From Arenicola marina (taxonomy: Eukaryota > Annelida > Polychaeta > Arenicolidae): DNA of 64,000 nt. Shown here piece by piece: positions 1 to 64,000 of the stretch; position 1 is the first letter of the stretch, and each line of letters opens with the position of its first letter. The DNA is taken from positions 379,501 to 443,500 of the forward strand of contig OZ025253.1 in the NCBI GenBank assembly GCA_964019135.1, given 5' to 3'. Both the position numbers and the translations under genes were made by a program. Below the pieces are notes generated by a model. It searched no databases. It was given only the letters and a program-made list of their open reading frames with translations, and had not been told where the DNA came from.

Positions 1-3000
1 GACGTCAGTCTCCCGTGTGGCTACCATAACATCTCTGTAATAATAATACACAAGGTATGTGACGTCAGTCTCCCGTGTGGCTACCATAACAGCCCTTTAA
101 TAATAATACACAAGGTATGTGACGTCAGTCTCCCGTGTGGCTACCATAACATCTCTGTAATAATAATACACAAGGTATGTGACGTCAGTCTCCCGTGTGG
201 CTACCATAACATCTCTGTAATAATAATACATAAGGTATGTGACGTCAGTCTCCCGTGTGGCTACCATAACAGCCCTTTAATAAAAATACACAAGGTATGT
301 GACGTCAGTCTCCCGTGTGGCTACCATAACATCTCTGTAATAATAATACACAAGGTATGTGACGTCAGTCTCCCGTGTGGCTACCATAACATCTCTGTAA
401 TAATAATACACATGCTACGTGACGTCAGTCTCCCGTGTGGCTACCATAACAGCCCTGTAATAATAATACACAAGGTATGTGACGTCAGTCTCCCGTGTGG
501 CTACCATAACATCTTTGTAATAATAATACACATGCTATGTGACGTCAGTCTCCCGTGTGGCTACCATAACATCTCTGTAATAATAATACACATGCTATGT
601 GACGTCAGTCTCCCGTGTGGCTACCATAACATCTCTGTAATAATAATACACAAGGTATGTGACGTCAGTCTCCCGTGTGGCTACCATAACATCTCTGTAA
701 TAATAATACACATGCTATGTGACGTCAGTCTCCCGTGTGGCTACCATAACATCTCTGTAATAATAATACACAAGGTATGTGACGTCAGTCTTCCGTGTGG
801 CTACCATAACATCTCTGTAATAATAATACACAAGGTATGTGACGTCAGTCTCCCGTGTGGCTACCATAACATCTCTGTAATAATAATACACAAGGTATGT
901 GACGTCAGTCTCCCGTGTGGCTACCATAACATCTCTGTAATAATAATACACAGGGTATGTGACGTCAGTCTCCCGTGTGGCTACCATAACATCTCTGTAA
1001 TAATATTACACATGCTATGTGACGTCAGTCTCCCGTGTGGCTACCATAACATCTCTGTAATAATAATACACATGGTATGTGACGTCAGTCTCCCGTGTGG
1101 CTACCATAACATCCCTGTAATAATAATACACATGGTATGTGATGTCATTCTCTAATGTGGCTACCATAACAGCCCTGTAATAATAATACACATGATATGT
1201 GACGTCATTCTCTAATGTGGCTACCATAACATCTCTGTAATAATAATACACATGGTATGTGACGTCATTCTCTAATGTGGCTACCATAACATCCCTGTAA
1301 TAACAATACACATGGTATGTGATGTCATTCTCTAATGTGGCTACCATAACATCCCTGTAATAATAATACACATGGTATGTGATGTCATTCTCTAATGTGG
1401 CTACCATAACATCCCTGTAATAATAATACACATGGTATGTGACGTCATTCTCTAATGTGGCTACCATAACATCCCTGTAATAATAATACACATGGTATGT
1501 GATGTCATTCTCTAATGTGGCTACCATAACATCTCTGTTATAATAATACACATGGTATGTGACGTCAGTCTCCCGTGTGGCTACCATAACATCCCTGTAA
1601 TAATAATACACATGGTATGTGATGTCATTCTCTAATGTGGCTACCATAACATCCCTGTAATAATAATACACATGGTATGTGACGTCATTCTCTAATGTGG
1701 CTACCATAACATCCCTGTAATAATAATACACATGCTATGTGATGTCATTCTCTAATGTGGCTACCATAACATCCCTGTAATAATAATACACATGGTATGT
1801 GACGTCAGTCTCCCGTGTGGCTACCATAACATCCCTGTAATAATAATACACATGGTATGTGATGTCATTCTCTAATGTGGCTACCATAACAGCCCTGTAA
1901 TAATAATACACATGGTATGTGACGTCATTCTCTAATGTGGCTACCATAACATCCCTGTAATAATAATACACATGCTATGTGATGTCATTCTCTAATGTGG
2001 CTACCATAACATCCCTGTAATAATAATACACATGCTATGTGACGTCAGTCTCCCGTGTGGCTACCATAACATCCCTGTAATAATAATACACATGGTATGT
2101 GATGTCATTCTCTAATGTGGCTACCATAACAGCCCTGTAATAATAATACACATGGTATGTGACGTCATTCTCTAATGTGGCTACCATAACATCCCTGTAA
2201 TAATAATACACATGCTATGTGACGTCAGTCTCCCGTGTGGCTACCATAACAGCCCTTTAATAATAATACACAAGGTATGTGACGTCAGTCTCCCGTGTGG
2301 CTACCATAACATCCCTGTAATAATAATACACATGGTATGTGACGTCATTCTCTAATGTGGCTACCATAACATCCCTGTAATAATAATACACAAGGTATGT
2401 GACGTCAGTCTCCCGTGTGGCTACCATAACAGCCCTGTAATAATAATAATACACATGGTATGTGACGTCATTCTCTAAGGTGGCTACCATAACAGCCCTG
2501 TAATAATAATACACATGCTATGTGACGTCAGTCTCCCGTGTGGCTACCATAACATCTCTGTAATAATAATACACATGGTATGTGATATCATTCTCTAATG
2601 TGGCTACCATAACAGCCCTGTAATAATAATACACATGGTATGTGACGTCATTCTCTAATGTGGCTACCATAACATCCCTGTAATAATAATACACATGCTA
2701 TGTGACGTCAGTCTCCCGTGTGGCTACCATAACAGCCCTTTAATAATAATACACAAGGTATGTGACGTCAGTCTCCCGTGTGGCTACCATAACAGCCCTG
2801 TAATAATAATACACATGGTATGTGACGTCATTCTCTAATGTGGCTACCATAACATCCCTGTAATAATAATACACATGCTATGTGACGTCAGTCTCCCGTG
2901 TGGCTACCATAACAGCCCTTTAATAATAATACACAAGGTATGTGACGTCAGTCTCCCGTGTGGCTACCATAACAGCCCTGTAATAATAATACACATGGTA

Positions 3001-3359
3001 TGTGATGTCATTCTCTAATGTGGCTACCATAACAGCCCTGTAATAATAATACACATGGTATGTGACGTCATTCTCTAATGTGGCTACCATAACATCCCTG
3101 TAATAATAATACACATGCTATGTGACGTCAGTCTCCCGTGTGGCTACCATAACAGCCCTTTAATAATAATACACAAGGTATGTGACGTCAGTCACCCGTG
3201 TGGCTACCATAACAGCCCTGTAATAATAATACACATGGTATGTGACGTCATTCTCTAATGTGGCTACCATAACATCCCTGTAATAATAATACACAAGGTA
3301 TGTGACGTCAGTCTCCCGTGTGGCTACCATAACAGCCCTTTAATAATAGTACACATGGT
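1..3359. repeat. 60-bp minisatellite, about 56 copies, open at the left edge
   Basis: Head-to-tail 60-bp units fill this stretch and continue off the window. Two main subtypes differ in the first third: one reads GACGTCAGTCTCCCGTGTGG and the other GATGTCATTCTCTAATGTGG or its GACGTC variant. The first subtype dominates at 1-1140 and the two are mixed after that. A 3-bp insertion near 2450 shifts the register. Forty-five of 56 units contain GACGTCA, normally preceded by T, which gives the palindrome TGACGTCA. Many units also carry AAG|GTATGT, a good 5' splice donor on the plus strand. On the minus strand each unit reads TATTATTATTACAG, a plausible 3' splice acceptor. Long open frames in either strand come from the tandem structure and are not treated as genes. 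Confidence 0.97.
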
Positions 3360-3840
3360 CAGGGTCTTAGCCACAATTTTTTTTTTGCAAGAACAAAGTG
3401 TTCATATGAAACTGTGAGCGTCTCTGACCTGAGCAGGGGCTCTGAAGACTTGTGACCGGGTGGGGAGGGGGGTGGAGAGGGGTTGCTCTCTGAAGACTTG
3501 TGACCAGGGGGGGGGGGGAAGTGGGGGCATTAGACAACCTGACTTTAACAGTTTCCCAAGGGGGTGGGGGGTTGCTCTCTGACCACTTGGGACTTTAACA
3601 TGTATGTTGTATGTTGTGGTTCCCAAGGGGGGGGAGAGGTACAACCCCCCTAACCCCCCCCCCCCGCCCGGCCCCCCAGATCCGCCCCTGGTCATGATTA
3701 GCTTCTAAACCTCCTGATCAAAAGACCCTTTTTTGGTGGGTAAACAACGCCTGAGTGCCCGCCAAACTGAAAATCTGCCTGCTAAAATTAAAAACTGCCC
3801 GCCCATCTGGCGGGCAGGTGGGTCTCTGGCTTATACCCTG
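3360..3840. mobile_element. hAT-like non-autonomous DNA transposon inside the 60-bp array
   Basis: The 481-bp insert starts CAGGGTCTTAGCCA and ends TGGCTTATACCCTG, so the ends are inverted repeats matching at 12 of 14 positions. It is flanked on both sides by CACATGGT (3352-3359 and 3841-3848), an 8-bp target-site duplication. The CAGGG terminus with an 8-bp duplication is typical of the hAT superfamily. The interior is T-rich then very G-rich with poly-G and poly-C tracts and shows no transposase frame, so the element is a MITE that depended on an enzyme made elsewhere. The target belongs to the 60-bp repeat, which resumes on the right. Confidence 0.8.
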
Positions 3841-3905
3841 CACATGGTATGTGACGTCATTCTCCAATGTGGCTACAATGACATCTGTGTAATGTTAATA
3901 CACTT
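3841..3905. repeat. Diverged single 60-bp unit to the right of the hAT-like insert
   Basis: One unit with GTGACGTCATTCTCCAATGT continues the 60-bp array after the insertion. It differs from the main array at more positions than neighbouring units differ from each other, which is usual for an edge copy that escaped homogenisation. Confidence 0.85.
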
Positions 3906-3908
3906 AAT

Positions 3909-4490
3909 AAGTCCCAATGTGTTTGCAGACGTTGGTCAAATGATGGCTGTAGGAGCTGGTGACAATGTGTTTGCAGACGTTGGTCAAATGATGGCTGTAG
4001 GAGCTGGTGACAATGTGTTTGCAGACGTTGGTCAAATGATGGCTGTAGGAGCTGGTGACAATGTGTTTGCAGACGTTGGTCAAATGGTGGCTGTAGGAGC
4101 TGGTGACAATGTGTTTTCAGACGTTGGTCAAATGATGGCTGTAGGAGCTGATGACAATGTGTTTTCAGACGTTGGTCAAATGATGGCTGTAGGAGCTGGT
4201 GACAATGTGTTTTCAGACGTTGGTCAAATGATGGCTGTAGGAGCTGGTGACAATGTGTTTGCAGACGTTGGTCAAATGATGGCTGTAGGAGCTGGTGACA
4301 ATGTGTTTGCAGACGTTGGTCAAATGATGGCTGCAGAAGCTGGTGACAATGTGTTTGCAGACATTGGTCAAATGGTGGCTGCAGAAGCTGATGACAATGT
4401 ATTTGTAGAAGTTGGTTAACAGGTGGCTGTAGAAGCTAGAGACAATGTATTTGTAAAAGTTGATCAAAGTTGGTCAAAATGTTGTTAAAT
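3909..4490. repeat. 48-bp minisatellite, about 11-12 copies
   Basis: Units of 48 bp contain GTTGGTCAAATGATGGCTGT and TGTGTTTGCAGAC. The unit length is a multiple of three and lacks stops, so the plus strand reads as a 16-residue repeat (NVFADVGQMMAVGAGD). Copies decay at the right end. No initiation context, flanking coding exon or non-repetitive coding sequence is attached. The open frame is therefore probably a by-product of unit length, although a repeat-bearing exon cannot be fully excluded. Confidence 0.9.
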
Positions 4491-4565
4491 AAGCATATAC
4501 AGGCCATATACATGTATGAGCCTGAAAATAGCCTTTTTTTAAGTTCAGTAAGTTAACAAACTTAC

Positions 4566-4663
4566 CCTCCATAAACCGCTTTCATTCTGATGTTATTATC
4601 CTCATCCATGATGTTCTCTCTAGCAGGCATTTTGATTATGTCTGTTAGTTCCTCAAATTCTGG
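4566..4663 (-). CDS. Internal coding exon of an unidentified gene
   Basis: On the minus strand TTTGTATTTCAG precedes a 98-bp segment followed by GTAAGTTTG, giving an excellent acceptor and donor. Only one of three frames is open. It begins PEFEELTDIIKMPARENIMD and continues with an acidic/polar stretch to KAVYGG. The acceptor is phase 0 and the donor leaves two bases. The composition (alternating acidic, hydrophobic and basic residues) looks like a conserved helical protein segment, but I do not recognise the family. It may belong to the same gene as the minus-strand exon at 7832-7922; their phases do not join directly, so an exon would be missing between them. Confidence 0.72.
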
Positions 4664-4666
4664 CTG

Positions 4667-5163
4667 AAATACAAATAATTTTCTGTTACTATTGGTATTG
4701 TACATACCAGTAGTATTTTCAAAATAAACTGCATCGGGTGTATGATACAGACCACTGACAGCAGCAATAACGCCATTGGATGTATTGGATGAGGTCAGAT
4801 GTTACTAGTCATCCCATTGCCAGCTGCCTTACGACAGTAACGTCTTGTTTTTAGGCTACACTGTCAGTATCATAGTCTTGTTACATGCCAGTTTTAACAG
4901 GCATACAGTCATACCTCCCTCCCTGCTAGCCGCAGACTTGTTCTAGGTCATAGATGCAACCCTTCATATGCCATTAAAATTTGCCAAGTTTCGGCAGTTT
5001 GGGGCAAAGCTCTGATTCATTTCATAATGTTACGCCTTTTTAATTTGATATCTTGATTAAGTTAAATTTAATTAACCAACTTATCGTATTTTCACTTGCA
5101 TATGTACCGGTTTAGTCTACATTCTTGCTACCAAAATATTGTTATGTGAAGGGTTGCATCTAT
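4667..5163. other. No gene seen
   Basis: Unique, moderately AT-rich sequence between the minus-strand exon and the SINE. No convincing open frame, tandem repeat or inverted repeat was seen. Confidence 0.5.
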
Positions 5164-5176
5164 GACCCAGAGCTGA

Positions 5177-5363
5177 AATGAAATGTTGGTGTTTTAGGCC
5201 ACTTTTGTGCACATACAGGCTAAATTGGGCCAAGGAACCTCCCGGGACGATGAAGGATGAAGGAATGAAACATGCCCCAGATTAGGTGCCCGAGCCCGGA
5301 TTCGAACCCAGGACCTATTGATCTGCGGTCTAGTGCGCTAACCACTACACCAGGGAGGCCCCC
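5177..5363 (-). mobile_element. tRNA-derived SINE with 13-bp target duplication
   Basis: Read on the minus strand, the element starts with a tRNA-like head: a box A-like TGGTGTAGTGGTTAGCGCAC and a box B GGGTTCGAATCC. These are the internal RNA polymerase III promoter elements. The body runs toward lower coordinates. GACCCAGAGCTGA occurs at 5164-5176 and again at 5364-5376, exactly 200 bp apart, a 13-bp duplication typical of LINE-mediated retroposition. The head lacks a complete tRNA cloverleaf and is attached to a non-tRNA body, so it is not a functional tRNA gene. Transposition would have used the machinery of a partner LINE. Confidence 0.85.
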
Positions 5364-5424
5364 GACCCAGAGCTGAGCCTATGGCTACCTCCCGGTCTGA
5401 CAACGTTCTCTGCAACGCCACAAG

Positions 5425-7010
5425 TTTGGGGCTATCATTGGCGTAAGTGCCCCCAGGCAAGCCCGCTTCTGTAGGGGCACAACGGTGTCCATGCAAAATT
5501 CTTTAGACACCAGTCGGGAATCGTCTGTAGCTTTTATCATAATTTGTGCATGTACAATCATAGTGTTTATATATTCTATATACCTTGTTCTATCTTCTGA
5601 CATCAAGAAAGTATGCTAACACTAGGTTGTTTCAGTTTATTTTCGCAAAGAAATATTGGAGCACACAACTTTCCCTGATCAATCATCCACCATATTGGTT
5701 TTTGGCGCATGCCAGTACCTGTGAATGCAACTTGGTTCCCGCTCCGTTAGCATAGGACTCTCTGCTAGAGGGCGTTGTCAGTTGTTCACTTTGACCTTAA
5801 GGACAACAGCTGCGCCCTCTGTCACAGGTAATTCATGGTTACAAAGTCTGGGACCCAGGCTACAAATGGTTCAAATGATGGCAGGACTCGCCAGGTAGCG
5901 CTACATATACATGGCAGTTGGTCGGGAAAAGACTATGCTCCAATATTTCTTCCCAAAAATATAACTGAAACAACCTAGTATTTACAAACTTTCTTGATGT
6001 CAGAAGATAGAACAAGGTATAGAGAATATATAAACACTATAATTGTATACGTATATACCGTAAACTGCCTATTTGAAGCCGCGGCTTATATTAGGAAGTT
6101 AGAGGTTCCACTTTCTGGGTTTTAGTCGCAAGTCAGGGTGCGGCTTTAAATAGGGCCTTTTGCCGATTTAAAGTGAGCGTGATGAGACAAGCCGAGGCTG
6201 TGTTTGTGGGGGGGGGGGGGGGGGGAGTAATACGAAAATTAACGGTGTTGCCAAAATAATGTATTGCATCATAACGTCATATAAGTCAGCAAGTCGGGGG
6301 ATAATTCAACTTGAAAGCTGTGTCGTAAGATGCTCTTTCCCAGGCATTGTGTTACTGTGGCAATCAAGACTGACAATGAGCTACTTACGGTTGTGTTATT
6401 TAGTACTACTGCCATGCGACCCGCCCACACCTATTGTATACCAATGATCAGAGGCCAGATTTCAGGTGGTGTAAATTAATACGGCTTGGCGCCGGCCTAG
6501 CACCAAACGCAATAAGTTAATTGTGCCAGACAGAAACTTGATACTGGGTAGGAACGACAGTGATTCATAAATATGCAGTAAGAGCCAGGAGAGCCAGCCA
6601 CTGGTGTGACAATTGATAAGAGCTTCGATCTGAGAGGGAGAGCTGAATGTTGTTAGTAGTCGCTACTGCTGGTATAAATAATTAATTGATTTCATAGGGG
6701 CCAGGATATCCAGCGACTGGTGTGACACTTGATAAGAGGCTGCGATCGGAGAGGGAGAGGTGAATGTTGTTAGTAGTCGTGACTGCTCGTATAAACAATT
6801 AATTGCTTAGTTTCATTGACAGGATTAAGTAGGGATACAAGGAGGGGGGGGGGGGGGAGAGGGGTTGAGAGGCTTCAAATAGGCAGTTTACGGTATTATG
6901 ATAAAAGCTACAGTTGATTCCTGACTGGCATCTAAAGAACTTTGCATGGACACCATTGTGCCCCTAGAGAAGCGGGCTTGCCTGGGGGCACTTGCACTAC
7001 GGGCTATCAG
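5425..7010. mobile_element. Palindromic (foldback) repeat family, copy 1, interrupted by a second element
   Basis: Sequence at about 5425-5660 is repeated in inverted orientation at about 5925-6057 and 6894-7010. Shared blocks include the motif of a poly-purine stretch followed by GATAGAACAAGGTAT, AGCTTTTATCAT and its complement, and GGGGGCACTTGC at the outer ends. The right arm is split by the element at 6058-6893. The centre (5660-5925) is unique and contains no transposase frame. A second copy of the same family lies at about 12510-13285. Exact ends are uncertain because no clear target duplication was found. Confidence 0.7.
6058..6893. mobile_element. Nested 836-bp inverted-repeat element with TA duplication
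   Basis: The ends are perfect 23-bp inverted repeats beginning CCGTAAACTGCCTATTTGAA, each bordered by TA, which suggests a TA-targeting (Tc1/mariner-like) MITE. Inside there are two poly-G tracts (near 6207 and 6843) and an internal direct duplication of about 125 bp (about 6570-6690 and 6700-6815) sharing CACTTGATAAGA-like and GTTGTTAGTAGTCG blocks. No protein-coding frame for a transposase is visible, so it is non-autonomous. Confidence 0.78.
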
Positions 7011-7831
7011 TGTCATAGCCTGAAATTCAGATGTAGGGCAGTCATTTTTTTTATTTTAGAGTTTAGCCACTTTCTATAGCTCAAATGAAAGCTCTTGATT
7101 AGTAGATCAACATGCTTTTTTCTTTTTCTTAATTATGTTAAGTGGTTACAAAGTTATAGCCATTTTAGTGCCTCAAAATGAGGGGTAAAATTAGTCCGGC
7201 CCATGTCATTATTTTAAAAATTGGCATATCTAATTATTTCTCTATTTCAAGAGTTCCTGGTTCATTTATTATAAGGTATTAAATGCTTATGTGATATTTA
7301 TTCATTGTTATGCATGTAGATATGAATTAATTAACACTTTTTACTCATATAAATACATATTTTCAGTTTAAATTTCACATGTTAAAAGTGTGGATAGCCA
7401 CTTTAGCAGTTTTGGACTTAGAAATTCTAAGAACGGTACCATGCTGAATTTTTTTTCAAAATAAAAAAAAATAAAATTCAATTTTCTGTAAAGAAATGAT
7501 TATAATTAGATTATTTATGTAATATTTAAACTAAAAAATATATATTAAGTCTTTTCAATATTAATAATATTAAATTTTAGGTAATTAAATAACACTTGTT
7601 TAAAAAACAATAATTTTAGTGGTATTTCAGCAAAAAAAATTTTATTCAAAGTATTACATATATACTGAAATCATTTACATAAGCATTATTATCAAATGAT
7701 ATATACAAGTTTTTTTTGTACCAATGATAACAATAAGTAATAACATTGATCCCATTTATTTCCATTCGATATAATATATTTTTTATATAATAAAATGTAA
7801 AAGGGGTATAGCAGAATATCGGATTTGTTAC
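7011..7831. other. AT-rich sequence, possible 3' flank of the minus-strand exon
   Basis: Strongly AT-rich, unique sequence without a supported gene. On the minus strand an AATAAA lies near 7758, roughly 75-80 bp beyond a TAA that would end the exon at 7832-7922 if that exon were terminal. It could therefore be either a 3' untranslated region or intron. Confidence 0.4.
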
Positions 7832-7922
7832 TTGGGAAATGACACTAAACCAGTGAAGTAGGAGACACCAGGTCCTGGCTTGAGACTTCTTAAGTATATG
7901 CTCTTCCCTTGGTACCAGTCAA
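7832..7922 (-). CDS. Probable coding exon of an unidentified gene
   Basis: On the minus strand a strong polypyrimidine acceptor (TTTCCTTTCTTTTAG) precedes a segment with one long open frame that begins DWYQGKSIYLRSLKPGPG and continues VSYFTGLVSFP. The other two frames stop early. A donor GTAACA follows after two extra bases; alternatively the frame ends at TAA one codon later and this is the last exon. The acceptor needs one base from the preceding exon. I do not recognise the protein. The Lys-Pro-Gly-Pro-Gly turn and aromatic residues look like a folded domain rather than repeat sequence. Confidence 0.6.
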
Positions 7923-8889
7923 CTAAAAGAAAGGAAACATCAAATAAACTAACAGCTTTCCGCAATAAAAACAGTTACATATATTGGGGGTATACGTATT
8001 GGGGTATATTTGGTGTAAATTATTTTGCCAGCTGGAAATATTGATAACAATGTGATTTAAACCAGAAAGCCAAGCATTTGTGATACTGCTATTCTCTCTT
8101 AGTTCATTTGTGCATTTGTGGGACAAGACTCTAGCCTCTCCTAATGACCCCACCTTCACCCCCATCATATCCAACCTGTTATTAGCTACACCTTTATCAC
8201 CCTCATTAATGTATACTTAAACTATGTAGCCTACAACCTTCCCTAATATCTACACCTTCATCATCACTAACCGTCCCAAGCTACAAACAATTTAATCTAA
8301 AGCCACCTCAAATCACCGTTTACATAATCCTCCATAAATGGAGAGGGAAAAAATTCATGTCATTCTCGATCCCTATCATATTCATCATCATCCACATTAA
8401 CGCTTTTGTCCATCCTATCATGCCTCATGATACATTTTCGGATTCAGACTAGATGCTCCTTCACACACACAATCACAAGAGCATCCAACCAGGCCTCAAC
8501 TCGTCTCATTATTCTTGCATAAATGCAAAATCTGTCGCCCAGTCAAATCATCCACACACAAGGGAACTAACCTAACCGCCATCCCTCAGATCATCCGCCC
8601 AGTCCAACTCCATCACATCTCTACACCCATTAAACTTTACATGGAACAGACACTTCCCTACCCCTCCGTCCAATGCCAATGCCACAGTTTCACAGAGAAA
8701 TGTTACTGTGTAAGTAACTTTAATCTTGGTCCAGGTATGTATATATATATGTGTGTGGTGGGAGGGCGGGGGCGGGGGGGGGGGCTACCAAAAGTGACAA
8801 CAAAGGACATGAACTGACCTAATTTATGAAAAAAACAAGGTGGGACAACACAAGTCTAATCTAAAGTTGTACCAAAAGTTTGTTCCAAA
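7923..8889. other. Non-coding or intronic stretch, no supported gene
   Basis: C-rich, CATC-rich sequence at 8150-8700 has short open frames without coding character. A GTAAGT at 8711 is donor-like but has no convincing exon attached. A TA/TG run and G-rich tract lie at 8735-8785. Confidence 0.4.
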
Positions 8890-9375
8890 CGTGAAGACAG
8901 CTAAGCAAGGGGGTCAGGGCTACTCCCAGAATTATTGACAGCTAGGGGTTGGGTTTGATACCAGCGAGTGGTGGGTTTAAAACAAGACATATATAGGGGT
9001 GGGGGGGGGGTCTTAAACATGATTACAGTTCGGGCTTGGGGTGTTCTAACATGATTAAATGGGTTCTACTCCTAGACATGATGACAGCTAGGGGTGGAGT
9101 GGGGTGTAAAAACATGACAACAACAACAAGGGGTGGGGGTCCTAAACATGATGACAGCTAAGGTGGGGGGGGGGGGTCAACAACATAACAGCCAGGGATG
9201 AGGGTCGAAACATGATATCTAGAGATGAGGGTGTCAAAACATGATATCTAGGGATGAGGGTGTCAAAACATGACAGCTAGAGTGGGGGTGGGGTCAAACA
9301 CATGACAGCTAGAGGCAGGGGTCCTAAACATAAGACAGGGGCCTAACCCTCCCCCCCCCCCCCCCCCCCCCCCTC
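8890..9375. repeat. Degenerate G-rich tandem repeat ending in poly-C
   Basis: Imperfect units of roughly 30-45 bp share ACATGATGACAGCTAGGGGT followed by G-rich sequence. They are too diverged to give a fixed period. The block ends in a C tract of about 28 bases near 9346-9373. No gene is present. Confidence 0.75.
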
Positions 9376-9746
9376 TACTGCCTGTACTGCCTGTGTGGAG
9401 GTCGTCACAGGCTTACACAAACAGCTAAAACAGCTCTGGAATAAACATAACAAATAGTGACAGTGTTCAACAGGACTTCATTTTTTTTTTCTTCTATTTG
9501 ACGTATAAATTAGAGTTATAACAACCTGTCATCGCCATTCTACACATGCTATATGTTGTCAACATTTGTAAACAAACACTGTAAGGACGTCAGGAAAACA
9601 ACCATGAAAATTCTCAATAAATATGGTGTACATCCCTCAGAAAATTATACGAAATGAAATGACGATCACTAATTTTATAATATCTATAGATGAATAGGAT
9701 GGATGTCTCATTTTGTTAGAGATATTTCCGGATTTTCCAAGTTTAC

Positions 9747-9775
9747 CTCACACGCTCCATACTCACTGACACCAT
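9747..9775 (-). CDS. Candidate first coding exon, minus strand (weak)
   Basis: On the minus strand CAAAATGG gives a start in fair context. The frame encodes MVSVSMERV plus two bases and meets GTAAAC, a usable donor. Upstream on the same strand is a CpG-containing stretch with ACGTCAC and CACATGAC motifs, as in a promoter. Its phase does not fit directly onto the exon at 7832-7922. The segment is only 29 bp, so chance is a real possibility. Confidence 0.3.
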
Positions 9776-10225
9776 TTTGACCTGTCACTCATGTGACGAA
9801 AGTTGCGTGTCGTCATCGCATTGTCCGTGTGGGTCATGTGATCTTTGGGTGCGTTGAGGCAGGTGAATACTCATAGCTCGTGCTGATACTTTCTTTCTAT
9901 CTTGTAGTGCACTCTTTCTGCTCCTTAAATAACTCAGTCGTTTGGTTCTGACATAAATATTGACGGAGTGATGCGTAATGGAACATTTCAAATCGCCGCT
10001 ATGGAAAAACCGTTAAAGATATCAACAAACGACTGACGGTTTCTGAAAGATCATGTTGTTCTCTTTGCGATGGTATTGGCAGTTTAAATATTCATTGAAA
10101 ACTTGTTGGGCTCAAACGAAAACAGTGTGATATGTCACATTTTGAAATGGTACCATTTTTGAGGGCCGCGACAAATTTTGACGTCGTTGGACTAATAACG
10201 TGACGCATTCGCTGACGGCCCTATC
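9776..10225. other. CpG-containing unique sequence, possible promoter region
   Basis: No long coding frame was found. Several ACGTCA/TGACG and CATGTGAC motifs occur near 9790-9850. These would suit a promoter for a minus-strand gene starting near 9775, but nothing in the sequence proves this. Confidence 0.3.
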
Positions 10226-10334
10226 AGATGTTAGGCCTAATGTCGTGAGACAGTCTGAGGGAACAATATTACAGTTAATGTTGATCCATAATATCGATTC
10301 CTTCAGACTGTCTCAGGACATTAACATCTGAGTT
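10226..10334. mobile_element. Short palindromic element (hairpin MITE)
   Basis: The segment begins CAGATGTTAGGCCTAATGTC and ends with the near inverse GACATTAACATCTG. The arms share GAGACAGTCTGA around a loop of about 40 bp. This is a foldback structure of about 110 bp with no coding content. Confidence 0.6.
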
Positions 10335-10454
10335 TCAGGCTATCACTATCACTATCTACTATCAGTGTCAATGACACTGTCGATACTGACAGACATTGAC
10401 ACTGCTGCCCTGACTCAGGCTGACAAGTGACAAGTGTCCAGTCACACACTGTCA

Positions 10455-11445
10455 TTACCAGGCCTGTCTCCAACGTAGCCTTGACACATGGCTCTCTTGA
10501 CCTCGCACATAAAGGAGACGAGAGAGAGCCATGAAGCCAGTTTCGGTTGTGAGCGTTGATTTAAAAATCAGCGCCCTTCGGCCGTCGATTGCAGAAAGTA
10601 CAGAAATAAATGGTCGATTATCAATTTGTCAAGTTGTTCTTCATACCTTTATAGTTCCAAGGGCAATGAGATTGAAAACAAACAAAATCCACCACGTTTT
10701 GTACTGGTGAAAGTTTTCAACAACAATTTTCAACAACTCTCCCCGCCGCCATGTCGCTGTTACGTCACAGTTCTCGTCGATCTCCCGGCAGACGGAGCTC
10801 GTTCCTCGTATCACAATTTTTCCTAGGACTATGGCGTACGCGTAACGCCCTCTGTTGAAAACTTTCACCAGTACAAAAAGTGGTGGATTTTGTTTATTTT
10901 CAATCTCATTGCCCTTGGAACTATAAAGGTATGAAGAACAACTTGACAAATTAATAAGGACCGTTTGTTTCTGTACTTTCTGCAATCGACGGCCGAAGGG
11001 CGCTGATTTTTAAATCAACAATCGCAACCGACACTGGCTTCATGGCCCTCCGGCCCGCTTCCCAGAGCGGATAAGCCAGGGAGGGGCATGCAACAGGGCT
11101 ATCTCCAACGCATCACGGGGTGCCGTTAGAGCCAGGCAGCATTTGCTGTCTTTGCGATGTTGCAGCGCATATTTTCGCGTATAGGGCGCACAGTTTTTAA
11201 CTAGCCAACAAAATATGGATCTTTCCAGAATACTTAGTCTTATGCAATTTACTGACCTGGCGCAAGGAAAATACTTTGATTTATTGTCCTAACTTGCAAT
11301 GTCAGGGCTTTTTCTGGGCACATTTATTCGATCAGCGCCAGCCCGCGCCATTATGCGCTGCTACACCGCAAAGACAGCAAATGCTGCCTGGCTCTAACGC
11401 CAGTAACGGCCCCCCGTGATAAGTTAGAGACAGGCCTGGTAAACA
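10455..11445. mobile_element. Long foldback element with a second inverted repeat in its right part
   Basis: The outer ends match as inverted repeats: TTACCAGGCCTGTCTC on the left and GAGACAGGCCTGGTAA on the right. Inside, 10,527-10,730 and 10,850-11,048 form arms of about 200 bp with more than 90 percent identity by eye, so both strands show nearly the same open frame. A second inverted pair lies at 11,093-11,165 and 11,365-11,443, sharing GAGCCAGGCAGCATTTGCTG. This second pair may be a separate MITE inserted near the right end. No transposase frame is visible. Confidence 0.7.
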
Positions 11446-11989
11446 CTGTCACTGGTCACTGAGTCAGTGACAAGTGACGATCATCTGTCAAAAACTAACA
11501 ACATAAGCGAAATCGATAAGCGGCCTCACATCACAAGTACACTGAAAACAATTTGCCAGTACACTACACACCTGAGATATCACTTCACACAAAGAAAAAC
11601 GCGAACAACCAACAGAAAGTTTTAAAACTTTCTACCTCAAGAAGCCATGTTCTTCATTCGTCATGAGCATGTGACGGCTATCAGCCAATGAAAACACGTG
11701 TTGATATTCTGCATACCTTTGTGTCTAAACGCAGAAAGTCACAACTGTGGTCATCATACCGTAAGAAAAAATAGTCATAAGTTACGCGACTTTTCAAACA
11801 GGTGATCTGCTATAGGTGCTACCTATATATAAGTGTTGCTTCGTGATCATAAATGACCATTGAATGTTTACGGAAATTGTAGTAAATTAAAATTCAAATT
11901 GATTGCTAGTGTAGTATCTCCGTACCGGTCCGGTGCGACATAAATAGACCAAAAACAACCTGCGCCAACGGGATTACCCCTTTGGCGCA
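11446..11989. other. Unique sequence, no gene supported
   Basis: A CCAAT motif and a CACGTG lie close together near 11,693-11,702, which is promoter-like, but there is no exon or start site to attach them to. It could hold the untranslated first exon of the polyhomeotic gene. Confidence 0.3.
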
Positions 11990-12150
11990 TCGCGTTTGAC
12001 GTTACGCTCCGAACGTCCTGGGAAGCGAGAGGTCGGTGGTTCGAGCCCGAGCCATGGCGGGAACCCGAAAAACTTTCCGGGTCAGTTCGTGACCCTTGAT
12101 CCCCGTATACAGGGGTAGGTCCTTGGAGGGGTCCACGGAGGGCCGGGCCG
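11990..12150 (+). mobile_element. Probable tRNA-derived SINE head
   Basis: GGTCGGTGGTTCGAGCCCGA near 12,031 is a box B-type RNA polymerase III element, in nearly the same context as the SINE at 24398-24655 (shared GGTCGGTGGTTCGA). An upstream box A is less clear. No target duplication was found, so the extent is approximate. Confidence 0.5.
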
Positions 12151-12509
12151 AGAGATATCACACTAGGAGGTTAATTCGGCCCTGGTTAGTTTCGGCACCG
12201 TGACTTCGGCCCCATGCTTGGTTTCTTAAGCTCAGCCGGCAAAGCCAAAGATGTGAATGTAATATGTGGGGCTGTGGTGTGGTGGATATAAAAGCACAAC
12301 CATGCCATATACCTATATTATCACATTCGATATGGCTGGACCCCCGAGAAAGAAACCCAGTAATTTCTCACAATACCCATGCACCCAGTGTCAGAGGCAA
12401 CGTTCTACATACATGTATAGTACTATATCTAGAATGTGGGAATTTCAAATCATGGACTCACGCATCATGCGTCCCGCTGTCTGAGAGATGGCGCTGCACA
12501 TGAGCACGG
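12151..12509. other. No gene seen
   Basis: Unique sequence between the SINE-like segment and the foldback family copy. Two overlapping short frames on the plus strand have no splice signals or coding character. Confidence 0.4.
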
Positions 12510-13285
12510 CGGTTGGTAGGGAAAAGACGTATGCTCCAACTTCGCGGAAATATAACCATGCAAAACAACCAGGTGTTGACACACTTTCTTGGTGTCAGAA
12601 GATAGAACAAGGTATGTAGAATATGTAAGCACCATAAGCACTATAATTGTAAGCACTATAATTGTACACGTATGTTAGAACCCAAAACGTCATAGTGACC
12701 AAAACGTCATACCGTGGTAGAATGAAATATACAGTTTAAAGTTTAATTTCAACCATCCCGGTTATCGCCCACACAACCCTGCGTGGCGTTTCTGAAGGAG
12801 ACCGGGAGGGGCCATTCGGGGCTAAAGGATTGATTGATTGACAATTAGAGACCTCTTGGATGCCGAAATTTGCGAATTAAGGCGCAGAAAAATAAGGAAA
12901 TCTAAGGTTTCTTGGAATAGAAGGTTCCAAGGGATAGACCCGGAGGGTGTGGGGGGGGGGGGGGGGGGCGATACCCATATTCCATCGTTTATGAAAGCAC
13001 TGAAATATATCTGAAACTGAAGAGTCACTACCTCATATATTCATAGCCCCCGTCAAAAGACACTGCGATCGAGGCACAGTGTAAAAACTGTACATTTGTT
13101 CTTAGATGGTTTAGACCGTGTGGTCTGACGTTTTCGTCACTATGACGTTTTGGCCCCTAACACACGTACGCATTGCAGCAAAAGCCGCATTCGATTCCCG
13201 ACTCGCGTCTAAGGAATTAAGATTGACACCATTGTGGCAATATTTATAGAAAAGCGGGTTTGCGCCAAACACTAAGGTAAAGTTC
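12510..13285. mobile_element. Palindromic repeat family, copy 2, split by another insertion
   Basis: 12,510-12,672 and 13,163-13,285 together match the right arm of copy 1 (about 5925-6057 plus 6894-7010). Shared blocks include TGGTAGGGAAAAGACG-like sequence, GTCAGAAGATAGAACAAGGT, the ACTATAATTGTA block and GACACCATTGTG. The two halves are separated by the element at 12,673-13,162. Divergence from copy 1 is substantial, so this is an old family. Confidence 0.68.
12673..13162. mobile_element. Nested 490-bp inverted-repeat element with 6-bp direct repeats
   Basis: The termini are inverted repeats of about 44 bp sharing TGTTAG and CCAAAACGTCATAGTGAC, with a few mismatches. CACGTA flanks both sides (12,667-12,672 and 13,163-13,168), a likely 6-bp target duplication. 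The interior has a poly-G run near 12,952 and no transposase frame, so it is a non-autonomous element. Confidence 0.75.
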
Positions 13286-13599
13286 GGCTTTGACCGCTTG
13301 AATCGCGTTTCTCAGCGGCCCTTCATTACTTCAATTTAAATTATGTTACATACTTACTTACAAACGATATCACGCGGCATTTTGTTTACCACGAGAGACC
13401 CACGCTTATGTTCCCTTTGCCCCGCTGACAAGTGAGTATACCTAATGATGCAAGATACGGTATTTGCATCGGATGCGCATGCGCTGCGCACATCCGTCCC
13501 CAGGACACTTTAAAACGGCGGTCAGATTGTCACGCTATACCGGATCGAGTCAAATATGCTCGCTCTCGTGAATTAATTGCGTCTTACTTCTTATTTAAT
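13286..13599. other. Unique sequence with an isolated splice-donor motif
   Basis: No coding frame is convincing. GACAA|GTGAGTATA at 13,427-13,440 is a strong donor on the plus strand and could end an untranslated exon of the polyhomeotic gene, but this rests on one motif only. Confidence 0.25.
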
Positions 13600-13838
13600 C
13601 GAGCTCGAGCACATGACCGCCTGATCTCGAGCACATGACCGCCTGATCTCGAGCACATGACCGCCGGATCTCGAGCACATGACCGCCTGATCTCGAGCAC
13701 ATGACCGCCTGATCTCGAGCACATATGACCGCCTGATCCCGAGCACATGGCCGCCTGATCTCGAGCACATGACCGCCTGATCTCGACTCGAGCACATGAC
13801 CGCCTGATCTCGAGCACATGACGGCCTGATCTCGAGAT
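13600..13838. repeat. 22-bp tandem repeat, about 11 copies
   Basis: Units read GATCTCGAGCACATGACCGC plus CT, with small variants and one or two short insertions. The period gives open frames in several phases that are not genes. Confidence 0.93.
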
Positions 13839-14219
13839 GATCTACCAACTGAGGTAGCCCAGTCACTTGGCAGGAAAACTACCGCTCTAAACTTTTAGAG
13901 CCGATAGCAGAATTTTTAGCTTAAAATTGTTGCGAATTGCTTAATCCTTTATTTTTAATAGGTTAATGATATTCCTTTTAATTAATCTAAAAAGTGGCCG
14001 CTGCGGGCCCTCAGAGCTATACAATGAATGTATGCTAAATCACCCTGACCACTGTTGTGTACATCTTTGATGAAGGGGTGATTTAGCACTAGTTATAACT
14101 CTACACTCCTGGTCAGAGTTTTGTTCCCATGTCAATATAGATGAAGGTTTAAGTAAAGGTGTATGTAAACGTACGTAAGTCGAGAATGAAAAAACGCTCT
14201 GAAAATGTAACGGCGGGGG
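13839..14219. other. No gene; small hairpin at 14,033-14,090
   Basis: TGCTAAATCACC and its inverse GGTGATTTAGCA bracket a loop of about 35 bp. The rest is unique AT-rich sequence. Confidence 0.45.
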
Positions 14220-14292
14220 CCGGTTTGGTCCCCAGCGGGAGTCGAACTCCCGATCTCAAGTCAACCACTCTACCTCTTCGGCTAAAGGGTTG
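14220..14292 (-). mobile_element. tRNA-like sequence, probably a SINE head or tRNA pseudogene
   Basis: On the minus strand TAGCCGAAGAGGTAGAGTGG resembles box A and GGGAGTTCGACTCCC box B, with about 40 bp between them. GGGAGTTCGACTCCC also forms a good T-arm stem. The anticodon region and acceptor stem do not pair well enough to call a functional tRNA. No target duplication was identified. Confidence 0.5.
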
Positions 14293-15737
14293 ATCCTTCT
14301 AGCCGAGGCTAGTATGAATGGTTTGACTCTGCTACACATATAAAACAACCCCAGAAGATTAAACCCCAACATTCCATTTGCCAAATTCTAAACTCGGATA
14401 ACTCCTTTCTATGACGTCGCGTTGTGTCTGAAGCGAAGCGACAACTTCCGGTCAAGCTGGACAAAGCCGTGAAGTTAAATATTGTCGCTGAAATGCTTGA
14501 ACGAAACCGTTTTCCTTTGTGAAAGTAGGTCACGTTGATCGCGTTTGTAATGACTGTCTTGACGATGATACTCAGAGAAACCAAAGACGCTCATGCAAGG
14601 GGAAATCCCATCATGGTTTCGTGGCCGAAAGTTATTTGTCCTTTTTTCTGTTTTCCTATAACTACAGTAGTCTACACTGACTGGGTACCCAGCTGTGAAT
14701 GTAATAGCGAATCCCGAGAATCCCTGCGTTAGGACGCCGTCCTGGACGGGACAAGGAGTAGGAGAACGCTGGGACCGGCAGTGGCGATCTAGCAGGAAAT
14801 CTTGACCTCTTTTACATTTTTTAGGGCATTAGGCGGGCAATATCTTTTTCTAAATGTTTGCAAATTAATTTACTGCAGGTAGACATAGCTAGTTTGCTTA
14901 CCCTTTGCTTGAAAGTTGAATATTAAGCAAAAGTTTGACTCTAAATAAAAAGTAAATTACCCTGCGGAAAGTGGCAGAAAAGAGATTCTATAACGCCAAG
15001 ATGGTGGCCAATGCACCAATGTAATTAATATGATCTGAAAGATTTACTCAATTTTGAGCTGTAAATAAAAATCTGATAGATTTATAATTAGTCATTTTTA
15101 TAAGTAGGCCGGTGGATAGGTCCCAGGATCCCTGAGCTCCTTAAAATTATGCGATATCTGAAAAAAATAATGGGACATTAATTTAAATAAAATATTGCAT
15201 AGTCTGTTTACTATATATTTATAATACGTCAATCTAAGGTGTGAAGTATCAGTATAGGGTAAAAAGGGGGAAGAGAACTGGCAGTGTTAACACAGGCGCA
15301 AGCTGGTGAAGCTGGGGTATTCTCTTTAAAAGTCAGCTCAAGCAACTTGTCTTTCTTTTCCCCTATAGTTGCATGCTGCACGGGTTGTTAAAATAGCATA
15401 CTGAGCATAAATGTTTGAAATAACTGATTACTGCGAAGTCACTACTGCTTGTCCAGAATCTGATGAGTGTCAACCAAGCTGACGAAAATGAAGCAATCTT
15501 ATTGGGCGATGGCATGTATGTATACAATAAATATATATTGATACTGCAAAGTGTGGTAGAGCAACAGCACCTTCACTCTCTCAGTTTTCTCCCAATTTTA
15601 TTAAAAACATGTCAGCTATATAGGGTATTTAACATAAATTCAATATCTTCCACTTCTCTTCAAGCCGGTAATTCAATTATTTAATTTTACCATGAATTTG
15701 TAATGAGGGGAGGTTAGAGGCTACATATTTTTTGGTT
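14293..15737. other. Mostly unique sequence, no supported gene
   Basis: One weak candidate plus-strand exon was noted at about 15,460-15,517, where a pyrimidine-rich acceptor precedes NLMSVNQADENEAILLGDG and a GTATGT donor follows. Nothing else connects to it. The remainder is AT-rich with no repeat structure of note. Confidence 0.35.
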
Positions 15738-15824
15738 ACTCAGGGAAACTTTAAATAGCTCAGGGAGACATCAGGGAATTGTTTTTGTATTTCTTGTGGG
15801 AACCCTGAATAACATCGTTTTACC

Positions 15825-16330
15825 TCATATTTCTAGTTTTAACATTTCAAAAAATAGCCAGTGATTAATGATAACTTTGTCTATATCTGTTATTTGGTTA
15901 ATTTCATTATTGCTAATTGTTCTCCTTTTACCTATATCTACATATTCCTTGTCCAGCAGAACAGAAGTATTTAATTGCCAAAAACCTTTACCCCTTTCTG
16001 CAAGATAAAAGTCTATGTCAATACTTATAAACAAGTGATCTGTCTTATACTCTGGTGCTATATCAGCCTTACTTTTCAAACTATGCATATCAGTTGACTA
16101 AAAAAAAAGGTCTAACCTAGCTTTTTGTTTTTTCCACTATCAGTTTGTCCATATAAAGCATCTTGTTTAGGGGTGATTAACTCACAGTCTGTTAATTCCA
16201 GTCTCTCAAGTAGGCTGATGCACTTTTTCTGGTCAATCAATCAACAACATCAGACTTTGTCAAGGAGGCCCCATACATTTATGCAATACAAAGATATTCA
16301 ACTCATGTCATCTTTTCCTTTTCATATTCT
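15825..16330 (-). mobile_element. LINE (non-LTR retrotransposon) fragment, endonuclease end
   Basis: The minus-strand frame includes YKTDHLFISIDIDF and GKGFWQLNTSVLLDKEYVDI. This matches the well-known end of the LINE ORF2 apurinic endonuclease domain and the linker after it (the S/TDH catalytic motif, then RGxGFWKLNTSLL). Upstream to about 16,330 there is degenerate sequence in the expected place for the rest of the endonuclease, with stops. The reverse transcriptase domain is absent. This is a decayed internal fragment that cannot move. Confidence 0.72.
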
Positions 16331-16334
16331 TGAT

Positions 16335-16563
16335 CTGGGCTCGCGCTAGGATATTTTTTTTGATAGCCAATTTGGCTAATTCTGTGGAAAAACATTAGCC
16401 GAAATTAGCCAAATATATTTGTTGAAAAAGACATGAATAAAAATGTGTTTGTAGTTGAAATTTTATATTCACCATTTTGGCGAGTGTCCAGGAAGTTGTT
16501 ATCATCGCCAAATCCAGAATTTTCTTGCCAAATGGCTATTGGCGAATGCTAACGCGAGCCCAG
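16335..16563. mobile_element. 229-bp MITE with TTGAT duplication
   Basis: The ends are inverted repeats CTGGGCTCGCGCTA and TAACGCGAGCCCAG (13 of 14 match). TTGAT lies directly outside both ends (16330-16334 and 16564-16568), a 5-bp target duplication. Inside, TAGCCAATTTGGCTAA and related GGCTA/TAGCC blocks make further hairpins. There is no coding content. Confidence 0.8.
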
Positions 16564-16724
16564 TTGATACCTGATTATCAGTTGTAGCTTTCACAAATTT
16601 AAAAGGCCAGCATATCGGACCCAAAGCCTGGATGCTGCATGCAGTGATCTCATTCTACTAGACTAATGACATAGAAACAAGACTGTCACTTACAGCATGA
16701 AGGATGATGACAAAAATGCTATGT

Positions 16725-17000
16725 TTGACCCTTCAGATCGAGATTGACCCCTCAGATCTGGATTAGGCCTATCAGATACAGATTGACCCATTGAGATCCA
16801 GATCGACCCCTAAGATCGAGCTTTGACCCTCAGATCCAGATTTGACCCCTTAGATCCAGCTTTGACCGTCAGATCCAAATTTGACCGTCAGATCCAAATT
16901 TGACACCTTAGATCCAGATTTGAACTCTTAAATCCAGATTGACCCTTCATCTAGATTTGACTGCTCATATCCAAATTTGACCACTTTCAGATCCGGATTG
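16725..17000. repeat. Degenerate tandem repeat, about 22-bp period
   Basis: About a dozen imperfect copies of CAGATCCAGATTTGACCCCT occur with variable spacing. It is older and less regular than the intronic minisatellites. Confidence 0.8.
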
Positions 17001-17340
17001 GCACAGCGAGAAACCCCTAAGACAATATGTGTATTTTTTTTCAAAGAGTTAGCTCTAAAGCTGTTGCTATAGTAATCATTCTCTCAATAGGGCTATAAAG
17101 TCTCATTCGCCAAGACTTCCGGTTTACTTATTTGGGGGACAAACAACCAAAGCATGTGTTCAGAATGAGATCTCTGCAGACACTGGCATCCGGACTATCT
17201 GCGACGTATATGTTACGCAAAAACAGAGCCGGGGAACCAGCACCAATCTGTGCAACAGCCAGGCGTCAAGGGGTGGGTCCATTGCAGAAGGCCTAGCAAT
17301 ATGATTAAAAATATTAAAAAAATATAGCTGCACAAAACGA
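17001..17340. other. No gene seen
   Basis: Unique sequence. Open frames here lack splice signals and coding character. Confidence 0.4.
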
Positions 17341-17344
17341 TATA

Positions 17345-18045
17345 CAGTGGTCCCTGCGTTATACGACTTCTGTTCTGCCACCCCGAAAAGACCGCATAAT
17401 GGAGGGAGTCGTATAATCGAGGGATGCCCTAAGATGGGCAGTTTTTGCTCAAGTATCGCAAATACCAATCAACAATCATCTTCGAGTTAACTTCGGCCAA
17501 CTCAGCACTGTTGCTTTTATATTGTGGCGTCGCTGGAAGGTGTTCAGCCACCCCTTATAAGCGGATAAATCATTTAAGTCTAGGTCCAGAGAGAAGATCA
17601 ATATATAAGAGTTTTCCTGTCAGAGGAATGTTCTTGGACTGTACTGTGCTGAACCAGTTGAACATCACTCTGTAAAGCTTATCCTACACTATTTTCCTAA
17701 GCTTTGATGCAGCTCTGGATCCTCTTTCCCACTTATCCATGATAGCATCAGCATTCAGTCTAACATTTGATTATGTTTTTTTTCCGGGTGTGTGCCGTTA
17801 AATTGCATTGACACGCTGCTCATTTCGCTTCCATCTTCCAGCAATGATGTGCTATTAAACGTCGGCTTCTTAACAACCAGTCAGATTAGGTCAACGTGTT
17901 GTTTGTTTAGCCCATGGGGTCGACTGCCACGCCGCGCCACCATGTAGCGAGTTAACAACAGGATTAAATTGTGTGCCGGTCGTATAACGAGCCGAAATGT
18001 TGGTCGCAAGTCGCATTAGCGAGGGAGTCGCATAATAAAGGGGCT
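17345..18045. mobile_element. Tigger/pogo-like non-autonomous DNA transposon (probable)
   Basis: The left end CAGTGGTCCCTGCGTTATAC follows TA and contains a self-complementary GTTATACGAC ... GTCGTATAA stretch. The right end has GGTCGTATAACGAG and GCGAGGGAGTCGCATAATA. Ends of the form CAGT...CCCTCG-TTATACGAC with TA targets are familiar from TcMar-Tigger elements. The ends are not perfectly matched and no transposase frame is visible, so the limits are approximate. Confidence 0.5.
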
Positions 18046-18192
18046 TTAACATGTAATAGTGTTCCATGCACAGCGAAAAAGACCAGATAACAGACCTAAT
18101 GCTCAAACACAAAATTTACAAAGAATGAAGAAACATTGTCTTTTCGTGATCTAAAAGTGATACTTTTGACAGCAGAATGGTTAAGTGTATAC

Positions 18193-18242
18193 CTCCCATA
18201 GCCATGTTTAGTAAAATAGGACTCATAGTCTTTAGAATAAAC
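18193..18242 (-). CDS. Candidate short coding exon, minus strand
   Basis: On the minus strand TGTCACTTTCTTTCCAG is a strong acceptor and GAG|GTATAC a good donor around 50 bp encoding VYSKDYESYFTKHGYG plus two bases. A second frame is also open, so coding is not proven. The wording loosely recalls the region after the LQEV motif in endonuclease/exonuclease/phosphatase-fold proteins, but this is too weak to name a gene. Confidence 0.4.
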
Positions 18243-19056
18243 CTGGAAAGAAAGTGACATCGAGATCAGACTTGTCACAGTCTTCCTCATGTTCACGGGA
18301 TTTTCTCAAAAAGAGCTTCTATCTGCACAATGGATCAATGGATAAAGCCCTAGTTGTATGACGACAACTTCTCCAAAACTGGCTAAAGGAAAAGCCATCA
18401 ACTAAGATGGACGCAGAATACGGCCTTCATTCTGGATGAGGTTGTTCTCATGAAGTCTGGGGAGATTTAAGACATCCATCCATTGGTTAGACAAACTCCT
18501 GATATCTAGTTACTATGTATATCACTGGAGCAAGTTGTAGGTGCGGTTTTCTTTATGTGTCCAGTGCAAGAGCTTATGAATAAACCTGTGTGGTTACTGC
18601 CAAATTACACAAAAAAACCTGATAATGCTATTTATGGATATATTGTTATATTCATAAAAAAATGCTTATATATTTTACAAAATTCTATTATATGATAATT
18701 CTTATATTTTGAGGTCCAAACCTAGCTTGGACCTAGGGAGGTATGATACCAACGTTTCATTGCATTTCACGACCGATGGAGTTTTGTATTTTGTTCACTG
18801 CTTCTGTTGCATTGACTGCCAAATTAACGAGAGCAATTGTGAATCTGTGAATCATACAGCCAATTGTCTTAGGTTTTACGTTTTAGCGTAACTGGCTTGT
18901 GTTAAATTTGTTTAGTTGTTGTATTTTGAGGTGGTTCACATGCTAGCGACTGCCTAGCAGTCTTAATGTGAGTCTCCTCGGTCAAGAAACCCTGTCTACT
19001 TTCCCAGTGTTTAAACATTACAACAGTGTGTCTCTTTTTTTCCCGTTTGTTTTTAC
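18243..19056. other. Upstream intron or intergenic sequence of the polyhomeotic gene
   Basis: No coding exon was found. Since the polyhomeotic start codon directly follows a splice acceptor, at least part of this must be the intron between an untranslated first exon and the first coding exon. Confidence 0.4.
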
Positions 19057-19076
19057 CGGTTAATTATGTTTTCCAG

Positions 19077-19560
19077 ATGTCCGACCCCCCGCGACGCCCC
19101 ATGTCTGGTGGGCCGTGCACCCCGCCAGTGGCCGGCAGCACAGGAACCCCAGCGCCGGGGGCTGCATCCCTCGGCGCCGCTGCCCTGGGCATAGCTTCCT
19201 CCACCACAGGGAACACGGTTGGTGTCCCTGTTGCCTATGCATCGCATAGCACAGGAGCACAGACTTTCGTAATAGCAACTACCGTGGGACCAGCCATGGC
19301 TACCATGGCAACGCCGACGGCCGTTTCCACGTCGGCTGCCCTCTCCCACGGCCAGATGACGTCACACTTAGCCGTCCCACAGGCCATGACTCAGATTGTA
19401 GCGTCGGCCCATCACAACCCGACGTCGATGCAGCACCCCAACACCCCGGCTGGGGCGGTCGTCAGGTCGTCCCTGCCGCAGGGTATCCAAGTCATTCATG
19501 GCCATCCCTTTGTCCAACAACAGTTGATTCAACAGCAGCTCTACCTCCAAAGTGTACAGG
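19077..19560 (+). CDS. PHC: PHC coding exon 1
   Basis: TATGTTTTCCAG directly precedes the ATG, so the start codon is the first codon of this exon and the 5' UTR is split by an intron. The exon encodes residues 1-161 plus one base. It starts MSDPPRRPMSGGPC, is then Ala/Thr/Ser/Pro-rich, and ends with a Gln-rich QQQLIQQQLYLQ stretch typical of the N-terminal half of PHC proteins. The donor is AGG|GTCAGT. High GC content contrasts with the AT-rich flanks. The upstream in-frame ATG at 19,026 lies before the acceptor and is not used in this model. Confidence 0.85.
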
Positions 19561-22500
19561 GTCAGTCTTATTATAAGCTCAGCTATCAAAAGCTAATACA
19601 CAACAGCTCAGCAGTTGCACAACATCTGTCTCTCATAAACTGCCCAAGATCCATTTCATAAAATGTCTAAATCTGTCACCGAACGATGACTTGCCAGGTT
19701 TTTGTTGCAGCAATGCAGGCTCAGGCCCAGGCCCTACCCCAACAGGTGAGCCTGGGTACGGTCCATGGCCGGCCGCCCTCGGGGGGACAGGCACGTCCTC
19801 CATCAGGGGGGCAGGGACGCCCGTCTTCCGGAGGACCGAAGAGTCCGAGTGTCATGGCAGCCACACCGGGAGCTCCGGTCAGTCCTCTCATTACCTCCTC
19901 AGTGTCTGGTGCTTTATTCTGTCAAACACATCGTTAGTCTTCTCATTAACTCCTCAGTGTCTGGTGCTTTGTTTTGTCAAACACATCGTTAGTCTTCTCA
20001 TTAACTCCTCAGTGTCTGGTGCTTTATTCTGTCAAACACATTGTTAGTCCTCTCATTAACTCCTCAGTGTCTGGTGCTTTGTTCTGTCAAACGCATCGTT
20101 AGTCCTCTCATTAACTCGTCAGTGTCTGGTGCTTTGTTCTGTCAAACACATTGTTAGTCCTCTCATTAACTCCTCAGTGTCTGGTGCTTTATTCTGTCAA
20201 ACACATTGTTAGTCCTCTCATTAACTCCTCAGTGTCTGGTGCTTTGTTCTGTCAAATACATCGTTAGTCCTCTCATTAACTCCTCAGTGTCTGGTGCTTT
20301 ATTCTGTCAAACACATCGTTAGTCCTCTCATTAACTCCTCAGTGTCTGGTGCTTTGTTCTGTCAAACGCATCGTTAGTCCTCTCATTAACTCGTCAGTGT
20401 CTGGTGCTTTGTTCTGTCAAACACATCGTTAGTCTTCTCATTAACTCCTCAGTGTCTGGTGCTTTGTTCTGTCAAACACATCGTTAGTCCTCTCATTAAC
20501 TCCTCGGTGTCTGGTGCTTTGTTCAGTCGAACACATTGTCACTCCTCTAATTAACTCCTCAGTGTCTGGTGCTTTGTCCAGCCAAACACGTACAGTATAG
20601 ACAGTTGTATCACCGCCAGTACAGTATAGGCAGTTGTATAACCGCCAGTACAGTATAGACACTTGTATCACCGCCAGTACAGTATAGACAGTTGTATAAC
20701 CGCCAGTACAGTATAGACACTTGTATCACCGCCAGTACAGTATAGACAGTTGTATAACCGCCAGTACAGTATAGACACTTGTATCACCGCCCGTACAGTA
20801 TAAACACCTGTATAACCGCCAGTACAGTATAGACAGTTGTATCACCGCCAGTACAGTATAGACAGTTGTATAACCGCCAGTACAGTATAGACAGTTGTAT
20901 CACCGCCAGTACAGTATAAACACCTGTATAACCGCCAGTACAGTATAGACAGTTGTATCACCGCCAGTACAGTATAGACAGTTGTATCACCGCCAGTACA
21001 GTATAGACAGTTGTATCACCGCCAGTACAGTATAGACAGTTATATCACCGCTAATACAATATTGACACTGATTTTTCTCTCTGTTACTATTATTCCTCCC
21101 AACCAGGGCACCGTGACGCTGAAGACGGTGGCGCCGTCAGATGTGGTGATGGCAGGGAACCAGGCTGCTAAAGGTGGCGGCATGGTTGGGGCTAAGACTC
21201 TGCTACAACAACAGCAGACTGTCTACGGCACAAAAGTCCTCCAACGGGCGGCAGCTTCTGGACAGCCTCTTGTCATTGGACAAATAGGTATGGGTCTCTG
21301 TGTCTGACCTACTGTATCTGGTAGTCGCTCAATACAGTGTTTGGCGGATAGTAAATACAATGTAACTGGTAAATGCGGAATACACACTGTACTGACAGGG
21401 GATCAGTACAGTATGTAGCACGTAGTGAATACCGTTTGTGTGGCATGCGTAATGCATTGACAATTAGTGTATCTTACGGAGTGGTATGAACACCTGTCTG
21501 CAGATGGTAAGACCACCTGTCTGCAGATTGTAAGAGCCCCTGTCTGCAGATGGGAAGACCACCTGTCTGCAGATGGCAAGACTACCTGTCTGTAGGTTGT
21601 AAGACCACCTGTCTGCAGATGGGAAGACCACCTGTCTACAGATGGGAAGACCAACTGTCTGCAGATGGTAAGACCCCCTGTCTGCAGATGGGAAGACCAC
21701 CTGTCTGCTGATGGTAAGACCCCCTGTCTGCAGATGGGAAGACCACCTGTCTGCTGATGGTAAGACCTCCTGTCTGCAGATGGTAAGACCACCTGTCTGC
21801 TGATGGTAAGACCCCCTGTCTGCAGATGGGAAGACCACCTGTCTGCAGATGGTAAGACTCCCTGTCTGCTGATGGTAAGACCACCTGTCTTCAGGTTGTA
21901 AGACCACCTGTCTGCAGATGGGAAGACCACATGTCTGCAGATGGGAAGACCACCTGTCTGCAGATGGGAAGACCCCCTGTCTGCTGAGGGTAAGACCCCT
22001 GTCTGCAGATGGGGAGACCACCTGTCTACAGATGGGAAGACCCCCTGTCTGCAGATGGGAAGACCACCTGTCTGCAGGTTGTAAGACCACCTGTCTGCAG
22101 ATGGGAAGACCACCTGTCTGCAGGTTGTAAGACCACCTGTCTGCAGATGGGAAGACCATCTGTCTGCAGATGGGAAGACCACCTGTCTGCAGATGGTAAG
22201 ACCACCTGTCTGCAGATTGTAAGAGCCCCTGTCTGCAGATGGGAAGACCACCTGTCTGCAGATGGCAAGACTACCTGTCTGTAGGTTGTAAGACCACCTG
22301 TCTGCAGATGGGAAGACCACCTGTCTACAGATGGGAAGACCAACTGTCTGCAGATGGTAAGACCCCCTGTCTGCAGATGGGAAGACCACCTGTCTGCTGA
22401 TGGTAAGACCCCCTGTCTGCAGATGGGAAGACCACCTGTCTGCTGATGGTAAGACCTCCTGTCTGCAGATGGTAAGACCACCTGTCTGCTGATGGTAAGA

Positions 22501-25500
22501 CCCCCTGTCTGCAGATGGGAAGACCACCTGTCTGCAGATGGTAAGACTCCCTGTCTGCTGATGGTAAGACCACCTGTCTTCAGGTTGTAAGACCACCTGT
22601 CTGCAGATGGGAAGACCACCTGTCTGCAGATGGGAAGACCACCTGTCTGCAGATGGGAAGACCCCCTGTCTGCTGAGGGTAAGACCCCTGTCTGCAGATG
22701 GGGAGACCACCTGTCTACAGATGGGAAGACCCCCTGTCTGCAGATGGGAAGACCACCTGTCTGCAGGTTGTAAGACCACCTGTCTGCAGATGGGAAGACC
22801 ACCTGTCTGCAGGTTGTAAGACCACCTGTCTGCAGATGGGAAGACCATCTGTCTGCAGATGGGAAGACCACCTGTCTGCAGATGGGAAGACCATCTGTCT
22901 GCAGATGGGAAGACCACCTGTCTGCTGATGGTAAGACCACCTGTCTGCAGATGGGAAGACCACCTGTCTGCAGATGGGAAAACCACCTGTCTGCAGATGG
23001 GAAGACCACCTGTCTGCAGATGGGAAGACCCTCTGTCTGCTGATAGTAAGACCCCCTGTCTGCAGATGGTAAGACCCCCTGTCTGCAGATGGGAAGACCA
23101 CCTGTCTGCAGATGGGAAGACCACCTGTCTGCAGGTTGTAAGACCACCTGTCTGCCGATGGTAAGACCACCTGTCTGCTGATGGTAAGACCACCTGTCTG
23201 CAGATGGGAAGACCACCTGTCTGCCGATGGTAAGACCACCTGTCTGCTGATGGTAAGACCACCTGTCTGCAGATGGGAAGACCACCTGTCTGCAGATGGT
23301 AAGACCACCTGTCTGCCGATGGTAAGACCACCTGTCTGCTGATGGTAAGACAACCTGTCTGCAGATGGGAAGACCACCTGTCTGCAGATGGTAAGACCAC
23401 CTGTCTGCTGATGGTAAGACCACCTGTCTGCAGGTTGTAAGACCACCTGTCTGCCGATGGTAAGACCACCTGTCTGCAGGTTGTAAGACCACCTGTCTGC
23501 TGATGGTAAGACCACCTGTCTGCTGATGGTAAGACCCCCTGTCTGCAGGTTGTAAGACCACCTGTCTGCAGGTTGTAAGACCACTTGTCTGAAGGTTGTA
23601 AGACTACATGTCTGCAGGTTGTAAGACCACCTGTCTGCAGGTTGTAAGACTACCTGTCTGCAGGTTGTAAGACCACCTGTCTGCAGGTTTTAAGACTACC
23701 TGTCTGCAGGTTGTAAGACCACCTGTCTGCAGGTTGTAAGACTCCCTGTCTGCAGGTTGTAAGACTACATGTCTGCAGGTTGTAAGACCACCTGTCTGCA
23801 GGTTGTAAGACCACTTGTCTGCAGGTTGTAAGACTACCTGTCTGGAGATGGTAAGAAAACACCTGACGGAGATGGTAATATTTTGATTTTTTCGACCCTC
23901 TTTGAGTTGATGTTTGTGCTTAGAATATTTGTGAGAGATTATATATTAACCGTGACGTTGAAGCAATAACTTGAGGCGTTCCCAGTTAATTTTTTTCGGT
24001 TACATATATTGCGTTGCATGCATACATCTACGCTTACCTCTAATTGTCTGCCAAAATGTTAGAATAGAAAACGTTTATTGACAGGCAAGTGAAACAGTAT
24101 CCTTGACACGTTTCTCGCCAGGCAACCACTGCAGTGTCATTTGTTTACATCAGGTGTGTTGTCGAATGCGGGCACCCAGCAGATCGTGACGCAGCCCAAG
24201 TCTCCCTCGGTCACCATAGCCCAGGGCAATCAGATGCTGGGAAGCCCGACGCAGATACGCTTCTCCACCCATCCTACATTTGTGACGACCCAGGGCCAGA
24301 TCATCAGCCCCGCCATGTTCAACCAGCTGCAGGTACACGCGGGATGGCAGCGGCAATGGCAGATTCTTGTTTTACACCATATTCACCATACATTCTGAGG
24401 GGCCGGCGCGACAGCTCAGTGGGCTAGAGCGCTCGCTTTGAGTGCTCTGGTCACCTGAGAGCCTTACGGCGCGTGGGTCGGTGGTTCGACCCCTGCTGTG
24501 GCCATGTCTGTGTGGTCGCAGGATAAAGATCCCATGTCTTTCTTCGTAAAGAGTAGGGGGTTACCCCCGGGGACATGGCTCCACCCTCCCTTCCTTCTCC
24601 CATTGACGCGATATGAGCAAAAGTGGTTAATGCGTCCTGAATAACCAACCAACCAACCATACATTCTGTTCTGACCGCCTTTGAGTATGATTTCAAGCTT
24701 AGAGTGCAACAGTCAGCGAGGGATAAATCTCGCTCTCCGAGCATTATGGAGAGGATAGACTCGTTTGTGGTAAATCTCGCTCTCCGAGTATTATGGAGTG
24801 GATAGACTCGTTTGTGGTAAATATCTTTGTCCGAGTATGATGGAGTGGATAGACGCGTTTGTGGTAAATCTCTTTGTCCGAGTATTATGGAGAGGATAGA
24901 CTCGTTTGTGGTAAATCTCTTTGTCCGAGTATTGTGGATAGGATAGGCTTGTTTGTGGTAAATCTCTTTGTCCGAGTATTATGGAGAGGATAGACTCGTT
25001 TGTGGTAAATCACTTTGTCCGAGTATTGTGGATAGGATAGACTTGTTTGTGGTAAATCTCTTTGTCCGAGTATTATGGAGTGGATAGACTTGTTTGTGGT
25101 AAATCTCTTTGTCCGAGTATTATGGAGTGGATAGACTCTTTTGTGGTAAATCTCTTTGTCCGAGTATTATGGAGTTGATAGACTCGTTTGTGGTAAATCT
25201 TTTGTCCGAGTATTATGGAGTGGATAGACTCGTTTGTGATAAATCTCTTTGTCCGAGTATTATGGAGAGGATAGACTCGTTTGTGGTAAATCTTTGTCCG
25301 AGTATTATGGAGAGGATAGACTCGTTTGTGGTAAATCTTCTGTCCGAGTATTGTGGATAGGATAGACTCGTTTGTGTTTTTAGAGTGGCCTAAGACAGCT
25401 ACATTAGAGTGGCCTAAAACAGCTAAATTAAAGTGGCCTAAAACAGCTACATTAGAGTGGCCTAAAAAAGGCTACAATTTCTTTCCTCCCGATATATTCT

Positions 25501-28500
25501 GTCTTAGAACCGTTTCTTTCTTTCCACTGTTAGATGGCGCATCTGCAGCAGAACATCCCCATCGCCCATCAACAGATGTTGGCCTCGCAGTCAGCCACCG
25601 CCATCATAGGCACCCAGCCGCTCTACATTCGGTCCGCCGGGCCCATCCACCACCAGCAAGGCATTATGGGTAATGTGCAGACAATGGTCCACAGTGCGAA
25701 GGCCATGAAGCCGGCGGGCGACACGGGCGGAGGCGTCCAGATGAAGAGCACGGGCACCCAGGTCAAAACGGTCGTGACGTCATCCGCAGTTAAAGGTATG
25801 AAAACCTGAGACGTTTCATGTAAAGACTTTTGCTTTGATGGTACATCAGGTGGCGGAGCCAGAGACGCTTCATGTAAAGACCTTTGTGTTGATGGTACAT
25901 CAGGTGGCGGAGCCAGAGACGCTTCATGTAAAGACTTGTTTTGATGGTACATCAGGTGGCGGAGCCAGAGACGCTTAATGTAAAGACTTGTTTTGATGGT
26001 ACATCAGGTGGCGGAGCCAGAGACGCTTCATGTAAAGACCTTTGTTTTGATGGTACATCAGGTGGCGGAGCCAGAGACGCTTCATGTAAAACTTGTTTTG
26101 AGGGTACATCAGGTGGCGGAGCCAGAGACGCTTCATGTAAAGACCTTTGTTTTGATGGTACATCAGGTGGCGGAGCCAGAGACGCTTCATGTAAAGACCT
26201 TTGTTTTGATGGTACATCAGGTGGCGGAGCCAGAGACGCTTCATGTAAAGACCTTTGTGTTGATGGTACATCAGGTGGCGGAGCCAGAGACGCTTCATGT
26301 AAAGACTTGTTTTGAGGGTATATCAGGTGGCGGAGCCAGAGACGCTTCATGTGAAGACTTGTTTTGAGGGTACATCAGGTGGCGGAGCCAGAGACGCTTC
26401 ATGTAAAGACCTTTGTTTTGATGGTACATCAGGGGGCGGAGCCAGAGACGCTTCATGTAAAGACCTTTGTTTTGATGGTACATCAGGTGGCGGAGCCAGA
26501 GACGCTTCATGTAAAGACTTGTTTTGAGGGTACATCAGGTGGCGGAGCCAGAGACGCTTCATGTAAAGACCTTTGTTTTGATGGTACATCAGGTGGCGGA
26601 GCCAGAGACGCTTCATGTAAAGACTTGTTTTCAGGGTACATCAGGTGGCGGAGCCAGAGACGCTTCATGTAAAGACCTTTGTTTTGATGGTACATCAGGT
26701 GGCGGAGCCAGAGACGCTTCATGTAAAGACCTTTGTTTTGATGGTACATCAGGTGGCGGAGCCAGAGACGCTTCATGTAAAGACCTTTATGTTGATGGTA
26801 CATCAGGTGGCGGAGCCAGAGACGCTTCATGTAAAGACTTGTTTTGAGGGTACATCAGGTGGCGGAGCCAGAGACGCTTCATGTAAAGACCTTTGTGTTG
26901 ATGGTACATCAGGTGGCGGAGCCAGAGACGCTTCATGTAAAGACCTTTGTTTTGATGGTACATCAGGTGGCGGAGCCAGAGACGCTTCATGTAAAACTTG
27001 TTTTGAGGGTACATCAGGTGGCGGAGCCAGAGACGCTTCATGTAAAGACCTTTGTTTTGATGGTACATCAGGTGGCGGAGCCAGAGACGCTTCATGTAAA
27101 GACCTTTGTTTTGATGGTACATCAGGTGGCGGAGCCAGAGACGCTTCATGTAAAGACCTTTGTTTTGATGGTACATCAGGTGGCGGAGCCAGAGACGCTT
27201 CATGTAAAGACTTGTTTTGAGGGTATATCAGGTGGCGGAGCCAGAGACGCTTCATGTGAAGACTTGTTTTGAGGGTACATCAGGTGGCGGAGCCAGAGAC
27301 GCTTCATGTAAAGACCTTTGTTTTGATGGTACATCAGGGGGCGGAGCCAGAGACGCTTCATGTAAAGACCTTTGTTTTGATGGTACATCAGGTGGCGGAG
27401 CCAGAGACGCTTCATGTAAAGACCTTTGTGTTGATGGTACATCAGGTGGCGGAGCCAGAGACGCTTCATGTAAAGACCTTTGTGTTGATGGTACATCAGG
27501 TGGCGGAGCCAGAGACGCTTCATGTAAAGACTTGTTTTGAGGGTACATCAGGTGGCGGAGCCAGAGACGCTTCATGTAAAGACCTTTGTTTTGATGGTAC
27601 ATCAGGGGGCGGAGCCAGAGACGCTTCATGTAAAGACCTTTGTTTTGATGGTACATCAGGTGGCGGAGCCAGAGACGCTTCATGTAAAGACTTGTTTTGA
27701 GGGTACATCAGGTGGCGGAGCCAGAGACGCTTCATGTAAAGACCTTTGTTTTGATGGTACATCAGGTGGCGGAGCCAGAGACGCTTCATGTAAAGACTTG
27801 TTTTCAGGGTACATCAGGTGGCGGAGCCAGAGACGCTTCATGTAAAGACCTTTGTTTTGATGGTACATCAGGTGGCGGAGCCAGAGACGCTTCATGTAAA
27901 GACCTTTGTGTTGATGGTACATCAGGTGGCGGAGCCAGAGACGCTTCATGTAAAGACCTTTATGTTGATGGTACATCAGGTGGCGGAGCCAGAGACGCTT
28001 CATGTAAAGACTTGTTTTGAGGGTACATCAGGTGGCGGAGCCAGAGACGCTTCATGTAAAGACCTTTGTGTTGATGGTACATCAGGTGGCGGAGCCAGAG
28101 ACGCTTCATGTAAAGACCTTTGTTTTGATGGTACATCAGGTGGCGGAGCCAGAGACGCTTCATGTAAAACTTGTTTTCAGGGTACATCAGGTGGCGGAGC
28201 CAGAGACGCTTCATGTAAAGACCTTTGTTTTGATGGTACATCAGGTGGCGGAGCCAGAGACGCTTCATGTAAAGACCTTTGTTTTGATGGTACATCAGGT
28301 GGCGGAGCCAGAGACGCTTCATGTAAAGACCTTTGTTTTGATGGTACATCAGGTGGCGGAGCCAGAGACGCTTCATGTAAAGACTTGTTTTGAGGGTATA
28401 TCAGGTGGCGGAGCCAGAGACGCTTCATGTGAAGACTTGCTTTGAGGGTACATCAGGTGGCGGAGCCAGAGACGCTTCATGTAAAGACCTTTGTTTTGAT

Positions 28501-31500
28501 GGTACATCAGGGGGCGGAGCCAGAGACGCTTCATGTAAAGACCTTTGTTTTGATGGTACATCAGGTGGCGGAGCCAGAGACGCTTCATGTAAAGACCTTT
28601 GTGTTGATGGTACATCAGGTGGCGGAGCCAGAGACGCTTCATGTAAAGACCTTTGTGTTGATGGTACATCAGGTGGCGGAGCCAGAGACGCTTCATGTAA
28701 AGACTTGTTTTGATGGTACATCAGGTGGCGGAGCCAGAGACGCTTCATGTAAAGACTTGTTTTGATGGTACATCAGGTGGCGGAGCCAGAGACGCTTCAT
28801 GTAAAGACCTTTGTTTTGATGGTACATCAGGTGGCGGAGCCAGAGACGCTTAATGTAAAGACATTTGTTTTGAGGGTACATCAGGTGGCGGAGCTAGAGA
28901 CGCTTCATGTAAAGACTTTTGTTTTGAGGGTACATCAGGTGGCGAAACCAGTGTTCTTTGTTCTGTAGTAGTTGATAGCAAACTTCTGTTGTCGGCTTTC
29001 AGGTGTGGCCAACATTCTGCCCCAGACGGCACGGCCACAGCTGGCCATGGCTTCAACTTTGCAACAGGTGCAACTTCAGGGATCCACCTTGGTTGCTCAG
29101 ACAACGTCAGCCAAGGGCGTGCAGACCGCGCAGGTGAAACAGGTGCGCCTCCCCAAACGTCTTCGCAACACTTCCATTTAGGGACTCATTCGGAAGCCTC
29201 AGTTGTTGTTGCAATGATATTATGAGATTTTTGCTAGAATGTGTTTAGATTATTTCTACAATGTTAACAGTACATAGAGACTGTGTCTGGATTTTTTAGT
29301 ATTTTTTGGTGATTGTTAGGTGTCAAAAGTACGTGCCTTGAAGCCTCAGGAAAAGTCGACCGGGACCCAGGCGGCCCAAGTCCTCACTCAGAGCAGGATA
29401 CCGCCACAGGTGAGACCTTAACCGCAACTCACATACCGCCACAGGTGAGACCTTAACCCTAACTCACATACCGCCACAGGTGAGACCTTAACCCTAACTC
29501 ACATACCGCCACAGGTGAGACCTTAACCCTAACTCACATACCGCCACAGGTGAGACCTTAACCCTAACTCACATACCGCCACAGGTGAGACCTTAACCCT
29601 AACTCACATACCGCCACAGGTGAGACCTTAACCCTAACTCACATACCGCCACAAGTGAGACCACACTTCATGCATTCAGCCTTACAGTCTGCCACACTTT
29701 ATGCATTCAGCCTTAGTCTTCCACAATTTATGCATTCAGTTCTGCAGTCTGCTACACTTTATGCATTCAATCTTGCAGTCTGCCACACTTTATGCATTCA
29801 GCCTTGCAGTCTGCCACACTTTATGCATTCAGCCTTAGTCTGCCACACTTTATGCATTCAGCCTTAGTCTGCCACACTTTATGCATTCAGCCTTAGTCTA
29901 CCACACTTTATGCATTCAGCCTTGCAGTCTGCCACACTTTATGCATTCAGCCTTACAATCTGCCACACTTTATGCATTCAGCCTTAGTCTGCCACACTTT
30001 AGGCATTCAGTCTTGCAGTCTGCCACACTTTAGGCATTCAGTCTTACAGTCTGCCACATTTTAGGCATTCAGTCTTACAGTCTGCCACACTTTAGGCATT
30101 CAGCCTTAGTCTGACACACTTTATGCATTCAGCCTTAGTCTGCCACACTTGATGCATTCAGCCTTACAGTCTGCCACACTTTATGCATTCAGCCTTAGTC
30201 TGCCACACTTTATGCATTCAGCCTTAGTCTGCCACACTTTATGCATTCAGCCTTAGTCTGCCACACTTTATGCATTCAGCCTTGCAGTCTCCCACACTTT
30301 ATGCATTCAGCCTTAGCCTCCCACACTTTATGCATTCAGCCTTGAAGTCTGCCACACTTTATGCATTCAGCCTTGAAGTCTGCCACACTTTATGCATTCA
30401 GCCTTAGTCTGCCACGCCTTATGCATTCAGCCTTGCAGTCTGCCACACTTTATGCATTCAGCCTTAGTCCGCCACACATTATGCATTCAGCCTGCCAGTC
30501 TGCCACACTTTATGCATTCAGCCTTGCAGTCTGCCTCACATTATGCATTCAGCCTGGCAGTCTGCCACACTTTATGCATTCAGCCTTAGTCTGCCACACT
30601 TTATGCATTCAGCCTTACAGTCTGCCACACTTTATGCATTCAGCCTTAGTCTGCCACACTTTATGCATTCAGCCTTAGTCTGCCACACTTTATGAATTCA
30701 GCCTTAGTCTGCCACACTTTATGCATTCAGTTCTGCAGTCTGCCACACTTTATGCATTCAGCCTTGCAGTCTGCCACACTTTATGCATTCAGCCTTAGTC
30801 TGCCACACTTTATGCATTCAGCCTTAGTCTGCCACACTTTATGAATTCAGCCTTAGTCTGCCACATTTTATGCATTCAGCCTTACAGTCTGCCACACTTT
30901 ATGGATTCAGCCTTAGTCTGCCACACTTTATGCATTCAGCCTTACAGTCTGCCACACTTTATGCATTCAGCCTTACAGTCTGCCACACTTTATGCATTCA
31001 GCCTTAGTCTGCCACACTTCATGCATTCAGCCTTACAGTCTGCCACACTTTATGCATTCAGCCTGGCAGTCTGCCACACTTTATGCATTCAGCCTTAGTC
31101 TGCCACATTTTATGCATTCAGCCTTACAGTCTGCCACACTTTATGGATTCAGCCTTAGTCTGCCACACTTTATGCATTCAGCCTTACAGTCTGCCACACT
31201 TTATGCATTCAGCCTTAGTCTGCCACACTTCATGCATTCAGCCTCACAGTCTGCCACACTTTATGCATTCATCCTGGCAGTCTGCCACACTTTATGCATT
31301 CAGCCTTAGTCTGCCACACTTTATGCATTCAGCCTTAGTCTGCCACACTTTATGCATTCAGCCTTAGTCAGCCACACTTTATGCATTCAGCCTTGCAGCC
31401 TGCCACACTTTATGCATTCAGCCTTACAGTCTGCCACACTTTATGCATTCAACCGTAGTCTGCCACACTTTATGCATTCAGCCTTACAGTCTGACACACT

Positions 31501-34500
31501 TTATGCATTCAGCCTTACAGTCTGACACACTTTATGCATTCAGCCTTAGTCAGCCACACTTTATGCATTCAGCCTTGCAGCCTGCCACACTTTATGCATT
31601 CAGCCTTAGTCAGCCACACTTTATGCATTCATCCTGGCAGTCTTCCACACTTTATGCATTCAGCCTTAGTCTGCCACACTTCATGCATTCAGCCTCACAG
31701 TCTGCCACACTTTATGCATTCATCCTGGCAGTCTGCCAAACTTTATGCATTCAGCCTTAGTCTGCCACACTTTATGCATTCAGCCTTAGTCTGCCACAAT
31801 TTATGCATTCAGCCTTAGTCAGCCACACTTTATGCATTCAGCCTTGCGGCCTGCCACACTTTATGCATTCAGCCTTACAGTCTGCCACACTTTATGCATT
31901 CAACCGTAGTCTGCCACACTTTATGCATTCAGCCTTACAGTCTGACACACTTTATGCATTCAGCCTTACAGTCTGACACACTTTATGCATTCAGCCTTAG
32001 TCAGCCACACTTTATGCATTCAGCCTTGCAGCCTGCCACACTTTATGCATTCAGCCTTACAGTCTGCCACACTTTATGCATTCAACCGTAGTCTGCCACA
32101 CTTTATGCATTCAGCCTTACAGTCTGACACACTTTATGCATTCAGCCTTACAGTCTGACACACTTTATGCATTCAACCGTAGTCTGCCACACTTTATGCA
32201 TTCAGCCTTACAGTCTGCCACACTTTATGCATTCAGCCTTACAGTCTGACACACTTTATGCATTCAGCCTTACAGTCTACCACACTTCATGCATTCAGCC
32301 TTAGTCTGCCACACTTTATGCATTCAGCCTTACAGTCTGCCACACTTTATGCATTCAGCCTTGCAGTCTGCCACACTTTATGCATTCAGCCTTAGTCTGC
32401 CACACTTTATGCATTCAGCCTTACAGTCTGCCACACTTTATGCATTCAGTCTTACAGTCTGCCACACTTTATGCATTCAGCCTCAGTCTACCACACTTTA
32501 TGCATTCAGCCTTACAGTATGCCACACTTTATGCATTCAGCCTTGCAGTCTGCCACACTTTATGCATTCAGCCTTAGTCTGCCACACTTTATGCATTCAG
32601 CCTTACAGTCTGCCACACTTTATGCATTCAGTCTTACAGTCTGCCACACTTTATGCATTCAGCCTCAGTCTACCACACTTCATGCATTCAGCCTTGCAGT
32701 CTGCCACACGTTATGCATTCAGCCTTGCAGTCTGCCACACTTTATGCATTCAGCCTTAGTCTGCCACACGTTATGCATTCGGCCTGGCAGTCTGCCACAC
32801 TTTATGCATTCAGCCTTGCAGTCTGCCACACATTATGCATTCAGCCTGGCAGTCTGCCACACTTTATGCATTCAGCCTTAGTCTGCCACACTTTATGCAT
32901 TCAGCCTTGCAGTCTGCCACACTTTATGCATTCAGCCTTAGTCTGCCACACTTTATGCATTCAGCCTTACAGTCTGCCACACTTTGTGCATTCAGTCTTA
33001 CAGTGTGCCACACTTTATGCATTCAGCCTTAGTCTGCCACACTTTATGCATTCAGCCTTACAGTCTGCCACACTTTGTGCATTCAGTCTTACAGTGTGCC
33101 ACACTTTATGCATTCAGCCTCAGTCTACCACACTTTATGCATTCAGCCTTAGTCTGCCACACTTCATGCATTCAGCCTTGCAGTCTGCCACACTTTATGC
33201 ATTCAGCCTTGCAGTCGGCCACACTTTATGCATTCAGCCTTGCAGTCGGCCACACTTTATGCATTCAGCCTTGCAGTCTGCCACACTTCATGCATTCAGT
33301 CCTGCAGTCTGCCACACTTTATGCATTCAGCCTCAGTCTACCACACCTTATGCATTCAGCCTTACAGTCTGCCACACTTTAGGCATTCAGCTTTACAGTC
33401 TGCCACACTTGATGCATTCAGCCTTAGTCTGCCACACTTTATGCATTCAGCCTTACAGTCTGACACACTTTATGCATTCATCCTGGCAGTCAGCCACACT
33501 TTATGCATTCAGCCTTACTGTACGCCACACTTTATGCATTCAGCCTTAGTCTGCCACATTTTATGCGTTCAGCCTTACAGTCTGCCACACTTTATGCATT
33601 CAGCCATAGTCTGCCACACTTTATGCATTCAGCCTTATAGTCTGCCACACTTTAGGCATTCAGGCTTACAGTCTGCCACACTTTAGGCATTCAGCCTTGC
33701 AGTCTGCCACACTTCATGCATTCAGCCTTGCAGTCTGCCACACTTTATGCATTCAGCCTTAGTCTGCCACACTTTATGCATTCAGCCTTAGTCTGCCACA
33801 CTTTATGCATTCAGCCTTGCAGCCTGACACACTTTATGCATTCAGCGTCACAGTCTGCCACACTTTATGCATTCAGCCTTAGTCTGCCGCACTTTATGCA
33901 TTCAGCCTTACAGTCTGACACACTTTATGCATTCATCCTGGCAGTCTGCCACACTTTATGCATTCAGCCTTAGTCTGCCAAACTTTATGCATTCAGCCTG
34001 ACAGTCTGCCACACTTGATGCATTCGGCCTTAGTCTCCCATACTTTATGCATTCAGCCTTGCAGTCTGCCACACTTTATACATTCAGCCTTGCAGTCTGC
34101 CACACTTTATGCATTCAGCCTTACAGTATGCCACACTTTATGCATTCAGCCTTGCAGTCGGCCACACTTTATGCATTCAGCCTTGCAGTCTGCCACACTT
34201 TATGCATTCAGCCTTCCAATCTGCCACACTTTTTGCATTCAGCCTTAGTCTGCCGCACTTTATGCAGTGCATTCAGCCTTAGTCTGCCACACCTTATGCA
34301 TTCAGCCTTACAGTCTGCTACACTTTATGCATTCAGCCTTAGTCTGCCACACTTTATGCATTCAGCCTTACAGTCTGCCACACTTTATGCATTCAGCCTT
34401 GCAGTCTCCCACACTTGATGCATTCAGCCATAGCCTCCCACACTTTATGCATTGAGCCTTGAAGTCTGCCACACTTTATGCATTCAGCCTTAGTCTGCCA

Positions 34501-37500
34501 CACGTTATGCATTCAGCCTTGCAGTCTGCCACACTTTATGCATTCAGCCTTAGTCTGCCACACATTATGCATTCGGCCTGGCAGTCTGCCACACTTTATG
34601 CATTCAGCCTTGCAGTCTGCCACACATTATGCATTCAGCCTGGCAGTCTGCCACACTTTATGCATTCAGCCTTAGTCTGCCACACTTTATGCATTCAGCC
34701 TTGCAGTCTGCCACACTTTATGCATTTAGCCTTAGTCTGCCACACTTTATGCATTCAGCCTTGCAGTCTGCCACACTTTATGCATTCAGCCTTACAGTCG
34801 GCCACACTTTATGCATTCAGTCTTGCAGTCTGCCACACTTTATGCATTCAGCCTTAGTCTGCCCCACCTTATGCATTCAGCCTTGCAGTCTGCCACACTT
34901 TATGCATTCAGCCTTAGTCCGCCACACATTATGCATTCAGCCTGCCAGTCTGCCACACTTTATGCATTCAGCCTTGCAGTCTGCCACACATTATGCATTC
35001 AGCCTGGCAGTCTGCCACACTTCATGCATTCAGCCTTAGTCTGCCACACTTTATGCATTCAGCCTTGCAGTCTGCCACACTTTATGCATTCAGCCTTAGT
35101 CTGCCACACTTTATGCATTCAGCCTTGCAGTCTGCCACACTTTATGGATTCAGCCTTAGTCTGCCAAAATTTATGCATTCAGCCTTAGTCTGCCACACTT
35201 TATGCATTCAGCCTTACAGTCTGCCACACTTTATGCATTCAGCCTTAGTCTGCCACATTTTATGCATTCAGCCTTACAGTCTGCCACAATTTATGCATTC
35301 TGCCTTAGTCTGCCACATTTTATGCATTCAGCCTTACAGTCTGCCACACTTTATGGATTCAGCCTTAGTCTGCCACACTTTATGCATTCAGCCTTACAGT
35401 CTGCCACACTTTATGCATTCAGCCTTACAGTCTGCCACACTTTATGCATTCAGCCTTAGTCTGCCACACTTCATGCATTCAGCCTTAGTCTGACACACTT
35501 TATGCATTCAGCCTTACAGTCTGCCACACTTTATGCATTCAGCTTTAGTCAGCCACACTTTATGCATTCAGCCTTGCAGCCTGCCACACTTTATGCATTC
35601 AGCCTTACAGTCTGCCACACTTTATGCATTCAGCCTTAGTCTGCCACACTTTATGCATTCAGCCTTACAGTCTGACACACTTTATGCATTCATCCTGGCA
35701 GTCTGCCACACTTTATGCATTCAGCCTTAGTCTGCCACACTTTATGCATTCAGCCTTACAGTCTGCCACACTTTATGCATTCAGCCTTGCAGTCTGCCAC
35801 ACTTTATGCATTCAGCCTTAGTCTGCCACACTTAATGCATTCAGCCTCACAGTCTGCCACACTTTATGCATTCAGCCTTACAGTCTGCCACACTTTATGC
35901 ATTCAGCCTTAGTCTACCACACTTTATGCATTCAGCCTTAGTCTGCCACACTTCATGCATTCAGCCTTACAGTCTGCCACACTTTATGCATTCATCTTTG
36001 GTCTCCCATACTTTATGCATTCAGCCTTGCAGTCTGCCACACTTTATGCATTCAGCCTTGCAGTCTGCCACACTTTATGCATTCAGCCTTGCAGTCGGCC
36101 ACACTTTATGCATTCAGCCTTGCAGTCGGCCACACTTTATGCATTCAGCCTTGCAGTCTGCCACACTTCATGCATTCAGTCTTGCAGTCTGCCACACTTT
36201 ATGCATTCAGCCTCAGTCTACCACACCTTATGCATTCAGCCTTACTGTACGCCACACTTTATGCATTCAGCCTTAGTCTGCCACACTTTATGCATTCAGC
36301 CTTAGTCTGCCACACTTTATGCATTCAGCCTTAGTCTGCCACATTGTATGCATTCAGCCTTACAGTCTGCCACACTTTATGCATTCAGCCTTTGTCTGCC
36401 ACACTTTATGCATTCAGCCTTACAGTCTGCCATACTTTAGGCATTCAGTCTTACAGTCTGCCACACTTTATGCATTCAGCCTTAGTCTGCCACACTTCAT
36501 GCATTCAGCCTTAGTCTGCCACACTTGATGCATTCAGCCTTAGTCTGCCACACTTTATGCATTCAGCCTTGCAGCCTGCCACACTTTATGCATTCAGCCT
36601 TACAGTCTCCCACACTTTATGCATTCAGCCTTAGTCTGCCACACTTTATGCATTCAGCCTTAGTCTACCACACTTTATGCATTCAGCCTTGCAGTCTGCC
36701 ACACTTTATGCATTCAGCCTTACAGTCTGCCACACTTTATGCATTCAGCCTTACAGTCTGCCACACTTTATGCATTCAGCCTTGTAGTCTGCCACACTTC
36801 ATGCATTCAGCCTTACAGTCTGCCACACTTTATGCATTCAGCCTTAGTCTCCCATACTTTATGCATTCAGCCTTGCAGTCTGCCACACTTTATACATTCA
36901 GCCTTGCAGTCTGCCACACTTTATGCATTCAGCCTTACAGTATGCCACACTTTATGCATTCAGCCTTGCAGTCGGCCACACTTTATGCATTCAGCTTTGC
37001 AGTCTGCCACACTTCATGCATTCAGTCTTGCAGTCCGCCACACTTTATGCATTCAGCCTCAGTCTACCACACCTTATGCATTCAGCCTTACAGTCTGCCA
37101 CACTTTAGGCATTCAGCTTTACAGTCTGCCACAATTTATGCATTCGGCATTAGTCTGACACACTTTATGCATTCAGCCTTACAGTCTGACACACTTTATG
37201 CATTCATCCTGGCAGTCTGCCACACTTTATGCATTCAGCCTTAGTCTGCCACACTTTATGCATTCAGCCTTACAGTCTGCCACACTTTATGCATTCAGCC
37301 TTGCAGTCTCCCACACTTTATGCATTCAGCCTTAGCCTCCCACACTTTATGCATTCAGCCTTGAAGTCTGCCACACTTTATTCATTCAGCCTTAGTCTGC
37401 CACACCTTATGCATTCAGCCTTGCAGTCTGCCACACTTTATGCATTCAGCCTTAGTCTGCCACACATTATGCATTCAGTCTGGCAGTCTGCCACACTTTA

Positions 37501-40500
37501 TGCATTCAGCCTGGCAGTCTGCCACACATTATGCATTCAGCCTGGCAGTCTGCCACACTTGATGCATTCAGCCTTAGTCTGCCACACATTATGCATTCAG
37601 CCTGGCAGTCTGCCACACTTTATGCATTCAGCCTTGCAGTCTGCCACACATTATGCATTCAGCCTGGCAGTCTGCCACACTTTATGCATTCAGCCTTAGT
37701 CTGCCACACATTATGCATTCAGCCTGGCAGTCTGCCACACTTTATGCATTCAGCCTTGCAGTCTGCCACACATTATGCATTCAGCCTGGCAGTCTGCCAC
37801 ACTTGATGCATTCAGCCTTAGTCTGCCACACTTTATGCATTCAGCCTTGCAGTCTGCCACACTTTATGCATTCAGCCTTAGTCTGCCACACTTTATGCAT
37901 TCAGCCTTGCAGTCTGCCACACTTTATGCATTCAGCCTTAGTCTGCCAAACTTTATGCATTCAGCCTTAGTCTGCCACACTTTATGCATTCAGCCTTAGT
38001 CTGCCACACTTTATGCATTGAGCCTTGCAGTCTGCCACACTTTATGCATTCATCCTGGCAGTCTGCCACACTTTATGCATTCAGCCTTACAGTCTGCCAC
38101 ACTTTATGCATTCAGCCTTAGTCTGCCACACTTTATGCATTCAGCCTTGCAGTCTGCCACACTTTATGCATTCATCCTGGCAGTCTGCCACACTTTATGC
38201 ATTCAGCCTTAGTCTGCCACACTTTATGCATTCAGCCTTACAGTCTGTCACACTTTAGGCATTTAGCCTTGCAGTCTGCCACACTTTATGCATTCAGCCT
38301 TAGCCTCCCACACTTTATGCATTCAGCCTTAGTCTGCCACACTTTATGCATTCAGCCTTGCAGTCTGCCACACTTCATGCATTCAGCCTTAGTCTGCCAC
38401 ACATTATGCATTCAGCCTTACAGTCTGCCACACTTTATGCATTCAGCCTTACAGTCTGCCACACTTTATGCATTCAGCCTTACAGTCTGCCACACTTTAT
38501 GCATTCAGCCTTAGTCTGCCACACTTTATGAATTCAGCCTTGCTGTCTGCCACACTTTATGCATTCAGCCTTAGTCTGCCACACATTATGCATTCAGCCT
38601 GGCAGGCTGCCACACTTTATGCATTCAGCCTTAGTCTGCCACACTTTATGCATTCAGCCTGACAGTCTGCCACACTTTATGCATTCAGCCTTAGTCTGCC
38701 ACACTTTATGAATTCAGCCTTGCTGTCTGCCACACTTTATGCATTCAGCCTTAGTCTGCCACACATTATGCATTCAGCCTGGCAGGCTGCCACACTTTAT
38801 GCATTCAGCCTTAGTCTGCCACACTTTATGCATTCAGCCTTAGTCTGCCACACTTTATGAATTCAGCCTTGCTGTCTGCCACACTTTATGCATTCAGCCT
38901 TAGTCTGCCACACATTATGCATTCAGCCTGGCAGGCTGCCACACTTTATGCATTCAGCCTTAGTCTGCCACACTTTATGCATTCAGCCTTGCAGTCTGCC
39001 ACACTTAATGCATTCAGCCTTAGTCTGCCACACTTTATGCATTCAGCCTTACAGTCTGACACACTTTATGCATTCAGCCTTACAGTCTGCCACACTTCAT
39101 GCATTCAGCCTTAGTCTGCCACACTTTATGCATTCAGCCTTAGTCTGACACACTTTATGCATTCAGCCTTAGTCTGCCACACTTCATGCATTCAGCCTTA
39201 CAGTCTTCCACACTTTATGCATTCAGCCCTACAGTCTGACACACTTTATGCATTCAGCTTTACAGTCTGCCACACTTTATGCATTCAGCCTTGCAGTCTG
39301 CCACACTTCATGCATTCAGTCCTGCAGTCTGCCACACTTTATGCATTCAGCCTCAGTCTACCACACATTATGCAATCAGCCTTACAGTCTGCCACACTTT
39401 AGGCATTCAGCTTTACAGTCTGCCACACTTGATGCATTCAGCCTTAGTCTGCCACACTTTATGCATTCAGCCTTACAGTCTGACACACTTTATGCATTCA
39501 TCCTGGCAGTCTGCCACACTTTATGCATTCAGCCTTACTGTACGCCACACTTGATGCATTCAGCCTGGCAGTCTGCCACACTTTATGCATTCAGCCTTGC
39601 AGTCTGCCACACTTTATGCATTCAGCCTTAGTCTGCCACACTTGATGCATTCAGCCTTAGTCTGCCACACTTGATGCATTCAGCCTGACAGTCTGCCACA
39701 CGTTATGCATTCAGCCTTAGTCTGCCACACTTTATGCATTCAGCCTTAGTCTGCCACACTTTATGCATTCAGCCTTAGTCTGCCACACTTTATGCATTCA
39801 GCCTTGCAGTCTCCCACACTTGATGCATTCAGCCTTAGCCTCCCACACTTTATGCATTCAGCCTTGAAGTCTGCCACACTTTATGCATTCAGCCTTAGCC
39901 TCCCACACTTTATGCATTCAGCCTTGAAGTCTGCCACACTTTATGCATTCAGCCTTAGTCTGCCACACTTTATGCATTCAGCCTTAGTCTGCCACGCCTT
40001 ATGCATTCAGCCTTGCAGTCTGCCACACTTTATGCATTCAGCCCTCCAGTCTGCCACACTTTATGCATTCAGCCTTGCAATCTGCCACACATTATGCATT
40101 CAGCCTGGCAGTCTGCCACACTTGATGCATTCAGCCTTAGTCTGCCACACTTTATGCATTCAGCCTTGCAGTCTGCCACACTTTATGCATTCAGCCTTAG
40201 TCTGCCACACTTCATGCATTCAGCCTTGCAGTCTGCCACACTTGATGCATTCAGCCTTAGTCTGCCACACTTTATGCATTCAGCCTTAGTCTGCCACACT
40301 TTATGCATTCAGCCTTGCAGTCTGCCACACTTTATGGATTCAGCCTTAGTCTGCCACACTTTATGCATTCAGCCTTAGTCTGCCACACTTTATGCATTCA
40401 GCCTGGCAGTCTGCCACACTTTATGCATTCAGCCTTAGTCTGCCACACTTTATGCATTCAGCCTTAGTCTGCCACACTTTATGCATTCAGCCTTACAGTC

Positions 40501-43500
40501 TGCCACACTTTATGCATTCAGACTTAGTCTGCCACATTTTATGCATTCAGCCTGACAGTCTGCCACAATTTATGCATTCTGCCTTAGTCTGCCACATTTT
40601 ATGCATTCAGCCTTACAGCCTGCCACACTTCATGCATTCAGCCTTAGTCTGCCACACTTCATGCATTCAGCCTTAGTCTGCCACACTTTATGCATTCAGC
40701 CTTAGTCTGCCACACTTTATGCATTCAGCCTTACAGTCTGCCACACTTGATGGATTCAGCCTTAGTCTGCCACACTTTATGCATTCAGCCTTACAGTCTG
40801 CCACACTTTATGCATTCAGCCTTACAGTCTGCCACACTTTATGCATTCAGCCTTAGTCTGCCACACTTCGTGCATTCAGCCTTAGTCTGCCACACTTTAT
40901 GCATTCAGCCTTAGTCAGCCACACTTTATGCATTCAGCCTTGCAGCCTGCCACACTTTATGCATTCAGCCTTACAGTCTGCCACACTTTATGCATTCAGC
41001 CGTAGTCTGCCACACTTTATGCATTCAGCCTTACAGTCTGCCACACTTTATGCATTCAGCCTTAGTCTGCCACACTTTATGCATTCAGCCTTAGTCAGCC
41101 ACACTTTATGCATTCAGCCTTGCAGCCTGCCACACTTTATGCATTCAGCCTTACAGTCTGCCACACTTTATGCATTCAGCCGTAGTCTGCCACACTTTAT
41201 GCATTCAGCTTTGCAGTCTGCCACACTTCATGCATTCAGCCTTGCAGTCTGCCACACTTTATGCATTCAGCCTTGCAGTCTGCCCCACTTTATGCATTCA
41301 TCCTGGCAGTCTGCCACACTTTATGCATTCAGCCTTAGTCTGCCAAACTTTATGCATTCAGCCTTAGTCTGCCACACTTTATGCATTCAGCCTTACAGTC
41401 TGCCACACTTTATGCATTCAGCCTTACAGTCTGCCACACTTTATGCATTCATCCTTAGTCTGCCACACTTTATGCATTCAGCCTTAGTCTGCCACACTTT
41501 ATGCATTCAGCCTTAGTCTGCCAGACTTTAGGCATTCAGCCTTACAGTCTGCCACACTTTATGCTTTCAGCCTTACAGTCTGCCACACTTTATGCATTCA
41601 GCCTTAGTCTGCCACACGTTATGCATTCGGCCTGGCAGTCTGCCACACTTTATGCATTCAGCCTTGCAGTCTGCCACACTTTATGCATTCAGCCTGGCAG
41701 TCTGCCACGCTTGATGCATTCAGCCTTAGTCTGCCACACTTTATGCATTCAGCCTTACAGTCTGCCACACTTTGTGCATTCAGCCTTGCAGTCGGCCACA
41801 CTTTATGCATTCAGCCTGGCAGTCTGCCACACTTTATGCATTCAGCCTTGCAGTCTGCCACACTTTATGCATTCAGCCTTAGTCTGCCACACTTTATGCG
41901 TTCAGCCTTGCAGTCTGTCACACTTTATGCATTCAGCCTTACAATCTGCCACACTTTATGCATTCAGTCTTGCAGTCTGCCACACTTTATTCATTCAGCC
42001 TTACAGTCTGCCACACTTTATGCATTCAGCCTTAGTCTGCCACACTTTATGCATTCAGCCTTGCGGTCTGCCACACTTTATGCATTCAGCCTTACTCTGC
42101 CACACTTTATGCATTCAGCCTTACAGTCTGCCATCCTTCATGCATTCAGTCTTGCAGTCTGCCACACTTTATGCATTCAGCCTTAGTCTGCCACACTTTA
42201 TGCATTCAGTCTTACAGTCTGCCACACTTTATGCATTCAGCTTTGCAGTCTGCCACACTTTATGCATTCAACCTTACTCTGCCACACTTTATGCATTCAG
42301 CCTTACAGTCTGCCACACTTTATGCATGCAGTCTGACAATCTGCCACGCTTTATGCATTCAGCCTTAGTCTACCACACTTTATGCATTCAGCCTTAGTCT
42401 GCCACACTTCGTGCATTCAGCCTTGCAGTCTGCCGCACTTTATGCATTCAGCCTTGCAGTATGCTACACTTTATGCATTCAGCCTTGCAGTCTGCCACAC
42501 TTTATGCATTCAGCCTTGCAGTCTGCCACACTTTATGCATTCAGCCTTGCAGTCTGCCACACTTTATGCATTCAGCCTTAGTCTGCCACACTTCGTGCAT
42601 TCAGCCTTGCAGTCTGCCGCACTTTATGCATTCAGCCTTGCAGTATGCTACACTTTATGCATTCAGCCTTGCAGTCTGCCACACTTTATGCATTCAGCCT
42701 TGCAGTCTGCCACACTTTATGCATTCAGCCTTAGTCTGCCGCACTTTATGCATTCAGCCTTACAATCTGCCGCACTTTATGCATTCAGCCTTGCAGTATG
42801 CTACACTTTATGCATTCAGCCTTGCAGTCTGCCGCACTTCATGCATTCAGCCTTGCAGTATGCTACACTTTATGCATTCAGTCCTACAGTCTGCCACACG
42901 TTATGCATTTATTATCAATTAAGGGCACTTTAAAGCAGCCACCTTCTATAGAAAGTTTGTTTTGTCTTTGGTGTTGACACGTGGTCCATTTCCTTCAGCA
43001 TGTGGCGACTGCCATCAGGGCCACTGGTACGGGTGTTGCCACACGACCGCCGACCGTCATGGTACAGCCCAAGCCCCACCCCATCCAGCGGGGGTTTGCG
43101 ACTATGGGTGGCGGCGGTGGGGGCGTCCGACAGCTTGTGCCTGGAACGGGGCTCATCGGCTCCGGACCCCACCCCAGGATGATGCGCGCGCACGGCCCCC
43201 GCATCCTCAACATTCGGCCCCCCATTGTGGCAGGGGTGTCAATGGCTGGTGCCGTGCGACCACCATCAGCATCCACCGGTACCGGCACTGCCGCTATTAA
43301 CAACGGCAATACTGATGCCGCCTCCCCCCCTGTCGGTGCGCCCCCTTCCAGCGCGCCCTCTGCCGGCGCGCCCCCTGTCGGCGCGCCCCCTGTCGGCGCA
43401 CCCCAGGAGGCCTCTGGGGAAGACTCGGATGCCAAGGCGGGTGAGGAAGAGGACGAGGAAGAGGAGGAGGAGGAGGAGGAGGCCATGGAGGTGGACGCCG

Positions 43501-43944
43501 GAGTATCAGACCCGCCAACCGAGACCATGGCACAAGCAGCGGCGCCTGGCAACCCTAGCATGGAAACCAACCAAGGTAATGTTTCGCCTGAAAACCCCTG
43601 CGAGCAACCAAAGATGGTAATATATCGTGTGGAAGACTACTCAATAATAAATACATTTTCTTTTATTGATACTTAACCCTAGATAACACTTCTTTTTTAC
43701 CGTAGCCAACGAGCAGACAGAGCAGCCCGAGGAGAGGCTGCCACCGCCGCTTGTGGGAGGAGAGCGGGGCGCCGTCCACGGCTCTCTTCAGGAGAGACCT
43801 TCTCCGACCCCGGGTCAGGAGCGGCGCGATCCTGGCCGACCCTCCCCTGCGCCTGGCGAGAAACAACAAGCTATCGTCAAACCGCAGATCCTGACACATA
43901 TCATCGAAGGTTTCGTTATCCAGGAGGCGCGAGAACCGTTTCCG
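19077..43944 (+). CDS. PHC: Polyhomeotic-like protein (PRC1 subunit), nine exons, C-terminus beyond window
   Basis: Exons 19077-19560, 19711-19877, 21107-21287, 24154-24332, 25534-25795, 29003-29142, 29320-29409, 42999-43575 and 43706-43944 join to 2,319 nt, 773 codons, with matching phases (1,0,1,0,1,0,0,1,0). The protein is rich in Gln, Ala, Thr, Ser and Pro, as PHC proteins are, and has an acidic run at about residues 649-664. It reaches the HD1 segment (IVKPQILTHIIEGFVIQE, about residues 750-767). PHC proteins are nuclear subunits of canonical PRC1; HD1 and the FCS zinc finger contact partners and RNA, and the SAM domain polymerises. The zinc finger and SAM are not in the window. An untranslated first exon must lie upstream. 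The gene spans at least 45 kb, almost all of it intronic minisatellite. Confidence 0.88.
19711..19877 (+). CDS. PHC: PHC coding exon 2
   Basis: The acceptor TTTTTGTTGCAG follows a 150-bp intron that has no repeat. One base from exon 1 completes an Ala codon, then MQAQAQALPQQ and a Pro/Gly/Ser-rich stretch with three GRPPSGG-like tandem motifs follow. The donor CCG|GTCAGT ends the exon in phase 0. An internal CAG|GTGAGC at 19,745 is also phase 0 and could serve as an alternative donor that skips 44 codons. The longer form keeps coding character and is preferred. Confidence 0.82.
19878..20589 (+). repeat. 55-bp minisatellite starting at the first base of PHC intron 2, about 13 copies
   Basis: The unit begins GTTAGTCCTCTCATTAACTC and runs 55 bp. 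The authentic donor reads GTCAGTCCTCTCATTACCTC, so the repeat register starts exactly at the 5' splice site and each later unit carries GTTAGT in the donor position. The exon side is not copied. Confidence 0.95.
20590..21069 (+). repeat. 29-bp minisatellite, about 16 copies, PHC intron 2
   Basis: Units of GTACAGTATAGACAGTTGTA plus TCACCGCCA follow the 55-bp array directly. ATCACC and ATAACC variants often alternate, giving a partial 58-bp dimer. The array stops about 40 bp before exon 3, leaving the pyrimidine-rich acceptor region free of repeats. Confidence 0.95.
21107..21287 (+). CDS. PHC: PHC coding exon 3
   Basis: The acceptor is TATTCCTCCCAACCAG, phase 0. It encodes residues 218-277 plus one base: GTVTLKTVAPSDVV, a Gly/Ala-rich stretch, LLQQQQTVYGTKVLQRAA and ASGQPLVIGQI. 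The donor is ATAG|GTATGG in phase 1. The composition fits the Gln-rich middle of PHC. Confidence 0.85.
21485..23870 (+). repeat. 23-bp minisatellite, about 103 copies, PHC intron 3
   Basis: The unit is CCACCTGTCTGCAGATGGTA plus AGA, with ATGGGAAGA, TTGTAAGA and CTGATGG variants. CTGTCTGCAG resembles a 3' splice acceptor and GGTAAGA a 5' donor three to four bases later. A block of 689 bp (30 units less one base) is duplicated: 21,491-22,179 and 22,180-22,868. The 688-residue and similar open frames on the minus strand come from the repeat. Confidence 0.96.
23871..24153 (+). other. Unique 3' part of PHC intron 3
   Basis: About 280 bp of non-repetitive sequence separate the array from exon 4 and supply the branch and acceptor region (TTTGTTTACATCAG). 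Confidence 0.7.
24154..24332 (+). CDS. PHC: PHC coding exon 4
   Basis: The acceptor TTTACATCAG joins in phase 1. The residues include VLSNAGTQQIVTQPKSPSV, a Gln-rich stretch and MFNQLQ. The donor is CAG|GTACAC in phase 0. It encodes residues to 337. Confidence 0.85.
24398..24655 (+). mobile_element. tRNA-derived SINE in PHC intron 4, with AACC tail
   Basis: The head contains box A-like ACAGCTCAGTGGGCTAGAGC and box B GGTTCGACCCC. The element ends in four CCAA repeats. ACCATACATTCTG occurs directly before (24385-24397) and directly after (24656-24668), a perfect 13-bp target duplication, so this insertion is fairly young and the limits are exact. It lies in the same orientation as the host gene. 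Confidence 0.88.
24715..25377 (+). repeat. 47-bp minisatellite, about 14 copies, PHC intron 4
   Basis: Units contain GGATAGACTCGTTTGTGGTA then AATCTCTTTGTCCGAGTATTATGGAG-type sequence with GTGG/ATGG and AGAGG/AGTGG variants. The array begins 60 bp after the SINE. Confidence 0.94.
25381..25475 (+). repeat. 24-bp tandem repeat, four copies, PHC intron 4
   Basis: AGAGTGGCCTAAAACAGCTA plus CATT is repeated four times, adjoining the 47-bp array and about 60 bp before exon 5. Confidence 0.92.
25534..25795 (+). CDS. PHC: PHC coding exon 5
   Basis: The acceptor TTCTTTCTTTCCACTGTTAG is very strong. The exon begins in phase 0 with MAHLQQNIPIAHQQML, and includes SATAIIGTQPLYIRSAGP and a Gly/Lys/Thr-rich end (TGGGVQMKSTGTQVKTVV). 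The donor is AAAG|GTATGA in phase 1. Confidence 0.86.
25808..28952 (+). repeat. 54-bp minisatellite, about 59 copies, filling PHC intron 5
   Basis: The unit includes GTACATCAGGTGGCGGAGCC and AGAGACGCTTCATGTAAAGA. A shorter 52-bp form has ACTTGTTTTGAGGG in place of ACCTTTGTTTTGATGG. A 1,173-bp higher-order duplication is visible (for example the TTTTCAGGG marker at 26,629 and 27,802). The first 26 bp of the intron align with the unit at 18 of 26 positions, placing the unit's CAG|GTGG over the authentic AAAG|GTAT donor. Confidence 0.96.
29003..29142 (+). CDS. PHC: PHC coding exon 6
   Basis: The acceptor GTCGGCTTTCAG joins in phase 1. Encoded sequence includes VANILPQTARPQLAMASTLQ and AKGVQTAQVKQ. 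The donor CAG|GTGCGC is phase 0. An alternative CAG|GTGAAA nine bases upstream is also phase 0 and would drop three residues. Confidence 0.83.
29320..29409 (+). CDS. PHC: PHC coding exon 7
   Basis: A 90-bp exon of 30 whole codons follows a 177-bp intron without repeats. The acceptor is GATTGTTAG. It encodes VSKVRALKPQEKSTGTQAAQ then VLTQSRIPPQ. The last 14 bases and the donor (ATACCGCCACAG|GTGAGACC) are the template of the 35-bp array that follows. Being a multiple of three, the exon could be skipped without a frameshift. Confidence 0.82.
29396..29662 (+). repeat. 35-bp exon-intron junction ('mirage') minisatellite, 8 copies
   Basis: The unit is CATACCGCCACAGGTGAGAC followed by CTTAACCCTAACTCA. 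The first copy is the real end of exon 7. Seven copies have CAG|GTGAGA and the eighth has CAAGTGAG. Each unit also has CCTAAC, a good branch-point match, about 18 bases before its CAG, so donor and acceptor signals overlap in each copy. Using the second donor would read GTG AGA CCT TAA and stop. Confidence 0.95.
29663..42911 (+). repeat. 29/31-bp minisatellite, about 440 copies, filling PHC intron 7
   Basis: Units read TCTGCCACACTTTATGCATT plus CAGCCTTAG (29 bp) or CAGCCTTACAG / CAGCCTTGCAG (31 bp). The two lengths are interspersed and 29+31+31 gives a frequent 91-bp superunit. Longer duplications occur, for example 451 bp between the CAACCGTAG markers at 31,450 and 31,901. The array runs to within 90 bp of exon 8. 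Hundreds of overlapping open frames are repeat artefacts. Confidence 0.97.
42999..43575 (+). CDS. PHC: PHC coding exon 8
   Basis: The acceptor CCATTTCCTTCAG is phase 0. The exon encodes HVATAIRATGTGVATRPPTV, a Gly-rich run, then a Pro/Ala stretch with repeated PPVGAP and PPSSAP motifs. After SGEDSDAKAG comes an acidic block of about 14 Glu/Asp and the sequence AMEVDAG. The donor is CAAG|GTAATG in phase 1. A continuation to a second donor at 43,617 would be phase 0 and would not fit exon 9. The Pro/Ala and acidic blocks are simple-sequence expansions in an otherwise disordered linker. Confidence 0.85.
43706..43944 (+). CDS. PHC: PHC coding exon 9, carrying the HD1 segment
   Basis: The acceptor TTCTTTTTTACCGTAG follows a 130-bp intron. 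One base from exon 8 plus CC gives Ala, then NEQTEQPEERLPPP. The C-terminal part is AIVKPQILTHIIEGFVIQEA followed by REPFP, the HD1 segment conserved in animal PHC proteins. The donor CCG|GTAAGC is phase 0. The last 24 bases plus donor are the template for the giant array that follows. The remaining exons (FCS finger, linker, SAM) must lie more than 20 kb downstream. Confidence 0.92.
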
Positions 43945-46900
43945 GTAAGCCAGATACATGACTGTAGGTCTTTGGACTGGACCAGGAGTGAGAATCGTGT
44001 CCGGTGAGCTAGAGACATGACTGTAGGCCTTTGGACTGGACCAGGAGTGAGAACCGTGTCCGGTGAGCTAGAGACATGACTGTAGGCCTTTGAACTGGAC
44101 CAGGAGGCGTGAGAAGCGTGTCCAGTGAGCTAGAGACATGACTGTAGGCCTTTGGACTGGACCAGGAGTGAGAACCGTGTCCAGTGAGCTAGAGACATGA
44201 CTGTAGGCCTTTGGACTGGACCAGGAGTGAGAACCGTGTCCAGTGAGCTAGAGACACAACTGTAGGCCTTTGGACTGGACCAGGAGGAGTGAGAACCGTG
44301 TCCGGTGAGCTAGAGACATGACTGTAGGCCTTTGGACTGGACCAGGAGGAGTGAGAACCGTGTCCGGTGAGCTAGAGACATGACTGTAGGCCTTTGGACT
44401 GGACCAGGAGTGAGAACCGTGTCCAGTGAGCTAGAGACATGACTGTAGGCCTTTGGACTGGACCAGGAGTGAGAACCGTGTCCAGTGAGCTAGAGACATG
44501 ACTGTAGGCCTTTGGACTGGACCAGGAGGAGTGAGAACCGTGTCCGGTGAGCTAGAGACATGACTGTAGGCCTTTGGATTGGACCAGGAGTGAGAACCGT
44601 GTCCAGTGAGCTAGAGACATGACTGTAGGCCTTTGGACTGGACCAGGAGAAGTGAGAACCGTGTTCGGTGAGCTAGAGACATGACTGTAGGCTTTTGGAC
44701 TGGACCAGGAGGAGTGAGAACCGTGTCCAGTGAGCTAGAGACACAACTGTAGGTCTTTGGACTGGACCAGGAGGAGTGAGAACCGTGTCCGGTGAGCTAG
44801 AGACACAACTGTAGGTCTTTGGACTGGACCAGGAGGAGTGAGAACCGTGTCCGGTGAGCTAGAGACATGACTGTAGGCCTTTGGACTGGACCAGGAGGAG
44901 TGAGAACCGTGTCCGGTGAGCTAAAGACATGACTGTAGGCCTTTGGATTGGACCAGGAGTGAGAACCGTGTCCAGTGAGCTAGAGACATGACTGTAGGCC
45001 TTTGGACTGGACCAGGAGTGAGAACCGTGTCCAGTGAGCTAGAGACATGACTGTAGGCCTTTGGACTGGGCCAGGAGGAGTGAGAACCGTGTCCGGTGAG
45101 CTAGAGACATGACTGTAGGCCTTTGGATTGGACCAGGAGTGAGAACCGTGTCCAGTGAGCTAGAGACATGACTGTAGGCCTTTGGACTGGGCCAGGAGGA
45201 GTGAGAACCGTGTCCGGTGAGCTAGAGACATGACTGTAGGCCTTTGGCTTGGACCAGGAGTGAGAACCGTGTCCAGTGAGCTAGAGACATGACTGTAGGC
45301 CTTTGGACTGGGCCAGGAGGAGTGAGAACCGTGTCCGGTGAGCTAGAGACATGACTGTAGGCCTTTGGATTGGACCAGGAGTGAGAACCGTGTCCGGTGA
45401 GCTAGAGACATGACTGTAGGCATTTGGACTGGGCCAGGAGGAGTGAGAACCGTGTCCGGTGAGCTAGAGATATGACTGTAGGCCTTTGGATTGGACCAGG
45501 AGTGAGAACCGTGTCCAGTGAGCTAGAGACATGACTGTAGGCCTTTGGACTGGGCCAGGAGGAGTGAGAACCGTGTCCGGTGAGCTAGAGACATGACTGT
45601 AGGCCTTTGGATTGGACCAGGAGTGAGAACCGTGTCCAGTGAGCTAGAGACATGACTGTAGGCCTTTGGACTGGACCAGGAGGAGTGAGAACCGTGTTCG
45701 GTGAGCTAGAGACATGACTGTAGGCCTTTGGACTGGACCAGGAGGAGTGAGAACCGTGTCCAGTGAGCTAGAGACATGACTGTAGGCCTTTGGACTGGAC
45801 CAGGAGGCATGAGAACCGTGTCCGGTGAGCTAAAGACATGACTGTAGGCCTTTGGACTGGACCAGGAGGAGTGAGAACCGTGTCCGGTGAGCTACAGAAA
45901 TGACTGTAGGCCTTTGGACTGGACCAGGAGTGAGAAACGTGTCCGGTGAGCTAGAGACATGACTGTAGGCCTTTGGACTGGATTAGGAGGAGTGAGAACC
46001 GTGTCCGGTGAGCTAGAGACATGACTGTAGGCCTTTGGACTGGACCAGGAGGCGTGAGAACCGTGTCCGGTGAGCTAGAGACATGACTGTAGGCCTTTGG
46101 ACTGGACCAGGAGTGAGAACCGTGTCCGGTGAGCTAGAGACATGAGTGTAGGCCTTTGGACTGGACCAGGAGGAGTGAGAACCGTGTCCAGTGAGCTAGA
46201 TACATCACTGTAGGCCTTTGGACTGGACCAGGAGGAGTGAGAACCGTGTCCGGTGAGCTAGAGACATGACTGTAGGCCTTTGGACTGGACCAGAAGGCGT
46301 GAGAACCGTGTCCGGTGAGCTAGAGACATGACTGTATGCCTTTGGACTGGACCAGGAGTGAGAACCGTGTCCCGTGAGCTAGAGACATGACTGTAGGCCT
46401 TTGGACCGGACCAGGAGTGAGAACCGTGTCCGGTGAGCTAGAGACATGACTGTAGGCCTTTGGACTGGACCAGGAGTGAGAACCGTGTCCCGTGAGCTAG
46501 AGACATGATTGTAGGCCTTTGGATTGGACCAGGAGTGAGAACCGTGTCCGGTGAGCTAGAGACATGACTGTAGGCCTTTGGACTGGACCAGGAGGAGTGA
46601 GAACCGTGTTCGGTGAGCTAGAGACATGACTGTAGGCCTTTGGACTGGACCAGGAGGAGTGAGAACCGTGTCCAGTGAGCTAGAGACATGACTGTAGGCC
46701 TTTGGACTGGACCAGGAGGCATGAGAACCGTGTCCGGTGAGCTAAAGACATGACTGTAGGCCTTTGGACTGGACCAGGAGGAGTGAGAACCGTGTCCGGT
46801 GAGCTACAGAAATGACTGTAGGCCTTTGGACTGGACCAGGAGTGAGAACCGTGTCCGGTGAGCTAGAGACATGACTGTAGGCCTTTGGACTGGATTAGGA

Positions 46901-49900
46901 GGAGTGAGAACCGTGTCCGGTGAGCTAGAGACATGACTGTAGGCCTTTGGACTGGACCCGGAGGCGTGAGAACCGTGTCCGGTGAGCTAGAGACATGACT
47001 GTAGGCCTTTGGACTGGACCAGGAGTGAGAACCGTGTCCGGTGAGCTAGAGACATGAGTGTAGGCCTTTGGACTGGACCAGGAGGAGTGAGAACCGTGTC
47101 CAGTGAGCTAGATACATCACTGTAGGCCTTTGGACTGGACCAGGAGGAGTGAGAACCGTGTCCGGTGAGCTAGAGACATGACTGTAGGCCTTTGGACTGG
47201 ACCAGGAGGAGTGAGAACCGTGTCCGGTGAGCTAGAGACATGACTGTAGGCCTTTGGACTGGACCAGAAGGCGTGAGAACCGTGTCCGGTGAGCTAGAGA
47301 CATGACTGTATGCCTTTGGACTGGACCAGGAGTGAGAACCGTGTCCCGTGAGCTAGAGACATGACTGTAGGCCTTTGGACCGGACCAGGAGTGAGAACCG
47401 TGTCCGGTGAGCTAGAGACATGACTGTAGGCCTTCGGACTGGACCAGGAGTGAGAACCGTGTCCCGTGAGCTAGAGACATGACTGTAGGCATTTGGACTG
47501 GACCAGGAGGAGTGAGAACCGTGTCCGGTGAGCTAGAGACATGACTGTAGGCCTTTGGACTGGACCAGGAGTGAGAACCGTGTCCCGTGAGCTAGAGACA
47601 TGACTGTAGGCATTTGGACTGGACCAGGAGGCGTGAGAACCGTGTCCGGTGAGCTAGAGACAAGACTGTAGGCCTTTGGACTGGACCAGGAGTGAGAAAC
47701 GTGTCCGGTGAGCTAGAGACATGACTGTAGGCCTTTCGACTGGACCAGGAGTGAGAACCGTGTCCCGTGAGCTAGAGACATGACTGTAGGCATTTGGACT
47801 GGACCAGGAGGAGTGAGAACCGTGTCCGGTGAGCTAGAGACATGACTGTAGGTCTTTAGACTGGACCAGGAGTGAGAACCGTGTCCGGTGAGCTAGAGAC
47901 ATGACTGTAGGCCTTTGGACTGGACCAGGAGGCGTGAGAACCGTGTCCGGTGAGCTAGAGACATGACTGTAGGCCTTTGGACTAGACCAGGAGGAGCGAG
48001 AACCGTGTCCGGTGAGCTACAGACAGGACTGTAGGCCTTTGGACTGGACCAGGAGTGAGAACCGTGTCCGGTGAGCTAGAGACATGACTGTAGGCCTTTG
48101 GACTGGACTAGGAGGAGTGAGAACCGTGTCCAGTGAGCTAGAGACATGACTGTAGGCCTTTGGACTGGACCAGGAGTGAGAACCGTGTCCGGTGAGCTAG
48201 AGACATGACTGTAGGCCTTTGGACTGGACCAGGAGGCGTGAGAACCGTGTCCAGTCAGCTAGAGACATGACTGTAGGCCCTTGGACTGGACCAGGAGGAG
48301 TGAGAACCGTGTCCAGTGAGCTAGAGACATGACTGTAGGCCTTTGGACTGGACCAGGAGGCGTGAGAACCGTGTCCAGTCAGCCAGAGACATGACTGTAG
48401 GCCCTTGGACTGGACCAGGAGTGAGAACCGTGTCCGGTGAGCTAGAGACATGACTGTAGGCCTTTAGACTCTACCAGCAGGAGTGAGAACCGTGTCCAGT
48501 GAGCTAGAGACATGACTGTAGGCCTTTGGACTGGACCAGGAGGCGTGAGAACCGTGTCCGGTGAGCTAGAGACATGACTGTAGGCCTTTGGACTGGACCA
48601 GGAGTGAGAACCGTGTCCGGTGAGCTAGAGACATGAGTGTAGGCCTTTGGACTGGACCAGGAGGAGTGAGAACCGTGTCCAGTGAGCTAGAGACATGACT
48701 GTAGGCCTTTGGACTGGACCAGGAAGAGTGAGAACCGTGTCCGGTGAGCTAGAGACATGACTGTAGGCCTTTAGACTGGACCAGCAGGAGTGAGAACCGT
48801 GTCCGGTGAGCTAGAGACATGACTGTAGGCCTTTGGACTGGATTAGGAGGAGTGAGAACCGTGTCCGGTGAGCTAGAGACATGAGTGTAGGCCTTTGGAC
48901 TAGACCAGGAGGAGTGAGAACCGTGTCCGGTGAGCTAGAGACATGACTGTAGGCCTTTGGACTGGACCAGGAGTGAGAACCGTGTCCAGTGAGCTAGAGA
49001 CACAACTGTAGGCCTTTGGACTGGACCAGGAGGACTGAGAACCGTGTCCGGTGAGCTAGAGACATGACTGTAGGCCTTTAGACTGGACCAGGAGGAGTGA
49101 GAACCGTGTCCGGTGAGCTAGAGACATGACTGTAGGCCTTTGGACTGGATTAGGAGGAGTGAGAACCGTGTCCGGTGAGCTAGAGACATGACTGTAGGCC
49201 TTTGGACTAGACCAGGAAGAGTGAGAACCGTGTCCGGTCAGCTAGAGACATGACTGTAGGCCTTTGGACTGGACCAGGAGTGAGAACCGTGTCCAGTGAG
49301 CTAGAGACACAACTGTAGGCCTTTGGACTGGACCAGGAGGACTGAGAACCGTCTCCGGTGAGCTAGAGACATGACTGTAGGCCTTTTGACTGGACCAGGA
49401 GGAGTGAGAACCGTGTCCGGTGAGCTAGAGACATGACTGTAGGCATTTGGACTGGACCAGGAGGAGTGAGAACCGTGTCCCGTAAGCTAGAGACATGACT
49501 GTAGGCATTTGGACTGGACCAGGAGGAGTGAGAACCGTGTCCGGTGAGCTAGAGACATGACTGTAGGCCTTTGGACTGGACCAGGAGGCGTGAGAACCGT
49601 GTCCGGTGAGCTAGAGACATGACTGTAGGCCTTTAGACTGGACCAGGAGTGAGAACCGTGTCCGGTGAGCTAGAGACATGAGTGTAGGCCTTTGGACTGG
49701 ACCAGGAGGAGTGAGAACTGTGTCCGGTGAGCTAGAAACATGACTGTAGGCCTTTGGACTTGACCAGGAGGAGTGAGAACCGTGTCCGGTGAGCTAGAGA
49801 CATGACTGTAGGCCTTTAGACTGGACCAGCAGGAGTGAGAACCGTGTCCGGTGAGCTAGAGACATGACTGTAGGCCTTTGGACTAGACCAGGAGGAGTGA

Positions 49901-52900
49901 GAACCGTGTCCGGTGAGCTAGAGACATGACTGTAGGCCTTTGGACTGGACCAGGAGTGAGAACCGTGTCCAGTGAGCTAGAGACCTGATTGTAAGCCTTT
50001 GGACTGGACCAGGAGGACTGAGAACCGTGTCCGGTGAGCTAGAGACATGACTGTAGGCCTTTGGACTGGACCAGGAGGAGTGAGAACCGTGTCCGGTGAG
50101 CTAGAGACATGACTGTAGGCCTTTAGACTGGACCAGGAGGAGTGAGAACCGTGTCCGGTGAGCTAGAGACATGACTGTAGGCCTTTAGACTGGATTAGGA
50201 GGAGTGAGAACCGTGTCCGGTGAGCTAGAGACATGTCTGTAGGCCTTTGGACTAGACCAGGAAGAGTGAGAACCGTGTCCGGTGAGCTAGAGACATGACT
50301 GTAGGCCTTTTGACTGGACCAGGAGGAGTGAGAACCGTGTCCGGTGAGCTAGAGACATGACTGTAGGCTTTTGGACTGGACCAGGAGTAAGAACCGTGTC
50401 CGGTGAGCTAGAGACATGACTGTAGGCATTTGGACTGGACCAGGAGGAGTGAGAACCGTGTCCCGTGAGCTAGAGACATGACTGTAGGCATTTGGACTGG
50501 ACCAGGAGTAGTGAGAACCGTGTCCGGTGAGCTAGAGACATGACTGTAGGCCTTTGGACTGGACCAGGAGGCGTGAGAACCGTGTCCGGTGAGCTAGAGA
50601 CATGACTGTAGGCTATTGGACTGGACCAGGAGGAGTGAGAACCGTGTCCGGTGAGCTAGAGACATGACTGTAGGCCTTTGGTCTGGACCAGGAGGCGTGA
50701 GAACCGTGTCCGGTGAGCTAGAGACATGACTGTAGGCCTTTGGACTGGACCAGGAGTGAGAACCGTGTCCCGTGAGCTAGAGACATGACTGTAGGCCTTT
50801 GGACTGGACCAGGAGGAGTGAGAACCGTGTCCCGTGAGCTAGAGACATGACTGTAGGCATTTGGACTGGACCAGGAGGAGTGAGAACCGTGTCCGGTGAG
50901 CTAGAGATATGACTGTAGGCCTTTGGACTGGACCAGGAGGCGTGAGAACCGTGACCGGTGAGCTAGAGACATGACTGTAGGCTATTGGACTGGACCAGGA
51001 GGAGTGAGAACCGTGTCCGGTGAGCTAGAGACATGACTGTAGGTCTTTAGACTGGACCAGGAGTGAGAACCGTGTCCGGTGAGCTAGAGACATGACTGTA
51101 GGCCTTTGGACTTGACCAGGACGCGTGAGAACCGTGTCCGGTGAGCTAGAGACAAGACTGTAGGCCTTTGGACTGGACCAGGAGTGAGAAACGTGTCCGG
51201 TGAGCTAGAGACATGACTGTAGGCCTTTCGACTGGACCAGGAGTGAGAACCGTGTCCCGTGAGCTAGAGACATGACTGTAGGCATTTGGACTGGACCAGG
51301 AGGAGTGAGAACCGTGTCCGGTGAGCTAGAGACATGACTGTAGGTCTTTAGACTGGACCAGGAGTGAGAACCGTGTCCGGTGAGCTAGAGACATGACTGT
51401 AGGCCTTTGGACTGGACCAGGAGGCGTGAGAACCGTGTCCGGTGAGCTAGAGACATGACTGTAGGCCTTTGGACTAGACCAGGAGGAGCGAGAACCGTGT
51501 CCGGTGAGCTACAGACAGGACTGTAGGCCTTTGGACTGGACCAGGAGTGAGAACCGTGTCCGGTGAGCTAGAGACATGAGTGTAGGCCTTTGGACTGGAC
51601 TAGGAGGAGTGAGAACCGTGTCCAGTGAGCTAGAGACATGACTGTAGGCCTTTGGACTGGACCAGGAGTGAGAACCGTGTCCGATGAGCTAGAGACATGA
51701 CTGTAGGCCTTTGGACTAGACCAGGAGGCGTGAGAACCGTGTCCAGTCAGCTAGAGACATGACTGTAGGCCCTTGGACTGGACCAGGAGGAGTGAGAACC
51801 GTGTCCAGTGAGCTAGAGACATGACTGTAGGCCTTTGGACTGGACCAGGAGGCGTGAGAACCGTGTCCAGTCAGCCAGAGACATGACTGTAGGCCCTTGG
51901 ACTGGACCAGGAGTGAGAACCCTGTCCGGTGAGCTAGAGACATGACTGTAGGCCTTTAGACTCTACCAGCAGGAGTGAGAACCGTGTCCAGTGAGCTAGA
52001 GACATGACTGTAGGCCTTTGGACTGGACCAGGAGGCGTGAGAACCGTGTCCGGTGAGCTAGAGACATGACTGTAGGCCTTTGGACTGGACCAGGAGTGAG
52101 AACCGTGTCCGGTGAGCTAGAGACATGAGTGTAGGCCTTTGGACTGGACCAGGAGGAGTGAGAACCGTGTCCAGTGAGCTAGAGACATGACTGTAGGCCT
52201 TTGGACTGGACCAGGAAGAGTGAAAACCGTGTCCGGTGAGCTAGAGACATGACTGTAGGCCTTTGGACTGGATTAGGAGGAGTGAGAACCGTGTCCGGTG
52301 AGCTAGAGACATGAGTGTAGGCCTTTGGACTAGACCAGGAGGAGTGAGAACCGTGTCCGGTGAGCTAGAGACATGACTGTAGGCCTTTGGACTGGACCAG
52401 GAGTGAGAACCGTGTCCAGTGAGCTAGAGACACAACTGTAGGCCTTTGGACTGGACCAGGAGGACTGAGAACCGTGTCCGGTGAGCTAGAGACATGACTG
52501 TAGGCTTTTAGACTGGACCAGGAGGAGTGAGAACCGTGTCCGGTGAGCTAGAGACATGACTGTAGGCTTTTTGGACTGGATTAGGAGGAGTGAGAACCGT
52601 GTCCGGTGAGCTAGAGACATGACTGTAGGCCTTTGGACTAGACCAGGAAGAGTGAGAACCGTGTCCGGTGAGCTAGAGACATGACTGTAGGCCTTTGGAC
52701 TGGACCAGGAGTGAGAACCGTGTCCAGTGAGCTAGAGACACAACTGTAGGCCTTTGGACTGGACCAGGAGGACTGAGAACCGTGTCCGGTGAGCTAGAGA
52801 CATGACTGTAGGCCTTTTGACTGGACCAGGAGGAGTGAGAACCGTGTCCGGTGAGCTAGAGACATGACTGTAGGCCTTTGGACTGGATTAGGAGGAGTGA

Positions 52901-55900
52901 GAACCGTGTCCGGTGAGCTAGAGACATGACTGTAGGCATTTGGACTGGACCAGGAGGAGTGAGAACCGTGTCCCGTGAGCTAGAGACATGACTGTAGGCA
53001 TTTGGACTGGACCAGGAGGAGTGAGAACCGTGTCCGGTGAGCTAGAGACATGACTGTAGGCCTTTGGACTGGACCAGGAGGCGTGAGAACCGTGTCCGGT
53101 GAGCTAGAGACATGACTGTAGGCCTTTGGACTGGACCAGGAGGAGTGAGAACCGTGTCCAGTGAGCTAGAAACATGACTGTAGGCCTTTGGACTGGACCA
53201 GGAGGAGTGAGAACCGTGTCCGGTGAGCTAGAGACATGACTGTAGGCCTTTAGACTGGACCAGGAGGAGTGAGAACCGTGTCCGGTGAGCTAGAGACATG
53301 ACTGTAGGCATTTGGACTGGACCAGGAGGAGTGAGAACCGTGTCCCGTAAGCTAGAGACATGACTGTAGGCATTTGGACTGGACCAGGAGGAGTGAGAAC
53401 CGTGTCCGGTGAGCTAGAGACATGACTGTAGGCCTTTGGACTGGACCAGGAGGCGTGAGAACCGTGTCCGGTGAGCTAGAGACATGACTGTAGGCCTTTA
53501 GACTGGACCAGGAGTGAGAACCGTGTCCGGTGAGCTAGAGACATGAGTGTAGGCCTTTGGACTGGACCAGGAGGAGTGAGAACTGTGTCCGGTGAGCTAG
53601 AAACATGACTGTAGGCCTTTGGACTTGACCAGGAGGAGTGAGAACCGTGTCCGGTGAGCTAGAGACATGACTGTAGGCCTTTAGACTGGACCAGCAGGAG
53701 TGAGAACCGTGTCCGGTGAGCTAGAGACATGACTGTAGGCCTTTGGACTAGACCAGGAGGAGTGAGAACCGTGTCCGGTGAGCTAGAGACATGACTGTAG
53801 GCCTTTGGACTGGACCAGGAGTGAGAACCGTGTCCAGTGAGCTAGAGACCTGATTGTAAGCCTTTGGACTGGACCAGGAGGACTGAGAACCGTGTCCGGT
53901 GAGCTAGAGACATGACTGTAGGCCTTTGGACTGGACCAGGAGGAGTGAGAACCGTGTCCGGTGAGCTAGAGACATGACTGTAGGCCTTTAGACTGGACCA
54001 GGAGGAGTGAGAACCGTGTCCGGTGAGCTAGAGACATGACTGTAGGCCTTTAGACTGGATTAGGAGGAGTGAGAACCGTGTCCGGTGAGCTAGAGACATG
54101 TCTGTAGGCCTTTGGACTAGACCAGGAAGAGTGAGAACCGTGTCCGGTGAGCTAGAGACATGACTGTAGGCCTTTTGACTGGACCAGGAGGAGTGAGAAC
54201 CGTGTCCGGTGAGCTAGAGACATGACTGTAGGCTTTTGGACTGGACCAGGAGTAAGAACCGTGTCCGGTGAGCTAGAGACATGACTGTAGGCATTTGGAC
54301 TGGACCAGGAGGAGTGAGAACCGTGTCCCGTGAGCTAGAGACATGACTGTAGGCATTTGGACTGGACCAGGAGTAGTGAGAACCGTGTCCGGTGAGCTAG
54401 AGACATGACTGTAGGCCTTTGGACTGGACCAGGAGGCGTGAGAACCGTGTCCGGTGAGCTAGAGACATGACTGTAGGCTATTGGACTGGACCAGGAGGAG
54501 TGAGAACCGTGTCCGGTGAGCTAGAGACATGACTGTAGGCCTTTGGTCTGGACCAGGAGGCGTGAGAACCGTGTCCGGTGAGCTAGAGACATGACTGTAG
54601 GCCTTTGGACTGGACCAGGAGTGAGAACCGTGTCCCGTGAGCTAGAGACATGACTGTAGGCCTTTGGACTGGACCAGGAGGAGTGAGAACCGTGTCCCGT
54701 GAGCTAGAGACATGACTGTAGGCATTTGGACTGGACCAGGAGGAGTGAGAACCGTGTCCGGTGAGCTAGAGATATGACTGTAGGCCTTTGGACTGGACCA
54801 GGAGGCGTGAGAACCGTGACCGGTGAGCTAGAGACATGACTGTAGGCTATTGGACTGGACCAGGAGGAGTGAGAACCGTGTCCGGTGAGCTAGAGACATG
54901 ACTGTAGGTCTTTAGACTGGACCAGGAGTGAGAACCGTGTCCGGTGAGCTAGAGACATGACTGTAGGCCTTTGGACTTGACCAGGACGCGTGAGAACCGT
55001 GTCCGGTGAGCTAGAGACAAGACTGTAGGCCTTTGGACTGGACCAGGAGTGAGAAACGTGTCCGGTGAGCTAGAGACATGACTGTAGGCCTTTCGACTGG
55101 ACCAGGAGTGAGAACCGTGTCCCGTGAGCTAGAGACATGACTGTAGGCATTTGGACTGGACCAGGAGGAGTGAGAACCGTGTCCGGTGAGCTAGAGACAT
55201 GACTGTAGGTCTTTAGACTGGACCAGGAGTGAGAACCGTGTCCGGTGAGCTAGAGACATGACTGTAGGCCTTTGGACTGGACCAGGAGGCGTGAGAACCG
55301 TGTCCGGTGAGCTAGAGACATGACTGTAGGCCTTTGGACTAGACCAGGAGGAGCGAGAACCGTGTCCGGTGAGCTACAGACAGGACTGTAGGCCTTTGGA
55401 CTGGACCAGGAGTGAGAACCGTGTCCGGTGAGCTAGAGACATGAGTGTAGGCCTTTGGACTGGACTAGGAGGAGTGAGAACCGTGTCCAGTGAGCTAGAG
55501 ACATGACTGTAGGCCTTTGGACTGGACCAGGAGTGAGAACCGTGTCCGATGAGCTAGAGACATGACTGTAGGCCTTTGGACTAGACCAGGAGGCGTGAGA
55601 ACCGTGTCCAGTCAGCTAGAGACATGACTGTAGGCCCTTGGACTGGACCAGGAGGAGTGAGAACCGTGTCCAGTGAGCTAGAGACATGACTGTAGGCCTT
55701 TGGACTGGACCAGGAGGCGTGAGAACCGTGTCCAGTCAGCCAGAGACATGACTGTAGGCCCTTGGACTGGACCAGGAGTGAGAACCCTGTCCGGTGAGCT
55801 AGAGACATGACTGTAGGCCTTTAGACTCTACCAGCAGGAGTGAGAACCGTGTCCAGTGAGCTAGAGACATGACTGTAGGCCTTTGGACTGGACCAGGAGG

Positions 55901-58900
55901 CGTGAGAACCGTGTCCGGTGAGCTAGAGACATGACTGTAGGCCTTTGGACTGGACCAGGAGTGAGAACCGTGTCCGGTGAGCTAGAGACATGAGTGTAGG
56001 CCTTTGGACTGGACCAGGAGGAGTGAGAACCGTGTCCAGTGAGCTAGAGACATGACTGTAGGCCTTTGGACTGGACCAGGAAGAGTGAAAACCGTGTCCG
56101 GTGAGCTAGAGACATGACTGTAGGCCTTTGGACTGGATTAGGAGGAGTGAGAACCGTGTCCGGTGAGCTAGAGACATGAGTGTAGGCCTTTGGACTAGAC
56201 CAGGAGGAGTGAGAACCGTGTCCGGTGAGCTAGAGACATGACTGTAGGCCTTTGGACTGGACCAGGAGTGAGAACCGTGTCCAGTGAGCTAGAGACACAA
56301 CTGTAGGCCTTTGGACTGGACCAGGAGGACTGAGAACCGTGTCCGGTGAGCTAGAGACATGACTGTAGGCTTTTAGACTGGACCAGGAGGAGTGAGAACC
56401 GTGTCCGGTGAGCTAGAGACATGACTGTAGGCTTTTTGGACTGGATTAGGAGGAGTGAGAACCGTGTCCGGTGAGCTAGAGACATGACTGTAGGCCTTTG
56501 GACTAGACCAGGAAGAGTGAGAACCGTGTCCGGTGAGCTAGAGACATGACTGTAGGCCTTTGGACTGGACCAGGAGTGAGAACCGTGTCCAGTGAGCTAG
56601 AGACACAACTGTAGGCCTTTGGACTGGACCAGGAGGACTGAGAACCGTGTCCGGTGAGCTAGAGACATGACTGTAGGCCTTTTGACTGGACCAGGAGGAG
56701 TGAGAACCGTGTCCGGTGAGCTAGAGACATGACTGTAGGCCTTTGGACTGGATTAGGAGGAGTGAGAACCGTGTCCGGTGAGCTAGAGACATGACTGTAG
56801 GCATTTGGACTGGACCAGGAGGAGTGAGAACCGTGTCCCGTGAGCTAGAGACATGACTGTAGGCATTTGGACTGGACCAGGAGGAGTGAGAACCGTGTCC
56901 GGTGAGCTAGAGACATGACTGTAGGCCTTTGGACTGGACCAGGAGGCGTGAGAACCGTGTCCGGTGAGCTAGAGACATGACTGTAGGCCTTTGGACTGGA
57001 CCAGGAGGAGTGAGAACCGTGTCCAGTGAGCTAGAAACATGACTGTAGGCCTTTGGACTGGACCAGGAGGAGTGAGAACCGTGTCCGGTGAGCTAGAGAC
57101 ATGACTGTAGGCCTTTAGACTGGACCAGCAGGAGTGAGAACCGTGTCCGGTGAGCTAGAGACATGACTGTAGGCCTTTGGACTAGACCAGGAGGAGTGAG
57201 AACCGTGTCCGGTGAGCTAGAGACATGACTGTAGGCCTTTGGACTGGACCAGGAGTGAGAACCGTGTCCAGTGAGCTAGAGACCTGATTGTAGGCCTTTG
57301 GACTGGACCAGTAGGACTGAGAACCGTGTCCGGTGAGCTAGAGACATGACTGTAGGCCTTTGGACTGGACCAGGAGGAGTGAGAACCGTGTCCGGTGAGC
57401 TAGAGACATGACTGTAGGCCTTTAGACTGGACCAGGAGGAGTGAGAACCGTATCGGGTGAGCTAGAGACATGACTGTAGGCCTTTGGACTGGATTAGGAG
57501 GAGTGAGAACCGTGTCCGGTGAGCTACAGACAGGACTGTAGGCCTTTGGACTGGACCAGGAGTGAGAACCGTGTCCGGTGAGCTAGAGACATGAGTGTAG
57601 GCCTTTGGACTGGACTAGGAGGAGTGAGAACCGTGTCCAGTGAGCTAGAGACATGACTGTAGGCCTTTGGACTGGACCAGGAGTGAGAACCGTGTCCGGT
57701 GAGCTAGAGACATGACTGTAGGCCTTTGGACTGGACCAGGAGGCGTGAGAACCGTGTCCAGTGAGCTAGAGACATGACTGTAGGCCCTTGGACTGGACCA
57801 GGAGGAGTGAGAACCGTGTCCAGTGAGCTAGAGACATGACTGTAGGCCTTTGGACTGGACCAGGAGGCGTGAGAACCGTGTCCAGTCAGCCAGAGACATG
57901 ACTGTAGGCCCTTGGACTGGACCAGGAGTGAGAACCCTGTCCGGTGAGCTAGAGACATGACTGTAGGCCTTTAGACTCTACCAGCAGGAGTGAGAACCGT
58001 GTCCAGTGAGCTAGAGACATGACTGTAGGCCTTTGGACTGGACCAGGAGGCGTGAGAACCGTGTCCGGTGAGCTAGAGACATGACTGTAGGCCTTTGGAC
58101 TGGACCAGGAGTGAGAACCGTGTCCGGTGAGCTAGAGACATGAGTGTAGGCCTTTGTACTGGACCAGGAGGAGTGAGAACCGTGTCCAGTGAGCTAGAGA
58201 CATGACTGTAGGCCTTTGGACTGGAACAGGAAGAGTGAAAACCGTGTCCGGTGAGCTAGAGACATGACTGTAGGCCTTTGGACTGGATTAGGAGGAGTGA
58301 GAACCGTGTCCGGTGAGCTAGAGACATGAGTGTAGGCCTTTGGACTGGACCAGGAGTGAGAACCGTGTCCGGTGAGCTAGAGACATGAGTGTAGGCCTTT
58401 GGACTAGACCAGGAGGAGTGAGAACCGTGTCCGGTGAGCTAGAGACATGACTGTAGGCCTTTGGACTAGACCAGGAAGAGTGAGAACCGTGTCCGGTGAG
58501 CTAGAGACATGACTGTAGGCCTTTGGACTGGACCAGGAGTGAGAACCGTGTCCAGTGAGCTAGAGACACAACTGTAGGCCTTTGGACTGGACCAGGAGGA
58601 CTGAGAACCGTGTCCGGTGAGCTAGAGACATGACTGTAGGCCTTTTGACTGGACCAGGAGGAGTGAGAACCGTGTCCCTTGAGCTAAAGACATGACTGTA
58701 GGCCTTTGGACTGGATTAGGAGGAGTGAGAACCGTGTCCGGTGAGCTAGAGACATGACTGTAGGCATTTGGACTGGACCAGGAGGAGTGAGAACCGTGTC
58801 CCGTGAGCTAGAGACATGACTGTAGGCATTTGGACTGGACCAGGAGGAGTGAGAACCGTGTCCGGTGAGCTAGAGACATGACTGTAGGCCTTTGGACTGG

Positions 58901-60849
58901 ACCAGGAGGCGTGAGAACCGTGTCCGGTGAGCTAGAGACATGACTGTAGGCCTTTGGACTGGACCAGGGGGAGTGAGAACCGTGTCCAGTGAGCTAGAAA
59001 CATGACTGTAGGCCTTTGGACTGGACCAGGAGGAGTGAGAACCGTGTCCGGTGAGCTAGAGACATGACTGTAGGCCTTTAGACTGGACCAGCAGGAGTGA
59101 GAACCGTGTCCGGTGAGCTAGAGACATGACTGTAGGCCTTTGGACTAGACCAGGAGGAGTGAGAACCGTGTCCGGTGAGCTAGAGACATGACTGTAGGCC
59201 TTTGGACTGGACCAGGAGTGAGAACCGTGTCCAGTGAGCTAGAGACCTGATTGTAGGCCTTTGGACTGGACCAGGAGGACTGAGAACCGTGTCCGGTGAG
59301 CTAGAGACATGACTGTAGGCCTTTGGACTGGGCCAGGAGGAGTGAGAACCGTGTCCGATGAGGTAGAGACATGACTGTAGGCCTTTGGACTGGACCAGGA
59401 AGAGTGAGAACCGTGTCCGGTGAGCTAGAGACATGACTGTAGGCCTTTGGTCTGGACCAGGAGAAGTGAGAACCGTGTCCGGTGAGCTAGAGACATGACT
59501 GTAGGCCTTTGGACTGGACCAGGAGGAGTGAGAACCGTGTCCGGTGAGCTAGAGACATGACTGTTGGCCTTTGGACTGAACCAGGAGTGAGAACCGTGTC
59601 CGGTGAGCTAGAGACATGACTGTAGGCCTTTAGACTCTACCAGGAGGAGTGAGAACCGTGCCCGGTGAGCTAGAGACATGACTGTAGGCCTTTGGACTGG
59701 ACCAGGAGGAGTGAGAACCGTGTCCAGTTAGCTAGAGACATTACTGTAGGCCTTTGGACTGGACCAGCAGGAGTGAGAACCGTGTCCAGTGAGCTAGAGA
59801 CATGACTTTAGGCCTTTGGTCTGGACCAGGAGTGAGAACCGTGTCCAGTGAGCTAGAGACATGACTGTAGGCCTTTGGACTGGGCCAGGAGGAGTGAGAA
59901 CCGTGTCCGATGAGGAAGAGACATGACTGTAGGCCTTTGGACTGGACCAGGAAGAGTGAGAACCGTGTCCGGTGAGCTAGAGACATGACTGTAGGCCTTT
60001 GGTCTGGACCAGGAGAAGTGAGAACCGTGTCCGGTGCGCTAGAGACATGACTGTAGGCTTTTGGACTGGACCATGAGTGAGAACCGTGTCCAGTGAGCTA
60101 GAGACATGACTGTAGGCCTTTGGACTGGGCCAGGAGGATTGAGAACCGTGTCCGATGAGGAAGAGACATGACTGTAGGCCTTTGGACTGGACCAGGAAGA
60201 GTGAGAACCGTGTCCGGTGAGCTAGAGACATGACTGTAGGCCTTTGGACAGGACCAGGAGGCGTTAGAACCGTGTCCAGTGAGCTAGAGACACATCTGTA
60301 GACCTTTGGACTGGACCAGGAGGCGTGAGAACCGTGTCCGGTGAGCTAGAGACATGACTGTAGGCCTTTGGACTGGACCAGGAGGCGTTAGAACCGTGTC
60401 CAGTGAGCTAGAGACACAACTGTAGGCCTTTGGACTGGACCAGGAGGCGTGAGAACCGTGTCCGGTGAGCTAGAGGCATGACTGTAGGCCTTTGGACTGG
60501 ACCAGGAGTGAGAACCGTGTCCGGTGAGCTGGAGACATGAGTGTAGGCCTTTGGACTGGACCAGGAGACGTTAGAAGCGTGTCCAGTGAGCTAGAGACAT
60601 GACTGTAGGCCTTTGGACTGGACCAGGAGTGAGAACCGTGTCCGGTGAGCTAGAGACATGAGTGTAGGCCCTTGGACTGGACCAGGAGGCGTTAGAAGCG
60701 TGTCCGGTGAGCTAGAGACATGACTGTAGGCCTTTGGACAGGACCAGGAAGAGTGAGAACCGTGTCCGGTGAGCTAGAGACATGCGTGTAGGCCTTTGGA
60801 CTGGACCAGGAGGCGTTAGAAGCGTGTCCGGTGAGCTAGAGACATGACT
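43921..60849 (+). repeat. Giant 59/62-bp exon-intron junction ('mirage') minisatellite, about 275 copies
   Basis: The first copy overlaps exon 9: CAGGAGGCGCGAGAACCGTT then TCCG|GTAAGC. Later units read CCAGGAGGCGTGAGAACCGT then GTCCG|GTGAGCTAG and about 33 bp of intron sequence. Forms with GGAGTGAG (62 bp), GGCGTGAG (62 bp) and GAGTGAG (59 bp) are mixed. GTGAGC is kept in nearly every unit; the base before it is G, A or C. Higher-order duplications of 912 bp and 3,865 bp are visible. The unit carries TGA in the frame that matches the exon. Confidence 0.97.
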
Positions 60850-63800
60850 TAATATAGCCGGACCTAGGATTAGGAACCGCGTAATATAGCCGGGCCTATG
60901 ATTAGGAACCGCTTAATATAGCCGGACCTAGGATTAGGAACGACGTAATATAGCCGGGCCTAGGATTAGGAACCGCTTAATATAGCCGGACCTAGGATTA
61001 GGAACCGCTTAATATAGCCGGACCTAGGATTAGGAACCGCGTAACATAGCCGGGCCTAGGATTAGGAACGGCATAATATAGCCGGGCCTAGGATTAGGAA
61101 CGGCATAATATAGCCGGGCCTAGGATTAGGAACCGCGTAATATAGCCGGACCTAGGATTAGGAACCGCTTAATATAGCCGGACCTAGGATTAGGAACCGC
61201 GTAATATAGCCGGGCCTATGATTAGGAACCGCTTAATATAGCCGGACCTAGGATTAGGAACGACGTAATATAGCCGGGCCTAGGATTAGGAACCGCTTAA
61301 TATAGCCGGACCTAGGATTAGGAACCGCTTAATATAGCCGGACCTAGGATTAGGAACCGCTTAATATAGCCGGACCTAGGATTAGGAACCGCTTAATATA
61401 GCCGGACCTAGGATTAGGAACCGCTTAATATAGCTGCGCCTAGGATTAGGAACGGCATAATATAGCCGGGCCTAGGACTAAGAACCGCCTAATATAGCCA
61501 GACCTAGGATTAGGAACCGCTTAATATAGCCGGACCTAGGATTAGGAACCGCGTAATATAGCCGGGCCTAGGATTAGGAACCGCGTAATATAGCCGGGTC
61601 TAGGATTAGGAACCGCTTAATATAGCGGGACCTAGGATTAGGAACCGCTTAATATAGGCGGACCTAGGATTGGGAACCGCTTAATATAGCCGGACCTAGG
61701 ATTAGGAACCGCGTAATATAGCCGGACCTAGGATTAGGAACGGCGTAATATAGCCGGACCTCGGATTAGGAACCGCGTAATATGGCCGGGCCTAGGATTA
61801 GGAACCGCTTAATATAGCCTGACCTAGGATTAGGAACCGCGTGATATAGCCGGGCCTAGGATTAGGAACCGCTTAATATAGCCGGGCCTAGGATTAGGAA
61901 CCGCTTAATATAGCCGGACCTAGGATTAGGAACGGCGTAATATAGCCGGACCTAGGATTAGGAACCGCCTAATATAGCCGGACCTAGGATTAGGAACCGC
62001 GTAATATAGCTGGGCCTAGGATTAGGAACCGCTTAATATAGCCGGGCCTAGGATTAGGAACCGCTTTATATAGTCGGACCTAGGACTAGAACCGCGTAAT
62101 ATAGCCGGACCTAGGATTAGGAACCGCTTAATATAGCCGGACCTAGGATTAGGAACGGCATAATAAAGCCGGGCCTAGGAGTAGGAACGGCATAATATAG
62201 CCGGGCCTAGGACTAAGAACCGCCTAATATAGCCAGACCTAGGATTAGGAACCGCTTAATATAGCCGGACCTAGGATTAGGAACCGCTTAATATAGCCGG
62301 GCCTAGGATTAGGAACCGCTTAATATAGCCGGACCTAGGATTAGGAACGGCGTAATATAGCCGGACCTAGCATTAGGAACCGCTTAATATAGCCGGACCT
62401 AGGATTAGGAACCGCGTAATATAGCCGGGCACAGGATTAGGAACCGCTTAATATAGCCGGACCTCGGATTAGGAACCGCGTAATATGGCCGGGCCTAGGA
62501 TTAGGAACCGCTTAATATAGCCTGACCTAGGATTAGGAACCGCGTGATATAGCCGGGCCTAGGATTAGGAACCGCTTAATATAGCCGGGCCTAGGATTAG
62601 GAACCGCTTAATATAGCCGGACCTAGGATTAGGAACGGCGTAATATAGCCGGACCTAGGATTAGGAACCGCCTAATATAGCCGGACCTAGGATTAGGAAC
62701 CGCGTAATATAGCTGGGCCTAGGATTAGGAACCGCTTAATATAGCCGGGCCTAGGATTAGGAACCGCTTTATATAGTCGGACCTAGGACTAGAACCGCGT
62801 AATATAGCCGGACCTAGGATTAGGAACCGCTTAATATAGCCGGACCTAGGATTAGGAACGGCATAATAAAGCCGGGCCTAGGAGTAGGAACGGCATAATA
62901 TAGCCGGGCCTAGGACTAAGAACCGCCTAATATAGCCAGACCTAGGATTAGGAACCGCTTAATATAGCCGGACCTAGGATTAGGAACCGCTTAATATAGC
63001 CGGGCCTAGGATTAGGAACCGCTTAATATAGCCGGACCTAGGATTAGGAACGGCGTAATATAGCCGGACCTAGCATTAGGAACCGCTTAATATAGCCGGA
63101 CCTAGGATTAGGAACCGCGTAATATAGCCGGGCACAGGATTAGGAACCGCTTAATATAGCCGGGCCTAGGATTAGGAACCGCTTTATATAGTCGGACCTA
63201 GGACTAGAACCGCTTAATATAGCCGGACCTAGGATTGGGAAGCGCTTAATATAGCCGGACCTAGGATTAGGAACGGCGTAATATAGCCGGGCCTAGGATT
63301 AGGAACGGCGTAATATAGCCGGGCCTAGGAGTAGGAACGGCATAATATAGCCGGGCCTAGGACTAAGAACCGCCTAATATAGCCAGACCTAGGATTAGGA
63401 ACCGCTTAATATAGCCGGACCTAGGATTAGGAACCGCTTAATATAGCCGGACCTAGGATTAGGAACCGCGTAATATAGCCGGACCTAGGATTAGGAACCG
63501 CGTAATATAGCCGGGCCTAGGATTAGGAACCGCTTAATATAGCCGGACCTAGGATTAGGAACCGCGTAGTAAAAAACCGGACCAAGGATTAGGAACTGCT
63601 TAATATAGTCGGACCTAGGATTAGGAACCGCGTAATATAGCCGGGCCTAGGATTAGGAACCGCTTAATATAGCCGGACCTAGGATTAGGAACCGCTTAAC
63701 TTAGCTGGGCCTAGGATTAGGAACGGCATAATATAGCCAGACCTAGGATTAGGAACCGCTTAATATAGTCGGACCTAGGATTAGGAACCGCGTAATATAG

Positions 63801-64000
63801 CCGGGCCTAGGACTAAGAACCGCCTAATATAGCCAGACCTAGGATTAGGAACCGCTTAATATAGCCGGACCTAGGATTAGGAACCGCGTAATATAGCCGG
63901 GCCTAGGATTAGGAACCGCGTAATATAGCCGGGCCTAGGATTAGGAACCGCTTAATATAGCCGGACCTAGGATTAGGAACCGCTTAATATAGCCGGACCT
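60850..64000 (+). repeat. 32-bp minisatellite, about 98 copies, open at the right edge
   Basis: Units read TAATATAGCCGGACCTAGGA plus TTAGGAACCGC(G/T). It starts abruptly inside the last 62-bp unit. Variants are GGACC/GGGCC and CGCGTAAT/CGCTTAAT/GGCATAAT. A 703-bp block (22 units less one base) is duplicated, with markers at 61,761/62,464 and 62,068/62,771, and a partial third copy near 63,186. It lies in PHC intron 9 and continues past the window. Confidence 0.96.

Follow-up and report, generated by a model that had tools for sequence, protein, structure and literature searches.

A tandem array of 277 units that repeats the end of exon 9 and the adjoining 5' splice site fills 16,930 bp of a polyhomeotic (PHC) gene in the 64-kb stretch of Arenicola marina DNA analyzed here (the window). 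The array is very probably a splice-junction (mirage) minisatellite that was born at this junction, whose decoy donors are tolerated and which has no function of its own. The size of the array agrees with the earlier note, which had described the exon end and its donor as copied about 275 times over 17 kb.

The gene was identified by a match of its HD1 domain to PHC2 (PDB 2na1, E 2.8e-6). Protein searches that each scored ∼8,000 candidates brought up no close match; the joined protein matched polyhomeotic-like proteins from Octopus, Argonauta, and Lineus, as well as an unnamed Tubulanus protein. The complete gene has 13 coding exons and encodes 1,087 amino acids, with HD1, an FCS zinc finger (PF21319, E 9.6e-11), and a SAM domain (PF00536, E 3.1e-12). 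Exons are counted from 19077, for the coding part only, and all features given below lie on the + strand. Exons 1 (coding part, 19077-19560), 2 (19711-19877), 3 (21107-21287), 4 (24154-24332), 5 (25534-25795), 6 (29003-29142), and 8 (42999-43575) were placed by open frames with consistent phases and by similarity to relatives. Translation, splice phases, and relatives define exon 7 (29320-29409), which ends in ATACCGCCACAG/GTGAGACC (a slash marks the splice junction), and, together with the PDB 2na1 match, exon 9 (43706-43944), which encodes the first part of HD1 (ending ILTHIIEGFVIQEAREPFP) and ends in phase 0. A Pfam scan of exons 1, 7, 8, and 9 yielded nothing useful, and tRNA and Rfam scans of the window returned 0 matches. 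Searches for the families of GFP, which would be expected in a lancelet, arthropod cuticle, and molluscan hemocyanin also gave 0 matches, with controls that were likewise silent.

The 3' end of exon 9 reads CAGGAGGCGCGAGAACCGTTTCCG/GTAAGCC, and exon 10, which lies 38 kb downstream at window-equivalent position 81900, restores EPFP/VQR in phase, matching the closest relatives. The exon 9 model proposed earlier therefore holds at the protein level. Since no array sequence intervenes where the two exons join, the extra copies are placed, again at the protein level, on the intron side. The exon-proximal donor (donor 1, CCG/GTAAGC, 43945..43950) is thus right for the protein, and it is presumably the one used in RNA.

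Tandem Repeats Finder (TRF) reports a single array at 43920..60849, with a period of 62, 276.7 copies, and 92% matches. Wrap-around alignment resolves it into 200 units of 62 bp, 76 units of 59 bp that are without three exon-derived bases, and one 44-bp partial unit; 112 distinct aligned units follow one another in a structured order. The start of the array lies within exon 9. The unit straddles the real exon-intron boundary and comprises the last 22-25 nt of exon 9, a donor-like site, and 37 bp of intron. The earlier note gave an exon part of ∼24 bp and an intron part of ∼33 bp, the latter of which was too short. The repeated TCCG/GTGAGC of that note also needs refining: the donor 9-mer CCG/GTGAGC recurs in 183 of 277 units, and base -1 varies, with A in 62 units and C in 20. 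The GT is intact in 271 of 277 units and GTGAG in 258; a further site, resembling GTGAGA, lies in most units (GT in 259 of 277), where the real exon has GCGAGA instead. At the position of the exon's GGAGGCG, the C is replaced by A in 157 of the 277 units, kept in 44, and lost with the three absent bases in 76. A 20-mer of the unit has at least 30 exact matches in the 867-Mb genome, and all 30 listed are in the array on the same strand; the reversed 20-mer, used as a control, has no matches in the same genome. Chance is ruled out. A 32-bp array found by TRF (60848..64000, continuing to window-equivalent position 79521) abuts the 62-bp array and occupies the rest of intron 9.

By computed pairing energy with U1, donor 1 scores -8.2 kcal/mol, and 187 of 276 decoys are equal or better, so strength alone is inadequate to explain donor choice. 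In 268 of 276 copies, the frame copied from the exon contains a stop. Read-through from exon 9 meets its first in-frame stop at 44005, a TGA within decoy donor 2 (44004..44009), and 275 of 276 decoys are therefore beyond it. Decoy 2 itself shifts the frame by 59 nt, with a stop 46 residues on, and the second-type site at 43988 gives an early end at 800 residues in all. A premature stop, which the earlier note had expected for most decoys, is predicted for use of any of the 276; computed decoy products for exons 7 (two), 9 (two), and 10 (one) all stop early. Donors 1-5 give exon 9 lengths of 239, 298, 357, 419, and 478 nt, the last donor gives 17,125 nt, and only five of the 277 donors (donor 1 and four decoys) yield an exon of 500 nt or less.

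In the explanation that we favor, a segment of ∼62 bp straddling the junction of exon 9 with intron 9 would have been duplicated in tandem, and the copies would have multiplied into the intron via slippage or unequal exchange. Homogenization within the array would have exempted the first copy, which would be kept as the real exon end by its coding and donor function, and all later copies would be intron. The decoys may be tolerated because donor 1 precedes the others in transcription and yields the shortest exon, because only four decoys fall within the 500-nt range, and because decoy products with a premature stop should undergo nonsense-mediated decay; the exon-definition and decay steps are general knowledge. 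Without a function of its own, the array would be one outcome of a tandem-repeat expansion that has hit other donors and some acceptors. Against this explanation stand the product of decoy 2 at exon 12 (see below), which would escape decay, the failure of donor 1 to exceed those 187 decoys in strength, and an array length taken from a single assembly, in which one block is duplicated with suspicious perfection.

Intronic 5' splice sites can bind U1 without splicing, as in U1 telescripting. The array resembles this system in holding intronic donor-like sites; a telescripting function for it would be putative. If the decoys were functional, ∼250 U1-binding sites in the 38-kb intron might protect the transcript from premature cleavage and polyadenylation, or might set the PHC level via decay, and the retention of GT, GTGAG, and the second site would fit such a role. 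So would the lack of variants at +2 T and +5 G among 110 distinct units and the sense donors above most shuffles in the 23-bp and 35-bp PHC arrays. However, conservation is no higher in the donor columns than elsewhere (on average 1.22 versus 1.47 distinct minor alleles, with 19 of 62 nine-column windows equally low or lower), base -1 has variants in 29 of the 110 distinct units, and the neighboring 31-bp and 32-bp arrays are without a strong sense donor. No special role is needed for the array, because arrays cover 35% of random stretches, and we regard a function of the decoys as unlikely.

Within the array, 63 units form a 3,865-bp block that is present in two perfect tandem copies (49395..57124, 0 mismatches). 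This pair is either a very recent duplication or an assembly artefact, and it is compatible with instability of array length. The block, together with the difficulty of assembling tandem arrays this large, would fit an array whose length is in whole or part artefactual, but it explains just 3.9 of 16.9 kb. The structured order of the 112 distinct units is no simple stutter, the window contains no N, and the same sort of arrays occurs at other C6 loci and on C1, C8, C11, and C17, all of which makes an artefact quite improbable. Removal of the 38-kb intron stepwise through the units, by serial micro-exons or recursive splicing, is very unlikely: the consensus unit has an AG (GACCAG/GAG) upstream of the donor-like site, which allows a pseudo-exon of 18 or 21 nt to be drawn, but by reading the consensus no AG/GT is juxtaposed and few pyrimidines precede the AG, and the drawn micro-exon has an in-frame TGA. 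Capture of the exon end from an older intronic repeat, with which the sharing of 22 of 24 bases between the exon and the closest array version would agree, is hardly conceivable, because all 14 relatives compared conserve PFP (13 as EPFP, one as DPFP) while the array has EPCP and a stop where the exon encodes EPFP, and no exact unit 20-mer lies outside the array among the matches listed; the array thus derives from the exon, as the earlier note had proposed in saying that it grew from the junction.

Three further arrays in the PHC gene repeat donors, at exons 7, 10, and 12, making four in all. These four arrays, the similar habit elsewhere in the genome, and the restriction to five donors of exons of 500 nt or less are points absent from the earlier note. 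The 35-bp array at exon 7 (TRF, 29398..29662, 7.6 copies) contains 12 nt of exon 7 and CAG/GTGAGA, with a junction 17-mer in seven exact copies, and a 31-bp array (TRF, 29661..42909) fills the remainder of intron 7; the two units showed no relatedness by the test applied. The exon 12 array is in frame with the codons, and that intron has 26 donors, of which decoy 2 would add 24 amino acids in frame and so escape destruction. A 55-bp array (TRF, 19881..20589) starting at +4 of intron 2 and a 54-bp array (TRF, 25808..28951) starting at +13 of intron 5 are only donor-adjacent, as their similarity to the exons was not significant at the five lengths tried.

Array sequence reaches into the exon at 4 of 9 PHC donors, extending just 3 nt in one case, versus 0 of 9 acceptors (one-sided Fisher test, 0.041; Mann-Whitney test of the distances, 0.026; paired Wilcoxon test, 0.064; post hoc, small sample), and a looser post hoc cut on the same small sample gives 7 of 9 versus 0 of 9 (Fisher 0.001). 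This donor bias is not absolute, because acceptor cases occur in PGD and CCT. The 31-bp array holds 847 YAG sites with 7-10 pyrimidines in the preceding 13 (median 8); 10 or more occur at 5 of 847, versus 4 of 9 real acceptors in the window (range 8-11, median 9). These acceptor decoys cannot be called harmless, because they are only somewhat poorer than real acceptors. When all 13 unit types were aligned locally on both strands (156 comparisons), a single score was high, that between the 22-bp and 62-bp units (z 5.5), which was judged to be chance among so many comparisons, and in-register tests of the abutting pairs (62/32, 35/31, 55/29, and 47/24) were not significant (best z 1.5). A shared origin of neighboring arrays is therefore unsupported.

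In a random sample of C6, 70,060 of 200,000 bases (∼35%) lie within tandem arrays, and the random stretches contained donor arrays in PGD and in a caspase, plus an acceptor array in PGD. In a survey of 20 chaperonin (CCT) exons, arrays include 3 of 20 donors and 2 of 20 acceptors; of 7 array-holding flanks, 5 have an array that includes the splice site itself, versus ∼1.5 expected if edges fell evenly (binomial 0.006, a crude post hoc figure). We tentatively raise a wider but doubtful reading, in which minisatellites arise preferentially at splice junctions in this genome, a considerable fraction of all donors, together with some acceptors, has become arrays in which tens to hundreds of near-identical sites follow one another, and exon-proximal choice is a general and constantly tested rule. 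A donor-strength survey covered 59 arrays in 230 kb (20 random stretches and three further). Of the 59, 16 contained a donor, on one strand or the other, with an energy of -8 kcal/mol or better, and the mean rank of donor strength against base shuffles was 0.43 (0.5 expected), so a general excess of strong donors in array units is not clear. Among the 13 arrays of the window, the 23-bp and 35-bp ones exceed shuffles on the sense strand, and the same two do so on the antisense strand.

Normal PHC protein requires the cell to select the first of many near-identical 5' splice sites, and the array is a natural experiment in how that choice is made. One Polycomb gene holds 277 donors in one intron, 26 in another, where the second copy is in frame, and an identical 20-nt junction seven times in a third. 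The decoy products are predictable (a stop, a frame shift, or 24 added amino acids), so long-read RNA could measure splice-site fidelity directly. That junction-spanning minisatellites can reach 17 kb, and that a single genome has them in several unrelated genes, is relevant to intron growth and to the origin of new exons and introns.

Several known systems resemble the array. In human segmental-duplication genes, internal tandem repeats, with an average 30-bp unit present 4 times, are found at exon-intron boundaries (PMC2812944). They too are minisatellite-sized and located at junctions, and can change splicing, whereas the PHC array has a 62-bp unit and 277 units. In the Rogers model, introns are gained by tandem genomic duplication (reviewed in PMC3443670); duplicated text with splice signals whose extra copies are left as intron is common to both, but the model makes a new intron and the PHC case lengthens an existing one. 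The precedent named in the earlier note, at amphioxus Adh, is real, as two papers cite lancelet Adh. Amphioxus mirage minisatellites are described in Adh3, the globins BflGb6 and BflGb9, and PGBD5, with troponin C cited; they are tandem repeats across exon-intron boundaries on the donor and acceptor sides, many with a copied AG or GT, their boundary copies escape homogenization, and RT-PCR suggests normal splicing (PMC3087553, PMC3902484). The PHC unit likewise spans the boundary, its extra copies are intronic at the protein level, and its splice GT is mostly kept. Unlike the amphioxus cases, it has 277 units, compared with 3 and 6 in BflGb6 haplotypes and 2 to 7 in PGBD5, and four donor arrays occur in one gene. 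The PHC array is very probably a mirage minisatellite, of a kind already described in lancelets, with a copy number far above the published cases compared.

Exons 1–9 of one gene were located at 19077–43944 on the plus strand of the window (contig C6, 379501–443500, of an 867-Mb assembly in 762 contigs) with consistent splice phases. Exons 10–13 were found in the 50 kb downstream; with them the protein is complete at 1,087 aa and includes an FCS zinc finger as well as a SAM domain. This is a polyhomeotic (PHC) gene: the end of exon 9, previously read as HD1 coding sequence, indeed matches the HD1 segment of PHC2 (PDB 2na1, E 2.8e-6), and in a search with the joined protein the matches included polyhomeotic-like proteins of Octopus sinensis, Argonauta hians, and Lineus longissimus, together with an uncharacterized protein of Tubulanus polymorphus. 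Exon 10 begins VQRCS, so that joining it to exon 9 gives EPFP|VQR, the sequence that these four relatives share (EPFP|VQRSS). This protein-level continuity upholds the end of exon 9 assumed in the earlier note.

The intron that follows (37,955 bp) consists of tandem arrays over 96.5% of its length. The first of these, a 62-bp array on the plus strand (43920–60849), contains 276.7 copies as determined by TRF and 277 units in our own alignment (200 of 62 bp, 76 of 59 bp, and one partial), in agreement with the earlier estimate of about 275 junction copies in 17 kb. Each unit comprises 22–25 nt of the exon 9 end, a donor, and 37 bp of intron, so the proposed composition of exon end plus donor stands, with the intron part corrected from about 33 bp. 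Mean unit-unit identity is about 92.6% (mean over unit lags 1–149). The first copy differs from all of them, reaching at most 90.3% identity with any unit. How closely it resembles the units does not change along the array until the last 17, the partial unit among them. Within the array, a 3,865-bp block of 63 units is tandemly duplicated with 0 mismatches (49395–57124); the duplication is either recent or an artefact of the assembly. Elsewhere in intron 9, a non-repeat insert of ∼1.2 kb separates two 32-bp arrays of similar text (positions 5520–6720 of L010, a fetched stretch near the window).

The donors of the 277 units have the 9-mers CCGGTGAGC (183), CCAGTGAGC (54), CCCGTGAGC (17), CCAGTCAGC (7), and others (16, among which the real donor, CCGGTAAGC, is counted once). 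GT is intact at 271 of the 277, and GTAAG is found only at donor 1, 49482, and 53347, the latter two being one unit, present once in each half of the block duplication. The computed U1 pairing energy is −8.2 kcal/mol for donor 1, −8.3 for 186 decoys, −10.4 for one decoy, and weaker for the remaining 89. Most units also contain a second, GTGAGA-like site, with GT present in 259 of 277. The donor columns of the array vary like its other columns, and this comparison gave no sign of selection for or against decoy donors.

The real exon reads QEAREPFP, and the array reads QEA*EPCP or QEE*EPCP. Because PFP is kept in all 14 fetched relatives, six of them Drosophila (EPFP in 13 and DPFP in one), while the array reads EPCP with a stop, the exon sequence is the ancestral one, from which the array derives, as expected if the array grew from the junction.

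When exon 9 is read onward, the first stop is the TGA in the GTGAGC of decoy 2 itself, at 44005, and 275 of the 276 decoys lie beyond it, so use of most decoys would lead to a premature stop, as had been proposed. Decoy 2, with a 59-nt frame shift, predicts 819 residues (46 past the junction), and the second-type site at 43988 predicts 800. Donors 1–5 would give exon 9 lengths of 239, 298, 357, 419, and 478 nt and later donors more than 500 nt, and under exon definition probably only the first few compete seriously.

Arrays are present in nine of the 12 PHC introns, where they cover 54–99% of each; the three without them are short (130–177 bp). When the donor G is counted as +1 and the missing zero is left uncorrected, the first array starts at +4 in intron 2, +195 in 3, +392 in 4, +13 in 5, −11 in 7, −24 in 9, −2 in 10, +12 in 11, and −50 in 12, and in all nine the last array ends 29–312 bp upstream of the next exon. 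The donor lies within the array unit at exons 7 (12 nt of exon in a 35-bp unit), 9 (25 nt in 62 bp), 10 (3 nt in 29 bp; 44.6 copies, 40 with TCT|GTRAGTA), and 12 (51 nt in 72 bp; 26 copies at 1581–3461 of the fetched stretch L011). A stop is predicted 3 residues past the junction for two exon 7 decoys and 2 residues past it for the one exon 10 decoy tested. At exon 12, the donor TCG|GTAAGC is identical in 24 of 26 copies, and since the unit equals 24 codons, decoy 2 is predicted to add 24 aa in frame (a protein of 1,111 aa); decoy 3 runs into a stop. This unit also holds an acceptor-like CGCAG and, given its length of 24 codons, could turn into a coding segment repeated in frame. A 24-mer from it has at least 19 exact genome matches, all those listed being inside the exon 12 array. 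Upstream of the real exon 8 acceptor, a 13-kb array of 31-bp units (29661–42909) contains 847 YAG acceptor-like sites, whose median of 8 pyrimidines in 13 is slightly lower than the 9 of real acceptors.

Other repeats were observed in the window. A 60-bp array at 1–3359 extends upstream into the neighboring stretch L014 (3633–10000, 106 copies there), with a diverged lone unit at ∼3841–3905 behind a 480-bp insert. A 48-bp array (3733–4419) lies within a 228-aa open frame repeating NVFADVGQMMAVGAGD, which is possibly due to chance, as 48 divides by three. Long inverted repeats at 10524–11050, 5445–6993, and 5553–6047 (arms of 105, 99, 92, and 85 nt) resemble fold-back elements.

In 20 random 10-kb stretches of contig C6, arrays occupy 70,060 of 200,000 bases, and two of the stretches, judged by eye, have junction arrays in recognizable genes. 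These two were chosen for looking interesting. In a PGD gene (6PGD, PF00393, E 8.6e-34), one exon is followed by a donor array with a 30-bp unit (TRF, 25.9 copies; AG|GTAAT kept in 15, GGTAAT in 22), and another is preceded by an acceptor array with a 64-bp unit, of which 29 regular copies were found. A caspase gene (PF00656, E 2.4e-21) carries a donor array of 67-bp units that is rather degenerate (5.3 copies, 69% matches). For a fairer count, a search for family PF00118 gave 49 matches, three of which, in two long open frames, were set aside, and the best 20 of the remaining 46 by E-value were analyzed with 330 bp fetched per side. On the donor side, four of 20 flanks have an array and three of 20 have the donor within it (two with exon text, 82 and 58 bp; the third, for which the TRF start lies about 23 bp past the donor, was extended by eye). 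On the acceptor side, three of 20 have an array and two of 20 have the acceptor within it, one with only 1.9 copies. These counts miss more distant arrays, because the pieces reach 270 bp past the match, whose end does not always coincide with that of the exon.

Kinase-domain matches elsewhere in the assembly included frames on five small contigs (C443, C465, C504, C330, and C652) that contain TAG or TAA + TAG and never TGA, as in a ciliate-type code; our guess is that these are perhaps contaminant or symbiont contigs. Five matches of equal score on one strand of contig C5 (5402476–5437356), spaced about 8.5 kb apart, look like a recent tandem gene array.

With about a third of the sampled DNA in arrays, the three of 20 donors found within them do not exceed what random placement would give; the count is, if anything, lower, which is what selection would predict. 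Among the PF00118 flanks with a near array, the splice site lies inside it in five of seven, above the even-edge expectation (binomial 0.006, from a crude null set after the data were seen); this inclusion is the sole pointer, a hint, to seeding of arrays at junctions. Given the lack of any sign of selection on decoy donors, the simplest account is one in which minisatellite growth would be rampant genome-wide and arrays that take in a junction would survive if the exon-proximal copy still works.

A junction-spanning minisatellite is a kind already known. The “mirage” precedent at amphioxus Adh named in the earlier note holds. PMC3902484 describes PGBD5 as a further case and cites troponin C. 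Among the titles and abstract openings found in searches of open-access literature for junction-spanning minisatellites, none names an array of comparable size. What the PHC gene adds to these known cases is the scale of the array, four cases in one gene, and, with the PF00118 sample, a counted share of junctions.
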